From contig NZ_CP127389.1 in assembly GCF_030271835.1 (NCBI RefSeq), positions 3,818,001 through 3,882,000 on the forward strand: a DNA stretch of 64,000 nucleotides. Reading direction: 5' to 3'. This document shows positions 1-64,000 of the stretch, in pieces. Source of the stretch: Proteus appendicitidis (GTDB taxonomy: Bacteria; Pseudomonadota; Gammaproteobacteria; Enterobacterales; Enterobacteriaceae). The notes below the pieces were generated by a model. The model was not told the DNA's origin, made no database searches, and saw only the letters and a program-made list of their open reading frames with translations. Numbering within the stretch: position 1 is the first letter of the stretch; each line of letters opens with the position of its first letter. The position numbers and the translations under genes were made by a program.

Positions 1-298
1 TATTAATAATGGCGTTAATTTTTCCTTGATGACGAATAATAGCGGGATCTTGTAATAGAGTTTCGACATCTTTCTCTGTCATTTTGGCAATTTTTTCGGG
101 TGAAAAGCCTAAAAAACAGCGACGATAGCCTTCTCTTTTTTTAAGAACCGTATACCAAGATAGCCCGGCTTGCTGACCTTCAAGGCAAATCATTTCGAAA
201 AGCTTGTATTTATCTCGTTCCGGTTTTCCCCATTCATTATCGTGATATGCCAGATATTCAGGATCATTAGTGACCCAATCGCAACGCTGTTTACTCAT
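1..298 (-). CDS. tag: DNA-3-methyladenine glycosylase I (Tag), N-terminal part
   Basis: Base-excision repair enzyme that removes 3-methyladenine from alkylated DNA. The 99 visible codons start with MSKQRCDWVTNDPEY and continue through HDNEWGKPERD and FEMICLEGQQAGLSWYTVL, the characteristic N-terminal half of the Tag family, including the early Cys of the zinc-binding site. The gene runs off the left edge, so the C-terminal His/Cys ligands are not visible. The ATG is preceded by a purine-rich stretch. In E. coli tag also lies close to glyQS, which supports the assignment. Confidence 0.93.
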   Translation of the reverse strand, partial: MSKQRCDWVTNDPEYLAYHDNEWGKPERDKYKLFEMICLEGQQAGLSWYTVLKKREGYRRCFLGFSPEKIAKMTEKDVETLLQDPAIIRHQGKINAIIN

Positions 299-535
299 TC
301 TCTAATTCCTTGTTATCAATAACTTTCAATAGCACCACTTATATACTGTATAAATATACATGTAAATAGGCGAAAAAAAATTCAATCTAATTCTTTGAGC
401 ATAGTCATAAACTCAATTGAGGAATTATTTTTTTGATCGAGGGAAATTTGCCCGCATTCCTTGCTGTATATCTTTCGTCTAGAAGGTATACTGAAACCTT
501 TCTTTTTATTCTATGTATCGCCATGCGGATATAAC
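299..535. promoter_or_regulatory. tag-glyQ divergent intergenic region
   Basis: About 240 bp of AT-rich DNA between the divergent tag and glyQ starts; it must hold promoters for both. I see no convincing T-box, riboswitch or operator. Nothing else is supportable here. Confidence 0.4.
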
Positions 536-1441
536 ATGCAAAAGTTTGATACCAAAACCTTTCAAGGTCTTATCCTGACACTGCAGGATTACTGGGCTAG
601 CCAGGGCTGTACCATTGTCCAACCATTAGATATGGAAGTGGGTGCAGGCACATCCCACCCAATGACTTGTTTACGAGCATTAGGGCCAGAGCCTATTGCT
701 GCGGCTTATGTACAACCTTCTCGTCGTCCAACAGATGGGCGTTACGGTGAAAACCCTAACCGCTTACAGCACTATTACCAATTCCAAGTTATCATTAAGC
801 CATCACCTGATAATATTCAGGAACTGTATCTTGGCTCCTTAAGAGAATTAGGTTTAGATCCAACAATCCATGACATTCGTTTTGTGGAAGATAACTGGGA
901 AAACCCAACTTTAGGTGCTTGGGGCTTAGGCTGGGAAGTTTGGCTCAACGGCATGGAAGTGACGCAGTTTACCTATTTCCAACAAGTAGGTGGATTAGAG
1001 TGTAAACCTGTTACTGGTGAGATCACTTACGGTTTAGAACGTCTTGCCATGTATATTCAAGGTGTTGATAGCGTTTATGACTTAGTTTGGTGTGATGGCC
1101 CATTAGGTAAAACCACCTATGGCGATATCTATCATCAAAACGAAGTTGAGCAATCAACCTATAACTTTGAATACGCAGACGTAGACTTCCTGTTCTCTTG
1201 CTTTGAGCAATATGAAAAAGAAGCTCGTGAGTTGTTAGAGTTAGAAAAACCTCTGCCTTTACCTGCCTATGAACGTATTTTAAAAGCAGGACACACCTTT
1301 AACTTATTGGATGCACGTAAAGCTATCTCTGTGACAGAGCGTCAGCGTTATATTTTACGTATCCGTACTTTAACCAAAGCGGTTGCTGAAGCATATTATG
1401 CTTCTCGTGAAGCGCTTGGTTTCCCTATGTGTAAAAAGTAA
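536..1441 (+). CDS. glyQ: glycyl-tRNA synthetase alpha subunit
   Basis: Catalytic subunit of the bacterial alpha2beta2 glycyl-tRNA synthetase, which charges tRNA-Gly in the cytoplasm. The 301 aa product is the usual length (E. coli about 303) and begins [20 protein letters not shown]. An upstream in-frame ATG would add 25 residues with no family counterpart, so I chose the internal ATG. Class II synthetase features are visible: the [18 protein letters not shown] segment and the [18 protein letters not shown] motif-2-like region. It lies 9 bp upstream of glyS, so the two subunits are co-translated. Confidence 0.97.
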
Positions 1442-1450
1442 GAGGCTATC

Positions 1451-3523
1451 ATGACAACTGAGACTTTCCTCGTGGAAATCGGCACAGAAGAATTACCGCC
1501 GAAAGCGCTTCGTTCTTTAGCCGAATCTTTTGCTGCTAATTTTACTGCTGAACTGGATAACGCAAACATCACTCATGGTGATGTATCTTGGTTTGCAGCA
1601 CCTCGCCGTTTAGCGATTAAAGTCGCTAATATGGCAAAATCACAAGCAGATAGAACCATTGAAAAACGGGGTCCTGCGATTGCTCAAGCATTTGACGCTG
1701 AAGGTAAACCAACCAAAGCGGCTGAAGGTTGGGCAAGAGGTAATGGCATTACTGTTGATCAAGCAGAGCGTTTATCAACAGATAAAGGCGAATGGTTATT
1801 TTATCGTGCAGAAGTAAAAGGTGAAGCCGTTAACCAATTACTGATTGGCATGGTAAGCAATGCATTATCAAAATTACCAATTCCAAAATTAATGCGCTGG
1901 GGTGATAAAGAAACTCACTTTGTACGCCCAGTTCATACTGTCACCTTATTATTAGGTGATACTGTTATTGATGGTGAAATTTTAGGTATCCAAAGCGATC
2001 GCATCATTCGTGGTCACCGCTTTATGGGTGAAGCTGAATTCACTATTGATAATGCAGATCAGTATCCTGAAATTCTTTATGAGCGCGGAAAAGTGATTGC
2101 TGATTACGAAACGCGTAAATCAATTATTCTTCATGATGCTCGTCTTGCGGCTGAAAAACTTGGTGGTATCGCAGATTTAAGCGATAGCTTAGTCGAAGAA
2201 GTCACTTCATTGGTTGAATGGCCAGTTGTGTTAACAGCAAAATTTGAGGAAAAATTCCTTGAAGTTCCTGCTGAAGCGCTGGTTTATACCATGAAAGGTG
2301 ACCAAAAATACTTCCCTGTTTATGACAAGCAAGGCAAATTGTTACCTAACTTTATTTTCGTCACTAATATTGAATCTTCTGATCCACAACAGATCATTAG
2401 CGGTAACGAAAAAGTGGTACGTCCTCGTTTAGCTGATGCTGAGTTTTTCTTCAAAACTGACCGTAAACAACGTTTAGAAGACAACTTACCACGCCTTGAA
2501 ACCGTATTATTCCAGAAAGATTTAGGTACACTGCGTGATAAAACTGACCGTATTCAAGCATTAGCTGGCTTTATTGCTGGCAAAATGGGTGCTGATGTTA
2601 ATAAAGCAACCCGTGCAGGTTTACTGTCAAAATGTGACTTAATGACCAACATGGTGTTCGAATTCACAGATACCCAAGGTGTTATGGGTATGCATTATGC
2701 GCGTCATGATGGTGAAGCCGAAGAAGTCGCTGTTGCATTGAAAGAACAATATCAGCCTCGTTTCGCAGGAGATGAATTACCTTCTAATCCTGTTGCTAGC
2801 GCCCTCGCTATTGCAGAGAAAATGGATACGCTCGCGGGTATTTTCGGTATTGGTCAACATCCTAAAGGGGATAAAGATCCGTTTGCTCTGCGTCGTGCAT
2901 CACTGGGTGTTTTACGTATTATCGTTGAGCAAGATTTACCGTTAGATATTGAAGAGCTGACACAAGAAGCGGTTCGCCTTTACGGTGACAAACTGACTAA
3001 TAAAAATGTCGTCAGTGATGTGGTTGAATTTATGTTAGGTCGTTTCCGTTCTTGGTATCAAGAATTAGGTTACAGCATTGATACGATTCAAGCTGTATTA
3101 GCACGTCGCCCAACACAACCTGCTGACTTCAATGCTCGCGTTAAAGCGGTAACTTATTTCCGTACATTAGAAGAAGCCTCTGCATTAGCAGAAGCCAATA
3201 AACGTGTTTCTAATATCTTAGCGAAATCGGCTAACGTAAAACTGAATGACACTGTTTTAGCTTCCGTCTTAAAAGCACCAGAAGAAGTTCAATTAGCGGC
3301 TAATCTTTCTGTATTACAAGATAAATTAGCACCATTATTTGCAGAACGTAAATACCAAGAAGCATTAGTTGAGCTGGCTTCATTACGTGATGTAGTCAAT
3401 AACTTCTTTGATAAAGTCATGGTAATGGATGAGGACGAAGCAGTTCGTATCAACCGTTTAACCATGTTAAGTCAATTGCGTGAATTGTTCTTAAAAATCG
3501 CGGATATTTCTATTTTACAATAA
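1451..3523 (+). CDS. glyS: glycyl-tRNA synthetase beta subunit
   Basis: Beta subunit of the heterotetrameric glycyl-tRNA synthetase, needed for tRNA-Gly recognition. The product is 690 aa, essentially the E. coli length. It opens with [19 protein letters not shown], carries [15 protein letters not shown] in the core and [18 protein letters not shown] in the HD/anticodon-binding C-terminal half. Second gene of the glyQS operon, closed by a strong terminator. Confidence 0.97.
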
Positions 3524-3546
3524 GTTGTAAAGCTCAAAATACGTAA

Positions 3547-3578
3547 ACCGGCATTGTGAAAGCAATGCCGGTTTTTTT
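3547..3578 (+). terminator. Rho-independent terminator of glyQS
   Basis: Perfect 10 bp stem ACCGGCATTG / CAATGCCGGT with a 6 nt loop, followed directly by a T run. Confidence 0.93.
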
Positions 3579-3612
3579 ATAGCTTTATGGATGGATATGA
3601 ACAATAGATTAG

Positions 3613-4431
3613 TTATTTTTTTAATGGTATATCTATATTGAACTGTGATTTAAGTAATTTAGCTAAATTATTATGATTTAAGCTATTTGGTTCAACTTCA
3701 CAAAACTGCCCTAACTCCCTTATTTGTTGTATATTCAAGACACTAGTTAACTCAGGCAACTTTTGATTTGGAATATACTGAGCATATATACACTTTCCTC
3801 GATTACTTCTCTCGGTTTGCGTATTGATAGGTCGATATATAACCTTAAAGTTACTACTAATATCCATTAAGGTATGTTGATCTATTGGTCTAATTTTACT
3901 GATCAAATCAACTAAACTGTTTGGCACATCATCGCTAACTAACAGACAGTTGGCTACTCCATCTCCAGAACCATCTCCAGCAACAATTTTTTTTATGTCT
4001 TCATAACTAAAAACAGATGTGAATTCTTCCCCTGTTTGTCCAGTCCTTTTACCAAAACAAACACTAACACCAATAAAAAAAGATGCACTAGGTTGTTTAA
4101 CCCAACTATTGGCCCACTTAGTACAATGTTGAGTTAACTTATAAAACGCATCAATACCAAATTCTGAAATAATTCTTTTATGTGAATACCAATTACCAAA
4201 ATAATCAGCACTACTAAGTTTTGCTGAAATTTTAATTGGTGCCCCTGTTTCAAAAGTAATTAGAATATCTGTTTTTTCTCCAAGAGAACCTAACCTCTTA
4301 GCCTCCCTAACAGTAGATCCACTGATAACACCAATATCAGTTAACCATTTAGGAATTTTTAATGGCAGTTTATCCCCCGTATTAATTTGACTAACAATAT
4401 CATCTTCAAATTTATCTGTTTTTTCCGACAT
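3613..4431 (-). CDS. probable type II restriction endonuclease, partner of the adjacent m5C methyltransferase
   Basis: 272 aa protein divergent from a HaeIII-like cytosine methyltransferase; the classical arrangement makes it the cognate restriction endonuclease. I did not recognise the family from sequence. A plausible nuclease core is D55 (EKTDILITF) followed by ISAK (S69-K71) on the next strand and E90 further on. This recalls the variant PD...SxK...E active site of NgoMIV/Cfr10I-type enzymes, in which the usual acidic residue is replaced by Ser. I chose the ATG giving MSEKTDKFEDD; an upstream ATG would add 27 Lys-rich residues and run almost to the methyltransferase start. Composition is AT-rich relative to glyS. 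No control (C) protein gene accompanies it. Confidence 0.7.
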   Translation of the reverse strand: MSEKTDKFEDDIVSQINTGDKLPLKIPKWLTDIGVISGSTVREAKRLGSLGEKTDILITFETGAPIKISAKLSSADYFGNWYSHKRIISEFGIDAFYKLTQHCTKWANSWVKQPSASFFIGVSVCFGKRTGQTGEEFTSVFSYEDIKKIVAGDGSGDGVANCLLVSDDVPNSLVDLISKIRPIDQHTLMDISSNFKVIYRPINTQTERSNRGKCIYAQYIPNQKLPELTSVLNIQQIRELGQFCEVEPNSLNHNNLAKLLKSQFNIDIPLKK

Positions 4432-4524
4432 TATTCTATCCACTTGTTTTTGAATTAAAAATAAATTGGCCTTTTTCTTTTTAGCATGTGATAATAAAAA
4501 AGATGAACACAAGGCGGATTGAGT

Positions 4525-5511
4525 ATGAGTAAAATTAAATTAGCAACTTTATTTTCAGGTGCAGGAGGTCTTGATCTCGGCTTCCAATTAGCTGGCTTTG
4601 ATTTAGCTTGGTCAAATGAATTCGATAAAAATATTTGGGAAACACATGAAATCAACTTTCCAAAATGTTTACTCGATAAACGTTCCATAACTAAAGTTGA
4701 ACCTAACGATATACCAGATGTTGATGGATTTATTGGAGGACCACCATGCCAAAGCTGGTCTGAAGCAGGAGCTCGTAGAGGGATCAATGATGAAAGAGGA
4801 CAATTATTTCATGAGTACATTCGCCTTTTAAAAGCCAAGCAACCTAAGTTTTTTCTTGCTGAAAATGTATCAGGGATTTTACATGCGAAGCATAGCATAG
4901 CATTGTCTAACATATTAAACGAATTCTCATTAGCTGGCTACAACGTCACATACAGGCTTCTAAATGCTAGTGATTATAATGTGCCTCAAGATAGAAAAAG
5001 ACTGATTATTGTTGGATTACATCACTCAATCAACAAAGAATTCATATTTCCAGAAGCAGTAAAGAATAAACTAACATTAAAAGATGCCATTTTTGATCTA
5101 AAAGATAATGCAGTAGCTGCTATAGATAAAAATAAGAAGAATCCAGAGATACAGTACCCAAATCATGAATATATGACTGGCGATTTTTCATCTATCTTTT
5201 TATCTAGGAATAGAGTGAGAGGTTGGGATGAACAATCATTCACTATACAGGCAGGTGGAAGGCATGCCCCCATACACCCAAATGCCCCTAAAATGATAAA
5301 AATAGCAAAAGATAAATTTGAATTTGTTCCAGAAAAAAAAGATTTATATAGGCGAATGTCTATTCGTGAATGTGCAAGGGTTCAAACTTTCCCTGATGAT
5401 TTCATATTTAGTTATACTACACTAGATAATGGTTATAAAATGGTAGGCAATGCAGTTCCTGTAGAGTTTGCTAAAATTATAGCAACTTCAATCAAAGAAC
5501 AAATATTCTGA
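4525..5511 (+). CDS. DNA (cytosine-5) methyltransferase, HaeIII-like (probable GGCC specificity)
   Basis: Modification enzyme of a type II system; transfers a methyl group from SAM to C5 of cytosine in its recognition site. All m5C-MTase motifs are present: motif I LFSGAGGLDLGF, motif IV GGPPCQSWS with catalytic C75, motif VI ENV (113-115), motif VIII QDRKR (155-159), motif IX RECARVQTFPDDF and motif X GYKMVGNAVP. The target-recognition part (YPNHEY, SSIFLSRNRVRGWDE, IQAGGRHAPIHPNAP) closely follows what I remember of M.HaeIII, hence GGCC is inferred. 328 aa. The ATG sits 10 nt after an AAGGCGG Shine-Dalgarno; a TTG two codons upstream is too close to it. Confidence 0.93.
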   Translation: MSKIKLATLFSGAGGLDLGFQLAGFDLAWSNEFDKNIWETHEINFPKCLLDKRSITKVEPNDIPDVDGFIGGPPCQSWSEAGARRGINDERGQLFHEYIRLLKAKQPKFFLAENVSGILHAKHSIALSNILNEFSLAGYNVTYRLLNASDYNVPQDRKRLIIVGLHHSINKEFIFPEAVKNKLTLKDAIFDLKDNAVAAIDKNKKNPEIQYPNHEYMTGDFSSIFLSRNRVRGWDEQSFTIQAGGRHAPIHPNAPKMIKIAKDKFEFVPEKKDLYRRMSIRECARVQTFPDDFIFSYTTLDNGYKMVGNAVPVEFAKIIATSIKEQIF

Positions 5512-5550
5512 TTCAGAAGTAATTTATTAAAGATTCTTTTATTATAGTGT

Positions 5551-5581
5551 AAGGGTATCCCATGATTTAGATACCCTTTTT
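5551..5581 (+). terminator. terminator between methyltransferase and yidR
   Basis: Perfect 9 bp stem AAGGGTATC / GATACCCTT with a 10 nt loop and a T tail on the plus strand. It may also serve convergent yidR weakly. Confidence 0.85.
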
Positions 5582-5589
5582 ATTAAAAA

Positions 5590-6876
5590 CTACAACCCAG
5601 TCTCTACTGTAAATATCTGGCGATAACCCTCAACATCACGCATAAATGCAATATAGTGGTCATCTGGAGAGAATACGACAGCGTCACTACTTGGTGCTTG
5701 TGCTGTTTTTTCTGTTAATCGAGTTAACTCACCCGTTTTCACATTACATAACATCACGCTATTATCACAAATAAAGGTGAGATATTGTCCGTTACTATTC
5801 CATGTAAAGGCTGACTGAATATCCCAATCTTGCGAGGTGACTTGCTTTATTGCTTTCGTACTTGGCGATACGGTATATAACTGCACAATACCGTTATCAT
5901 CTTTCATTAAAAAAGCAATCGCATCGCCTTGTGGAGAGCTTCTTAACCAGTGACGAGGCTGATTTAAAACACCTGCATATTTTCTATTTGCTGTATTTGT
6001 TAGGCGAACTTGATGAACCCCTTTAGCCACTGCTGGCATTGTTGTATCAGTTCCTGCTAATGGTTTATCACCTTCAATGCTAAAAGCGTGATTATCATCA
6101 GGTAAATCCACTAAGAAAATATCAGAAACTTTATCGCCCTTTTCACTCACAGTATCGCCGATAAATGCAATAGCCCAGCGTTGTTGTGAACCATCAGCCT
6201 TTGTATAACCTTGGGTACCAATCCAACACTCTTCATAAGCTTTATTAATTTCGTCGCTTCCCTTTTGTGGATGCGCCACGGTTTGGCTTATCACGGTACA
6301 GAAGTATTCACCATCATATTCACGAGGATGTTTCTTAGTGACATTAACCGCTTTAAGAGGTACAGCAACAGCCACATTACGTTGATCATATTCGCTCCCT
6401 AATTCGTGCATAATATGATCATTATAAGTAAAGCTTAAACGAGTACCGTCAGGGCTAAAGACATGAACATGCGTGCCGCCACGTAATGCACCCGCTTGAT
6501 AAGGTGAAGTCAATGAACACGCATCAATATTAAATGCACGATTGTTTTCTGACTCATCAACAATCACACCACGACGATGATGAAAGTCATAATGCCATTC
6601 ATTATCTGGATTTTCTGGCCCATGAATAAATGCATAACGCACAGGCTCTGTTGGGCTTACGGTCACAACACCTGCATGTGCCCCTTGTGTTGCTGTGTAA
6701 ATTATCTGTTGCTGTTTTGTTTTCGCATGAATTTTTTCTATGGTTAAACCTGTAAAAGATCCCCCATTGGGACGTACATCATAGACTAACCACTGGCTAT
6801 CTGGTGTCCAAACATTTATATTAGTTAGCTGATGATGACGGCTATCAAACGTAATCTGGTGTTCCTGAAAAGACAT
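5590..6876 (-). CDS. yidR: DUF3748 family protein YidR (beta-propeller-like)
   Basis: 428 aa orthologue of E. coli YidR, function unproven. Recognised from HQLTNINVWTPDSQWLVYDVRP, FIHGPENPDNEWHYDFHHRRGVIV and ALRGGTHVHVFSPDG, almost the E. coli sequence. Repeated blocks of the type 'SPDGxxLxF' and 'SPDDHYIAFMRD' suggest a TolB/WD40-like propeller. No signal peptide is visible, so probably cytoplasmic. The ATG giving MSFQEHQITF matches the family N-terminus; an upstream ATG adds ten unlikely residues. Monocistronic and convergent with the methyltransferase. Confidence 0.88.
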   Translation of the reverse strand: MSFQEHQITFDSRHHQLTNINVWTPDSQWLVYDVRPNGGSFTGLTIEKIHAKTKQQQIIYTATQGAHAGVVTVSPTEPVRYAFIHGPENPDNEWHYDFHHRRGVIVDESENNRAFNIDACSLTSPYQAGALRGGTHVHVFSPDGTRLSFTYNDHIMHELGSEYDQRNVAVAVPLKAVNVTKKHPREYDGEYFCTVISQTVAHPQKGSDEINKAYEECWIGTQGYTKADGSQQRWAIAFIGDTVSEKGDKVSDIFLVDLPDDNHAFSIEGDKPLAGTDTTMPAVAKGVHQVRLTNTANRKYAGVLNQPRHWLRSSPQGDAIAFLMKDDNGIVQLYTVSPSTKAIKQVTSQDWDIQSAFTWNSNGQYLTFICDNSVMLCNVKTGELTRLTEKTAQAPSSDAVVFSPDDHYIAFMRDVEGYRQIFTVETGL

Positions 6877-7012
6877 ATTTATCCTTATCGGGAAATAAAT
6901 TTCCACATTATAAAAACTAATTAATTCTACCTGGCACTAAAAAAATTCAGTCGAGACTTTTTCGCAAGGTAATTACTCTATCCTCACTAAATAGTCAGAA
7001 AATTAGAAAATC

Positions 7013-7630
7013 ATGTTACTTAGTGTTCTCTATATTATTGGTATTACTGCAGAAGCCATGACGGGTGCGCTTGCTGCTGGCCGTCGTAAAATGGATGTTT
7101 TTGGCGTAATTATTATCGCCTCTGCAACAGCTATTGGTGGTGGCTCTGTCAGAGACATTCTACTCGGCCATTACCCGCTAGGTTGGGTCAAACACCCCGA
7201 ATATATCGTCACTGTTGCATGTGCTGCTGTTATTACTATGTGGGTTGCTCCTATGATGAAGCACCTACAGCGGCTCTTTCTTATCCTAGATGCCATCGGC
7301 CTAATGGTTTTCTCTATTATCGGCGCACAAATCGCACTCGATATGGAATATGGTCCCATTATTGCTGCTATTGCCGCGGTGATTACAGGTGCTTTTGGTG
7401 GTGTATTAAGAGATATGCTTTGTAATACCATTCCTCTGGTTTTCCAAAAAGAAATTTATGCCGGTATCGCTTTTGGTGCTGCGTGGCTTTATATGGGATT
7501 ACTGTTTTATACACCATTACCAAGAGACGTCATTATCATCATTACCCTAATTGCTGGGTTAACCGCTCGACTTCTCGCTATTCGTTATAAATTGGGCTTG
7601 CCTGTCTTTAATTACGAGAATCAAGATTAA
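7013..7630 (+). CDS. yicG: UPF0126/TRIC-like inner-membrane protein YicG
   Basis: 205 aa, about seven transmembrane segments arranged as two homologous three-helix repeats, each with the GGGxxRD signature ([12 protein letters not shown] near residue 45, [12 protein letters not shown] near 130). Family members are prokaryotic relatives of TRIC trimeric cation channels; the physiological ion in enterobacteria is not established. Divergent from yidR, followed by its own terminator. Confidence 0.9.
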
Positions 7631-7633
7631 CGA

Positions 7634-7664
7634 ATCGCTGTTTTAACGACAGCGGTTCTTTTTG
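7634..7664 (+). terminator. terminator of yicG
   Basis: CGCTGT / ACAGCG stem with a 7 nt loop followed by GTTCTTTTT. Confidence 0.75.
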
Positions 7665-8559
<895 letters not shown>

Positions 8560-8613
8560 GTTAACTTTCAGTATTATGCCCAGTCATTTCGTTAATGGTG
8601 GAGTAACACAAAT

Positions 8614-8889
8614 ATGGCACGCGTAACCGTTCAAGACGCTGTAGAGAAAATTGGTAACCGTTTTGACCTCGTTCTGGTCGCAGCACGTCGTGCGCGTCAG
8701 TTACAAGTTGGCGCTAAAGATCCTTTAGTTCCAGAAGAAAATGATAAAATGACTGTTGTCGCGCTACGTGAAATCGAAGAAGGCCTGATTAACGGTAAAA
8801 TTCTTGATGCTCGTGAACGTCAAGAGCAGCAAGAGCAAGAAGCAGCAGAGTTACAGGCTGTTTCAGCGATTGCGGAAGGTCGTCGTTAA
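8614..8889 (+). CDS. rpoZ: RNA polymerase omega subunit
   Basis: 91 aa omega subunit, which helps assemble beta-prime and contributes to a ppGpp-binding site on RNA polymerase. The N-terminus [31 protein letters not shown] is the hallmark of the family. Lies 54 bp after gmk and 29 bp before spoT, so enzyme and polymerase target of the stringent response are co-expressed. Confidence 0.97.
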
Positions 8890-8918
8890 TCGTTTTATAA
8901 AATAGGGGTAGGTCTGCC

Positions 8919-11045
8919 TTGTACCTGTTTGAAAGCCTGAATCAAATCGTTCAAAAATACTTGCCATCGGAGCAAGTCGAACAACTTAAAAAAGCCTTTA
9001 TCGTCGCCCGAAATGCCCACGAGGGGCAAACTCGTTCAAGTGGTGAGCCTTATATTACTCACCCTGTTGCGGTTGCGTGTATTCTTGCAGATATGCGATT
9101 AGACCACCAAACGCTGATGGCGGCGCTGTTGCATGATGTTATCGAAGATACACCTGCAACCTTCCAAGATATCGAAAGCCTCTTTGGTAGTACGGTTGCC
9201 GATCTTGTTGAAGGAGTGTCTAAACTTGATAAATTGAAGTTTAGAGACAAAAAAGAGGCTCAGGCTGAAAACTTCCGTAAGATGATTATGGCGATGGTAA
9301 AAGATATCCGCGTCATTTTGATCAAGCTGGCAGACCGAACTCACAATATGCGCACACTGGGATCATTACGCCCAGATAAACGTCGCCGTATTGCTCGCGA
9401 AACACTCGAAATTTACAGCCCTCTTGCACACCGTTTAGGTATACACCATATCAAAACAGAGCTTGAAGAGCTGGGTTTCGAGGCGCTACATCCTAATCGC
9501 TACCGTGTAATCAAAGAAGTCGTTAAAGCAGCTCGGGGTAACCGTAAAGAGATGATTAATAAAATCCTCTCTGAAATTGAAGGTCGCCTGACAGAAGCGC
9601 ATATCGAATGCAAAGTGAACGGTCGCGAAAAACACCTTTACTCTATCTATCGGAAAATGTTGTTAAAAGAGCAACGTTTTCACTCGATTATGGATATTTA
9701 CGCCTTTCGCGTTATCGTGAAAGAAGTCGATACCTGTTATCGCGTTTTAGGTCAAATGCACAGTCTTTATAAGCCTCGCCCCGGTCGAGTTAAAGACTAT
9801 ATTGCAATCCCCAAAGCCAACGGCTATCAATCTCTTCATACCTCACTCATTGGCCCTCATGGAGTGCCCGTTGAAGTACAAATTCGTACTGAAGATATGG
9901 ATCAAATGGCAGAAATGGGGGTTGCTGCACATTGGGCTTATAAAGAGCAAGGTGAACAACCGGGCACAACGGCACAAGTTAGAGCGCAACGCTGGATGCA
10001 AAGTTTACTTGAATTGCAACAAAGCGCGGGTAGCTCATTTGAATTTATTGAGAACGTAAAATCAGATCTCTTTCCTGATGAAATCTACGTTTTCACGCCA
10101 GAAGGGCGCATTGTTGAATTACCAACAGGTGCTACCCCTGTCGATTTTGCTTATGCCGTACACACAGATATCGGTCATGCCTGTGTCGGTGCAAGGGTTG
10201 ATAGACAACCTTACCCACTTTCACAATCGCTACGCACAGGGCAAACCGTTGAGATTATTACTGCTCCGGGTGCAAGACCGAATGCAGCTTGGCTAAACTT
10301 TGTCGTCAGTTCAAGAGCGCGCTCTAAAATTCGACAACTGCTGAAAAACCTAAAACGTGAAGACTCTGTTAATTTAGGTCGTCGTTTACTCAATCACGCA
10401 TTAGGTGAGCACAAGCTTGCTGATATTTCAGCTGAAAATATTGAGCGCGAATTGAAGCGTATGAAGCTTCATTCAATCGACGACTTAATGGCTGAAATTG
10501 GTTTAGGTAATACAATGAGCGTTGTTGTTGCGCGTAATTTATTGATTGATAGTCAAAATCAAGATGAGAACGCACAAACAGACACAGCTAATGATGAAAC
10601 ACCTAAACTCCCAATTAAAGGTGCTGATGGCGTATTGATCTCCTTCGCCAAATGTTGTCGCCCTATTCCGGGTGATCCTATCATTGCACATATTAGCCCG
10701 GGTAAAGGTTTGGTTATTCACCATGAATCTTGTCGTAATATTCGTGGTTACCAAAAAGAGCCTGAAAAATTCATGCCTGTCGAGTGGGATAAAGAGATCA
10801 ACAGCGATTTCATCACTGAAATTAAAGTTGATATGATTAACCACCAAGGCGCTTTAGCAAACTTAACCGCAGCTATTAATGATGCAAATTCAAGTATTCA
10901 AAGTATGAATACAGAAGAGAAAGATGGTCGCGTATATTGTGCTTTTATTCGCTTAACCGCGAAAGACAGAATTCAATTAGCCAATATCATGCGTAAACTT
11001 CGCATCATGCCAGACGTTCTGCGCGTTAGCCGTAATAAAAACTAG
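8919..11045 (+). CDS. spoT: bifunctional (p)ppGpp synthetase/hydrolase SpoT
   Basis: Makes and mainly degrades the alarmone (p)ppGpp. 708 aa. Domains in order: HD hydrolase with HD at residues 72-73 (MAALLHDVIEDT), RelA/SpoT synthetase (GREKHLYSIYRKM, VPVEVQIRTEDMD), TGS (IYVFTPEGRIVELP), helical and zinc-finger-like segment (FAKCCRPIPGDPI) and a C-terminal ACT domain. The start is TTG, as for E. coli spoT, 8 nt downstream of an AGGGGTAGG Shine-Dalgarno; an ATG start would remove the conserved MYLFESLNQ N-terminus. Confidence 0.97.
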   Translation: MYLFESLNQIVQKYLPSEQVEQLKKAFIVARNAHEGQTRSSGEPYITHPVAVACILADMRLDHQTLMAALLHDVIEDTPATFQDIESLFGSTVADLVEGVSKLDKLKFRDKKEAQAENFRKMIMAMVKDIRVILIKLADRTHNMRTLGSLRPDKRRRIARETLEIYSPLAHRLGIHHIKTELEELGFEALHPNRYRVIKEVVKAARGNRKEMINKILSEIEGRLTEAHIECKVNGREKHLYSIYRKMLLKEQRFHSIMDIYAFRVIVKEVDTCYRVLGQMHSLYKPRPGRVKDYIAIPKANGYQSLHTSLIGPHGVPVEVQIRTEDMDQMAEMGVAAHWAYKEQGEQPGTTAQVRAQRWMQSLLELQQSAGSSFEFIENVKSDLFPDEIYVFTPEGRIVELPTGATPVDFAYAVHTDIGHACVGARVDRQPYPLSQSLRTGQTVEIITAPGARPNAAWLNFVVSSRARSKIRQLLKNLKREDSVNLGRRLLNHALGEHKLADISAENIERELKRMKLHSIDDLMAEIGLGNTMSVVVARNLLIDSQNQDENAQTDTANDETPKLPIKGADGVLISFAKCCRPIPGDPIIAHISPGKGLVIHHESCRNIRGYQKEPEKFMPVEWDKEINSDFITEIKVDMINHQGALANLTAAINDANSSIQSMNTEEKDGRVYCAFIRLTAKDRIQLANIMRKLRIMPDVLRVSRNKN

Positions 11046-11047
11046 TC

Positions 11048-11770
11048 ATGAATTCAATTCGATATGCCCGCATCTGCCAAATGATGGCGATGCGGCAGCC
11101 TGATCTTACTGTTTGCCTTGAAGAAGTGCATAAATCCCATAATGTTGCTGCGGTTATAAGAACAGCGGATGCTGTGGGTATCCCTAAAATTCATGCGATT
11201 TGGCCTGAAGAAAAAATGCGGATGTTAGTTTCCCCCGCAGCAGGAAGTAACAGTTGGGTCAATGTAGAGACTCATCCTACTATTACAAATGCCATTAGCG
11301 CCTTTCGCGCCCAAGGTATGCAAGTTCTTGCGACTCATCTCTCAGATAAAGCAGTGGATTTCCGTGAGATTGATTACACACGCCCGACTTGTATTATTAT
11401 GGGACAAGAAAAAACGGGGATCTCACAAGATGCTATCGCGCTTGCAGATCAAGATATTATTGTGCCGATGATGGGAATGGTACAATCCCTAAATGTTTCT
11501 GTCGCCAGTGCGCTAATTTTATATGAAGCACAACGCCAACGTCAGGCTGCGGGTATGTATAATCGAACAGAAAGCACCTTAACGGAAGAAGAACAACAAA
11601 TTCTTCTCTTTGAAGGTGGATACCCAGTATTGGCAGAAGTTTCTCGTCGAAAAGGACTACCTCGCCCTTATATTAATGGCAGTGGTGAGATTGAAGCACC
11701 TGAGTCATGGTGGGCAGAAATGCAAATGACGCAAAAACAACTTAGGAAATTAAAAAAGACGGAGTATTGA
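11048..11770 (+). CDS. trmH: tRNA (guanosine-18-2'-O)-methyltransferase
   Basis: SPOUT-class enzyme that methylates the ribose of G18 in the tRNA D-loop with SAM. 240 aa. N-terminal RYARICQMMAMRQPDLTV and catalytic VIRTADAVG are followed by the knot motifs IIMGQEKTGIS and VQSLNVSVASALILYEAQRQR. Only 2 bp separate it from spoT and 4 bp from recG, as in E. coli, implying translational coupling. Confidence 0.96.
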   Translation: MNSIRYARICQMMAMRQPDLTVCLEEVHKSHNVAAVIRTADAVGIPKIHAIWPEEKMRMLVSPAAGSNSWVNVETHPTITNAISAFRAQGMQVLATHLSDKAVDFREIDYTRPTCIIMGQEKTGISQDAIALADQDIIVPMMGMVQSLNVSVASALILYEAQRQRQAAGMYNRTESTLTEEEQQILLFEGGYPVLAEVSRRKGLPRPYINGSGEIEAPESWWAEMQMTQKQLRKLKKTEY

Positions 11771-11774
11771 TCCC

Positions 11775-13862
11775 ATGAAAGGAAAACTGCTTGATGCAAT
11801 CCCCTTAACCACTCTTCACGGCGTAGGTGCAAGTCAGGCAGACAAGCTGGCAAAAATAGGGCTTGTGACTATTGAGGATTTGTTGCTCCACCTTCCTTTG
11901 CGTTATGAAGATCAAACGCACCTCTATGCTATCAGCGATTTACTTCCCGGCATCCCTGCCACTGTTTCTGGCGAAATATTAAGGACTGAAGTCAGTTTTG
12001 GCCGGCGTAAAATGATGACCTGCCAAATTTCTGACGGCTCTGGCATTTTGACACTTCGCTTTTTTAACTTTACAGCCGCAATGAAAAACAACCTTGCTCA
12101 AGGTAAACAAGTCACTGCTTATGGCGAAGTTAAACGGGGAAGCCGTGGTCCAGAAATTATTCACCCTGAATACAAAATCAAGGTTGCAGGCTCGGAAGTT
12201 AAACTGCAAGAAACGCTTACTCCCATTTATTCAACAACAGAAGGCTTACGCCAAACATCACTACGTAAATTAATAGAGCAAGCGTTAGAATTACTTGATA
12301 CCTGTGCTATTAACGAATTATTACCCGATCAGTTTATTCACGGATTGCCCCCACTAGCCACCGCATTACGTACGCTGCATAATCCTCCGCCTGATATCGC
12401 TTTTGCAGAGCTTGAAAAAGGGCAGCACCCGGCACAAAAAAGACTCATTATTGAAGAGTTACTCGCCCACAATTTAGGTATGCTCAATGCAAGAGCTGGC
12501 GCACAATCTTATCGTGCAGAGCCATTGTTTATGCCAAATACGTCAACATTACGTCAGCAATTTCTCGCATCGCTCCCTTTTACACCCACAAATGCACAAC
12601 AACGTGTCGTCAATGAGATAGAAACAGATTTAGAAAAAGAGTATCCGATGATGCGATTGATCCAAGGGGATGTTGGTTCAGGTAAAACTTTAGTGGCAGC
12701 GCTAAGTGCGCTGCGTGCCATTGCTAATGGCAAGCAAGTGGCGTTAATGGCACCAACAGAATTGTTAGCAGAGCAACATGCATTAACCTTTAAAAAATGG
12801 TTTGAGCCTTTTGGCATCCAAGTGGGTTGGTTAGCAGGAAAACAGAAAGGAAAAGCGCGCGAAACACAGCAAAATGCCATTGCAAATGGTGAAGTATCAA
12901 TCATTATTGGAACGCATGCTATTTTCCAAGAACAAGTTAAATTTCACTCTCTAGCCTTAGTGATTATTGATGAACAACACCGATTTGGTGTGCATCAACG
13001 CCTCGCCTTATGGAAAAAGGGTGAAGAGCAAGGCTTTCATCCTCATCAATTGGTGATGACAGCAACACCGATCCCTCGAACATTAGCGATGACAGCCTAC
13101 GCTGATATGGACACCTCTATCATCGACGAATTACCGCCAGGGCGTACACCTGTTACCACTGTCGCTATCCCTGATACTCGCCGTAATGACATTATTGAAC
13201 GCATCAGGCTGTCTTGCACAGAAGAAAAGCGACAAGCCTATTGGGTATGTACCTTAATTGAAGATTCTGATGTTCTGGAAGCGCAAGCGGCTGAAGTTAT
13301 CTATGATGAACTTACAATTGCACTACCTGAAATCAAAGTGGGATTGGTACACGGGCGAATGAAACCCGCAGAAAAACAGGCAGTAATGGCAGCATTTAAA
13401 GAAAATGAGCTTCAACTTTTAGTTGCGACAACAGTGATTGAAGTCGGCGTTGATGTACCTAATGCAAGTTTAATGATCATCGATAACCCAGAACGACTGG
13501 GACTCGCACAGTTACACCAATTACGTGGACGTGTAGGCCGAGGTGCTATCGCCTCTCATTGTGTCTTGTTATATAAAACACCACTTACACAAACAGCACG
13601 TTTGCGATTGCAAGTATTAAGAGATAGCAATGACGGTTTTGTGATTGCACAAAAAGATCTCGAAATCCGTGGCCCCGGTGAGCTTTTAGGCACTAAGCAA
13701 ACGGGTAATGCACAATTTAAAGTCGCTGATTTGTTACGCGACCAAGGACTTATTCCTGAAGTTCAGCGTATCGCTCGTTACCTGCATCAACACTACCCTA
13801 AGCATTCTCAAGCCTTAATCGAACGCTGGCTACCCGCTAAGACACAATATAGCCAAGCTTAA
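11775..13862 (+). CDS. recG: ATP-dependent DNA helicase RecG
   Basis: Double-strand DNA translocase that remodels stalled forks, Holliday junctions and R-loops. 695 aa, as in E. coli. An N-terminal wedge/OB domain (ATVSGEILRTEVSFGRRKMM) is followed by the helicase core: Walker A GDVGSGKT near residue 297, DEQH box near 398 (IIDEQHRFGVHQR), TATPIPRT motif III and QLRGRVGRG motif VI. Last gene of the gmk operon. Confidence 0.97.
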   Translation: MKGKLLDAIPLTTLHGVGASQADKLAKIGLVTIEDLLLHLPLRYEDQTHLYAISDLLPGIPATVSGEILRTEVSFGRRKMMTCQISDGSGILTLRFFNFTAAMKNNLAQGKQVTAYGEVKRGSRGPEIIHPEYKIKVAGSEVKLQETLTPIYSTTEGLRQTSLRKLIEQALELLDTCAINELLPDQFIHGLPPLATALRTLHNPPPDIAFAELEKGQHPAQKRLIIEELLAHNLGMLNARAGAQSYRAEPLFMPNTSTLRQQFLASLPFTPTNAQQRVVNEIETDLEKEYPMMRLIQGDVGSGKTLVAALSALRAIANGKQVALMAPTELLAEQHALTFKKWFEPFGIQVGWLAGKQKGKARETQQNAIANGEVSIIIGTHAIFQEQVKFHSLALVIIDEQHRFGVHQRLALWKKGEEQGFHPHQLVMTATPIPRTLAMTAYADMDTSIIDELPPGRTPVTTVAIPDTRRNDIIERIRLSCTEEKRQAYWVCTLIEDSDVLEAQAAEVIYDELTIALPEIKVGLVHGRMKPAEKQAVMAAFKENELQLLVATTVIEVGVDVPNASLMIIDNPERLGLAQLHQLRGRVGRGAIASHCVLLYKTPLTQTARLRLQVLRDSNDGFVIAQKDLEIRGPGELLGTKQTGNAQFKVADLLRDQGLIPEVQRIARYLHQHYPKHSQALIERWLPAKTQYSQA

Positions 13863-13950
13863 GGTTACTGTTTTGCATGGCTTAGCATGCGTTTAAACTC
13901 GCTTTGGGTTGATCTCGAAATATTCGTAAATGAGATACCACATAGAAAAA

Positions 13951-13987
13951 CACCTCAATGCCAATATTCAACATTGAGGTGCTCTTT
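13951..13987. terminator. bidirectional terminator between recG and gltS
   Basis: Perfect 10 bp stem CACCTCAATG / CATTGAGGTG between convergent genes, flanked by an A-rich stretch on the left and CTCTTT on the right. It can serve both strands. Confidence 0.82.
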
Positions 13988-14025
13988 AACGTTTTTTGAA
14001 GCTATTTTAATTTATAGCCACCAAA

Positions 14026-15243
14026 CTACCCTACAACGATAGGCGTAAAAAACGGTAGCATCAGATACAGTTTAATCACTATTGCATTCACAATATCAAT
14101 AAAGAATGCACCGACCATAGGTACGACTAAGAACGCAAGATGAGACGGTCCAAAACGGTCTGTTACCGCTTGCATATTCGCAATCGCCGTTGGCGTAGCA
14201 CCTAAACCAAAACCACAGTGACCTGCAGCTAAAATTGCGGCATCGTAGTTTTTACCCATGACACGGAAAGTCACAAAAATTGCATACAGTGCCATTACAC
14301 CCGCTTGAACACCAAGGATAACCAACATTGGTATCGCCAGTGACGCCAGCTCCCATAATTTCAAGCTCATTAATGCCATCGCTAAGAATAACGATAAACT
14401 CACGTTACCTAAGACGGACACCGCTCTATCAAAAACACGGTAGAATCCAAGCATTGAAAGGCTATTACTTAAAATAACACCAATAAACAGAACACACACA
14501 AAGGTCGGTAGTGCGAATGCTGTGCCTTCTAACAGTTGAGAAAGGAACGTACCCGCCATTAAGCAGATAGCGATCATCGCAATAGTTTCTAATAAAACCA
14601 TTGAAGTGATCATTCGGCCTGTTGTCGGCTTCTCAAATGCGGTTGGCATTTCATGATCATCAGCGCCTAACCCCGGCGTTGGGATATTTTTGATTAAGTA
14701 GCGTGCAACTGGGCCACCAATCAATCCACCTAAAACTAAACCAAAAGTAGCACAAGCCATCGCCACTTCAGACGCGCTCATAAAACCGTAACTTTCGACA
14801 AAGGTTTTACCCCAAGCAGCCCCTGTACCATGACCACCCGATAATGTAATCGAGCCAGCAAGTAATCCCATTAATGGATCAAGACCTAACATTTCTGCTA
14901 ATGCAATACCGACTGTGTTTTGTACTAACAACAGCCCAACAACAACAAAGATGAAAATAAAAAGCGCTTTTCCTCCCGCTTTTAAGCTTGCGAGGTTTGC
15001 GTTTAAACCAATTGTTGCAAAGAATGCCAGCATTAATGGATCTTTTAATGAGAGATCAAAACTAACTTCCCAGTCCATAAAAGATTTGAATGCTAATAGA
15101 AGAACTGCAACAAGTAGCCCACCTGCAACGGGTTCTGGGATCGTATACCGTTCTAAAAAAGGAACAGATTTCACTAGCTTACGACCGATCAAAAGAACCA
15201 AAGTGGCCGCAACCAGCGTGCCATAAACATCAAGATGATACAT
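14026..15243 (-). CDS. gltS: sodium/glutamate symporter GltS
   Basis: Inner-membrane Na+-coupled glutamate uptake carrier. 405 aa with about ten hydrophobic segments, starting MYHLDVYGTLVAATLVLLIGRK. The two reentrant-loop type motifs GGHGTGAAWG and GHCGFGLGATPTAIANM are diagnostic of the ESS family. Divergent from xanP, the same neighbour as in E. coli. Confidence 0.95.
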   Translation of the reverse strand: MYHLDVYGTLVAATLVLLIGRKLVKSVPFLERYTIPEPVAGGLLVAVLLLAFKSFMDWEVSFDLSLKDPLMLAFFATIGLNANLASLKAGGKALFIFIFVVVGLLLVQNTVGIALAEMLGLDPLMGLLAGSITLSGGHGTGAAWGKTFVESYGFMSASEVAMACATFGLVLGGLIGGPVARYLIKNIPTPGLGADDHEMPTAFEKPTTGRMITSMVLLETIAMIAICLMAGTFLSQLLEGTAFALPTFVCVLFIGVILSNSLSMLGFYRVFDRAVSVLGNVSLSLFLAMALMSLKLWELASLAIPMLVILGVQAGVMALYAIFVTFRVMGKNYDAAILAAGHCGFGLGATPTAIANMQAVTDRFGPSHLAFLVVPMVGAFFIDIVNAIVIKLYLMLPFFTPIVVG

Positions 15244-15416
15244 TTATGTACCCCGTCTTATTTGTTAATTTTATATAAAAATACTACGACGCTAAGTTCA
15301 TCCATAAACAACGCCAAAAGCAGGTATCCCCGATTAGAAAAAAAAACGGCGGCAAACACAAGTTAAAACATATAAAAATGTGAGCGCCTCTTATGCATTT
15401 TGATAACATCATTTTT

Positions 15417-15432
15417 ACGCAAACGATTGCTT
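15417..15432. promoter_or_regulatory. PurR operator upstream of xanP
   Basis: ACGCAAACGATTGCTT fits the enterobacterial PurR consensus ANGCAANCGNTTNCNT at every fixed position. It lies about 52 bp upstream of the xanP start and would repress xanthine permease when hypoxanthine or guanine is plentiful. It also lies in the gltS/xanP divergent promoter region. Confidence 0.72.
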
Positions 15433-15484
15433 TTGTGGCGTAGATCATTAAAATACCGTTTTTGTCGAATAAGAAATTCACACC

Positions 15485-16876
15485 ATGGTTACTTCAGAAA
15501 ATCAAAATTTGCCTAAAAATAGTGATGTTTCAATTAAAAAAAATAGCGAACTTCTTTTTGCTTTAGAAGAGAAGCCGCCATTACCACAAACACTGTTTGC
15601 TGCTTGCCAACATCTTTTAGCCATGTTTGTTGCAGTTATCACGCCTGCGATCCTCATTTGCCAAGCATTAGGATTACCTGCACACGATACTCAACGTATT
15701 ATCAGCATGTCTTTATTTGCATCAGGCATTGCTTCTCTTATTCAAATTCGGGCATGGGGACCGATAGGTTCAGGATTATTATCAATCCAAGGAACCAGCT
15801 TTAACTTTGTTGCTCCGCTCATTATGGGGGGATTAGCACTTAAAAATGGTGGAGCCGATATTCCAACAATGATGGCAGCCCTTTTTGGCACATTAATGGT
15901 TGCCTCATTAACTGAAATCATTCTTTCTCGTGTACTTCACTTAGCAAGACGAATTATTACACCGTTGGTTTCAGGTGTTGTAGTAATGATAATCGGCCTC
16001 TCTTTAATTCAAGTTGGATTAACCTCTATTGGTGGCGGTTATGCCGCCATCGAAAATAATACCTTTGGTTCACCACAAAACTTGTTATTAGCTGGCTCTG
16101 TTCTTATCGTTATTATCTTACTTAATCGACAAAAAAATCCTTATTTACGTGTTGCTTCCTTGGTCATTGCAATGGCGGTGGGTTATGTTCTTGCTTGGGC
16201 TTTAGATATGTTACCCACGCCAGCAGAACATCAAGAAACACCGTTTATGACTATTCCTGAGCCATTTTATTATGGGCTGTCATTTGATTGGCATTTGCTT
16301 ATTCCTTTAATGCTGGTATTTATGATCACCTCACTAGAAACCATCGGGGATATTACAGCAACTTCAGATGTTTCAGAGCAACCCGTCAGCGGCCCTTTAT
16401 ATATGAAACGTATTAAAGGAGGTGTATTGGCTAATGGGATTAACTCCATGGTTTCGGCATTTTTCAATACCTTTCCAAACTCTTGCTTTGGTCAAAATAA
16501 TGGTGTGATCCAATTAACGGGTGTTGCTAGTCGCTATGTAGGTTATGTTGTTGCCGCAATGCTCGTTATTTTAGGCTTATTTCCGTTCGTTGCAGAATTT
16601 GTGCAAAGAATTCCTGAGCCAGTACTAGGCGGAGCCACATTAGTTATGTTTGGTACAATAGCGGCATCTGGTGTACGCATTGTTTCCAAAGAAGCTCTAA
16701 ACCGCCGAGCTATCATGATCCTTGCGATTTCACTTGCAGTTGGATTGGGCGTTTCACAACAACCTCAAATCTTGCAATTTGCACCGGATTGGCTAAAAAC
16801 ATTGCTCTCATCCGGTATTGCTGCGGGGGGTTTAACCGCCATTATTTTAAACCTGATTTTTCCACCAGAAAAATAA
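15485..16876 (+). CDS. xanP: xanthine:H+ symporter XanP
   Basis: NCS2 (NAT) family proton symporter for xanthine in the inner membrane. 463 aa, exactly the E. coli length, with about 14 membrane segments. [33 protein letters not shown] and the NAT signature [17 protein letters not shown] are all present. It is preceded by a PurR box, consistent with purine control, and followed by a strong terminator. Confidence 0.95.
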
Positions 16877-16896
16877 TCATTAAGTCGTAACAGAAT

Positions 16897-16940
16897 AATA
16901 AAGCGCTATCTTCATAATAAAAAATAGCGCTTTATTTTTA
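16897..16940 (+). terminator. terminator of xanP
   Basis: Stem AATAAAGCGCTAT / ATAGCGCTTTATT with an AT loop and T-rich tail; nearly symmetric, so it may act on both strands. Confidence 0.85.
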
Positions 16941-17030
16941 CGCTAAAACAGGGTCTTTTTACACAAGCATTCCTCTTCAAATTACGATAATTAGTATGTT
17001 TACTCATGTTATCTACAAAAGAGAGCGACT

Positions 17031-17579
17031 ATGCCAACGCCACTTAATATTGTTAATAATAAAGCACTTCAATATCTTAAAAATCATCCATCAACTGAAA
17101 GTTATCATATAAAAACAATAGGACAATTTTTAACTTATTTAAAAGATTCTATTTTATCGTTATTTAATACAAATCATAAGTTTACATATTTAGGAAATAA
17201 GTCTATTCCCGAGTTTAACTTAGAACATATTAAAGAAGACTTAGTGACGTTTTTACAAAACCCTTGCCTTAATAATCAGCAAGATAAAGATAAAGAGGGA
17301 TTTCTAACGTATCAGTTTCAATATTTACCAACGCAAGCGGGTATTCTCCCTAATTTTTACGATACTTATCATTCTGGCAGCCTTGAACCTAATGAACTCA
17401 TTTCTCAACTTATTAACTATGCCAATAAGTTAATAAAAGAAGAATTAAATGATAAAGAACAACGGGATAAGAATTCTATAAACGATATATTGAGTAATAT
17501 TGAAACCTATTTAAAAAAGCAAAATACTCAACCCACTATCGAATTGAGAAACAAGATATCCACTATAATAAATGCATAA
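17031..17579 (+). CDS. hypothetical protein, unrecognised
   Basis: 182 aa, not recognised. It is rich in Asn, Lys, Ile and Leu, soluble, with no signal peptide or membrane span. Residues 1-55 contain an amphipathic stretch (IGQFLTYLKDSILSLF); the C-terminal third (LINYANKLIKEELNDKEQRDKN onwards) looks helical and charged. The start ATG follows AAAGAGAG at good spacing, so it is probably a real gene. It sits between xanP and yicH, which are neighbours in E. coli, so it looks like an insertion; its base composition is clearly more AT-rich than both neighbours. Confidence 0.65.
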   Translation: MPTPLNIVNNKALQYLKNHPSTESYHIKTIGQFLTYLKDSILSLFNTNHKFTYLGNKSIPEFNLEHIKEDLVTFLQNPCLNNQQDKDKEGFLTYQFQYLPTQAGILPNFYDTYHSGSLEPNELISQLINYANKLIKEELNDKEQRDKNSINDILSNIETYLKKQNTQPTIELRNKISTIINA

Positions 17580-17685
17580 ACAGTTAAATAATCTTGCTTT
17601 ATATAGTGACGAATACTTGAGCATCGCTTAGTTTTCAGGCATAACTGTATACTGTTTTGATGGAGTATAAAACAGGAGACGGGTT

Positions 17686-19362
17686 ATGCGCTGGCTGATG
17701 AAAAGTTTGGTATCTCTGATACTTATCGTTATTTTATTTATTATTATAATTTACGCTTTTATTCAGACTCAGTGGGGCGCGCAAAAAACCAGTGAATGGC
17801 TGACACAATACACTGACTATGATATTCGTTTCTCCGGTATTGAACATGATCTTATGCAGCCTGAGCAAGTCATTGTTCATGATCTCCTTGTTAATCCAAA
17901 ACAAAATAAAGCCACAGTATCGGCAAAATCAGCACAAATCCGGTTTAATTGGCAGTTTTTTACTACCCCTTCTCATCTGCAAAAAATTACATTAGAAAAT
18001 GGCAATATTGATTTTGCAGACAAAATATCTTCAATACCGTTAAGTGCCGATATCTTACAATTTAAAAACATGGCGCTAAGCAGTCAAAAAACTGATTTTT
18101 CTTTTGATGCCAAGAAAGTAACGGGCGGGATCACACCATGGAACCCGACACCAACCGACTTAATTGGCGCGGGTCATTTCCAATTTTCTATTGCTAACGG
18201 CATGATAAATAATAATGAATTCAGTAACTTTATTATTTCAGGGCAATATCAGCCAAATAATATTCAAATAGAAAAATTAGGTACTCGCCTACTTAACGGC
18301 TCACTATCCTTGAGCGGACAATATCAAGATAATCAATGGAAATTTGATGAAGTTTATATGAATGGCTTGCGCTGGCAATCCTCGCAAACCTTTAACGAAT
18401 TAATCCAATCTCTTTCTGAATATCCTCGTATTAACATAAGAGCGCTCAATATTGTTGATTTTACTGCTGAAGGAAAACAGTGGGCAATCAGTGGTTTTGA
18501 TGGGCAATTTTCTCAATTTAGTTGGGATAACGCGCTTTCATTTACAACTGGTGAACTCAATACCAATGACATTGTTTTTCAAGACGAGCACTTCACTGAT
18601 CTTATTGCAAAACTCAATCAGCAAAACAATCAACTTAATCTAGATAGCCTCAGTCTACGCTATGAAAAAGGCTTAATTAAACTTGCTGGTCATTGGAATA
18701 AAGACAATAAAACCATCACTATCCAAGATGCCACACTGTCAGGGCTTTTATATACGCTTCCTGAAAATTGGCTCCATTTTTTCGCTCAACCAATAGATAA
18801 TAAGAGTAATATTCAAAATATCACTATCGAACAGTTATCTATCAATCAATCTATCTTGATTGATATCACACCCGAGTTTCCATTCCAATTCACCAATTTA
18901 ACAGGAAAACTGCAAAATTTAGTGGTTGCAAAAGAAGGTGAATGGGGATTATGGCAAGGTTCAGCCGTATTAAATGCCGATAGTGGTACGTTAAATCGTA
19001 TTGAATTACGTCGCCCTGATTTAAACATTGTCACTCAACAAGATAACGCTATTGTTGAGCAATATTCAGCATTTATTGGTGATGGTATTATTCGAGGTTC
19101 AGCCGGTTTAGTGCAATCTAACCAACAGCGCCAATTTTCACTTATTGCTAATGGACTAAATGTACCTTTATCAACGCCTTATACATTAGGTTTAAAAACA
19201 ACCTACTCTGATGAAATAGGGCAATTCACACTAAAATTAAAAGGTAATTTACGCTCCAACCCAGTGGCATCAACACTTAATGGCACATTAACGGGAAGCA
19301 AAGGTGAGCAACAAATACTCAATTCAGTAATACAAAATGGCGAGATAATTAATCACCTATAA
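17686..19362 (+). CDS. yicH: AsmA-family inner-membrane protein YicH
   Basis: 558 aa protein with one N-terminal transmembrane anchor (residues 5-27, VSLILIVILFIIIIYAFI) and a long periplasmic body. AsmA-like proteins form elongated beta-groove bridges implicated in phospholipid transport to the outer membrane; YicH's own role is less clear. Visible family features are the N-terminal FIQTQWGAQKTSEWL segment and repeated beta strands with 'LSGxY' and 'GxGxLxxG' patterns. Same relative position after xanP as in E. coli. ATG follows a GGAGACGGGTT Shine-Dalgarno. Confidence 0.88.
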   Translation: MRWLMKSLVSLILIVILFIIIIYAFIQTQWGAQKTSEWLTQYTDYDIRFSGIEHDLMQPEQVIVHDLLVNPKQNKATVSAKSAQIRFNWQFFTTPSHLQKITLENGNIDFADKISSIPLSADILQFKNMALSSQKTDFSFDAKKVTGGITPWNPTPTDLIGAGHFQFSIANGMINNNEFSNFIISGQYQPNNIQIEKLGTRLLNGSLSLSGQYQDNQWKFDEVYMNGLRWQSSQTFNELIQSLSEYPRINIRALNIVDFTAEGKQWAISGFDGQFSQFSWDNALSFTTGELNTNDIVFQDEHFTDLIAKLNQQNNQLNLDSLSLRYEKGLIKLAGHWNKDNKTITIQDATLSGLLYTLPENWLHFFAQPIDNKSNIQNITIEQLSINQSILIDITPEFPFQFTNLTGKLQNLVVAKEGEWGLWQGSAVLNADSGTLNRIELRRPDLNIVTQQDNAIVEQYSAFIGDGIIRGSAGLVQSNQQRQFSLIANGLNVPLSTPYTLGLKTTYSDEIGQFTLKLKGNLRSNPVASTLNGTLTGSKGEQQILNSVIQNGEIINHL

Positions 19363-19449
19363 TATTGATCTTTCGCAGGAGCACGGATTGCTCCCTTTAT
19401 AAAAAGCGTTACAATGCGCTAATGCCCTTTTCTTTATTGTGGAGTTTTC

Positions 19450-19689
19450 ATGTCTGACGAAGATTTTTCCCCTGAAAAAATATCTTTAAATGTATTTCAA
19501 CAATCTCCCTTAACTGCACTTGAAGATAACAGCACACTGCTTGTGTGTGATGACAACAAAACTCCGTTGTTCTATTGCCTTTCTAAAGAAGACTATGATG
19601 CATTGATTGAGCGAGTTATGGATGCCGAACTTGCAGCGATCGTACTTGAACGTCGCCAAAATAAATTAGAGGAGCTTGATTTAGACTGA
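19450..19689 (+). CDS. orphan StbD/RelB-like antitoxin
   Basis: 79 aa. The stretch PLFYCLSKEDYDALIERVMDAELAAIVLERR closely follows the StbD/RelB antitoxin pattern (PAFYCVP..LYE.L.D...D.ELA.IV..R), in which the C-terminal helix neutralises a RelE/ParE-type toxin. The N-terminal part would be the Phd/YefM-like DNA-binding dimer. No toxin gene follows: a terminator and then convergent rluF come next. It could be a chromosomal remnant, an anti-addiction antitoxin, or a domesticated regulator. ATG follows GTGGAGTTTTC. Confidence 0.62.
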   Translation: MSDEDFSPEKISLNVFQQSPLTALEDNSTLLVCDDNKTPLFYCLSKEDYDALIERVMDAELAAIVLERRQNKLEELDLD

Positions 19690-19729
19690 TTTTATCGATG
19701 CAATAATTTGTCTTAAATAGAACAAACAA

Positions 19730-19757
19730 AAAACACCCTTTCAGGTGTTTTTTTGTT
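19730..19757. terminator. bidirectional terminator between antitoxin-like gene and rluF
   Basis: AACACC / GGTGTT stem flanked by an A run on the left and a T run on the right, between convergent genes. Confidence 0.83.
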
Positions 19758-19780
19758 TTTAGCGCATTTCACAGATGAAA

Positions 19781-20662
19781 TTAACGTTTTTTCTTTTTAC
19801 GACCTGGCTGAACAAAACGCTTACGGGAGTTATTTTCCGTTTCTTTAGTTTTTGTTTTAGGAATAAGAATACCCAATGCTTTTGCATTACTACTGATTTG
19901 TTTTTTCGGCTTATTTTGCTTTGGTTTTGGTGGCGCTTCAGAAGTCGATTTTTCAATCGCTTCAAATAAGGTAATTAGCTCATCATCGGTCAGATCACGC
20001 CATTCGCCAACAGGTAATCCCGACAAACTCACATTCATAATACGAATACGTTCAAGCTTAGTGACTTCATAACCAAAATATTCACACATACGGCGAATTT
20101 GGCGATTTAACCCTTGAACTAAGGTAATACGAAACACCATCGGCGCTTCTTTCTTGACCTTACATTTCTTGGTTTTTTGTCCCATGATAGGAACACCCGC
20201 ACCCATTCCATGAATAAATTCATCAGTGATCGGCTTATTCACTGTTACAAGGTATTCTTTTTCGTGATCATTACCTGCACGTAGGATTTTATTGACTAAA
20301 TCACCGTGGTTGGTCAGAAAAATCAATCCTTGGGAATCTTTATCTAAACGCCCAATTGGGAAAATACGGGTACTGTGGTTAACATAGTCAACAATATTAT
20401 CTTTTTCGCCATCATCTGTGGTGCTCACAATACCCACAGGTTTATTCAGCGCAATTAAAACCAGCTCAGAGTTCTCCTGTGCTTCAATCAATCGACCATT
20501 GACTTTGACTTCATCGCCAGCAAATACTTGATCGCCAATACCTGCGCGTTTGCCATTAATAAGGACAAGTCCTTGCTCAATATAACGGTCAGCCTCACGA
20601 CGTGAGCAGATCCCGCTTTCACTGATATATTTATTAAGACGAGTAGATAAATTGGTGTCCAT
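19781..20662 (-). CDS. rluF: 23S rRNA pseudouridine(2604) synthase RluF
   Basis: Isomerises U2604 of 23S rRNA (and tRNA-Tyr U35) to pseudouridine. 293 aa. An N-terminal S4 RNA-binding domain ([24 protein letters not shown]) is followed by the RsuA/RluF catalytic domain with [20 protein letters not shown] containing the catalytic Asp. The Lys/Pro-rich tail ending in GRKKKKR is typical of RluF. The ATG following GGAGGGAAGC gives the family N-terminus; a longer in-frame start would add 43 non-homologous residues. Confidence 0.95.
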
Positions 20663-20845
20663 GCTTCCCTCCGTAAACTGCGAAATATACATCAATTGGA
20701 TAGCGATAGAAACTCTATAACACCAGCATTCAAGAATAGATTTTTTAGACTCTGTTTTTTTAATAAAAAACGCAGAAAATAGAAAAAGCAACCCAAAAGA
20801 AAATAGTGATTTCCCTTTAAGTTACTCTAAAGATAGCTAGTTGAA

Positions 20846-21760
20846 TTAACACTGCCTATTTTGTGAAGGTAAAACAATATAAGTACCACTAAAAACAGCA
20901 CCGACACCTTCATCACCACAAATATCAACATCTAGCTTAATTCGAGCCTTGCTCCCCTTCGCTAATCGCCCTAAATCACCACTTAAATTTTCCATATCGG
21001 CAACGGCAGCAGGACGCCCAGATACAGGTTTGCGATAACGAATATGTGCATCCACCAGCACAATATCACCTTGTAACTTGTGCTCTTGCATTAATAACCA
21101 AATCAATCCCCAACCTGTTAATGTTGCGAGTGAAAATTGGCTGCCGGCAAAAATAGTATGGTGAGGGTTTTGGTTTCCCGCTTCTGGGATAGTGGTATAA
21201 AAACGGGTTCCGGTATATTGAGTAATACGTAACCCCATTTTTTCACTTAAAGGAATATGTTGATGCCATTGTTTTTGTAGTTCCGCACACCAATCAGGTC
21301 GATGAAGAATATCATCTAAAGACTCAATACTTTTTTTCATAAAAAAGTGCTTAATGGGTGTCGTTTGCGGACCTGTCACTAAACCACAATTTTCATAACC
21401 TAATTTTTCAAAGAAGCTTACAGACTCTTCTCGCGCACTACACACTATTCGTTTTATACTCTCTTGGCGAGCTAGCGACTCTAGCGCCATAGCCACTAAT
21501 GTGCCTAAACCTTTACCTTGTGCATCTGTACGCACCGCCATAAAGCGAATAGCGCCTTCATTGTCGGCATTAATATAGAGTCGCCCAATCGCCACGGGTT
21601 GTCCTGTTTCATCAACAACCATTTGGTGATGTGCAAAGGTGTCATAACCGTCTTTTTCAGAGCCTTCAGGTTGATGTAGAGGTTTACGAAGCATTTTCCA
21701 GCGAAAAGCATAATAGGCATCAAATTCTGCCTCTGTTTTTGGGGTTCGTAAATGGTACAT
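20846..21760 (-). CDS. fabY: bifunctional GNAT acetyltransferase/hot-dog protein FabY (YiiD)
   Basis: 304 aa with an N-terminal GNAT domain ([22 protein letters not shown]; acetyl-CoA loop [17 protein letters not shown]) and a C-terminal hot-dog domain ([27 protein letters not shown]). The E. coli orthologue YiiD was renamed FabY for a role in starting fatty acid synthesis in the absence of FabH; that function is inferred here by orthology. Neighbours dtd and yihX are the same as in E. coli; all three are likely co-transcribed. Confidence 0.9.
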
Positions 21761-21796
21761 ATCTAAGCTCCTTTTAACACGGCTGTACGTTCGACG

Positions 21797-22234
21797 TTAT
21801 ACCTGCAGCCAAAAGGTGACTGGGCCGTCATTAGTCAGTGTGATTTGCATATCCGCGGCAAATTGACCTGTTTGTGTTTCTAAACCTTGTTGCTGACACT
21901 GTTCAATAAAGTAGTGATAGAGATTTTTCGCTAATTCTGGAGGCGCACCATTCGAAAACCCTGGGCGCATTCCTTTTTGTGTTTCCGCGGCAAGTGTGAA
22001 TTGAGAGACAACTAATAGACTACCACCCGCTTGTTGCACATTTAGGTTCATTTTGTCATTTTCATCACTAAATATGCGATAACCACAAACTTTTTCACAT
22101 AATCTTTTAGCTTTCTGTTCGTTGTCGTCTTTCTCTACACCTAATAAAACCAATAAGCCTTGATTAATAGCGCCGACAGTTTCACCAGCAATATCGACTT
22201 TTGCCTGTGTCACTCGTTGAATTAACGCGATCAT
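21797..22234 (-). CDS. dtd: D-aminoacyl-tRNA deacylase
   Basis: Hydrolyses D-amino acids (and Gly) mis-charged onto tRNA, protecting translation. 145 aa, the E. coli length, starting [18 protein letters not shown]. The chirality-selective cross-subunit motif is visible in [11 protein letters not shown] at the C-terminus, and [17 protein letters not shown] carries the conserved SQFT element. A start seven codons upstream is possible but has no homology. Confidence 0.96.
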
Positions 22235-22301
22235 ACTCTCTCCAAAATAAATCAATAAAAAAGGATAACAAATTCAATCTATTGTTATCCTTACAATAGC
22301 A

Positions 22302-22919
22302 TTATTCTTCTACTGGGAGAGAAAAATCATAATCTTTGAAGTAGTCAATGACAGTCTGTTTATCAATGACATGTACACCCTTCATACCCACAGCAATAGC
22401 TGCATCAACATTGGCTTTTACATCATCAAAAAAAACAGCATCTTGTGCTTCAACATCTTCAGATTCTAAAACATACTTAAAGAGTTCAGGATCAGGTTTT
22501 CTCATGCCAAGATCTTGCGACAGGTAGAGAAAATCCGCAGAGGCTGCAATTTCAGGATAGTGTTCTGGCCAGTAATCTTGGTGTAAACGGTTAGTATTTG
22601 ATAACACTACAACCCGATGTCCTTGTTCTCTTAGTTTATTCATTATATCAATGACTTCAGGTCGTACTGCGATAAAAATAGCCTGCCATCCTTCAGCGAA
22701 TTGCTCAAAGCTTAAGCTCATGCCAAGTTCTGAGTTAATTTCTTCAGCAAATTCGATATCTGTAATATTACCGCGCTCATGTAATTTAAACACTTCGCCT
22801 GCTGTGAAATCCTTTTTTAGGCTCGCTAATGGAACACCACTCAGCTTACTCCATACTGCAAATACTCGGTTAAAATCGATATCAATAATCACATTACCCA
22901 TATCAAAGATATAAAGCAT
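22302..22919 (-). CDS. yihX: HAD-family phosphatase YihX (glucose-1-phosphate phosphatase)
   Basis: 205 aa HAD hydrolase; the E. coli orthologue dephosphorylates alpha-D-glucose 1-phosphate. Motif I is IFDMGNVIID with the nucleophile Asp at residue 6, motif II VVLSNTNRLHQ, motif III near GMRKPDPELFKY and motif IV VFFDDVKANVDAA. Leads the yihX-dtd-fabY group. The ATG giving MLYIFDMGN matches the family. Confidence 0.93.
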   Translation of the reverse strand: MLYIFDMGNVIIDIDFNRVFAVWSKLSGVPLASLKKDFTAGEVFKLHERGNITDIEFAEEINSELGMSLSFEQFAEGWQAIFIAVRPEVIDIMNKLREQGHRVVVLSNTNRLHQDYWPEHYPEIAASADFLYLSQDLGMRKPDPELFKYVLESEDVEAQDAVFFDDVKANVDAAIAVGMKGVHVIDKQTVIDYFKDYDFSLPVEE

Positions 22920-23115
22920 AAATCCTCTCCATAATAGAAAACTCATTTTACTTTAATCATAAATCGCTTTACTGAACAGGCTTAAACGTCAAAAAAGTAC
23001 AATAATCACACTTAATTTTTTTGTAAAACAGAAAACCAGCAGAGAGGGAAAAGCAAAATGAGAAAAAAGGGGTTTAACTTTAGATGTCGTTCACTGAAAG
23101 ATAGGAAGGAAGCGA

Positions 23116-23147
23116 AAAACTTATGCGGTGGCAAATTTTCCACCGCA
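23116..23147 (-). terminator. possible distal terminator of typA
   Basis: Perfect 8 bp stem TGCGGTGG / CCACCGCA. On the minus strand it is followed by TAAGTTTTTCGC, a moderate U-rich tail. It lies beyond the ERIC repeat downstream of typA; a small-RNA 3' end is an alternative. Confidence 0.45.
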
Positions 23148-23198
23148 TTCGTCTTATATAGTACTACTGTCTTATAGCATGACTAATTAGTAGTACCA

Positions 23199-23324
23199 GA
23201 TACTCTAAATAATTTAAGTTACAGGTAGGCGACAATAAAGATAGACGGGAAACATAGATAAACTATGTGACTCGACTAATTGAACGTAACCAACACCTCT
23301 GTCACTTGAAGTATGACGAGTATA
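23199..23324. repeat. ERIC (enterobacterial repetitive intergenic consensus) element, degenerate
   Basis: 126 bp imperfect palindrome in the typA-yihX intergenic gap. Its right end AAGTATGACGAGTATA and its left part AAGTTACAGGTAGGCGACAA resemble ERIC termini of Photorhabdus/Proteus-type genomes. The centre ACATAGATAAACTATGTGACT is the counterpart of the ERIC core (ACATAAGTAAGTGACT). The ends pair: GATACTCTAAATAATTTAAG against the complement of CTTGAAGTATGACGAGTATA. The length matches the usual 126-127 bp. It would be transcribed with typA as a 3' untranslated hairpin. Confidence 0.8.
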
Positions 23325-23374
23325 AACTCAGGGCGCTAAACGCGCCCTAAGAATTATGTTATCAGAATAACGAA

Positions 23375-25192
23375 TTAGTCTTTGCTACGGTAAGCACGAC
23401 GACGATCGTTTTCTGACAGATAACGCTTACGCAGACGAATAGACTGCGGAGTAACTTCAACTAACTCATCGTCATCAATAAATTCTAATGCTTGTTCTAA
23501 TGTTTGTTTCAGGTGTGGAGTCAGCGTTGTCGCCTCATCTGTACCAGAAGCACGCATGTTAGTCAGCTTTTTACCCGTTAAACAGTTTACTGTTAAGTCA
23601 TTAGAGCGAGTATGAATACCAATCACTTGGCCTTCGTAAACTTCTGCACCATGAGTCACAAATAATTTACCGCGGTCTTGTAAGCTATACAGTGCGTAAG
23701 CAACGGCTTTACCTTGGCCATTAGAGATCATAACACCGTTATTACGGCGACCGATTTCACCTGGACGAACATCATCATAGTGACTGAATGTTGCATACAG
23801 TAAACCAGTACCTGATGTCATGGTCATAAATTCAGTACGGAAACCAATCAGACCACGGCTAGGAATAATGTAGTCTAAACGTACACGTCCTTTACCATCT
23901 GGTTGCATATCACGCATTTCACCTTTACGCTCACCCATCGCTTGCATCACATCACCTTGGTGCTGTTCTTCAATATCGATAGTGACTTGTTCGAAAGGCT
24001 CTTGTTTACGACCGTCAATGTCACGGAAGATAACTTTAGGACGAGATACACCTAATTCGTAACCTTCACGACGCATATTTTCAATCAGAACTGACAGGTG
24101 AAGCTCACCACGACCTGATACACGGAATGCATCTGGATCTTCAGTTTCTTCTACACGTAATGCTACGTTATGGACTAACTCTTTTTTCAGACGATCTAAA
24201 ATCTGACGAGAAGTCACAAACTTACCTTCACGACCACAGAAAGGTGAAGTATTAACACAGAAATACATGCTAACAGTTGGTTCATCAACGGCTAATGCAG
24301 GTAATGCTTCAACAGCACCTGTTTCGCAGATCGTGTCAGAAATATTCAGTTCACCTAAGCCTGTGATTGCGATGATATCGCCAGCTTCTGCAACTTCAAC
24401 TTCGATACGTTCTAAGCCTAAGTGACCTAACACTTTACCGACTTTACCGTTACGAGTTTTACCTTCGCTATCGATGATAGTCACTTGCTGGTTAGGTTTA
24501 ACCTTACCGCGCTTGATACGACCGATACCGATAACACCTAGGTAGTTGTTGTAGTCCAACTGAGAAATTTGCATCTGGAATGTGCCTTCCAGATCAACTT
24601 TCGGTGGCTCTACATATTTGACAATAGCTTCATATAACGGAGTCATATCTTCAGCCATGTCATTGTAATCTGTTCCCGCAATACCGTTTAATGCAGATGC
24701 ATAGATAATTGGGAAATCAAGTTGTTCGTCAGTTGCACCTAAGTTTACGAACAGGTCAAATACCTGATCAACAACCCAGTCTGGACGCGCACCAGGGCGG
24801 TCAACTTTATTGATAACAACAATTGGTTTTAAGTTGTTAGCAAACGCTTTTTGTGTCACAAAACGAGTTTGTGGCATTGGGCCATCCATCGCGTCAACCA
24901 GCAATAGAACGCTGTCTACCATAGACATAACGCGTTCTACCTCACCACCGAAGTCGGCGTGTCCTGGGGTATCTACGATATTGATACGATAGTCATTCCA
25001 TTTAATCGCTGTATTTTTCGCAAGAATAGTAATTCCGCGCTCTCTTTCGAGATCATTTGAGTCCATCACGCGCTCAGCAACGGTTTCACGTTCGCCGAAC
25101 GTACCAGATTGCTGTAGTAATTTATCGACGATAGTTGTTTTACCATGGTCAACGTGGGCGATGATGGCGATATTACGCAAGTTTTCGATCAC
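23375..25192 (-). CDS. typA: ribosome-associated GTPase BipA/TypA
   Basis: Translational GTPase of the EF-G/LepA class, involved in 50S assembly at low temperature and stress. 605 aa. G1 [10 protein letters not shown]3 DTPGHADF, G4 NKVD; then domain II, EF-G-like domains III and V, and the BipA-specific C-terminal domain ([33 protein letters not shown] region). I chose the GTG start ([11 protein letters not shown]), aligned with the E. coli start and preceded by TGAGG at 8 nt; in-frame ATGs upstream would add 15 residues or more. Divergent from glnA, as in E. coli. Confidence 0.95.
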
Positions 25193-25302
25193 AAAATTTG
25201 CCTCAGGCATTGTAGAAATAAGCGCAGTATTGTACACGCTTTAGACGAGAGACTAAACAAGATCACAATAATGATTGCTTAACAATATGCAATTAATTGA
25301 AT

Positions 25303-25318
25303 TGTGATCCTTTTCACG
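25303..25318. promoter_or_regulatory. CRP-like site upstream of glnA
   Basis: TGTGATCCTTTTCACG matches the TGTGA-N6-TCACA consensus with one mismatch. E. coli glnAp1 is CRP-dependent, so a role in the upstream sigma-70 glnA promoter (or typA) is plausible. Confidence 0.6.
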
Positions 25319-25346
25319 CCTCAGAATTTAGTAGCATCCGTTCGAT

Positions 25347-25363
25347 TGCACCAAAACAGTGCA
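25347..25363. promoter_or_regulatory. NtrC binding site 1 (glnA enhancer)
   Basis: TGCACCAAAACAGTGCA, a near-palindrome matching the NtrC consensus TGCACC-N5-GGTGCA. It is spaced 34 bp (about three helical turns) from site 2. Confidence 0.82.
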
Positions 25364-25380
25364 ACTAATTAGGCTTAATT

Positions 25381-25397
25381 TGCACCAACTTTGTGCA
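25381..25397. promoter_or_regulatory. NtrC binding site 2 (glnA enhancer)
   Basis: TGCACCAACTTTGTGCA, second strong NtrC dyad, about 75-90 bp upstream of the sigma-54 promoter, on the same DNA face as site 1. Confidence 0.82.
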
Positions 25398-25469
25398 ATA
25401 ATTAAAAAATCACAGGAGATATTCTACACTAAACTTCATCAATACAGTATATATCCCTTTTTAGATAAG

Positions 25470-25486
25470 TTGGCATGCTTTTCGCA
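25470..25486 (+). promoter_or_regulatory. sigma-54 promoter of glnA (glnAp2-like)
   Basis: TTGGCATGCTTTTCGCA has the invariant GG (-24) and GC (-12) dinucleotides ten bases apart and resembles E. coli glnAp2. Transcription would start near 25497 and depend on phosphorylated NtrC bound upstream. Confidence 0.85.
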
Positions 25487-25570
25487 ATAGAATTTAGGTG
25501 AGCAAAAAATTCACCGAAAAAATGTGTAAGGCCACTGCACTCAATAAAACCATTCGCCAGGAGAGTTCCT

Positions 25571-26980
25571 ATGTCCCTTGAACATGTATTATCCATGATT
25601 GAAGAACATAAAGTTAGATATATTGACTTACGTTTCACTGATACCCGCGGTAAAGAACAACATCTTACTATTCCGGCTCATCAGGTTAACGATGATTTCT
25701 TTGAAGAAGGAAAAATGTTCGATGGTTCTTCTATTGGTGGCTGGAAAGGCATTAACGAATCAGACATGGTGCTGATGCCAGATGCAACAACGGCAATGCT
25801 TGACCCATTTTTCCAAGATCCAACCCTGATCATTCGTTGTGACGTTTTAGAACCAGGCACAATGCAAGGTTATGATCGCGACCCACGCTCTATCTCAAAA
25901 CGTGCTGAAGACTATTTAAAATCAAGTGGTATCGCAGACACAGTACTGTTTGGACCAGAGCCAGAGTTCTTCCTATTTGATGATATTCGTTTCAAAAACG
26001 ATATTTCTGGTGCATCTTACGCTATCAACGATATTGAAGCGGCATGGAACACCAATACCAAATATGAAGACGGCAACAAAGGTCACCGCCCGATGGTTAA
26101 AGGTGGTTACTTCCCACTGCCACCCGTCGATTCATCACAAGATATTCGTTCTACCATGTGTAATATCATGGAAGAAATGGGCTTAGTTGTTGAAGCTCAT
26201 CACCATGAAGTCGCAACTGCGGGTCAAAATGAAGTGGCTACTCGCTTTAATACCATGACCAAAAAAGCAGATGAAACCCAAATTTATAAATACGTGGTAC
26301 AAAACGTGGCTCACGTATTTGGTAAAACAGCGACCTTTATGCCAAAACCATTAGTTGGTGATAACGGTTCAGGTATGCACTGCCATATGTCACTGTCTAA
26401 AAACGGCGTAAACCTATTTGCCGGTGATAAATACGGCGGATTATCTGAAATGGCGCTGTATTACATCGGCGGTATTATCAAACACGCTCGTGCACTAAAT
26501 GCGTTTACTAACCCAACCACTAACTCTTACAAACGTTTAGTTCCGGGTTTTGAAGCCCCTGTTATGTTGGCTTACTCAGCACGTAACCGCTCTGCGTCAA
26601 TTCGTATTCCTGTGGTTGCCAGCATGAAAGCACGTCGTATTGAAGTCCGTTTCCCAGATCCTTTAGCAAACCCTTATTTAGCGTTTGCGGCTCAGTTGAT
26701 GGCGGGTCTTGATGGCATTATCAACAAAATTCACCCTGGTGATGCTATGGATAAAAACCTCTATGACTTGCCACCTGAAGAAGCGAAAGAGATCCCAACT
26801 GTCGCAGGTTCATTAGAAGAAGCATTAAATACATTAAATGCAGATCGTGAATTCTTAACCCGCGGCGGTGTATTTACTGATGATGCTATTGATGCTTATT
26901 TAGAATTATTACGTGCTGATGTTCAACGTGTACGTATGGCTCCGCATCCTCTTGAATTTGAAATGTATTACAGCGCTTAA
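25571..26980 (+). CDS. glnA: glutamine synthetase, type I
   Basis: Condenses glutamate, ammonia and ATP to glutamine; central nitrogen-assimilation enzyme, a dodecamer. 469 aa, E. coli length. Visible: [23 protein letters not shown] (metal-binding Glu), [11 protein letters not shown] and NRSASIRIP. The adenylylation site is Y398 counting Met ([10 protein letters not shown]), the equivalent of Tyr397, so it should be controlled by GlnE. Upstream lie CRP, two NtrC sites and a sigma-54 promoter; downstream a terminator partly separates it from glnLG. Confidence 0.98.
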
Positions 26981-27046
26981 GACTATTTTTACAGATAAAA
27001 ACTTAAGCCTTGATGTAAAACTGTTTTTTTTGCCGTGAAGCTATTT

Positions 27047-27078
27047 TGCCCATCTTCGGATGGGCACTTTTCTCCCAT
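27047..27078 (+). terminator. attenuating terminator between glnA and glnL
   Basis: TGCCCATC-TTCG-GATGGGCA, an 8 bp stem capped by a stable UUCG loop, followed by CTTTTCTCCC. It limits read-through from glnA into glnLG. Confidence 0.82.
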
Positions 27079-27134
27079 TTAAGGAGTCAGTCTTTTCACT
27101 TACGCATTGGTTCATTCATGTAATAAAGGTAAGA

Positions 27135-27151
27135 TGCACTAAAATGGTGCA
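27135..27151. promoter_or_regulatory. NtrC site at the glnL promoter
   Basis: TGCACTAAAATGGTGCA is an almost perfect NtrC dyad 15 bp before the glnL start. Its position suggests autorepression of an internal glnLG promoter, as known for E. coli glnLp. Confidence 0.82.
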
Positions 27152-27165
27152 ATGGGGTATTCAAT

Positions 27166-28212
27166 ATGGAAACGGCAGACTTACCTGACAACACATTAAT
27201 TTTAGACTCATTGATACATTCAGTATTGGTTATCAACAAAGAGTTTATTATTTGCTACGCAAATCATTCTGCGTTACAGGTTTTAGCACAAAGCCGTCGA
27301 AAATTATTTGAAACGCCTTTCACTGCCCTTTTCAGCTATTACTCTTTTGATGCTGATTTAATGCGTGAAACATTAGCGAATGGACAAAGCTTTACCGACA
27401 ATGAAGTGATATTGGTTGTAAATAACCAATCACACACAATGTCGCTCAGTGCCCAACCTATTTCCGAGCAACACATTTTGCTGGAGCTGGCGCCTATGGA
27501 TAGTCAACGCCGGTTAAGCCAAGAGCAGATACAACAAGCACAGCAAATGGCAGCAAGGGAATTGGTTAGGGGGCTGGCACATGAAATTAAAAATCCGTTG
27601 GGGGGATTACGAGGCGCGGCTCAATTGCTAGCCAAATCCTTACCAGATCCAGCTTTAACGGAATATACGCAAGTTATTATTGAACAAGCTGATCGCCTAC
27701 GTGTATTGGTGGACAGATTACTCGGTCCCCAACATCCAGGGACAAAAACCCACCAGAGTATTCACCATGTTGTTGAACGCGTTGCTCAGCTTATTTCGCT
27801 TGAATGCCCTGAAAATGTCACCTTACTAAAAGATTACGATCCCAGTTTACCTGAGTTATCACATTACCCAGATCAAATAGAACAAGTACTGCTAAATATT
27901 ACACGCAATGCCTTACAAGCCGTTGAAAAAACCGGCGGAACCATTATTTTGCGTACCCGTACGGCTTTTCAGGTCACGCTTCATGGTGAGCGCCACAAAC
28001 TTGTTGCCCGTATAGATGTGATTGATACCGGTGATGGTATTCCTCCTCATCTACAAGATACACTTTTTTACCCCATGGTGAGTGGTAGAGAAGGCGGTAA
28101 TGGGTTGGGGCTTTCTATTGCGCGTAATTTAGTGGATCAACATGCAGGCAAAATTGAATTTACCAGTTGGCCTGGAAATACTGAGTTTTCTATTTATTTA
28201 CCAATTAAGTAG
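27166..28212 (+). CDS. glnL: nitrogen sensor kinase NtrB (NRII)
   Basis: PAS-containing cytosolic histidine kinase that phosphorylates NtrC when nitrogen is scarce and dephosphorylates it with PII when not. 348 aa. PAS domain at about 10-110, H-box [16 protein letters not shown] with H139, N-box [12 protein letters not shown]-boxes DTGDGIPP and [14 protein letters not shown]. No transmembrane segment. Ten bp before glnG. Confidence 0.96.
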
Positions 28213-28222
28213 GAGATAACCA

Positions 28223-29647
28223 ATGCAAAAAGGAAATGTATGGGTTGTTGATGATGACAGCTCTATTCGCTGGGTACTTGAACGTGCCATTTCTCGTGAA
28301 GGCATGTCTTGTAAAGCCTTTGAGCATGCGAATGATGTGCTTAATGCACTCAATACAGAAATACCTGATGTGTTGTTATCAGACATTCGTATGCCTGATA
28401 TGGATGGTTTATCTCTTTTAAAAATAATTAAAGAACAATACCCAACTCTGCCCGTTATTATTATGACGGCGCATTCTGATCTCGATGCTGCCGTTAATGC
28501 CTATCAACAAGGGGCATTTGATTACTTACCAAAGCCGTTCGATATCGACGAAACATTGGCATTAATTGACCGCGCCATTACGCATTATCGCGAACAAAAA
28601 CAACCCAATACCGATGAAACCTTGCTGCAATCAGTGACAGATATGATTGGCGAAGCACCTGCAATGCAAGAGGTTTACCGTATTATTGGTCGGCTTTCTC
28701 GCTCCTCAATTAGTGTACTTATTAATGGGGAATCGGGTACAGGAAAAGAGTTAGTGGCACATGCATTACATCGCCATAGCCCAAGAGCGTCCTCTCCTTT
28801 TATCGCGCTAAATATGGCGGCAATTCCTAAAGACTTGATTGAATCAGAGCTTTTTGGTCATGAAAAGGGGGCATTTACAGGCGCCTCTCAAGTACGCCAA
28901 GGTCGATTTGAACAAGCGAATGGCGGTTCACTGTTTCTTGATGAAATTGGTGATATGCCTCTTGATATTCAAACACGTTTACTGCGAGTTCTGGCTGAAG
29001 GACAATTTTATCGTGTAGGCGGTTATGCCCCTGTAAAAGTCGATGTGCGTATTATCGCCGCAACTCATCAAGACTTAGAAAAGCGAGTTCAAGCCGGTGA
29101 TTTTCGTGAAGATCTCTATCATCGTCTCAATGTTATACGTATTCAGTTGCCACCATTGCGCGATAGAACTGAAGATATTCCCAGTTTAGCGCGCTATTTT
29201 CTACAAAAAACAGCAAAAGAATTGGGCGTCGAAGCCAAAGTTCTTCATCAGCAAAGTTTACAAATAATGATGGAATATAGCTGGTCAGGTAACGTCAGAC
29301 AATTAGAGAATGTGTGTCGCTGGTTAACGGTAATGACGGCAAGCCAAGAGATTATGCCTCAAGATTTACCACAAGAAATTCGCCAGCCTGATGAGAAAGC
29401 CAAAAATATCAATCGAATTGCATCTTCTCAACATTGGTCACAACATCTTTCATCATGGGCAGATGAAACATTAGGAGAAGGGAAAGAAAATATCTTAGCA
29501 GATGCACTGCCTCAATTTGAACGCACACTATTACTCAGTGCCTTGGCATATACGCAAGGGCATAAACAAGATGCAGCAAGATTATTAGGTTGGGGAAGAA
29601 ATACATTAACCCGCAAATTAAAAGAGTTAGGGATAGAGGAATATTGA
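28223..29647 (+). CDS. glnG: nitrogen response regulator NtrC (NRI)
   Basis: Sigma-54 enhancer-binding activator of nitrogen genes. 474 aa. Receiver with phospho-acceptor D54 (LLSDIRMPDMDG), AAA+ domain with Walker A GESGTGKE, the sigma-54-contacting GAFTGA loop and Walker B FLDEIGDM, and a C-terminal Fis-type HTH (QDAARLLGWGRNTLTRKLKELG). Its binding sites are visible upstream of both glnA and glnL. Confidence 0.97.
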   Translation: MQKGNVWVVDDDSSIRWVLERAISREGMSCKAFEHANDVLNALNTEIPDVLLSDIRMPDMDGLSLLKIIKEQYPTLPVIIMTAHSDLDAAVNAYQQGAFDYLPKPFDIDETLALIDRAITHYREQKQPNTDETLLQSVTDMIGEAPAMQEVYRIIGRLSRSSISVLINGESGTGKELVAHALHRHSPRASSPFIALNMAAIPKDLIESELFGHEKGAFTGASQVRQGRFEQANGGSLFLDEIGDMPLDIQTRLLRVLAEGQFYRVGGYAPVKVDVRIIAATHQDLEKRVQAGDFREDLYHRLNVIRIQLPPLRDRTEDIPSLARYFLQKTAKELGVEAKVLHQQSLQIMMEYSWSGNVRQLENVCRWLTVMTASQEIMPQDLPQEIRQPDEKAKNINRIASSQHWSQHLSSWADETLGEGKENILADALPQFERTLLLSALAYTQGHKQDAARLLGWGRNTLTRKLKELGIEEY

Positions 29648-29666
29648 TCCCCTAACCCTTCATCAA

Positions 29667-31040
29667 TTAAATAACACGCGAGAATTGACGTTGGCGCATT
29701 TGATTTCGTAAATAGGTATCGAAACACATACAAATATTACGAATAAGCAAACGTCCTCGTGGTGTAACTTGAATGCCCTCTACTGTTATTTCAACTAAAC
29801 CGTCATCCTTCATTGGCACAAGTAATTCTAAATCTTCTTTAAAATAGTCATGGAAGACAATATTGTGCATTTTTTCAATATCAGAAAAACGCAGACTAAA
29901 ATTACAAATTAAGGTTTTAATTACATCACGGCGAATACAATCATCATTAGTCAGAGATAAACCGCGCCATAGCGCATTTCCTTCACGATTAACTCGCGCA
30001 TAATACTCTTTCAATACTTTTTCATTCTGCGCATAGTTATCACCTAACATACTTATTGCAGAAACTCCCATGCCTAATAAATCACACTCTTCATGAGTGG
30101 TATAGCCTTGGAAATTACGGTGCAAAATACCTTTACGTTGAGCAACCGCTAATTCATCATCCGGTTTAGCAAAGTGATCCATACCAATAAACTGATAGCC
30201 GTTTGTTGTCAGCGTAGAAATTGTTTCTTGTAATATTTCTAATTTTTCTTCTGCTAAAGGGAGATCTTCATCTTTAATTTTACGCTGAGCCGCGAATAAA
30301 TTAGGTAAGTGCGCATAATTGAAAACACTCAATCTATCTGGTGATAGCTCAATAACACGTTTTAATGTAAAGGCAAAACTCTCTTTGGTCTGCTTAGGTA
30401 AGCCATAAATTAAGTCAATGCTGGTGGAGTGAAAACCCACTTCACGCGCACGCTCTACCAATGCAAAAATAAATGCTTCATCTTGCTCACGATTTACTTT
30501 TTGTTGCACTTCTTTATTGAAATCTTGCACCCCCATACTCAGGCGATTAAATCCTTCATGACGTAGATGGTCGATAACATCTAACTCAATTTCACGAGGA
30601 TCAATCTCAATAGAGAGTTCTGCATTATCAACAAAATGAAAATGGTGGCGTAATAGCGAAACCAATCGGCTAATTTGTTGTTTATCCAGAAAAGTCGGTG
30701 TCCCCCCGCCCCAATGCATTTGAGTCACTTTTCTGTCTTTAAAATAGCGCGCTCTGTTAATAATTTCTTTTTCTAAAACATCAAGATATTCATCTGCTTT
30801 ATGTTTATGGCGAGTAATAATTTTATTACAGCCGCAGAAATAGCACAGCTTATGGCAGAAAGGAATATGAATATAAAGCGATAAAGGGCGCTCAAGATAG
30901 CGTTGAGTCGCTTTGATAAAATCATCATCGCCATATTGCTGATTAAATTCTAATGCTGTTGGGTATGATGTATAGCGAGGACCTGAATAGTTATACTTAT
31001 GGATCAGGTCAAGATCCCAAATAATTGTTTGTTCTGACAT
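29667..31040 (-). CDS. hemN: oxygen-independent coproporphyrinogen III oxidase
   Basis: Radical-SAM enzyme that decarboxylates coproporphyrinogen III to protoporphyrinogen IX, the anaerobic heme step. 457 aa, E. coli length. The [4Fe-4S] cluster motif CxxxCxxC is in FCHKLCYFCGCN, followed by HWGGGTPTFL and SMGVQDFN. The ATG following GGAAGGTAGAGGC gives MSEQTIIWDLDLI. Convergent with glnG, as in E. coli. Confidence 0.96.
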   Translation of the reverse strand: MSEQTIIWDLDLIHKYNYSGPRYTSYPTALEFNQQYGDDDFIKATQRYLERPLSLYIHIPFCHKLCYFCGCNKIITRHKHKADEYLDVLEKEIINRARYFKDRKVTQMHWGGGTPTFLDKQQISRLVSLLRHHFHFVDNAELSIEIDPREIELDVIDHLRHEGFNRLSMGVQDFNKEVQQKVNREQDEAFIFALVERAREVGFHSTSIDLIYGLPKQTKESFAFTLKRVIELSPDRLSVFNYAHLPNLFAAQRKIKDEDLPLAEEKLEILQETISTLTTNGYQFIGMDHFAKPDDELAVAQRKGILHRNFQGYTTHEECDLLGMGVSAISMLGDNYAQNEKVLKEYYARVNREGNALWRGLSLTNDDCIRRDVIKTLICNFSLRFSDIEKMHNIVFHDYFKEDLELLVPMKDDGLVEITVEGIQVTPRGRLLIRNICMCFDTYLRNQMRQRQFSRVI

Positions 31041-31208
31041 GCCTCTACCTTCCAAAAGTGAACCGCTGATATCTCATACCAGCAAACAGACATTATGAAT
31101 ATCTGAAAGAATAGTGTAACCAATAAATCAGGAACTGAATATGATCGAAAGAGGTATCGTGTGGATCCCTCTCTTCTTATTGATAGGCGATAACACTCAA
31201 ATATATGA

Positions 31209-31224
31209 CGTGATGTAAATCACA
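31209..31224. promoter_or_regulatory. CRP/FNR-family palindrome upstream of hemN
   Basis: CGTGATGTAAATCACA is a near-perfect dyad: it fits CRP (TGTGA-N6-TCACA, one mismatch) and partly FNR (TTGAT-N4-ATCAA, two mismatches). It lies about 170 bp upstream of hemN, an anaerobic enzyme. Confidence 0.5.
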
Positions 31225-31259
31225 TTATGTAAAAATAGTCTTACCCATTAAAGATATTC

Positions 31260-31376
31260 ATGAATAAATTAAGTTTATTCAATATGTTAGTAGTGTTAAT
31301 TCATCGTGGAATATCAGAAGAAAACTTTTACACCGAGTTTAAAACGATATATTACTCAAAATACGATTTAAATTAA
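31260..31376 (+). CDS. possible 38-residue small protein
   Basis: ATG to TAA, 38 codons, beginning MNKLSLFNMLVVLIHRG with a hydrophobic first half and a Tyr/Lys-rich tail. Upstream TAAAGA is only a weak Shine-Dalgarno. An open stretch of this size in AT-rich DNA can occur by chance; listed because it sits just after the CRP/FNR-like palindrome. Not recognised. Confidence 0.2.
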   Translation: MNKLSLFNMLVVLIHRGISEENFYTEFKTIYYSKYDLN

Positions 31377-31810
31377 TTAAATATCTCGTTATATTAGTTT
31401 TATTATTCTTTTATTCCCTCTTAATTCGATGATTCTAATAATAGTAACAATTATATCTTTACCTAAATTATAATATTACATATCCTAGAGGCAAACATTG
31501 ATTAATATCCAACTAGGTCGTGTTTTGATTTAAATTTGAGGGCTATTAAAGAATAAAGGTCGCTATATTACAAGGAAAGATAGCATCCCCCATACCTTAT
31601 CTTATTTTCTTTGACGTTTCTCTTATTTAATCAGTCTCTTTTATATACCCGAATTATGGATTATTAACCACGGAAGGAAACGGACTAGCAACCAAGGATG
31701 GTTTATCTTTTCAATAACAACTCCTCTTTTTATTTACTCTCTATTTCATACTTATTCTGTGGCAAATATAGGTAGTATTACCCATCATCAAATAAGAATA
31801 ATTATTATCT

Positions 31811-31859
31811 GTAAATAAAATAAGGCTCTGCTTATTTTAAACTAATTAAACAGAGCCTT
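31811..31859 (-). terminator. terminator of the lipoprotein operon
   Basis: Perfect 9 bp stem (AAGGCTCTG / CAGAGCCTT) with a 20 nt loop; on the minus strand it is followed by ATTTTATTT. Lies 32 bp past the DUF799 stop. Confidence 0.78.
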
Positions 31860-31890
31860 TTCATTATTATGCTTATTTTATTGCATTTGC

Positions 31891-32547
31891 TTATTCTGCA
31901 TCTTTACCATAACTAGGAGAGCGTGGACCATATAGAATACCGTTCGCCTTTCCTGCTGAAAGTAAACGTATACTGGTTATGCCTGCAATTTGGTAGCTTT
32001 TGTCTGATACAGTATTCACAATTTGATTCACAACGGCTGAAACCAGCATCCCTATTAAACTACCTGAAGAGCCGTCTGTTTCTGTACTTGATGCCGTTGC
32101 AGAACTACTCCACAACACGCCACCATTACGAAGATCAACAAGCTTAGCAGTAACAGTCACTCGCGTATCACTAGAAATAATTTGATATGACGTTCCAAAC
32201 TCTGTGATATCTAAGTATAAAACAGCATCAGCACCAAAGATTTCACGAAGTTTATTAGGGCTTACTGCATGAATATCCCCTGCCATGGATAAACCATTTT
32301 GCTTAAATGTTTCTTCAACAACAGCAACAGGGAAAACATAATATCCCGCTTCTGCCAAAGGATATGTTACTTGAGATAAGAAGCTGTGCCCCGCGCTAAC
32401 TTCCGTTGTGTGGTTTTGCGGCACTAAGACTAAAATACTTTTTGGTTTACTCTGTTTAAATGCAGTGTAATCTGTTTTAACAGGCTGGGCGCATCCCGTT
32501 AATACCAACGCAAAAGCCAAGCAAATTAAAGCGAATAATCGACTCAT
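31891..32547 (-). CDS. DUF799/GNA1162-family lipoprotein
   Basis: 218 aa. Lipoprotein signal with lipobox LVLTGC (Cys19) and no Asp at +2, so outer-membrane sorting is expected. The body (SKPKSILVLVPQNHTTEV, GADAVLYLDITEFGTSYQI, VTAKLVDLRNGGVLWSSSA) is that of the DUF799 family, which includes meningococcal GNA1162; function is not settled, and the fold resembles TolB-N/CsgG-like periplasmic modules. Third gene of the operon; its start overlaps the stop of the DUF4810 gene by 4 bp. Confidence 0.85.
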   Translation of the reverse strand: MSRLFALICLAFALVLTGCAQPVKTDYTAFKQSKPKSILVLVPQNHTTEVSAGHSFLSQVTYPLAEAGYYVFPVAVVEETFKQNGLSMAGDIHAVSPNKLREIFGADAVLYLDITEFGTSYQIISSDTRVTVTAKLVDLRNGGVLWSSSATASSTETDGSSGSLIGMLVSAVVNQIVNTVSDKSYQIAGITSIRLLSAGKANGILYGPRSPSYGKDAE

Positions 32548-32897
32548 TTTTGCATTCCTTTATTTTTCATCAGGCGATCCATAAATTCCGCTGATTCAGG
32601 GTAAAGTACTTTTTCTTCATTAAATTCTGCCATTGCTAAATCTAATGCACCCGTCGCACCATATAACATCCCTAAATGCGCATGTAATCCTGGTGGAATA
32701 CCTAATGATTTAGCGCGAGAAAGCTCTATACTTTTCTTCAATGCATCAATTTGTGCTTGAGGATCACTTTCACTTTGTTGATAGTGCTGATATACCACTT
32801 GTTGATAACTGTCCCAGTTATAAAGTGGTTTCGGGCCACTTGCACAGCCTGTCAGTAATAATGCCCCCAAAACAAGGCTTATTAATGGTTTAGACAT
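32544..32897 (-). CDS. DUF4810 small lipoprotein
   Basis: 117 aa. Signal peptide with lipobox LLLTGC (Cys18). The mature part (PLYNWDSYQQVVYQHYQQ, LHAHLGMLYGATGALDLAMAEFNEEKVLYPES) looks like TPR-type helical pairs and matches my memory of DUF4810. Always seen by me in the company of CsgG-like and DUF799 genes, as here. The ATG giving MSKPLISLVLG is the only start that exposes the signal peptide. Confidence 0.82.
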   Translation of the reverse strand: MSKPLISLVLGALLLTGCASGPKPLYNWDSYQQVVYQHYQQSESDPQAQIDALKKSIELSRAKSLGIPPGLHAHLGMLYGATGALDLAMAEFNEEKVLYPESAEFMDRLMKNKGMQK

Positions 32898-32920
32898 CGT
32901 TATATCCTTATAAAGGCGCA

Positions 32921-33595
32921 TTATTTTGAAGGCTGCCAAGCATTGCTCTCAATACCTGCAACTAAATTGTTAACCGCTTCGCGGATCGCTAAATCAAGCA
33001 CTTTACCGTTCAATGTTGAGTCATAGCTTGCTGTTCCACCAAACCCAATGATTTCACGGTTAGAAAGCTCATATTCACCCGCGCCTTGAGATGAGAACAC
33101 CACTTCTGATGTATTCACATTCACAACGTTTAAATTCACTTTTGCATAAGCAACTTGTGTTTTACCGCGACCTAAAATACCGAATAATTGACGATCGCCC
33201 ACTTCTTTACGGCCAAATTCTGTTACATCACCCGTTATCACATAATTAGCGCCTTTCAATTGTTGGCTTTGCCCTTTAATACCGGCTTCTTCTTTTAATT
33301 CAGATAAATTGGCTCTGTCTAATACATTAAAACGCCCTGTTTGTTGTAAGTGCGTCATTAAAATCGTTTTGGATTGGTTGCCTAATCTATCAACTCCATC
33401 AGAGAATATTCCATTCATATAACTAGAACGGTTATCAAACTTACCAATAGAAATAGCGCTCTTAGTGCCTGTATAAGTTGTGTTATAGGTTGCAACTTTA
33501 GCGACTTCTAAAGAACGTGAAGATTCTGATGCACACCCTGCTAGTAATGAAGCAGAAATCATGATCAAACCAAACGATAATTTATTTAAATTCAT
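32921..33595 (-). CDS. CsgG-family lipoprotein
   Basis: 224 aa. Lipobox SLLAGC (Cys21), mature outer-membrane-type lipoprotein. CsgG-like core: ISIGKFDNRSSYMNGIF, LMTHLQQTGRFNVLDRANLSELKEE, GANYVITGDVTEFG, AYAKVNLNVVNVNTSEVVFS. CsgG itself forms the curli export pore, but no curli genes are present here; this belongs to the CsgG/DUF4810/DUF799 three-lipoprotein set. First gene of the operon; an upstream ATG adds 11 residues before the signal peptide. Confidence 0.85.
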   Translation of the reverse strand: MNLNKLSFGLIMISASLLAGCASESSRSLEVAKVATYNTTYTGTKSAISIGKFDNRSSYMNGIFSDGVDRLGNQSKTILMTHLQQTGRFNVLDRANLSELKEEAGIKGQSQQLKGANYVITGDVTEFGRKEVGDRQLFGILGRGKTQVAYAKVNLNVVNVNTSEVVFSSQGAGEYELSNREIIGFGGTASYDSTLNGKVLDLAIREAVNNLVAGIESNAWQPSK

Positions 33596-34076
33596 ATTAA
33601 TAACCCAATAAAGGTGAAATAAACCCATAGATATTCATTCTATTAATTGAAGCAAGGTTGATATAAACAGAAATAATGCTTTCGATTTTAGCTCGTGAGA
33701 GCCACCCTTAAAAACCTTAATAATAATAAGGTTAAAAGACCATCAACTCTTATTTGATAATATAAAGGCAATCAGCGATGGGGAGAATAGAAGATAGGCG
33801 ATAAAAATAACAACAAATAAATATAAAGATAAAATAGGTAATACTTTATCTATTATTTTTTCAATATCCCTTAAGTCAGTTTAAAATTAAACCCATAAAA
33901 AAATAGAAGCAAATTTATATTATATGGCTATTTAATTCGTTCTTATAAATACCTTTATCTAAAGAAAAAACCTAAATAATGTGTAATAAAAAAACGCGAT
34001 ATAACCAATATTGATTATATCACGCCCATTATTTTCGTTCTTTTTACCGACAAATACGGTAATAATAAATACTCTA
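33596..34076. other. intergenic region upstream of the lipoprotein operon
   Basis: 480 bp AT-rich DNA between the operon start and the tex stop. It holds the operon promoter (not pinpointed), a small AACCTTA/TAAGGTT hairpin near 33713-33733 and the tex terminator. I see no gene. Confidence 0.5.
33984..34024 (-). terminator. terminator of tex
   Basis: Read on the minus strand, GTGATATAATC / GGTTATATCGC pairs with one bulge and is followed by GTTTTTTTATT, a good U tail. Confidence 0.75.
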
Positions 34077-36416
34077 TTAGCGTTTTTTTCCAAATGCAGC
34101 GGCTAAAGCATCACCCATTGCACTATTTCCTGCATTATTACCATTATTCATTGGCTGACGGTTACCACGGGCAGGTTTTTGCCCTTTGTTATTTCTAACA
34201 GAATTCGAGGTATTTGATGATGATGGTTTTTTATCACTATCACCTGCAACTTCATCTAAGCGCATAGTCAATGCGATGCGCTTACGAGCTAAATCAACCT
34301 CAAGAACTTTAACTTTAACAATATCTCCAGTTTTCACCACAGTATGTGGATCTTCAATAAATCGATCAGCTAAAGAAGAAATATGCACCAAGCCATCTTG
34401 GTGTACACCGATATCAACGAATGCACCGAAATTAGTCACGTTAGTCACCGTTCCTTCAAGGATCATGCCACTAACTAAGTCATTCATCGTTTCAACACCT
34501 TCAGCAAAAGTCGCTGTTTTAAACTCTGGACGTGGGTCGCGCCCCGGTTTCGCTAACTCTTTTAAGATGTCATTAATCGTTGGCAGACCAAACTGCTCCG
34601 TAATAAATGCTCTTGCGTCTACTTGTGAAATTAAAGTGCTATTCCCCATTAAATCATCAATTTTTTGATGGGTAGCTTGCAGGATATTTTCAACAACAGG
34701 ATACGCTTCAGGGTGAACCGTTGAGGCATCAAGCGGATTTTTACCATCTCGAATACGTAAGAAACCAGCACATTGTTCAAAAGCTTTTGGCCCTAAACGC
34801 GCCACTTTGAGTAACTGTTTTCTATCAATAAAACGACCATTTTCATCACGCCAGCTAATAATATTTTGAGCAATAGATTGGCTAAGCCCTGCAACACGCG
34901 TTAATAACGGTACTGATGCGGTATTTAAGTCAACACCAACGCCATTCACACAGTCTTCAACGACAGTATCAAGTTTTCTCGCTAATAATGTTTGGCTAAC
35001 ATCATGCTGATATTGACCCACACCAATTGATTTAGGATCAATTTTTACAAGTTCAGCCAGAGGATCTTGTAAGCGACGCGCGATAGAAACCGCACCACGG
35101 ATAGAAACATCTAAATCAGGAAATTCATTAGCGGCAAGCTCTGACGCTGAATACACCGATGCGCCCGCTTCACTAACAATCACTTTTTGCGCTTTCACTT
35201 CTGGATAGCGTTTTACTGTTTCAGCAAAAAATCGCTCTGTTTCACGAGAAGCCGTACCATTACCAATCGCCACCAACTCCACATTATGCTTAATACATAA
35301 CGCAGCTACACTTGCTGCGGCTTTATCCGCTTGTCCTGTATGTGGATAAATTGTATCTGTGGCAATTAATTTGCCCGTGCTATCAACAACCGCAACTTTA
35401 ACACCCGTACGTAAACCAGGATCAAGCCCCATTGTGGCACGCATGCCGGCAGGCGCTGCCATCAATAAATCATTAAGGTTACGAGCAAAAACATTAATCG
35501 CTTCTTCTTCCGCTTTTTCTCGTAATTGGCTCATTAGTTCTGTTTCAATATGCATTAAAACTTTTATGCGCCAAGTCCAACTTACAACAGCTTTACGCCA
35601 GCTATCTGCCGGTTGATTATTTAAACGTAACCCTAAATGCTCTGTAACCAGTTGTTCACCGTAGCTCTCTTTGGGGGCTTCTTCAAATTGCGGATCAGGA
35701 TTAAGTGATAATTGAAGAATACCTTCGTTACGACCACGAAACATGGCTAAAGCACGGTGAGAGGGAACATTAGCAATAGGCTCGTGATGATCAAAATAAT
35801 CACTAAATTTAGCGCCTTCAGCTTCTTTGCCATCAATCACTTTGGCAACAAGATGCGCATTTTTCCATAAATATTGGCGAACTTTTGCTAATAATCCCGC
35901 ATCTTCTGAAAAACGTTCCATTAAAATATAACGTGCGCCATCTAAAGCGGCTTTGGTGTCATCAACACCTTTTTCTGCATTGATATAAATAGCCGCTGCT
36001 TCTTCTGGATTATTTTGTGGTTCATTCCACAATAAATCAGCTAATGGCTCTAATCCATTTTCAATCGCAATTTGGCCACGAGTACGGCGCTTAGGCTTAT
36101 AAGGAAGATAGAGATCTTCAAGCTCTGTTTTACTTTGAGTTTCATTAATTGAAGAATGCAGTTCTGGTGTCAGTTTTCCTTGTTCTTCAATTGATTTTAA
36201 AATTGTTTGGCGACGATCGTTGAGTTCGCGTAAGTAACCAAGGCGAGTTTCTAGTTGACGTAATTGCGTATCATCTAATCCGCCGGTGACCTCTTTACGA
36301 TAACGGGCAACAAATGGCACCGTATTCCCTTCATCCAGTAACGTTATAGCCGAAAGGACTTGCTGGGGCTTCACAGATAGCTCATCTGCAATAATTCGGC
36401 TTAATGATTCATTCAT
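34077..36416 (-). CDS. tex: RNA-binding transcription accessory protein Tex (YhgF)
   Basis: 779 aa nucleic-acid-binding protein. Domains in order: N-terminal HTH-like bundle ([20 protein letters not shown]), YqgF/RNase H-like domain ([20 protein letters not shown]), helix-hairpin-helix ([18 protein letters not shown]) and a C-terminal S1 domain ([26 protein letters not shown]). The tail is low-complexity Asn/Ser/Lys. Divergent from greB, as in E. coli. Confidence 0.96.
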
Positions 36417-36597
36417 AAAATATTTACCTACCGAGAGGAATAGTTAAAAAAGATGGCTATTATACACGCAGAGCATTAAAAAAATTTGGCAAAATTCCTA
36501 TCTAGCTCGACAATTATGAGGAAATTAACAGATTATTTTAACATTCACGCTATAGTACCTTTATGAAATTCAATGTTGATGATAGTTTTTATTCGTA

Positions 36598-37077
36598 ATG
36601 GCAAAAAGTAACTATATTACTCGTGATGGCTGGTATGCCTTAGACAAAGAGCTAAAATATCTTTGGAAAGAAGAACGCCCGCGTGTCACACAATCGGTTT
36701 CAGAAGCAGCGGCACAAGGTGACCGTTCAGAAAATGCTGAATATATTTATGGAAAGAAGCGATTACGGGAAATTGATAGACGTGTTCGTTTTTTATCAAA
36801 ACGTCTTGATGAACTAAAAATCGTTGACCCAGATCCGCGCCAAGAAGGAAAAGTCTATTTCGGTGCTTGGGTCACGCTTGAAGATGATGACGAAAATATC
36901 AAAACCTTTAGGCTTGTGGGTCCCGATGAATTTGATCCAGCAAAACAGTGGATTTCTATTGATTCCCCTGTTGCTAGAGCGCTTATTGGTAAGCAAGTTG
37001 ATGATGAAATTAGTGTGCAAACACCAGGTGGTGAAGTTAATTACTGCGTATTATCTATCGAATATCATTCGAAATAA
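36598..37077 (+). CDS. greB: transcription elongation factor GreB
   Basis: Stimulates RNA cleavage by backtracked RNA polymerase. 159 aa. N-terminal coiled coil with the acidic tip (AAAQGDRSENAEYIYGKKRLREIDRRVRFL) and C-terminal FKBP-like domain (ISIDSPVARALIGKQVDDEI). The double basic patch typical of GreB rather than GreA is in the coiled coil. Weak Shine-Dalgarno, but the ATG matches the family start. Confidence 0.95.
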   Translation: MAKSNYITRDGWYALDKELKYLWKEERPRVTQSVSEAAAQGDRSENAEYIYGKKRLREIDRRVRFLSKRLDELKIVDPDPRQEGKVYFGAWVTLEDDDENIKTFRLVGPDEFDPAKQWISIDSPVARALIGKQVDDEISVQTPGGEVNYCVLSIEYHSK

Positions 37078-37226
37078 GATAAATAAATAGCTTTATATCC
37101 TTTATTAAGACCAATGAACAAGTTTTATCTATAAATTATTAACATTTATTCTTTGGTTTTGGTTTAATATTCTTATCGATGATAGAATTCGCTAATAAAT
37201 GCATTTGCACTTCGGGAGCTTAAAAA

Positions 37227-37949
37227 ATGCAAGAAAGTTATAAAGTGCTAATCGTAGACGATGATTTACGTCTGCGTTCACTCTTAGAGCGCTATTTGAC
37301 AGAGCAAGGTTTTCAAATCCGTACTGCCGCAAACGCCGATCAAATGGATCGTCTGCTCACTCGCGAATCTATCCATCTTATTGTGCTCGATTTAATGCTT
37401 CCTGGTGAGGATGGCCTCTCTATTTGCCGCCGCTTAAGAAGCCAAAACAACCCTATCCCTATTATTATGGTTACTGCTAAAGGGGAAGAGGTTGATAGAA
37501 TTGTGGGGCTTGAAATCGGTGCTGACGATTACATCTCAAAACCCTTTAATCCAAGAGAACTACTGGCACGTATTCGCGCAGTTCTTCGTCGCCAAGCAAA
37601 TGAATTACCTGGCGCACCTTCACAAGATAACGCCATTATCTCTTTTGGTAAGTTCAAGCTAAACCTTGGTACGCGTGAGATGTTCCACGAAGAAGAGCAT
37701 ATGCCTCTGACAAGCGGTGAATTCGCTGTATTAAAAGTACTGGTATCTCACCCTCGCGAGCCACTTTCTCGTGATAAGTTAATGAGCCTTGCTCGTGGTC
37801 GTGAATACAGTGCAATGGAGCGTTCAATCGATGTCCAAATTTCGCGTTTACGTCGCATGATTGAAGAAGATCCAACGCATCCTCGCTATATTCAAACAGT
37901 TTGGGGACTCGGCTACGTCTTCGTTCCTGATGGAACCAGCGTTCAATGA
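37227..37949 (+). CDS. ompR: osmolarity response regulator OmpR
   Basis: Two-component regulator of porins and envelope genes. 240 aa. Receiver with D55 ([13 protein letters not shown]), conserved T83/K105 region ([24 protein letters not shown]) and winged-helix C-terminal domain ([35 protein letters not shown]). Overlaps envZ by 4 bp (ATGA). Confidence 0.97.
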
Positions 37950-39286
37950 GAAGGCTGAGGCTTTCACCCCACAATAAACTGACACGTTCGCTATTTCTGG
38001 TTATCTCGCTACTTTTTTTTAGCTTGATAGCCAGTTATATCGTTGTGCAACACCTTATTGTGGGACCAAGCCTTCAGCAATTTAATAAAGTTTTAGCGTA
38101 TGAAATACGTACGTTAATGCCTGAAGAACTGATCCTAGTAGACGGCACCCCGCTAAAAATCTCCCCTGCTTTACGTAATAAAATCTATAACGAACTCGGT
38201 GTTTCTTTCTTTGATAAAAATGCTGCACTTGAGGAAGGGCTATATTGGGCCAAAATAGATGATGAATTAAGTGAACAGATGTCTGAATATCTGGGAGGAA
38301 AAACCGAGCTATGGATTGAAAATACGCTAGAATACCCAGTCTTATGGGTTAATACGTATATGTCCCCCTCTCTTTGGATCCGCGTTCCACTCACTGAATT
38401 AGGGCAAAACTTCTTACTGCCTGTTTACCGACAAGCGATTATTTTTATTATTATCGTTGTTGCTTTTTTCTGGCTTTATAGCCGTTTTCAAAATCGCCCA
38501 CTCAATGAAGTGGAGTATGCAGCACGTCGCATCGGGAAAGGGGTTATCCCACCGCCTATTCCTGAATCTGGCTCTTCTGAAATGCGCTCAATTATTCGTG
38601 CCTTTAACCAGATGTCATCAGGTATTCGCTCATTAGATAATGATAGAACGCTTGTTATGGCAGGTGTTAGCCATGATTTACGTACACCACTGACTCGAAT
38701 TCGTTTGGCCACTGAAATGATGAGCCCCGAAGATAGTTACCTCGCAGACTCTATCAATAAAGATATCGAAGACTGTGATGCTATTATTGGGCAATTCTTA
38801 GACTATATGCGCACAGGTAAAGAGATGTCTTTAGAACTGTGTGATATGAATAATCTATTACGAGAAGTTATTTCAGCTGAATCTAATTCCGGAAAAATCA
38901 GCGAAGAGCATCTTCATCCTGAACCCATTAATATCACAGCTAACCCTATTGCTGTAAAACGCGCACTAACCAATATGGTGGTGAATGCTACTCGCTATGG
39001 TCATGGCTGGATAAGCGTTTCAAGTGGAAAAGATGAAGAGTATGCGTGGTTCCAAGTTGAAGATGATGGTCCGGGTATTCCACAAGAAGATAGACAACGC
39101 CTTTTCCAACCTTTTGTTCAAGGTGAACAAGCACGTAGCTCAACGGGTGCGGGGTTAGGACTATCTATTATTCGTCGTATTATGGATGCTCATGGTGGCT
39201 ATGTAGAGCTTGATGATAGCGTTAAAGGTGGATTATTAATCCGTGCTAACTTCCCATTAAAAGAGCGCGAAGATGAGGATGATTAG
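37946..39286 (+). CDS. envZ: osmosensor histidine kinase EnvZ
   Basis: Inner-membrane sensor kinase/phosphatase for OmpR. 446 aa. First membrane helix at about 15-36, periplasmic domain, second helix around 160-178, HAMP, then H-box [21 protein letters not shown] with H243 (the E. coli number), N-box [11 protein letters not shown]-boxes DDGPGIP and GAGLGLSII. In E. coli pckA follows convergently; here the pst operon follows instead. Confidence 0.96.
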
Positions 39287-39375
39287 CCCACTCTATTGCA
39301 AATATTGAAGTGCTTTTATTACGCTATTTCTCTTCTCATTTCTCTCCTCCTATAAATATTTCATCATTTTTTCGC

Positions 39376-39426
39376 TTTGTCATAAAACTGTCACAATTAA
39401 GACATTTAATTGTCATCAAACTGACC
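39376..39426 (+). promoter_or_regulatory. tandem Pho boxes upstream of pstS
   Basis: TTTGTCATAAAACTGTCACA (39376-39395) and ATTGTCATCAAACTGACC (39409-39426) match the PhoB consensus CTGTCATAWAWCTGTCACA. Their position 75-125 bp before pstS implies phosphate-starvation induction of the whole operon by PhoB. Confidence 0.88.
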
Positions 39427-39498
39427 TATTGTCTGTGCGTACCGTAACCGAAGTTGATAGATGTCGAAAATTATTCTACCTATCCCACAGGAGGGATT

Positions 39499-40539
39499 AT
39501 GAAACTGATGCGTACCACCCTGACTAGTGTCATTGCCGCTGCGTTTTCAATGACCGCTCTTTCTGCACAGGCAACGACCTCGCTGACTGGTGCTGGCGCA
39601 ACGTTCCCTGCCCCAGTTTATGCTAAATGGGCAGATTCCTATCAGAAAGAAACGGGTAACAAAATTAACTACCAAGGCATTGGTTCCTCTGGTGGTGTTA
39701 AACAAATCATTGCAAATACTGTTGATTTTGGTGCTTCAGATGCGCCATTAGCAGACGACAAATTACAAGCTGACGGTTTATTCCAATTTCCTACCGTCAT
39801 TGGTGGCGTTGTTATGGCAGTAAATATTCCTGGTATCAAATCAGGTGAACTGACCTTAGATGGCGACACTATCGGTAATATCTATCTAGGCAAGATCCAA
39901 AAATGGAACGATCCTGCCATCACTAAGCTCAATCCGGGCGTAAAATTACCAGACCAAAATATTGCGGTTATTCGCCGTGCTGACGGCTCAGGTACATCAT
40001 TCGTTTTCACTAGCTACTTATCAAAAGTAAATAGTGCATGGAAAGATGAAGTAGGCGCAGGCTCTACCGTAAAATGGCCGACAGGCTTAGGTGGAAAAGG
40101 GAATGATGGCATCGCGGCATTCGTTCAACGTGTACCAGGTTCAATTGGTTATGTTGAATATGCTTACGCGAAACAAAACAACCTTGCTTATACTAAATTA
40201 GTCACCGCTGACGGCGAAGCAATCGCACCAACCGCTGACAGCTTTAGTGCCGCAGCAAGAAAAATAGATTGGAGCAAAAGCTTTGCACAAGACCTGACTA
40301 ACCAGAAAGGTGAAAATGCATGGCCGATTACTTCAACTACCTTCATCTTAGTGCATCAAACACAAAAAGATGCCGTAAAAGGTAAAGAAGTACTGAATTT
40401 CTTCAACTGGGCTTACGACAAAGGTAATCAGGAAGCGAAAAACCTAGATTACGCGGTATTACCTACCGAAGTTGTAGAACAAATTCGTGCTGCATGGAAA
40501 ACAAGTATCAAAGACAGTAATGGTAAACCGATTTACTAA
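39499..40539 (+). CDS. pstS: phosphate-binding periplasmic protein PstS
   Basis: High-affinity phosphate receptor of the Pst ABC importer. 346 aa with a Sec signal peptide ending at SAQA-TTSL. Phosphate-contacting motifs [32 protein letters not shown] and [13 protein letters not shown] are intact. The ATG after AGGAGGGATT gives the proper signal peptide; an upstream ATG adds 15 residues. Confidence 0.97.
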
Positions 40540-40574
40540 TAAAACGGCAATCATTAAGAGATAAGTTAACGTTC

Positions 40575-40596
40575 ACCCTCTGCTAAAACAGGGGGT
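40575..40596 (+). other. mRNA hairpin between pstS and pstC
   Basis: ACCCTCTG-CTAAAA-CAGGGGGT with no T tail. Probably a processing/stabilising hairpin that raises PstS over the permease, a common device after binding-protein genes. Confidence 0.55.
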
Positions 40597-40616
40597 AATA
40601 AATTAAAAGAGGCTTT

Positions 40617-41576
40617 ATGGCCGAGCACACAACGGTAATAAAGGCCCCTAGTAAACGAGGGGACGTTATTTTCAGCGCACTAGTTCGTCTAGCTGCGTTG
40701 ATTACGCTTTTGCTTTTAACAGGTATCATTGTTTCACTGATTTTCGCCTCATGGCCAAGCATTCAACAATTCGGCCTTTCATTCTTATGGTCGAAAGAGT
40801 GGGATCCTCCTGCTCAGGAATTTGGCGCACTAGTACCGATTTACGGCACCATTGTGACCTCAGTCATCGCACTGATCATTGCTGTTCCTGTCAGTTTTGG
40901 TATCGCTCTGTTCTTAACTGAATTAGCCCCTAATTGGTTAAAACGCCCGTTAGGTATCGCTATTGAGTTACTCGCCGCGATTCCCAGCATTGTTTATGGT
41001 ATGTGGGGGCTATTTGTCTTTGCACCACTCTTTGCAACCTATTTCCAAGAGCCTGTAGGTAATGTGATGTCTTCCATTCCTATCGTTGGCGAGCTTTTCT
41101 CTGGCCCTGCTTTTGGTATTGGTATTCTGGCGGCAGGGGTTATCCTCGCTATCATGATCATTCCTTATATCGCTTCTGTCATGCGTGATGTGTTTGAACA
41201 AACGCCTGTCATGATGAAAGAGTCTGCCTACGGTATTGGCTGTACAACATGGGAAGTGATTTGGAATATCGTTCTACCTTATACCCGTAATGGTGTTATC
41301 GGCGGTGTTATGCTGGGATTAGGTCGCGCCTTAGGTGAAACCATGGCGGTAACCTTTATCATCGGTAATACCTACCAATTAGATTCCGCATCACTGTTTA
41401 TGCCAGGAAACAGTATTACCTCTGCATTAGCCAATGAATTTGCGGAAGCCGAAACGGGGTTACATACTGCGGCATTGATGGAATTAGGGCTTATCTTGTT
41501 TGTCATCACCTTTATCGTCCTTGCGATTTCTAAGTTTATGACATTACGTTTATCAAAAAATGAAGGAGCGCGCTGA
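40617..41576 (+). CDS. pstC: phosphate ABC transporter permease PstC
   Basis: Inner-membrane permease subunit, 319 aa, six membrane segments. The ABC-permease EAA loop reads [29 protein letters not shown], and the conserved [13 protein letters not shown] motif is present. Stop is adjacent to the pstA start. Confidence 0.96.
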
Positions 41577-41577
41577 T

Positions 41578-42480
41578 ATGTCAAAAACATCCTCTTCTTC
41601 ATTACAAGTTCAAACAGAAAGCGAACTGCATATACGCCATAAACGCCAGCTTTGGCGTCGTCAAAAAAACCGTATCGCACTGTTTTTATCTGTCTCGACT
41701 ATGGCATTTGGTCTTTTCTGGCTAACGTGGATTTTATTCTCTACGTTCACCAAAGGCTTTGATGGCATGTCACTGGCACTGTTTACTGAAATGACACCGC
41801 CACCAAATACTGATGGTGGTGGATTAGCGAATGCCATTGTCGGTAGTGGATTACTGATTTTATGGGCAACGGTGATTGGAACGCCGTTAGGTATTCTTGC
41901 TGGAATTTATCTTGCTGAATATGGTCGTCGTTCATGGCTTGCTGAAACTACACGTTTTATTAATGATATTTTGCTGTCAGCGCCATCAATCGTTGTCGGG
42001 CTGTTTGTCTACACCATTGTTGTTGCACAGATGCAGCACTTTTCAGGATGGGCGGGAATTATCGCATTAGCGTTACTGCAAATTCCTATCGTTATTCGTA
42101 CCACTGAAAATATGTTGAAGTTAGTCCCTGATAGCTTACGCGAAGCTGCTTACGCATTAGGAACACCAAAGTGGAAGATGATCTCTAAAATCACCTTAAA
42201 AGCCTCGGTATCAGGCATTATCACGGGTGTCTTATTAGCGATTGCACGTATTGCAGGTGAAACTGCACCACTGCTATTTACTTCACTATCAAATCAATTC
42301 TGGAGCACAGACTTAAACGAACCGATAGCTAACTTACCTGTGACTATCTTTAAGTTCGCCATGAGTCCTTTTGCACAATGGCAAGAGCTTGCTTGGGCTG
42401 GCGTATTACTTATCACCCTCTGTGTTCTATTTATCAATATTATCGCGCGCGTGCTGTTTGCTAAACGCAAGCACGGTTAA
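41578..42480 (+). CDS. pstA: phosphate ABC transporter permease PstA
   Basis: Second permease subunit, 300 aa, six membrane segments after a cytoplasmic N-terminus. EAA loop [29 protein letters not shown] and [13 protein letters not shown] are characteristic. The ATG after GGAGCGCGCTGAT is 1 bp past the pstC stop; an earlier start would overlap pstC. Confidence 0.96.
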
Positions 42481-42509
42481 CGCAGAAAGTTAAGCAAGAG
42501 AGACGTTGA

Positions 42510-43286
<777 letters not shown>

Positions 43287-43300
43287 TAACGAGGCAATTA

Positions 43301-44032
43301 ATGGATAATTTAAATCACAATAAGCATATTTCTGGTCAATTTAATGCTGAGTTAGAGCATATCCGTACTGAGCTGATGGTTATGGGGGGGCTTGTTGAAG
43401 AGCAACTGAAAAAAGCCATTACAGCAATGCATAATCAAGACCAAGCATTAGCAAATGACGTTATTCAAGGTGACCATAACGTCAACATGATGGAAGTCGC
43501 CATTGATGATGCGTGTATGCGAATTATTGCTAAACGTCAGCCAACAGCGAGTGACTTACGTTTAATTATGGCGATATCAAAAACGATCGCTGAACTAGAA
43601 CGTATTGGCGATGTTGCTGAAAAAATCTGTAAAACGGCGCTTGAAAAGTTTTCACACCAGCATCAACCTCTGCTTGTGAGCTTAGAATCTTTAGGTCAAC
43701 ACGCCATACAAATGCTGCATGATGTTCTTGATGCCTTTGCACGTATGGACTTGGATGAAGCCGTACGTATTTACCGTGAAGACGCTAAAATTGATAATGA
43801 GTATGAAGGTATCGTCCGTCAATTAATGACTTATATGATGGAAGATCCTCGAACCATCCCAAGTGTACTAACCGCACTATTTTGTGCGCGCTCTATTGAA
43901 CGTATTGGCGACCGTTGCCAGAACATTTGTGAGTTTATTTTCTATTACGTAAAAGGTCATGATTTCCGCCATTTAGGGGGCGACCAAGTAGAAAAAATGC
44001 TCACAAAAAGTGACGACAACACCACTAAATAA
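43301..44032 (+). CDS. phoU: phosphate signalling regulator PhoU
   Basis: 243 aa all-helical negative regulator linking Pst to PhoR. Two PhoU repeats with the E/DxxxD metal motifs ([30 protein letters not shown]). Last gene of the pst operon. Confidence 0.97.
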
Positions 44033-44058
44033 ATTTCTCTCTCTTTTTCTTCTCTTCA

Positions 44059-44088
44059 AAACAGCGACACTGATGTCGCTGTTTTTTT
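44059..44088 (+). terminator. terminator of pst-phoU
   Basis: AAACAGCGACA / TGTCGCTGTTT, 11 bp stem with CTGA loop, then a T run. Confidence 0.93.
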
Positions 44089-44246
44089 ATTTGTTCATAG
44101 ATAAACACCGTTCTAGCTCCACCTCTTTTATAGCCTTATTCCTTAAAAGTATATCGATATCAATTTTTATTATTTTATGAACTTAGATCAACTTGATAGC
44201 GTGATATGCAACATAACGATGATAATTCTTTTCTTTGGGGTGAATA

Positions 44247-45086
44247 ATGAAACTACGTGTTTTGGCAACGGCATTAATTGCAGGCTCTGTACTTTTCTCT
44301 GGTATTGCAAAAGCAGATAAACTCGATGATATAAAAAAAGCAGGTGTCGTACGTATCGCTATCTTTGATAGCAATCCTCCTTTTGGCTTTATTGATCCTC
44401 AAACCAAAAAACTCGCAGGTTATGATGCGGATATCGCCAATGAGATCGCCAAAGATTTAGGCGTAAAACTGGAACTACGTCCAACAAACCCAGCAAACCG
44501 TATTCCACTGTTAAGTTCTAAGAAAGTCGATTTAATCGCCGCTAACTTCACCATTACCGATGAACGCGCTAAACAAGTTGACTTCTCTGTTCCTTACTTT
44601 GCAACCGGTCAAAAATTTATTGCACGTAAAGGCGTTTTAACTAACCCAGAACAAATTCATTCACTGCGTATTGGTGCCGATAAAGGTACTGTTCAAGAGA
44701 TCACTTTACGTGAACGTTATCCTGACACCAAAGTTATCTCTTATGACGATACTCCTCTTGCTTTCGCTGCATTACGTAACGGTAACGTACAAGCCATCAC
44801 ACAAGATGATGCAAAATTAGTGGGTTTATTAGCAAACCTTCCTGATGCCATTAAAGCCGATTTTGAAGTGTCATCATTTAGCATTACGCGCGAATACCAA
44901 GCAGTCGCAGCAGCTAAAGGTGAAGATCGTTTAATTAATGAAATCAATAACACACTATTAAGATTGGAAAAAGAAGGCAAAGCAGACGAGATCTACAATC
45001 GTTGGTTTGGCCCTGAAACAAAATCAGCTCAGCCTCGTGGCGATTTCAAATTTGCCCCATTATCAGAGCAAACACCACAATCTTGA
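44247..45086 (+). CDS. polar amino-acid ABC transporter periplasmic binding protein
   Basis: 279 aa SBP family 3 protein. Signal peptide ends near GIAKA-DKLDDI. FGFIDPQTKKLAGYDADIANEIAKDLG is the family 3 signature; TITDERAKQVDFSVPYF and the GTVQE motif are typical of glutamate/aspartate- or glutamine-type binding proteins. Exact substrate cannot be read from sequence. Followed by a strong hairpin and two permease genes. Confidence 0.88.
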   Translation: MKLRVLATALIAGSVLFSGIAKADKLDDIKKAGVVRIAIFDSNPPFGFIDPQTKKLAGYDADIANEIAKDLGVKLELRPTNPANRIPLLSSKKVDLIAANFTITDERAKQVDFSVPYFATGQKFIARKGVLTNPEQIHSLRIGADKGTVQEITLRERYPDTKVISYDDTPLAFAALRNGNVQAITQDDAKLVGLLANLPDAIKADFEVSSFSITREYQAVAAAKGEDRLINEINNTLLRLEKEGKADEIYNRWFGPETKSAQPRGDFKFAPLSEQTPQS

Positions 45087-45144
45087 TCCTTAAAGCGTAA
45101 TAACTTTCTTCTTTCATTAAAAACAAAGTTATTCCTTTATTAAA

Positions 45145-45176
45145 ACACCTACCCCGCTTCTGCGGGGTTTGGTGTC
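45145..45176 (+). other. strong mRNA hairpin between binding protein and permeases
   Basis: ACCCCGC-TTC-TGCGGGGT core extended by ACACC/GGTGT, with no clean T run. Likely a partial terminator or stabilising hairpin that favours expression of the binding protein. Confidence 0.7.
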
Positions 45177-45193
45177 TACAATAGGTCTATTAT

Positions 45194-45931
45194 ATGTTTG
45201 AGCAATTTCTTTCACATTACCTTCTGGAGCCACACTATTTAAGCTGGCTCTGGAGCGGTTTTCTCATCACCTTGCTTATCTCTTTTTGGACTATTGTCAT
45301 TGCAACATTAATGAGCTTCGCCCTTAGTGCTGCAAGAGATAGCACTTTTGCGCCATTACGCTGGTTAGCCACTGTTTATACTTCGCTGTTTCGTAATACG
45401 CCACTGTTAGTGCAGTTGTTCTTTTGGTATTTCGCATCAGGAGAGATCCTGCCACAAAGCGCCATGATGTGGTTAAACACACCTCATGAGATTGTATTCT
45501 TAGGTGTAACGCTTGCTTGGCCTTCTTTTGAGTTTTTAGCCGGCATTGTAGGTCTGACATTTTACTCAACCCCGTTTATTGCTGAAGAACTAAGAGCAGG
45601 TATTCAAGGTGTTAAACAAGGGCAAAAATATGCCTCTTTAGCACTAGGATTAACACAGTGGCAATCGATGCGTTATGTGATTTTACCTCAAGCCTTTCGT
45701 ATTGCTCTGCCTCCTTTGCTGGGTCAATACATGAATGTGATAAAAAACTCATCACTGACTATGGCTATTGGTGTTGCAGAGCTTTCTTACGCATCAAGAC
45801 AAGTCGAAACAGAATCATTACGTACTTTCGAAGCCTTTGGTGTCGCAACTATTCTTTATATTGCGGCAATAGCCTTGATGGAAGCTTGGGGACAATGGCA
45901 TCAGCAACGTAAATTAGCACAAGGGTATTAA
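45194..45931 (+). CDS. polar amino-acid ABC transporter permease 1
   Basis: 245 aa HisM/GltJ-like inner-membrane permease. FRNTPLLVQLFFWYF and the EAA loop GLTQWQSMRYVILPQAFRIALPPLLGQ are diagnostic of amino-acid permeases. One bp before permease 2. Weak Shine-Dalgarno. Confidence 0.88.
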   Translation: MFEQFLSHYLLEPHYLSWLWSGFLITLLISFWTIVIATLMSFALSAARDSTFAPLRWLATVYTSLFRNTPLLVQLFFWYFASGEILPQSAMMWLNTPHEIVFLGVTLAWPSFEFLAGIVGLTFYSTPFIAEELRAGIQGVKQGQKYASLALGLTQWQSMRYVILPQAFRIALPPLLGQYMNVIKNSSLTMAIGVAELSYASRQVETESLRTFEAFGVATILYIAAIALMEAWGQWHQQRKLAQGY

Positions 45932-45932
45932 T

Positions 45933-46682
45933 ATGGACTTTACTGTTATTGCTGATAACTGGCAGTACTTACTCTTTGGTGCTTATCCTGACGGACCTTT
46001 AGAAGGTGCAGCGCTAACCGTTTTTATCAGTATTATTGCGGGTATTGCATCTATTATTTTAGGTACATTAGGTGGCATTGCACTGGCAATGCTCAGAGGT
46101 GTATGGGTTAACCTTTTTGCGGCTTTTTTAGGCTTTTTCCGTGCTATTCCCGTCATTATGTTGATATTTTGGGTCTATTTTCTATTGCCTGTGGTATTGG
46201 GGATGGAAATACCTGAAATCACCACCGTCATTTGTGCGCTCGCTTTAATTACATCGTCTTATATTGCGCATGGTGTCAAAGCAGGTATTTTGGCAATAGG
46301 AAAAGGGCAATGGCAGGCGGGATTATCTTTAGGCTTTAATCGCTGGCAAGTGTTGTGGCATATCGTATTGCCACAAGCATTACGCATGATGGTGCCTTCA
46401 TTTATTAATCAGTGGATAGCTTTAATTAAAGATACTTCATTAGCTTATGTGGTAGGTGTAGGCGAGCTTTCATTCTTAGCCACACAAGTCAATAACCGCA
46501 GTATGGTTTATCCGATGGAAGTCTTTTTATTTGTGGCTTTTATCTATTTTATTCTCTGTTTTTCATTGGAAATCATAGCTAATCGGATCAACCGATCATT
46601 CTCAATACAAAAAGAAAAACATCCTTTTTGGCAATCCTTATTTTCTTGCAAAAAAATACCATTGAGTGAAAAAGTCATTTAA
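45933..46682 (+). CDS. polar amino-acid ABC transporter permease 2
   Basis: 249 aa, partner permease. FRAIPVIMLIFWVYFLLP and EAA loop GFNRWQVLWHIVLPQALRMMVPSFINQ are typical GltK/HisQ-type motifs. A terminator follows directly; no ATPase gene is linked, unlike gltIJKL or hisJQMP operons. Confidence 0.88.
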   Translation: MDFTVIADNWQYLLFGAYPDGPLEGAALTVFISIIAGIASIILGTLGGIALAMLRGVWVNLFAAFLGFFRAIPVIMLIFWVYFLLPVVLGMEIPEITTVICALALITSSYIAHGVKAGILAIGKGQWQAGLSLGFNRWQVLWHIVLPQALRMMVPSFINQWIALIKDTSLAYVVGVGELSFLATQVNNRSMVYPMEVFLFVAFIYFILCFSLEIIANRINRSFSIQKEKHPFWQSLFSCKKIPLSEKVI

Positions 46683-46689
46683 CTAAACG

Positions 46690-46730
46690 CCTCCCCTAAT
46701 GGGATCTGTTAGGGGAGGTTAAATAATAAA
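46690..46730. terminator. terminator between permease operon and the acyl cluster
   Basis: Perfect 10 bp stem CCTCCCCTAA / TTAGGGGAGG with a 9 nt loop; tails are AT-rich rather than pure T. It stands between the converging amino-acid transporter genes and the end of the minus-strand cluster. Confidence 0.72.
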
Positions 46731-46742
46731 GATAAAAATCGC

Positions 46743-47753
46743 CTAGCTCTTAAATTTTTTTAATGTATTTAATCGTAAGATCATATCAAATGCTAAAATA
46801 AATTCCTGATGGAGTTTATATTGTCTCTCAATAAAATAAAGATAAACCACTAAAGATAAACTAATAGAATAAATAAGAATAAAATTTTCTGTTATATTAA
46901 TAACATAAAATAACAAACAGATGAGTAACGTACCTACTGGGATCAACGTCATAAACAATAATATACGAAGAAATAGGCTTCTCTTTTTTATCTCAGAAAA
47001 GTCTTCTTCAAAAGAATAGCAAATAATCAATCCCATTAAATAATTAATTTTTCTTGCTTTCGATAATAAAAGCATAATAAACAGAACACTATATAATAAT
47101 ATTATCAATGAAATAATAAATTCAATATTAAGATAACCTTGCTCTAACGAAAAGGCAGCACTTTTATAGAGAGGATGCACAATAGGAAAATTAACTAACA
47201 GACTTAAAATAACTTCATTAACAATGATATAAGATATTTTAAATTTTTTTCTGTTACTATTATTCAAAGAAAAGTTATTTAGATAATGAATTGATTTAGT
47301 AAAATAAAATTTTATTACAACACTCATAAATAGCCATATCATCATCGGCGATAACAAAAAGCCAATAAAAATAATCACATATATTTGATTACCATAATTA
47401 ACTTCTATTAAATAAGAGATACTAAGAAAACTTGTAATCACAACAATTATATAAAATAGTGAGAAAATAAAAAACCGATAAGGTGTTTTATTACTATATT
47501 CATATTCTTTAATGTTATTTTTAAAATAAAACTTCTCAGAGAACGTACAATATAACCAATATATTCGCTCATTTGTAATAGCACTCAAAAAGATCACTAT
47601 AAAAATAGCAAAATTACCAATAAATAATTCCCAGTAACTTAGAACAGTATAATTATTAATAAAGCATAAACTTAATACGCTCGAGGCAACATAAATCGGA
47701 ATTAACATAGAGTAATGATGCGATTGTGCATAATAATGATAATTAGGTAACAT
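46743..47753 (-). CDS. unrecognised polytopic membrane protein, last gene of the acyl cluster
   Basis: 336 aa, extremely hydrophobic, with about eight predicted membrane segments (for example 49-60 and 96-115, 120-145, 210-235, 265-290) and short basic loops. No family recognised; no catalytic motif seen. Good Shine-Dalgarno (AGGAGCGATA) and 23 bp gap after the transacylase gene put it in the operon. It could be a membrane acyltransferase, a flippase-like partner of the permease, or an immunity/anchor protein; none of these is supported by motif. Very AT-rich. Confidence 0.7.
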   Translation of the reverse strand: MLPNYHYYAQSHHYSMLIPIYVASSVLSLCFINNYTVLSYWELFIGNFAIFIVIFLSAITNERIYWLYCTFSEKFYFKNNIKEYEYSNKTPYRFFIFSLFYIIVVITSFLSISYLIEVNYGNQIYVIIFIGFLLSPMMIWLFMSVVIKFYFTKSIHYLNNFSLNNSNRKKFKISYIIVNEVILSLLVNFPIVHPLYKSAAFSLEQGYLNIEFIISLIILLYSVLFIMLLLSKARKINYLMGLIICYSFEEDFSEIKKRSLFLRILLFMTLIPVGTLLICLLFYVINITENFILIYSISLSLVVYLYFIERQYKLHQEFILAFDMILRLNTLKKFKS

Positions 47754-47776
47754 TATCGCTCCTATATATAAGATGA

Positions 47777-48715
47777 TTAAATATAATCATTAAAATGCAG
47801 TATATTTTTATCTTTTAAAGAACATGAACTTTTAGCCAAATAATAGAGTGATCGTTTATCGCCAAGCTCTATAAAATTTTTATATCCTAAACTCCCCCAC
47901 AACGCCATTGTTGCAGTCCATTTAACGGTTTCTGTCAGTTGATTGACTAAGTTTTGCTTTATCGTCTCAATATCTGTCGTTACATCAGCCGAAACATTCA
48001 TCACCACGGGTTTATGGGGTATTGAAAATGGGATTTGTTGCAAAAAATGAGCGAGTAGTTTTTTACCCTCTCTCATTAATTCAGTATGCCAAGCGCCATT
48101 AACGGCTAATTTACTGGCTTCTATTTTCATTTTAACTAATTGATTAACGACCTTACGCACACTTTCATACTCTCCACCAATCACTTGGTAAAGCTCGCTA
48201 TTATCACAACAAACATTTACCAATGTAGCCATATTTTGTTGTTCAATAAGGGCAGATAAAGTCTGATAAGAGCAGCCTTTAACCACATACATAGCCCCTT
48301 TTTTATTTGTAGCCAACTGTTGCATTATTGAAGCGCGGTAATTAATTAGCTTAAATACAGATTCAAGTCCAATCACATTCGCGGCGAATAGCGCTGAATA
48401 TTCACCCGCACTATGACCTGCGTATCCAGCCTCATTAACGCAACAACGTTCGCGCAATAAATAAAGAGTGGCGATATTGATCGTTGTTATCGCCACTTGT
48501 TGATAGTGAGTTTGTATCAACTTATTCATCGGCCCTTTTAAACAAATAGCCCTTACATCAAACCCAGCGATTTCACTCGCACAATTCCAAACCCATTTTA
48601 TCGATGGAGAATCGCTATACGCTCTATTTCCCATACCTAAATAAGGCATACCTTGACCGGGAAAAAATAAAATCATTTCTTCTTTTTGATGATATTCTCT
48701 GTCTGTTAACGGCAT
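47777..48715 (-). CDS. malonyl-CoA:ACP transacylase-like protein (FabD family)
   Basis: 312 aa acyltransferase-fold protein that would load extender units onto the cluster ACP. ILFFPGQGMPYLGMG near 15-28 is the GQG motif; nucleophile elbow GHSAGE has S102; R127 in NYRASIMQQ corresponds to the malonate-binding Arg of FabD; catalytic His is H210 (GAWHTELM). All required residues are present, so it should be active with malonyl substrates. Start follows AGGAGTATTAT. It sits near the 3' end of the operon rather than next to the ACP. Confidence 0.85.
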   Translation of the reverse strand: MPLTDREYHQKEEMILFFPGQGMPYLGMGNRAYSDSPSIKWVWNCASEIAGFDVRAICLKGPMNKLIQTHYQQVAITTINIATLYLLRERCCVNEAGYAGHSAGEYSALFAANVIGLESVFKLINYRASIMQQLATNKKGAMYVVKGCSYQTLSALIEQQNMATLVNVCCDNSELYQVIGGEYESVRKVVNQLVKMKIEASKLAVNGAWHTELMREGKKLLAHFLQQIPFSIPHKPVVMNVSADVTTDIETIKQNLVNQLTETVKWTATMALWGSLGYKNFIELGDKRSLYYLAKSSCSLKDKNILHFNDYI

Positions 48716-48737
48716 ATAATACTCCTAAATATTAATA

Positions 48738-50033
48738 TTATTTTTTAAACTTATTTAAATAGTGACTTATTTTAAAAGTAGATACACAAGAGGCTGTTAT
48801 CGCGGAGAAAAGCAGTAACAAAGGTATTTTTAACATAACATCATATTGCCATAACCAAGAAATCATTATTGGATAGCTGTTATCATCTGATATTTTAATA
48901 TTAATTTGCCTTATATTAACCAACCAAGATAATAAATTCCCAATTAATAATATTGATATTGAAATAGCTATTACTATAAAAATAGCCAACAAAATAAATA
49001 GACGAGAAAAACTGCCCCTCCAAATACCTATTTTATTAAATTCAATAATATCGTTTATAGATTTCTTGATGCTAATGACAACTATTTTCTTTATTATAAG
49101 ATAAGAAAAAACAGTAATAACACTATATAGAAATATAATTGACCAATTAAAGAAGGTCATTATAGATACAATATAATCTTTCCTTTCCATAGCTGAAACA
49201 ATCTTCAAATTTAAGGATTTTTCTTTATTTATTTTCTCTATTATTGATATAACACTATCAATATAATAACTATTTTTTAATAAAATATTTATTCTACTTA
49301 CATTTTTATTCTTTTTTAAATCTTGGATAGTTTCCAATGGAATTTTAATAGTTGCATAAGGGTAAGCCTTTATTTGCGTTTTAAAAATACCACGGACATA
49401 AGTTGGTAGGACTATTTTTTTATTTTCATGATTAACAAATATAACGTTAACCCAATCACCATAATTTATATTTATAGAGCTAGCCATAATTTTATCTACG
49501 GTGATTTCTGTTTTTTTGATATTAGATAACTCACTTCCTAAAGTAGTTAGATCGTATGCCCCTATAGATAATAATAACTGAGGTTCAATCGCTAGCCCCC
49601 AAAAAAACATAATTTTTTTATTAATTAAATTTTCCACCGCCCCTAAAAAAATAATTTGAGGTGAGATTATCTGTATTTTTCCTGATAGTTCAACATTCTT
49701 TGTTAATAAATCGATAATCTCTTCAGCATTTGTTATTTCTAAATAGCTATTTTTATCATCAATATTATTTTTATTCTCTTTCTTATATATTTCGATATGA
49801 CCAAAATTAGAATATGCAACTTGTTCTTTTAATAAAAAATAGATGTGATTATAAAAGCCATGATAAAGAAATGTCACCACAGAAAGTAATGTAAGAAAAC
49901 ATAAACTTCGATAAAAATAACCAATTGAACGATAGAACAAGCCTAAAGTATACTTTATATAAAACCAAGATAATGAAATAGAAAGTAACATTATAAATAT
50001 AATTACTGTGATAAATATAATAATATTTTCCAT
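48738..50033 (-). CDS. MacB/LolC-like ABC transporter permease
   Basis: 431 aa with an N-terminal membrane helix pair (1-30 and 40-60), a long extracytoplasmic domain (about 70-285) and three C-terminal membrane helices (about 295-320, 345-375, 395-415). This is the FtsX/MacB/LolC/E layout used by systems that move lipids, lipoproteins or peptides out of the inner membrane toward the periplasm. Sequence identity to any named member is low. Its start overlaps the stop of the secreted TPR-like gene by 1 bp (TAATG). The only local ATPase gene encodes a degenerate protein. Confidence 0.72.
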   Translation of the reverse strand: MENIIIFITVIIFIMLLSISLSWFYIKYTLGLFYRSIGYFYRSLCFLTLLSVVTFLYHGFYNHIYFLLKEQVAYSNFGHIEIYKKENKNNIDDKNSYLEITNAEEIIDLLTKNVELSGKIQIISPQIIFLGAVENLINKKIMFFWGLAIEPQLLLSIGAYDLTTLGSELSNIKKTEITVDKIMASSININYGDWVNVIFVNHENKKIVLPTYVRGIFKTQIKAYPYATIKIPLETIQDLKKNKNVSRINILLKNSYYIDSVISIIEKINKEKSLNLKIVSAMERKDYIVSIMTFFNWSIIFLYSVITVFSYLIIKKIVVISIKKSINDIIEFNKIGIWRGSFSRLFILLAIFIVIAISISILLIGNLLSWLVNIRQINIKISDDNSYPIMISWLWQYDVMLKIPLLLLFSAITASCVSTFKISHYLNKFKK

Positions 50034-50701
50034 TAATTACTCTCTAATGTCAGAGGCTGAATAACCGCGGTTTTTTCAATAGGTAACCACGGAGGAACGC
50101 CTGTTAAACCATATTTAGCCATTATTTTATGCGCTTCACTTTCTTTAAGTAATTGGGCTATTGCACTCTCTGCTTGTGAAAACTGATGACAACCCCATAA
50201 TGACCGTATATACATATATTTGATCATTGGAATAAGATCAGCACTTATATTGTTATTTTCAAATAATTGCTGACTATCCTTTTTAGCAATAACACAGCGT
50301 CCTAAATCGTGAGGTGTAAAGGCATCCATTCTTAATCGTAAATAAGCTAATCGCCAATTATCTGGATTTTCTTCCACTGCTTCATCAAGATAAAAAAACG
50401 CCTGTTTTATTGCCCTTGCAGCCTGAGAATAATACTTACTGTTATGATAAAATTCAGATAAAAAGACACTTGCATACCCATAAATTATTTTATCAAATTG
50501 ATTATTATTTTTTTTAATATCATTATCTAAATCTGAAATTAATTTTGTCAATTTAGAACTTTCAGTAAAATTATTTAACGATATAAAGATAAAAAAATGA
50601 TTATTAATATTTCTATTATTTGCTTTACTCTCTACTTGAAGAAGAAATAGTAACATCAGAATCAAAACTACAGTAATATTGTTAACGCTTCTCCTCATCA
50701 T
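50033..50701 (-). CDS. exported TPR-like protein of the acyl cluster
   Basis: 222 aa. N-terminal signal peptide (MMRRSVNNITVVLILMLLFLLQVESKA), no lipobox, so periplasmic or anchored. The body is helical (YASVFLSEFYHNSKYYSQAARAIKQAFFYLDEAVEENPDNWRLAYLRLRMDA region, around 75-130) and TPR-like. The start I chose has GGAG six nt upstream; an ATG four codons earlier has none. It overlaps the ATPase-like gene by 20 bp. No known family recognised; it may act as a periplasmic adaptor for the permease. Confidence 0.68.
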   Translation of the reverse strand: MMRRSVNNITVVLILMLLFLLQVESKANNRNINNHFFIFISLNNFTESSKLTKLISDLDNDIKKNNNQFDKIIYGYASVFLSEFYHNSKYYSQAARAIKQAFFYLDEAVEENPDNWRLAYLRLRMDAFTPHDLGRCVIAKKDSQQLFENNNISADLIPMIKYMYIRSLWGCHQFSQAESAIAQLLKESEAHKIMAKYGLTGVPPWLPIEKTAVIQPLTLESN

Positions 50702-51389
50702 ATAATTCTCCATTTTTAAGTCTCATAATATTATTCACATCCAAAACGGAGCAATGACAACTCGTTGTTAATAATATTGGCATTGATAGCTCAGTGTGTA
50801 TTTTTAATAATATTTGAATAAAATCATAAAAATTATCTTGATTGAAATTACCATTATTATAATTAGCAATAATACACTTCGGTTTTTTCGCCAAAACTCT
50901 AGCGAAAGCCACTTTTAATAATTGTTCTGATGATAGTCTTTTTAGTCTCTGATGATAAAGTTTTTCTATCCCCATAAATTTAAGTGAATTTATAATTTGA
51001 CACTCTCTGTTTTTTTTATATTTATAGTTTAATATTGAATAATAAATATTATCAAACACGCTATAATCATTAAAAAAATAGTTATTTCTAGAAATAAAAC
51101 CGATCATCTCATTTCTTAATAATGCACGCTGTTTTTCATTCAATGAATGTAAATAAAATCCTGATAAATAAGCATCGCCAGTATATTTAATATCGATACC
51201 TGAAATAATACTAATCAACGCGTCTTCTTCATTATCATACTGATATTTAATTAATGTAAAATCATCATTATTTATATTAAACGTGATGTTTTTTAATATG
51301 CTTTTTTGATTACTCTTATCACCAACGCGCTTATTAATATTAGAGAGAGAAATCAATGCTATTTGAGACGCTTTTTTTATTACACTCAT
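50682..51389 (-). CDS. degenerate ABC ATPase (LolD/MacB-like pseudo-ATPase)
   Basis: 235 aa that aligns along its whole length with LolD/MacB ATPases (ILKNITFNINNDDFTLI, YLHSLNEKQRALLRNEMIGFI, NGELYDEE) but lacks every catalytic motif. The Walker A position (48-58) reads KYQYDNEEDAL instead of GxxGxGKST; the Q-loop Gln is R101; the signature is LSSEQ (152-156); Walker B (170-178) reads PKCIIANYN with no Asp-Glu; the H-loop His is S210. The reading frame is intact, has normal operon spacing, and the adjacent permease is also intact. It therefore looks like a maintained pseudoenzyme rather than a decaying gene. Confidence 0.78.
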   Translation of the reverse strand: MSVIKKASQIALISLSNINKRVGDKSNQKSILKNITFNINNDDFTLIKYQYDNEEDALISIISGIDIKYTGDAYLSGFYLHSLNEKQRALLRNEMIGFISRNNYFFNDYSVFDNIYYSILNYKYKKNRECQIINSLKFMGIEKLYHQRLKRLSSEQLLKVAFARVLAKKPKCIIANYNNGNFNQDNFYDFIQILLKIHTELSMPILLTTSCHCSVLDVNNIMRLKNGELYDEEKR

Positions 51390-51400
51390 AAATTACCCTA

Positions 51401-52435
51401 CTATTGCTTCCAACAATCAAGTAGCCAAGTGCCATTTTCTCCATCAAATGCACTCAAAATATGATGTGAGGAAGAACCTCCTATTTTTTGTAAATGATCA
51501 AACATAAGAACAGGCGTGATAAATCCACTATCACCATAAAGGCGGTTTAAAAAATAACGATTAATATGAGAGGGTAACATTGACAATGTTGCTTCTAGAA
51601 TAGAAATATATCTATAAGTTAGTAAAGCAGCAGTATAAATTGACTTAGTATTTTCATTAATTAATTCATCCCACTCATTCCTTAGTTTTTTTATTGCCTT
51701 TCTTTTATTTTTATCAATAGAAAAATATCGATTAATATAAATAGAAATATCTGATCGCACTTTTTTACTTACAATAATACAAGCCACTCTTTCAATACTG
51801 TTGATATGATTAAGTGTTTTGGGTTTAAAAAAAGAGGCTAATGGTTGTCTGTCTATTTCACTAAAAGATAAAATAGGTATGGCTCGAAAACCGCCACAAA
51901 TAAAAATATTATCCAAAAGAGCACTATTAATTAATTTTTGTGCTAATAGTAATGCTGACATCATGCCATTACGTTCACCTCTTATCTTACAAGAGAAATT
52001 TTTGATGCTATATTTTTTTATGATATTTCTAGGAATAATATTAAGAGTAAAAGCATCTCTTAAGCTATCAATCTGCTCAAAAGCGGTTAATTCTCCCCAT
52101 GCATCAATATAAATAATGCCATTTCTCTCTTTTTTTAATTGAAATTGTGACTGAGTATCTAAACAAGAAAATGCTTGATCAACTACGTTCTCTATCGCAT
52201 ATAAATAGGGGCGACAATTTGTTTTTCTTATTCCCTCACGTAAGTACATATCATAATTGACCCCATAGCGTTGAAAACTCCAACTCGTTTCTCCGCTCTT
52301 TTTAACGGCCAAACGTAACATATGTGATTCCCATACGTTGTACCATGAAGGAATAAAAGGCATAAGTGGCTCTTGTGGCTCGTAAAAAGCATAAGCCGCC
52401 ACATTAATGGCTTCAGAGGATATTAATAGGCTCAT
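51401..52435 (-). CDS. highly divergent ketosynthase-like (thiolase-fold) protein
   Basis: 344 aa. The segment IRGERNGMMSALLLAQKLINSALLDNIFICGGFRAIP (about 158-194, shown here in part) has the shape of the ketosynthase nucleophile helix and the following VxGGxE strand, but without the active-site Cys. The C-terminal SAFDGENGTWLLDC recalls the ketosynthase end strand. No other catalytic residue can be placed. The call rests on pattern and on its position after two ketosynthase genes; it overlaps the upstream ketosynthase-like gene by 4 bp. Possibly a structural partner. Confidence 0.5.
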   Translation of the reverse strand: MSLLISSEAINVAAYAFYEPQEPLMPFIPSWYNVWESHMLRLAVKKSGETSWSFQRYGVNYDMYLREGIRKTNCRPYLYAIENVVDQAFSCLDTQSQFQLKKERNGIIYIDAWGELTAFEQIDSLRDAFTLNIIPRNIIKKYSIKNFSCKIRGERNGMMSALLLAQKLINSALLDNIFICGGFRAIPILSFSEIDRQPLASFFKPKTLNHINSIERVACIIVSKKVRSDISIYINRYFSIDKNKRKAIKKLRNEWDELINENTKSIYTAALLTYRYISILEATLSMLPSHINRYFLNRLYGDSGFITPVLMFDHLQKIGGSSSHHILSAFDGENGTWLLDCWKQ

Positions 52436-53649
52436 CTTTGATCCTTATTTGCCATTAATATCATGGCAATAATAGAACCATCCATACCTAAACCTATTTT
52501 TAATACTGGTTTGGCATTATATTTTACACACCCTTGATTTACTAAAAAATGAAGCCCCATAGCATCATCTATTGGATAGTGTGTATTAGATGAGATCAGC
52601 CTATTATTTTTTAATGAATCAGCGATAATCATTAAATCAATAATACCAGAGCAATTAGAAACATAGCCTATCTGCCCTTTATAACTAATAATGGGAATAG
52701 GCTGTTTAAAAATATTAGCAATCGCTATTGTTTCAGCTTTATCACTAATAATCGAACCATTGCCATGAATAAAAATGGCGCCTATATCACTCGGAAGATA
52801 ATGGCTAATATCAAGAAGCTGTGAAATAGCTTTTGATATTGTATAAAAATTAAATAATGTTCCTCCCATTGCGCGTTCAGCATTACTTTGCATAAAACGG
52901 GTATGGCTGATATAAGCGGGAGCTAGGTATTTTCTGGCGTGAGTATGTTGTTGATTTTCTAAAATTATGACTGCATAACCGTCTGATAAAGTGACTCCAT
53001 CACTATATTTACTCAGCGGTTGAGCATATTCTTCGACCAACATACCTTGGCTATCCATAAAAGCAATATCTTGCAAAAGTAGGCTATTCCACGATAAAAC
53101 AACCACAAAATCAGCCATATCTTGGCTTATTTCATTATGCCCTATGTGGACAGCCATTAATGCAGAGTTACTGGCACAATAAATAGGGATAGGTGGAAAA
53201 TCTAACTGATATTCAGTAAACAATTTATTTGCTAATTCATCCTGCGCATAAGATGTCGCATGTAGTGATTTTATTTGTGGAGAATATTGAACATCTTCCA
53301 CATCATTTTTATCATAAAATCCTTGATAATCAATAAAATCTGCTCTTGGACCGTGCCCTGCAAGATACATTTTTACGCGTGAGCAACGAAACTTTTCAAG
53401 AGTTATATTGGCGCGTCTAAGGCTGTTGTTAATTAATCGCGTTAGCTTTTCAAAAATATTATTTTCTTTATTCTTATATTGGATAACCGCAGGATTGTGA
53501 TTAAGTTTAAAATATTCTGTAAAATAATCGTCGGTAAAATACTTTTCTGTTTTAATGGGTGATTTTGATAATAACTGTTCAGAAAGTAGATTAAAATTGG
53601 CCATTGAAGGTAAATCTATTTCCCATCCACTTATTGCAACATTTTTCAT
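52432..53649 (-). CDS. ketosynthase-like protein with altered active site
   Basis: 405 aa beta-ketoacyl synthase-fold protein. Nucleophile Cys is C158 (PIYCASNSALMAV), first His H295 (FIHGNGS), Lys retained in YKGQIGYVSNCSG, but the second catalytic His of the KSxxGH motif is replaced by Y329. Decarboxylative condensation is therefore doubtful; acyl transfer to another acceptor through Cys-His remains possible. Overlaps the upstream fused ketosynthase gene by 4 bp (ATGA) and the next gene likewise. Confidence 0.72.
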   Translation of the reverse strand: MKNVAISGWEIDLPSMANFNLLSEQLLSKSPIKTEKYFTDDYFTEYFKLNHNPAVIQYKNKENNIFEKLTRLINNSLRRANITLEKFRCSRVKMYLAGHGPRADFIDYQGFYDKNDVEDVQYSPQIKSLHATSYAQDELANKLFTEYQLDFPPIPIYCASNSALMAVHIGHNEISQDMADFVVVLSWNSLLLQDIAFMDSQGMLVEEYAQPLSKYSDGVTLSDGYAVIILENQQHTHARKYLAPAYISHTRFMQSNAERAMGGTLFNFYTISKAISQLLDISHYLPSDIGAIFIHGNGSIISDKAETIAIANIFKQPIPIISYKGQIGYVSNCSGIIDLMIIADSLKNNRLISSNTHYPIDDAMGLHFLVNQGCVKYNAKPVLKIGLGMDGSIIAMILMANKDQR

Positions 53650-56204
53650 AAAAATTTCCTTATGATAATTGCATAGTGATTTCCCCCTTCTGATGAGCCA
53701 ATAATTAAAGCATTTTTTATTCGCTTATTTATGGGTTGAGTAACAAAATTAATATCATCAGCAATAAAATTTTCTGTATAAGGAATAGGAATAATGTTGC
53801 TACTTTCCATCATATGAATAACTAAAGAGAGTGCTAATATTCCAGAGCACGATTCGACTAAGCCAAAAAAAGCATTATAATTCACCACAGGCACAACATT
53901 AGCCCCTTGATAGAATATTTGCCGAATCGCTTTTATTTCAACGCAATCATTCTCTTTATTTCCATCACTAGTACCACAGATAAGATCAATCTCTTCAAAA
54001 CTAAGTTGCGCCTCGGATAATGCTTGTTTAATTGCTTTACATAGCGCTGCCACTCTATCGGGAATATTTTCATCTTCTAAAAAAGCATTATCATTCGCTT
54101 TACCATAGCCTATAATTTCAGCATAAATTTTAGCACCACGATTGCGGGCATATTCCTTATCTTCAAGAAATAACATACAAGCACCCTCACCGGGGATATA
54201 GCCTGTTTTCGTGTTAGAGTAAACCTGATAATCTGTTGTGTTCGTGGTCAGATTCACTTTCTTACTCATCGCTTGAAAATAGAGCGAAATTGAGCTGAAA
54301 TGCTCATCAGCCCCACCAACAATCACTTGAGGCTGTAAATCTTGTCTAATAATTTCATAGCCATAGGTTAATGCACCTAATGCAGCATTCACTCCCGTTG
54401 CCAAGGTGGTTGTATACCCTTTGATCCCCTCAGTAATAGCACAAAATGTTGATACTGCACTCATTAACGTGCCTGGAAACTCTGAAGTTCTTACTTTTTT
54501 AGGATCTGGGATTAAACTTTGTAAATAGCGATTAACGGTACTTTGTGGCCCTTTTGACATGCCTAAAATAAAGCCTAAATCATCACCATTACGTTTAATT
54601 TTTCGTCTAGCATCAGCGAGTGCTTCATTTAACGCTAATAGTGCATAAGTGCCACTAGGAATAGCTTTTCTAGGATCATAACAACGTAATAATTTTTTCG
54701 GATTAGCCCCAGTAATAGCATGATAAAAAGCGCTATTATTCAAACGATCATCGATATTAGGATCAAAATAAGGATGTCCTAATGATTGCTCAAAATCGTT
54801 ATCTTTTATCACTACGGACATTAATTTATCGATATCTTTTTGCACATCATTATCAAATACAATTTTTTTTAATGTCCCTTGTTTTCCGGATAAAATAGCC
54901 GATATCATTTCCATTACATTATTTCCAATGGATGTAATAGCCCCTATTCCGCTAATAACAACACGTTTTGCTTTATATTCTTTCGTTTTTTTATCTGTAA
55001 TATAAGGGCTAGCAATAATAGAGCAATTATTTCCTCCAAAGGCATAATTATTTTTCATAAATAATTTTACTTTTTTATCTTGAAATAAATTCGGCACATA
55101 ATTTAAATCACAGGTATGTCTTGGCTGAGTGAAATTTAACGTTGGTGGGATTTTATCTTCGGCTAAACTAATAAAGCAGGCTATGATTTCAACGATACCT
55201 GCAGCACCAATATTATGCCCCACATAAGATTTTGTGGAGCTTAATGGAATACTATCAATATTAGGAAATACTTTTTTCATCGACATTGTTTCAATGCGAT
55301 CATTTGCTTCTGTTCCTGTGCCATGTACATTAATATAATCGATATCATTAGGAGTAATACCCGCATTATCTAAAGCTTTGCGCATGACTTGTACGGCACC
55401 ATTTCCTCGTGGATCGGGGCCAGTTTCATGATAAGCATCACAAGAAGTAGCATAAGAAATAATTTCACCATACATTGTTGCTCCACGAGCGACTGCATGT
55501 TCATAGTCTTCCAAAACTAATGCGCCAGCACCTTCGCCAATTGACATACCTGGCGTACCAGAAAAGGGAGAAGTTGGCGTAGTTTTCATCACGTTTAATG
55601 CATAAAAACCAGCAAAGGTAGGGAGATAAATAGGTTCTGTACCTACAGCTAAAACAACTGGATTTTTTCCATTTTGGATATAATCATAACCCATGCCAAT
55701 TGCATTAGAGCTTGCTGTACATGCTGTCGCAACTAACTCAACGCCGCCTCGCAAGCCCAGTAAACTTGAGACACTGGAGCAACAAGATGAGAACCCTCCT
55801 GATAAAATGGCCTTTTTAATAGAAAAATCATCAATATGCTGTTCAAACAGAGGTAAAAAAGCTTCAGTACCCGCAGAAGAGACACCAACGATCATTGCCG
55901 TGTTATCTAATATCGTTTTATTTTCTGCTAAACCTGCTTGTAGTAGCGCTTCATAGCAGACTCGATATGCCCACAATGCCGCATTATCTAATGATCTAGC
56001 AATATGTTCAGGTATATCTGAATAATCTAGTGGCATCTCAATTTCAGATGCATTGGCATTTTCAAACCATTTTAAATAACGTTTACTTGGCTTAATATTA
56101 CACTGCCTATTAAAAAGAACTTGTTTAAATTGAGGTACATCTTTAGCTAAAGATGATAAAATCCCCATTCCGGTTATTACAACCCGACGGCGTCTACTAT
56201 TCAT
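53646..56204 (-). CDS. fused ketosynthase plus inactive ketosynthase (KS-CLF-like)
   Basis: 852 aa, two complete FabF-type domains in one chain. Domain 1 (about 6-400) has C162 (VATACTASSNAIG), H294 (NVHGTGTEAND), H330 (KSYVGHNIGAAG) and FGGNN, a full Cys-His-His triad, so it should elongate acyl-ACP. Domain 2 (about 414-852) keeps the fold, but the Cys position is T603 (TTLATGVNAALG), the first His is replaced around C743 (ICGTSDGNKEND) and the second is missing (NYNAFFGLVESCSG). This is the logic of the KS-alpha/KS-beta (chain-length factor) pair of type II polyketide and aryl polyene systems, here fused in one gene. Confidence 0.88.
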   Translation of the reverse strand: MNSRRRRVVITGMGILSSLAKDVPQFKQVLFNRQCNIKPSKRYLKWFENANASEIEMPLDYSDIPEHIARSLDNAALWAYRVCYEALLQAGLAENKTILDNTAMIVGVSSAGTEAFLPLFEQHIDDFSIKKAILSGGFSSCCSSVSSLLGLRGGVELVATACTASSNAIGMGYDYIQNGKNPVVLAVGTEPIYLPTFAGFYALNVMKTTPTSPFSGTPGMSIGEGAGALVLEDYEHAVARGATMYGEIISYATSCDAYHETGPDPRGNGAVQVMRKALDNAGITPNDIDYINVHGTGTEANDRIETMSMKKVFPNIDSIPLSSTKSYVGHNIGAAGIVEIIACFISLAEDKIPPTLNFTQPRHTCDLNYVPNLFQDKKVKLFMKNNYAFGGNNCSIIASPYITDKKTKEYKAKRVVISGIGAITSIGNNVMEMISAILSGKQGTLKKIVFDNDVQKDIDKLMSVVIKDNDFEQSLGHPYFDPNIDDRLNNSAFYHAITGANPKKLLRCYDPRKAIPSGTYALLALNEALADARRKIKRNGDDLGFILGMSKGPQSTVNRYLQSLIPDPKKVRTSEFPGTLMSAVSTFCAITEGIKGYTTTLATGVNAALGALTYGYEIIRQDLQPQVIVGGADEHFSSISLYFQAMSKKVNLTTNTTDYQVYSNTKTGYIPGEGACMLFLEDKEYARNRGAKIYAEIIGYGKANDNAFLEDENIPDRVAALCKAIKQALSEAQLSFEEIDLICGTSDGNKENDCVEIKAIRQIFYQGANVVPVVNYNAFFGLVESCSGILALSLVIHMMESSNIIPIPYTENFIADDINFVTQPINKRIKNALIIGSSEGGNHYAIIIRKFL

Positions 56205-56262
56205 GGTAATTCCTATATAATATCTATTAGAATTAATAAATATCTTTTTAAAATTTTAAGAT

Positions 56263-57417
56263 TTAATTATTAATATATTCTCTTTCAAGATAACTATTTT
56301 CAGTTGGATTAATAATTAAACTTAGATTATTAACAAAAGGAATACTTGTAGTAATAAAGTTAATATCACCATTAGCTGTTTTTATTTTATAATCATCAAT
56401 ATCAACGTAGGCAAAATCCCGCTTTAATAATATTCTTCCGACATAATTATTTAATATAAAAGAGTACCCTGCTTGGATCACGACACCTATCTTTTCATTT
56501 TTATAATAGACTTGATCGCCTTCTGAGATATGGGGGTCTTCATGCACGTTGATTATTCTTGCTCCAACTATTTTCTGAGTAACACCACTCTCAGAGCGTT
56601 GCTTTATCGCCTCTAGTCCAATAAATTCATCCTTATCGTAACTAATTGCCCACTGCATTTGTAACTCAATGGGACATCGGCTAAATGGGTTAATCACTTG
56701 TGGCTCCCAGCAAGGATTTTCGAGTCGAATATTTTTTAAATCATCGATTCCCCCTATTTCTAAATCATATTTCTCAGCCAATGCACTCAAATTTTGCCAA
56801 AGTTGAATTAATTCACCTTCCTTACCCATAATATGGTAACAATATTCACCGTGTTTACCTACACGCATAGCAATCACATCTTCGTTCACATACATAAACT
56901 CATGAAAGGGTAATCCGATAATATCCATACCAAATATTTCAGATAGAATTTCCCAAGCATAAGGTCCTTCTAGACAGATCATTCTCCAATTTGATGAGAG
57001 AGGCGTAATAGTATCAATCTGATAACTTTCTGACTGTTCTTCTTCATCAAATACTTTTTGTACATGCTGACATAATAATTCGCTATTCATCCACTCAGAA
57101 ATTAAGAAATAATGTTCGTTATCGCATAACACATAAGCATCACTCATTATCTTTCCTTCTTTATCAAGAAGAAGTGTATAGAGTAATTGTTCATCACGAA
57201 TAGATGAAATATCCGCAGAAATAAGATAATTTAATAATCGCCAAGCATCACTGCCAGAAATTTTCACCATGCCATAATGAGAAAAATCTGTCATTAATAT
57301 ACTATTTCTTACAGAAAAATACGCTTTATGTTCATTAGAATAACTTTTTGGAAGCATGACGCCATTATATTCCGCAAATAATATTTTATCTTTATTGTCC
57401 ATTTCAAAATATTTCAT
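56263..57417 (-). CDS. GcvT-like (aminomethyltransferase-family) folate enzyme
   Basis: 384 aa GcvT/DmdA-fold protein (MTDFSHYGMVKISGSDAWRLLNYLI near 42-66; MICLEGPYAWEIL; GKHGEYCYHIMG; DEFIGLEAIKQR). The folate-domain Asp that corresponds to E. coli GcvT D101 is retained as D93 (EGKIMSDAYVL). GcvH and GcvP are not linked, so it is not part of a glycine-cleavage operon. In this context a tetrahydrofolate-dependent one-carbon transfer to or from the acyl product or a head group is inferred. It lies between the ACP and ketosynthase genes, in the same operon. Confidence 0.8.
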   Translation of the reverse strand: MKYFEMDNKDKILFAEYNGVMLPKSYSNEHKAYFSVRNSILMTDFSHYGMVKISGSDAWRLLNYLISADISSIRDEQLLYTLLLDKEGKIMSDAYVLCDNEHYFLISEWMNSELLCQHVQKVFDEEEQSESYQIDTITPLSSNWRMICLEGPYAWEILSEIFGMDIIGLPFHEFMYVNEDVIAMRVGKHGEYCYHIMGKEGELIQLWQNLSALAEKYDLEIGGIDDLKNIRLENPCWEPQVINPFSRCPIELQMQWAISYDKDEFIGLEAIKQRSESGVTQKIVGARIINVHEDPHISEGDQVYYKNEKIGVVIQAGYSFILNNYVGRILLKRDFAYVDIDDYKIKTANGDINFITTSIPFVNNLSLIINPTENSYLEREYINN

Positions 57418-57457
57418 AACATCTCCAATTAATAAAAAAGATATTTCTTAATTTCAA

Positions 57458-57760
57458 TTATACATCTTCTTTTTCTTGTAACTTATTTAAAATAAATGTT
57501 GTTAAGCTATTTATCGTCCTCATATAATAGGGATCGTCTCCCTCTGTTACTTGAATATCAAACTCATCATTAAGAAAAACAATAATTTCTGTTGCATCAA
57601 CGGAATCTAATTTTAATCCACTACCAAATAAGGGAGTATCATCATCAATTTGATCAATAGTTTTATGTAAATTAAGCCGTTCAATAAGCCCCTCTTTTAC
57701 TCGCTTTAACATTTTTTTTCTTTGTTCAATTTTCTCATTTAAACTAGTATAATTTTCCAT
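57458..57760 (-). CDS. acyl carrier protein of the cluster
   Basis: 100 aa, acidic, helical. The phosphopantetheine attachment site is S53 in GLKLDSVDATEII; a Lys-rich N-terminal extension of about 20 residues (EKIEQRKKMLKRVKEG) precedes the usual ACP fold. Substrate carrier for the ketosynthase, reductase and dehydratase encoded around it and presumably activated by the AcpS-like enzyme of the same operon. Confidence 0.9.
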   Translation of the reverse strand: MENYTSLNEKIEQRKKMLKRVKEGLIERLNLHKTIDQIDDDTPLFGSGLKLDSVDATEIIVFLNDEFDIQVTEGDDPYYMRTINSLTTFILNKLQEKEDV

Positions 57761-57772
57761 AATATTAATATC

Positions 57773-58351
57773 CTAAGTTTCATTTTTATCTGAATGGTAA
57801 TATGCTCTAAAATTTACTATTGTGCCATTTGCAATTATTTTCTTTCCAACTCTAGCCTCAACTGAATAATGTTTAAAATTATTCTCATCAGAAAATAATA
57901 AAATACTTTTTATTTCTATTGTATCTCCGGGATATGCAGAATTTTTATATCTTAAGTTTTGTGAAGCCAGTACACCGGAAACTTTACTTCGATGCTGAGT
58001 TAAAATTATTTCTGATGCCGGTTCATTTATTGCTTTTGATATTTCCTTGAATGTTTTTAATTCAATATTTCGCTCTGCTTTATAAATCAAACAGAAATCA
58101 TCGATAAAAGATAAATACTCGCTAGCTTGACCAAAGATTTCAGCGACCACAATTCCTGGTACCACAGGATCGCCAGGGAAATGCCCTAATAAATACGGAT
58201 CATTAAAAGTGACATGTTTGATAGCTCTAATTATGGATTTTTCACTTGGTACAAAATCGATTATTCTATCTACCATTATTGTTGGTTGTCGCCATGCCCC
58301 TATTTTTAAAAATAGAGCCGGTGGCAGTAACGATTGATTATAGAGGCTCAT
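57773..58351 (-). CDS. FabZ-like 3-hydroxyacyl-ACP dehydratase
   Basis: 192 aa hot-dog protein, longer than housekeeping FabZ (about 150). The catalytic helix LLGHFPGDPVVPGIVVAEIFGQ has the His and the Glu of FabZ. RQPTIMVDRIIDFVPSEKSI is the N-terminal FabZ segment. Should dehydrate 3-hydroxyacyl-ACP to trans-2-enoyl-ACP. Twelve bp from each neighbour, so tightly coupled to ACP and reductase genes. Confidence 0.88.
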   Translation of the reverse strand: MSLYNQSLLPPALFLKIGAWRQPTIMVDRIIDFVPSEKSIIRAIKHVTFNDPYLLGHFPGDPVVPGIVVAEIFGQASEYLSFIDDFCLIYKAERNIELKTFKEISKAINEPASEIILTQHRSKVSGVLASQNLRYKNSAYPGDTIEIKSILLFSDENNFKHYSVEARVGKKIIANGTIVNFRAYYHSDKNET

Positions 58352-58363
58352 AACGTTTATCTC

Positions 58364-59119
58364 TCATCGCATCACCATGCCACCATCAACGATTAACGTT
58401 TGCCCAACGATATAGCTAGATGCCTCAGAGCTTAAAAATACAATGGTATTGGCAACTTCAGAGCTTAATCCTAATCGCTGTAATGGAATAATGGATTTAA
58501 TATGACGTACCACTTGTCGTGATACTTTTTTAACCATATCAGACTCAATCATGCCCGGAGCCACTGCATTAACTCGAATGCCTTTATTCGCTAACTCCGC
58601 AGCCAAGGTATGTGTGAAACCAATAATACCTGCCTTAGCTGCGCTATAGTTACTTTGGCCAATACTCGGTACAATTCCCGCAATGGAGGCAACATTAATA
58701 ATGGTCGCCTTTTCTGCCGACCTTAAGAAAAATAATAACTGTTTAGTAAATTGGCAAGTTCCTAATAAATTCGTTTTAATAACATATTCAAATTCATCCA
58801 TATTTATAGTAGAAAATAATTCATCTTTAATAACACCTGCATTATTTACTAATACATGAATAGCGTGAACATTCGCTTTGAGTATTGCTAAAAAATCACC
58901 AATCGATTTATTATTATTGATATCACATTGTAATATATGCAAATAGTCACAATCTTTATTTTCTTTTTTTAATTTATCTAAGTTACTTCTATTTTTGTGA
59001 TATATAGCATAAACATGACATTGTTGTTCAAGATATTTATGGCAAATTGCTATGCCTACATCGCCATTGGCTCCCGTAACAATAACATTCTTATTTTTTA
59101 AATCAGAATATATAAACAT
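58364..59119 (-). CDS. FabG-like 3-oxoacyl-ACP reductase (SDR)
   Basis: 251 aa classical short-chain dehydrogenase. NADPH site TGANGDVGIA, NNAG motif VNNAGVIKDE, catalytic Ser in VASIAG and YxxxK in YSAAK, C-terminal SYIVGQTLIVDGGMVMR. Reduces 3-oxoacyl-ACP. The ATG giving MFIYSDLKNKN lies 22 bp after the AcpS stop; an upstream ATG would overlap it. Confidence 0.9.
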   Translation of the reverse strand: MFIYSDLKNKNVIVTGANGDVGIAICHKYLEQQCHVYAIYHKNRSNLDKLKKENKDCDYLHILQCDINNNKSIGDFLAILKANVHAIHVLVNNAGVIKDELFSTINMDEFEYVIKTNLLGTCQFTKQLLFFLRSAEKATIINVASIAGIVPSIGQSNYSAAKAGIIGFTHTLAAELANKGIRVNAVAPGMIESDMVKKVSRQVVRHIKSIIPLQRLGLSSEVANTIVFLSSEASSYIVGQTLIVDGGMVMR

Positions 59120-59141
59120 AATAGAACACCTATAAAATACA

Positions 59142-59510
59142 TCAATTAAAAATAGCAATAGCTACTGCGTAATGTTCACAATGAGAAATACTTAATGATG
59201 ATTTAATTAGCTTTCTTTTCTTAAATAAATTATAAAAATTTCCAGTGAAAAAATAAAAAGGCGCTCCATATTTATCATGTCTTATTTCAATGTCATGAAA
59301 TAAGATACCCAATCTAAATCCTGTACCTATTGCTTTTACAGCAGCTTCCTTCGCAGCCCAAAAGCCTGCAATACGATGATAGTTTTCGTTAACTACACCA
59401 ATACTTTTCCTTTCATAGTCTGTTAATAATCGTTGAATTAAATGTTCTTTATTTCTGGTGATTGCAATAGTAACTTTTTTTATTTCTATAATATCAGTTC
59501 CAATTCTCAT
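59142..59510 (-). CDS. holo-ACP synthase (AcpS-type phosphopantetheinyl transferase)
   Basis: 122 aa AcpS-family enzyme that transfers 4'-phosphopantetheine from CoA to the ACP serine. [10 protein letters not shown] carries the Mg-binding Asp; [16 protein letters not shown] carries the Glu and Lys of the second motif; [17 protein letters not shown] is the family C-terminus. A dedicated copy at the head of the operon; the housekeeping acpS is expected elsewhere. Confidence 0.9.
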
Positions 59511-59543
59511 ATTTTCTAATACTCAAGATAATGTATTATTTAA

Positions 59544-59572
59544 TATATGAGCGATAAAACATCGCTCATATA
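59544..59572 (-). terminator. hairpin between tpsA and the acyl cluster
   Basis: ATATGAGCGA / TCGCTCATAT stem with a 7 nt loop, followed on the minus strand by ATTAAATAAT rather than a U run. Possible weak terminator; read-through from tpsA into acpS is conceivable. Confidence 0.55.
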
Positions 59573-59586
59573 CAGATTAGAAAATA

Positions 59587-62106
59587 TTATTCATTTATAG
59601 GTCCAATAATTTTACCCTTGTTGATAAAAGTACCCCGATTGTTAATGGTAATACTGTTTCTACCAACAATAGTGCCTGATTTCTCATTAGTAATGTTTTC
59701 GCCAGAAATAGTAGAATCTTTTATTGAATTGAGAATACCGTAGTTAATAATATTTCCTTTCACATTTAATTCGAAACTATTTTTACCAGACATAATACTA
59801 TTAGCAGCGTTGGTATATTTGCCGTTAACCGTTACACGTAAATGTTCCACACCGGAAATTACACCATGATTTTCAAAATCTCGATTAACCGCCACCTCAT
59901 TATCACCACTTGATGCAATAACACCTTTTAAATTATTACTTTCAACCGTACCGGTGTTATTATTTTTCAATGTGTCAGTTTGTAATTTTAATTTATCTCG
60001 GCCAAATAACGTTCCTTGTAAATTGGAAAAAGAGCTTGTCACTACAGAGGCATTTTTATATGATGCGATAATACCATTTTCATTATTAACAGAGGTAAAT
60101 TCAATATCAATATCACCATTTTCTGTCACAATACGCCCTCCTTTATTTTCCAATAATTTATGACCTTGTAATTTCATTTCTCCTTTACTAATTAATCCCC
60201 CTTTCTGATTGGATTGACCCAAATAGAATCCCATTTCTGTTTTAAAATCTGAACTATTATTATTAGTGAGTTCTGGTGTATCAATTTCTAATTTCTGCTG
60301 AGTAATCACAAACCCTGATATATTGTTAAATTTATCCGTTTTAAAATAAAGGGAATCACCTTTAATAACGCCTTTATTATTATTTATATAAGGTGCGTTA
60401 ATAGTAACCTTGTCGCCCTCTAAATAGAAAACGCCAAAGTTATTATCTAATGTTGTCGATAAAGTCACATTAGCCCCGTTTTTCGATGCTAAACCACCAT
60501 AGAGGTTTTTGATCTTAGTGCTATAAAACGTTAAGAAACCACCGGATTTAATCTGTCCCCATTGATTAGTAATATCGCCTTTGTTAGTAAAACTCATATT
60601 ACCATCTGTAGCAATAATGCCTTTGTCATTAACTAGCCCAGCAATATTAACTGTCATACCATCTTTACCGCTAAGAATACCTAATGAATCATCACTTGCA
60701 GTATCTGCGGTTATACCGGCATTTTTAAGTGCTTTACCATTAGTATCAATTTCAATATAGGTGACTGAACGTAGACGACTATTAGTATTATTCATTACAC
60801 CACTATTAATTTTAATGCCACCGGATGCATCAATATAAGCATCAATATTATTGAAGTCTTTTAGGTTTGTATTAATATCAATCACATTCTGAGAATTAAT
60901 TTCTCCATTTTTGTTATTAAATAAACCACTGTTAATTGCAATGCCATTTGTTGCTGCAAGACCAAGATTGCTACCCACCGTTGCTGTATTTGTGATTGTT
61001 TTTCCATTAGTTCGAATATCTAATTTATCTTTACTCGCAATATAGGACGCATTATTTTTTAATTCACCACTTTTGATTGTGACATTTCCAATAGCAGAAA
61101 TATTACTACCAAGGATATTATCGAGTTTCTCCCCTTTAGTATCTATTACAATGGTTTTCAAACTTTCTATTTCACCTGTACTATTTTTAACGCCTTTATC
61201 GAAAACAATATTAATATCACCTTTTGATAAAAATTTACCTTTATTATTTTCAAGTAAACCATTATGAGTAAGATCAATTCCCCCCTCTGCAGTTTCAACG
61301 CTACCATTATTGATAAGTGGTGAATTATTTTCTGTGCCAACAAATTTTAGTAACAAGCTTCTAACCCCAGCATTTTTGATCACTTGTAAGCTATATTTAC
61401 TAATTGGCCCTGTTGGCTTTTGCGCAATAACTGTATTGTCTTGTGCTTTAACTTCATTAGTCCCGGTTATAACATTGACGTTAATACCTGATGCATTCAC
61501 TGGCTCTTCAATAGAGACATTACGAGCAATGAAATCAACCTGTGTTGAAACTTTATCAAAGACAGTATTACCTTTAACGGTAATATTTCCTTTTTCAACT
61601 TTATAACTATCAACCATGTCATTTTGTACATTTACAGTACCTGTTGTCAGAACCACGCGATCGGTACTAAGGAAATTACAGCTACTACAAATAATCCCCG
61701 CAGGATTAGATAAAATCACGCGCGCATTCGTTCCTGCTACCTCAACAGGACCATTTAGCATAATGGCTTTTTTAGCGTTAACCTCAAGAATAATATCTTT
61801 TGCAGCACCGCTTGATAAATTACTATTACCTGCAATATGCCCAGATAATTGGGTCTCTGCACCATCTGTACTATTATTTAATATTAATCCCACTTCAGGA
61901 ACATCAAAACTGGTCAGTAAGTTACGCGAATAACCATTAACTACGGCTGCAATATTAAGAACATTAACATTACTATTTTCTTGCTCTTGTTGCGCCACGA
62001 TATTAGCCATAGGATCAGCTTGTACCACAGTCGTCATATTTAACATTGATAACACAGAGAAAACTAATAAATTAATTTTAAAAGAAGCTTTTTTTTTCAT
62101 ATTCAT
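59587..62106 (-). CDS. two-partner-secretion exoprotein (TpsA, filamentous haemagglutinin-like)
   Basis: 839 aa. Signal peptide (KINLLVFSVLSMLNMTTVVQA-DPMAN), then a TPS haemagglutination-activity domain to about residue 270, with VILSNPAGIICSSCNFLSTDRVVLTTG holding the NPxGI motif and a CxxC pair typical of the TPS domain. The rest is a right-handed beta-helix of repeats ('NNKGxIxSxGxxxI', 'LxNNxGxI'). It ends at GKIIGPINE with no C-terminal toxin, intein or release module. No tpsB transporter gene is next to it, so it is an orphan relying on a TpsB elsewhere. Start ATG follows AAGGTAACTATA. Confidence 0.88.
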   Translation of the reverse strand: MNMKKKASFKINLLVFSVLSMLNMTTVVQADPMANIVAQQEQENSNVNVLNIAAVVNGYSRNLLTSFDVPEVGLILNNSTDGAETQLSGHIAGNSNLSSGAAKDIILEVNAKKAIMLNGPVEVAGTNARVILSNPAGIICSSCNFLSTDRVVLTTGTVNVQNDMVDSYKVEKGNITVKGNTVFDKVSTQVDFIARNVSIEEPVNASGINVNVITGTNEVKAQDNTVIAQKPTGPISKYSLQVIKNAGVRSLLLKFVGTENNSPLINNGSVETAEGGIDLTHNGLLENNKGKFLSKGDINIVFDKGVKNSTGEIESLKTIVIDTKGEKLDNILGSNISAIGNVTIKSGELKNNASYIASKDKLDIRTNGKTITNTATVGSNLGLAATNGIAINSGLFNNKNGEINSQNVIDINTNLKDFNNIDAYIDASGGIKINSGVMNNTNSRLRSVTYIEIDTNGKALKNAGITADTASDDSLGILSGKDGMTVNIAGLVNDKGIIATDGNMSFTNKGDITNQWGQIKSGGFLTFYSTKIKNLYGGLASKNGANVTLSTTLDNNFGVFYLEGDKVTINAPYINNNKGVIKGDSLYFKTDKFNNISGFVITQQKLEIDTPELTNNNSSDFKTEMGFYLGQSNQKGGLISKGEMKLQGHKLLENKGGRIVTENGDIDIEFTSVNNENGIIASYKNASVVTSSFSNLQGTLFGRDKLKLQTDTLKNNNTGTVESNNLKGVIASSGDNEVAVNRDFENHGVISGVEHLRVTVNGKYTNAANSIMSGKNSFELNVKGNIINYGILNSIKDSTISGENITNEKSGTIVGRNSITINNRGTFINKGKIIGPINE

Positions 62107-62399
62107 TATAGTTACCTTATATTAAGAAGATTATTAATTGGATAATAAAATCTATTTTTATAAAAACAAAGATTTGTTAAATATCAATATATAAAAATTA
62201 CATGTAGAGCAATAAAGCTAATTTAAAACTTACAGGTTGATTAACTTTAGCGAGATTTTTTTATTTGGCAAGAAGATGAAATATACATATTTAATTAAAA
62301 CAAAAACAAAATATAATTTATTTAATATAAGTTAAAACTCTAATAAAAAATAAAAACAATAATAAATAAATTTTGTTTTAAATATAAATTTATTGCTTT

Positions 62400-62456
62400 T
62401 TAACATTGTTTTTTAATTAAAAAAATACTGATTTCCTCTTTGAACTGCTTTTTCAT
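62400..62456 (-). CDS. possible 18-residue leader peptide upstream of tpsA
   Basis: ATG preceded by AGGGGAGTATATA, one of the best Shine-Dalgarno sequences of the region, followed by 18 codons (MKKQFKEEISIFLIKKQC) and TAA. Far too short for a normal protein; either a leader peptide for the tpsA transcript or the stump of a lost gene. Confidence 0.3.
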   Translation of the reverse strand: MKKQFKEEISIFLIKKQC

Positions 62457-62474
62457 TATATACTCCCCTAAAAA

Positions 62475-62490
62475 AAGCAATCGATTACTT
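62475..62490. promoter_or_regulatory. PurR operator upstream of adeP
   Basis: AAGCAATCGATTACTT matches ANGCAANCGNTTNCNT at every fixed position, 70 bp before the adeP start. Predicts purine repression of adenine uptake. Confidence 0.75.
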
Positions 62491-62559
62491 TTTAGGTGCA
62501 GTTCTGGTTTTATTTGTGTAGGATAAAGCGAAAAACATTTTTTTTGGGATCTTTTGTCT

Positions 62560-63918
62560 ATGAGCATGTCATCACCAAATTCTGGATCACAGGGTTTGCT
62601 CCAACGTGTGTTTAAGCTACAAGAACACGGTACAAACGCTCGCACTGAACTAATTGCGGGTGTCACGACTTTCTTAACGATGGTTTACATTATCTTCGTT
62701 AACCCTCAAATTCTTGCCGCTGCCAATATGGATATCAAAGCCGTCTTCGTGACAACCTGCTTAATTGCGGCTTTTGGTAGTATTTTAATGGGACTCGTGG
62801 CAAATCTACCTATTGCGGTTGCCCCTGCAATGGGCCTAAACGCCTTCTTTGCCTTTGTGGTAGTTGGTGCAATGGGCTATTCGTGGGAAGTCGCGATGGG
62901 TGCGATTTTCTGGGGTGCTGTGGGATTATTTTTACTGACTCTTTTTCGTATTCGTTATTGGATAATTGCCCACATTCCACTGAGTCTACGTGTCGGTATA
63001 ACAAGCGGTATCGGGTTGTTTATCGCCATGATGGGGCTAAAAAACTCGGGTATTATTATTCCTAATAATGACACGATCGTCACTATTGGTAATTTTGCCT
63101 CTCATAACGTGTTATTGGGTGCATTAGGCTTTTTTATTATCGCCATTCTTGCCGCACGTAATATTCACGCAGCTATTCTTATTTCTATCGTTATCACTAC
63201 TGTGATTGGTCTGTTATTAGGCGATGTCACCTACCAAGGCGTTTTCTCTCTACCTCCATCTATCACCACTGTTGTTGGTAAAGTGGATATTATGGGTGCC
63301 TTAGATATCGGTCTTTCTGGTGTGATTTTTGCCTTTATGTTGGTTAACTTATTTGACTCATCCGGCACTTTAATTGGTGTGACTGATAAAGCAGGTTTAA
63401 CCGATGACAAAGGTAAATTTCCACGCATGAAACAAGCGTTATACGTCGATAGCTTAAGCTCTGTTGCAGGCTCTGCAATGGGAACATCGTCCGTTACTGC
63501 TTTTATCGAAAGTACTTCAGGTGTTTCTGTTGGTGGTCGCACAGGCTTAACCGCGGTTGTTGTTGGTATTCTGTTCCTACTCGCGATTTTCTTATCACCG
63601 CTAGCAGGTATGGTACCAAGCTACGCAACGGCTGGCGCATTGATTTATGTGGGTGTATTAATGACATCCAGTTTAACGCGCGTGAAATGGGATGATTTAA
63701 CAGAATCCGTTCCTGCCTTTATCACCGCAGTAATGATGCCGTTTAGCTTCTCAATCACCGAAGGTATCGCACTTGGTTTTATTGCTTATTGTGTAATGAA
63801 AGTGGGTACATTCCGCTGGAAAGAAATTAATCTGTGTGTTGTGATTGTTTCACTGCTGTTTATTTTGAAAATATTACTGATTGATACTCATGTTATTGAT
63901 TTGAATAATCTTTTCTAA
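62560..63918 (+). CDS. adeP: adenine permease AdeP (NCS2/AzgA family)
   Basis: 452 aa proton-coupled adenine transporter in the inner membrane, about 12-14 membrane segments. LLQRVFKLQEHGTNARTELIAGVTTFLTMVYIIFVNPQIL, NLFDSSGTLIGVTDKAGL and SSVTAFIESTSGVSVGGRTGLTAV follow E. coli AdeP/AdeQ (YieG/YicO) and not the guanine/hypoxanthine transporters GhxP/GhxQ. ATG lies 10 nt after TGGGA; a TTG two codons upstream is too close to it. Followed by a terminator. Confidence 0.92.
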   Translation: MSMSSPNSGSQGLLQRVFKLQEHGTNARTELIAGVTTFLTMVYIIFVNPQILAAANMDIKAVFVTTCLIAAFGSILMGLVANLPIAVAPAMGLNAFFAFVVVGAMGYSWEVAMGAIFWGAVGLFLLTLFRIRYWIIAHIPLSLRVGITSGIGLFIAMMGLKNSGIIIPNNDTIVTIGNFASHNVLLGALGFFIIAILAARNIHAAILISIVITTVIGLLLGDVTYQGVFSLPPSITTVVGKVDIMGALDIGLSGVIFAFMLVNLFDSSGTLIGVTDKAGLTDDKGKFPRMKQALYVDSLSSVAGSAMGTSSVTAFIESTSGVSVGGRTGLTAVVVGILFLLAIFLSPLAGMVPSYATAGALIYVGVLMTSSLTRVKWDDLTESVPAFITAVMMPFSFSITEGIALGFIAYCVMKVGTFRWKEINLCVVIVSLLFILKILLIDTHVIDLNNLF

Positions 63919-63928
63919 ACGACATTCT

Positions 63929-63968
63929 AAAGCAATAGTTCTCGGACTATTGCTTTTCCTATTTTTTA
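63929..63968 (+). terminator. terminator of adeP
   Basis: AAAGCAATAGT / ACTATTGCTTT 11 bp stem with TCTCGG loop, then TCCTATTTTTT. Confidence 0.88.
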
Positions 63969-64000
63969 TCAGGTGATATTTTTGCTTTATTTTTAAACAT

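Follow-up and report, generated by a model that had tools for sequence, protein, structure and literature searches.

The Gene Run and the Exoprotein Gene Beside It

Thirteen tightly packed open reading frames (ORFs) occupy positions 46743–59510 of the window, by which we mean the whole 64,000-nucleotide stretch of Proteus appendicitidis DNA that was analyzed. All lie on the minus strand, and the ORF list confirms the coordinates that an earlier sequence-only reading had given. Neighboring genes are separated by 23, 22, −1, −32, 11, −4, −4, 58, 40, 12, 12, and 19 bp. The largest gap is 58 bp, within the 60 bp that had been claimed; overlaps exist as described, but one measures 32 bp and exceeds the proposed range of 1–20 bp. 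The run has 31.2% GC versus 39.7% for the window outside 46743–62106, and 49081–49140 contains exactly 9 G/C, which bears out its reported AT-richness relative to the flanks. The thirteen genes are real, but the unit is larger than had been thought: an FHA-like two-partner-secretion (TPS) exoprotein gene at 59587–62106, also on the minus strand, lies 76 bp upstream of the run. All fourteen ORFs are open in the window. Predicted promoter-like sites number 100 against 97.5 expected, and terminator-like sites 6 against 6.5; at these near-chance numbers neither is informative.

The gene order is AcpS, ketoreductase (KR), dehydratase (DH), acyl carrier protein (ACP), GcvT, KS/CLF, g7, g6, ATPase, TPR, permease, and then FabD and YcdU. 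The earlier annotations hold by Pfam and NCBIfam profiles and by motifs; for g6, ketosynthase (KS) likeness comes from an AlphaFold2 fold match.

A Type II Acyl Assembly Line

The holo-ACP synthase AcpS (59142–59510; PF01648) scores 83.5 bits against TIGR00516, over the cut-off of 59.8. The FabG-like KR, an SDR protein (58364–59119; listed ORF starting at a TTG, 59158), keeps Y-x-x-x-K and reaches 228 bits against TIGR01830, below the cut-off of 297.75. It is followed by a FabZ/FabA-like DH (57773–58351; PF07977, E 1.6e-13) with the motif LLGHFPGDP and by the ACP (57458–57760; PF00550), whose LDSVDAT is identical in 47 of 47 aligned orthologue rows. Such rows number 20 to 50 per gene (one for CapB), because matches that contained internal stops or lay on the minus strand were skipped. 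A FabD-like malonyl transacylase (AT; 47777–48715) scores 192 bits against TIGR00128 (cut-off 260.9), and G-H-S-x-G-E is present in 46 of 47 rows.

The KS-CLF gene (53646–56204) encodes a fusion of a ketosynthase that keeps its active-site residues with a CLF-like ketosynthase that lacks the catalytic Cys. In the N-terminal half, C162, H294, K325, and H330 are invariant in 50 of 50 rows. In the C-terminal half, aligned position 605 is Val in the window and Cys in none of 47 rows, the commonest residue being Glu (18). This position comes from an alignment of 47 KS-CLF rows (lengths 830–860, no X) with 48 g7 rows; G604, a candidate read by eye, was rejected because alignment of both halves and g7 gives 605. 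The protein thus has the type II PKS arrangement of a KS with Cys-His-His and Lys beside a partner without Cys. Its best NCBIfam match is fabF (450 bits). It is not a multidomain PfaA of the PUFA synthase kind: TIGR02813 yields 101 bits against a cut-off of 1010, and the proteins here are separate and smaller.

Two further KS-fold proteins follow. In g7 (52432–53649), recognized by Pfam KS domains, the Cys is replaced by Ser (S160, 48 of 50 rows), the first His is kept (H295, 50 of 50), and the second is replaced by Tyr (Y329, 50 of 50). Neither Pfam nor NCBIfam profiles recognize g6 (51401–52435). With its AlphaFold2 model (mean pLDDT 90.5) as query, Foldseek leads to KAS III and PKS KS proteins of the thiolase/KS folds (best E 6.1e-12), and g6 has no invariant Cys. 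The family architecture, in which an active KS is joined to a CLF-like KS and two more KS-fold proteins lack a conserved catalytic Cys, appears to be new.

AcpS, ACP, the FabD-like AT, the fused KS-CLF, KR, and DH make up a complete predicted type II elongation set. No enoyl reductase was recognized by Pfam or NCBIfam profiles among the fourteen proteins of the window version. The acyl assembly line stands as originally read. So does its one-carbon-type enzyme, a GcvT-like folate protein (56263–57417; PF01571, E 4.1e-30). Its D93, unchanged in 50 of 50 rows, corresponds in the alignment to residue 96 of chain 1woo_A, which we take to be the catalytic Asp of GcvT-fold enzymes. An apparent loss of this residue (S92) was rejected once the numbering placed residue 96 of 1woo_A at D93. 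The protein is not called a glycine cleavage T-protein by the gcvT equivalog (TIGR00528, 98.8 bits, cut-off 235.85).

A Putative Exporter With a Degenerate ATPase

Related clusters carry a Lol-kind exporter composed of an ATPase, a permease, a helper, a LolA-like carrier, and a putative outer-membrane protein, joined in some clades by a two-partner exoprotein. In the window, g5 (50682–51389) is an ABC ATPase of the LolD kind (TIGR02211, 97 bits, cut-off 307.75) without Walker A, Q-loop, signature, or Walker B. Of 46 aligned rows, 42 retain these motifs; they are lost in all four aligned Morganellaceae rows and in none of the 42 others. A fifth Morganellaceae locus, L064, has an ATPase ORF, read by eye in the absence of a tblastn match, that also lacks Walker A. 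The next gene (50033–50713) encodes a probably exported, weakly TPR-like protein with sub-threshold TPR matches and orthologues in 46 of the 48 long loci described below. The diverged ABC permease (48738–50033) has no Pfam match of its own and was identified through the Enterobacter orthologue in the same place, which has FtsX and MacB_PCD domains and scores 85 bits as lolCE, below the cut-off. The intact Enterobacter exporter resembles LolCDE-LolA in that LolD and LolCE are the best NCBIfam models of its ATPase and permease and in that the carrier of relatives exceeds the LolA_like cut-off (PF17131). It differs in that both cluster proteins fall below the equivalog cut-offs and in that the catalytic motifs are missing from the window ATPase.

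A LolA-like carrier and a putative outer-membrane protein, whose place is between permease and FabD, were found in 43 of 48 long loci. They are absent from the window, where 22 bp separate those two genes, and tblastn found no match to them in L024, L027, or L064. The claim of self-sufficient export in this strain is thus unsupported, because the ATPase motifs are lost and both of these proteins are missing. The Morganellaceae lineage is not alone in such loss: searches of L060 and L063 likewise did not find LolA-like carrier, outer-membrane protein, ATPase, or permease. The last gene of the run (46743–47753) encodes a YcdU family membrane protein, which occupies the same place as, and aligns with, the gene named ycdU in E. 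coli RM12761. It has no Pfam or NCBIfam family match; its model is all-helical (mean pLDDT 89.7), and since the best PDB match has an E value of 5.1, we propose no function.

Distribution and Evolution of the Cluster

Related clusters occur across the Enterobacterales and in Pseudomonas and Paraburkholderia, among gut and plant bacteria. We searched 52 loci, all found via KS-CLF, of which 48 span at least 19 kb. KR, DH, ACP, GcvT, KS-CLF, g7, and g6 co-occur in 48 of 48, which argues that the gene set is not due to chance. Gene set and order are common to these loci, E. coli RM12761, and an Enterobacter plasmid. By tblastn, YcdU was detected in 34 of 48 loci, but a missed match does not mean absence, as ORFs in L040, L074, and L039 demonstrate. 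Several additional matches, in which g7 or extra FabF-like genes hit the window KS-CLF, were disregarded.

Within Proteus, KS-CLF is present in 3 of 20 genomes, and the other 17 hold 249–2951 bp at the same site. The Morganellaceae form one clade (100/100), nested in a group that also contains the TPS-pair clade (99/98); the simplest history is therefore a loss on a single stem. Their version of the cluster, without TpsB, LolA-like carrier, or outer-membrane protein and with the ATPase catalytic motifs lost, appears to be new. Between the window and P. mirabilis, dN/dS is 0.07–0.35 in 13 of 14 genes (0.25 for the degenerate ATPase), values that are rough because dS is 0.64–1.13; these 13 genes thus appear to be under purifying selection. 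Against the more distant L025 the ATPase value rises to 0.52. The dN/dS table was compiled without the KR of L024. Breaks in some relatives could mean that decay has begun locally: in L027, KR and permease each match in two pieces, the L071 KS-CLF matches in many, and the L065 copy is shortened. A 564-bp break in the KS-CLF of L027 proved to be a run of N and was rejected.

The cluster had been thought undescribed, but it is already known from E. coli. A 20.3-kb version is covered to 80% or more in 367 of 5426 complete E. coli genomes, and O145:H28 strain RM12761 has the same genes in the same order, TpsA through YcdU. RM13516, which also carries the KS region, is described in PMC3893438 as carrying the whole of OI-47, and PMC5567499 labels OI-47 “adhesin and fatty-acid biosynthesis.” We infer that the cluster is of the OI-47 kind, the identity being drawn from RM12761, RM13516, and that label rather than from EDL933 itself. 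Compared with the E. coli form, the window version lacks TpsB, carrier, outer-membrane protein, and ATPase motifs, and its KS-CLF is 56.6% identical to the copy in NZ_CP134663.1. In K-12, ycdU is intact and ymdE is an annotated pseudogene near IS3, with no other cluster gene annotated alongside. These are the last two genes of the cluster, and the pair looks like a remnant of it, which is new; the portion of PMC4951805 consulted calls both functionally uncharacterized and draws no link to such a pathway. As the earlier reading supposed, the literature searched contains nothing on the product of the cluster. A Dickeya solani lead was dropped, its NRPS/PKS clusters being modular in the part of the source available.

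The TpsA Exoprotein

The tpsA-like gene (59587–62106) encodes an FHA-type exoprotein of 839 aa and has no adjoining tpsB. Its TPS secretion domain is recognized by PF05860 (84 bits, cut-off 33.5) and TIGR01901 (46 bits, cut-off 29.1). Its best cluster TpsA match outside the Morganellaceae reaches 332 bits over 867 columns, versus 92 bits over 370 columns and 80 bits for the two other TpsAs of its own genome, both partial in the fetched loci. TpsB was not found in the window, L024, L027, or L064, where TpsA is present; the two TpsBs of the genome adjoin its other TpsAs. TpsA adjoins the cluster in the TPS-pair clade and, without TpsB, in the Morganellaceae. On a separate branch of the tree, three Erwinia loci have a TpsA of 732–741 aa, without TpsB, downstream of ycdU. 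L051 has a tblastn match to TpsB and none to TpsA.

Discussion

The locus is best read as a specialized pathway for an acyl lipid that, in this lineage, can no longer rely on its own ancestral Lol-type export route. On balance, we think it probable that it belongs to an orphan, widespread acyl-lipid biosynthesis/export cluster of the OI-47 kind, that the export route has been dismantled in the Morganellaceae, and that the product is still made, as retention of the remaining genes suggests. The acyl assembly line and the one-carbon-type enzyme of the earlier interpretation are kept, whereas its novelty and its autonomous export are not. KS-CLF would elongate a starter by malonyl units into an acyl chain that is hydroxylated or unsaturated, and the GcvT-like enzyme may perform a one-carbon step. 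To judge from their residue changes, g7 (Ser-His) and g6 may pair as a heterodimeric acyltransferase, passing the chain from ACP on to an acceptor. The exporter of relatives would extract the product from the inner membrane, hand it to the LolA-like protein for transport, and deliver it to the cell surface, where TpsA may cooperate with it. In the Morganellaceae, with TpsB, carrier, and outer-membrane protein gone and the ATPase presumably a pseudo-ATPase, the product would stay in the cell envelope or exit via a housekeeping route such as LolCDE.

Other explanations deserve weighing. An iterative KS-CLF with KR and DH could instead build a conjugated polyene that is exported to the outer membrane, as in aryl polyene or highly reducing type II PKS systems; the earlier reading had suggested this. 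Aryl polyene clusters have aryl starter supply through ammonia-lyase or ligase genes, MMPL export, and an outer-membrane lipid destination. The KS-CLF, KR, DH, and ACP logic, the AT, the destination, and the lack of a recognized enoyl reductase in the window agree with this, and FlxB, an SDR model for flexirubin, is a further match of KR at a score below cut-off. However, no aryl-starter (ammonia-lyase or ligase) or MMPL exporter family was found among the fourteen proteins scanned, export is of the ABC type, and KS-CLF is fused and scores best with fabF. Moreover, an extra SDR in the Serratia cluster matches the enoyl reductase FabL best, below cut-off, and would remove double bonds there. 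A polyene product is a guess, and we consider this pathway rather unlikely.

The cluster might also supply an acyl group for its own TpsA, by protein lipidation or membrane anchoring, so that biosynthesis and exoprotein form one system. The placement of TpsA beside the cluster in the TPS-pair clade, the Morganellaceae, and the Erwinia branch fits this idea. However, 24 of 48 long loci have no TpsA in the covered stretch, and, of 28 type-3 genomes (three searched twice), 23 have TPS domains somewhere, yet coordinates and contig extents place one beside the cluster in the three Erwinia only; contig extents excluded L045, L046, L048, and L049 as further cases. We therefore regard TpsA acylation as unlikely. 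In an elaborate variant, the pathway makes a dedicated acyl chain for a secreted β-helix exoprotein, with the g7–g6 Ser-based heterodimer as the transferring enzyme; one lineage would have shed TpsB, carrier, outer-membrane protein, and ATPase activity jointly, and its ABC pair would survive as a non-hydrolysing scaffold handing envelope lipid to an orphan TpsA. We regard this as distinctly improbable. Least credible to us is that the window copy is a decaying island that lost export first and whose biosynthetic genes are on their way out. Its patchiness in Proteus, the breaks in L027, and its AT-richness accord with decay, but the fourteen open ORFs, the low dN/dS values of 13 of the 14 genes compared, and the intact core residues make it very improbable.

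The orphan acyl-lipid pathway that we favor comprises about seventeen genes, occurs in E. coli and many other Enterobacterales, and has no product in the literature searched. Through it, ycdU and ymdE of K-12 acquire a likely origin and a context that can be tested. In the Morganellaceae, nature has set up a test of whether a pseudo-ATPase remains useful once its transporter partners have gone. Small TpsA exoproteins accompany the cluster on two tree branches, which suggests possible cooperation between an envelope lipid and an adhesin-like protein. The TPS pair of the OI-47-type cluster is possibly OtpA/OtpB of E. coli O157:H7, which the review PMC5422565 lists as a two-partner system without a known function.

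Proposed pathway

Our analysis supports a reading of the cluster as a type II acyl assembly line whose product, in the window strain, would be made without an exporter of its own. What the sequences directly establish are the parts of the cluster and the states of their active sites. The acyl carrier protein (ACP) would carry a chain built from malonyl units, on which the cluster enzymes of the window version would perform no enoyl reduction. The pathway would include a folate-dependent one-carbon step, and two further ketosynthase (KS)-fold proteins, g7 and g6, would release or transfer the chain. Ancestrally, the product may have been exported by a Lol-like route; in the window strain, it is expected to be made, but not to be exported by the cluster's own machine. 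Taken as a whole, from assembly line to a product made without its own export, we consider this reading somewhat better than even. We are far more confident of its class, a type II acyl assembly line of the kind represented by OI-47 of Escherichia coli, than of the later steps.

Gene organization and active sites

Thirteen open reading frames, all on the minus strand, occupy 46743–59510; no gap between neighbors exceeds 58 bp, and four pairs overlap, by 1, 4, 4, and 32 bp. The GC content of this interval is 31.2%, versus 39.7% in the window outside 46743–62106. A fourteenth gene (59587–62106, minus strand), 76 bp upstream of acpS, encodes TpsA, an 839-aa protein with a two-partner secretion (TPS) domain. 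The genome is a single 4.1-Mb contig.

Pfam and NCBIfam recognize AcpS, ACP, a FabD-like malonyl transacylase, a FabG-like ketoreductase (KR), and a FabZ-like dehydratase (DH). The motif LDSVDAT is present in all 47 aligned ACPs. The KS and its CLF-like partner are fused in one 852-aa protein (KS-CLF); the Cys, His, Lys, and His of its N-terminal half are conserved in all 50 aligned rows. In its C-terminal half, the position aligned with the catalytic Cys (residue 605) is Val in the window protein, Cys in none of 47 rows, and most commonly Glu (18/47). In g7, the third KS-fold protein, this Cys is Ser in 48 of 50 rows, the exceptions with Cys being loci L063 and L068; the first His is retained and the second is Tyr in all 50. 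No family match was found for g6, the fourth, which is predicted to adopt a thiolase fold (mean pLDDT 90.5; best Foldseek E value 6.1e-12). The invariant columns of its alignment include no Cys, and a Cys at residue 149 is frequent and unconserved. Thus, only one of the four KS-fold units looks competent for condensation. The GcvT-like protein retains the Asp aligned with residue 96 of 1woo_A, which we take to be catalytic.

Distribution and architectures

A pattern search returned 50 loci, for the most part from Enterobacterales, the others being from Pseudomonas, Paraburkholderia, one Acinetobacter record, Desulfatitalea, and MAGs. Of 52 loci searched, every one found through KS-CLF, the 48 that span 19 kb or more were used to count gene content. 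KR, DH, ACP, GcvT, KS-CLF, g7, and g6 each occur in all 48; AcpS in 47; the TPR-like protein, permease, and FabD each in 46; the ABC ATPase in 45; the LolA-like protein and putative outer-membrane protein (OMP) each in 43; TpsA in 24; and its partner TpsB in 21. YcdU was matched in 34, an undercount. Full-length KS-CLF at ≥55% identity is present in 10 of 197 related genomes, the window's own included. The closest carriers found, by KS-CLF identity, are Proteus mirabilis ATCC 29906 (88%) and P. myxofaciens (78%), followed by Providencia burhodogranariea (76%) and Morganella morganii (71%). The cluster is also present, with 81% identity at the DNA level, in two P. mirabilis records of a plasmid collection, NZ_OL790812.1 and NZ_OL790811.1; at 4.1 Mb each, these records look like chromosomes.

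Three architectures were seen. One, in Enterobacter, Klebsiella, Kosakonia, and E. coli among others, joins TpsA and TpsB to the cluster with LolA-like and OMP genes. The second has LolA-like and OMP genes without the TPS pair, and at least 17 such loci, L046 included, have an extra SDR; the best NCBIfam model for that of Serratia L026 is the enoyl reductase FabL (184 bits, cutoff 328). The third is the Morganellaceae form of the window.

Several loci have individual features. Serratia L026 also encodes a 246-aa protein (14827–15567) between g6 and the ATPase, with a subthreshold DUF6134 match. The MAG loci L063 (16037–18685) and L068 (6033–8564) have a second KS-CLF fusion within the same cluster; these are the two with Cys in g7. 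L053, labeled Acinetobacter sp. ANC 4558, lies beside Pantoea inside the Enterobacterales part of the KS-CLF tree, reflecting either transfer or a mislabeled contig. The mobilizable 322-kb Enterobacter bugandensis plasmid pEC105227L (L075) carries a TPS-plus-acyl cluster flanked by two IS6 transposase genes (5495–6187 and 27713–28405) that share one protein accession and point in opposite directions. In E. coli K-12 MG1655 (L084, 9545–10830), ycdU is intact, and a ymdE fragment is the sole other cluster gene annotated beside it; 24 of 30 E. coli records listed keep only the ycdU end. The ycdU gene may have its own role.

The Morganellaceae variant

The ATPase, of the LolD kind, has intact Walker A, Q-loop, signature, and Walker B motifs in 42 of 46 aligned rows; the other four (window, L024, L025, and L027) are all Morganellaceae. 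Morganella L064 gave no tblastn match for the ATPase, and on visual inspection, an ORF at the corresponding position has no Walker A. LolA-like, OMP, and TpsB genes were not found in the window, L024, L027, or L064, L025 being too short to judge. The KS-CLF tree unites the five Morganellaceae rows in a single clade (100/100), which groups with the TPS-pair clade (99/98). Because of this grouping, these three genes and the ATPase motifs were probably lost on the Morganellaceae stem. LolA-like, OMP, TpsB, ATPase, and permease genes were also not found in the distant loci L060 and L063, which fall outside the clade.

Relative to the P. mirabilis copy, dN/dS is 0.07–0.35 in 13 of the 14 genes, and for the degenerate ATPase it is 0.25 against P. 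mirabilis and 0.52 against P. myxofaciens, all rough values at high dS. The variant therefore looks maintained rather than simply rotting. Among 20 Proteus genomes, the cluster is confined to one site, with 15.87 kb between the flanking genes in two genomes, a cluster split over contigs in one, and 249–2951 bp in 17. In P. burhodogranariea (L027), KR and permease (7004–7760 and 16674–17905) each match in two pieces without N between them; the interruption in the KS-CLF of this genome is a stretch of N.

Over its full length, the window TpsA scores up to 332 bits with cluster TpsAs outside Morganellaceae, versus 92 and 80 bits with the two other TpsAs of its genome, of which only 776–804 residues were available. 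Both TpsB genes of the genome adjoin those two. The TpsA tree places the Morganellaceae group, on a long stem (1.91), beside Enterobacteriaceae cluster TpsAs with moderate support (87/87). A functional link between the cluster and an exoprotein is plausible. In a search of 28 genomes with the second architecture, three of which were searched twice, a TPS domain could be placed beside the cluster only in three Erwinia, where a TpsA of 732–741 aa lies downstream of ycdU and the examined stretch has no TpsB match.
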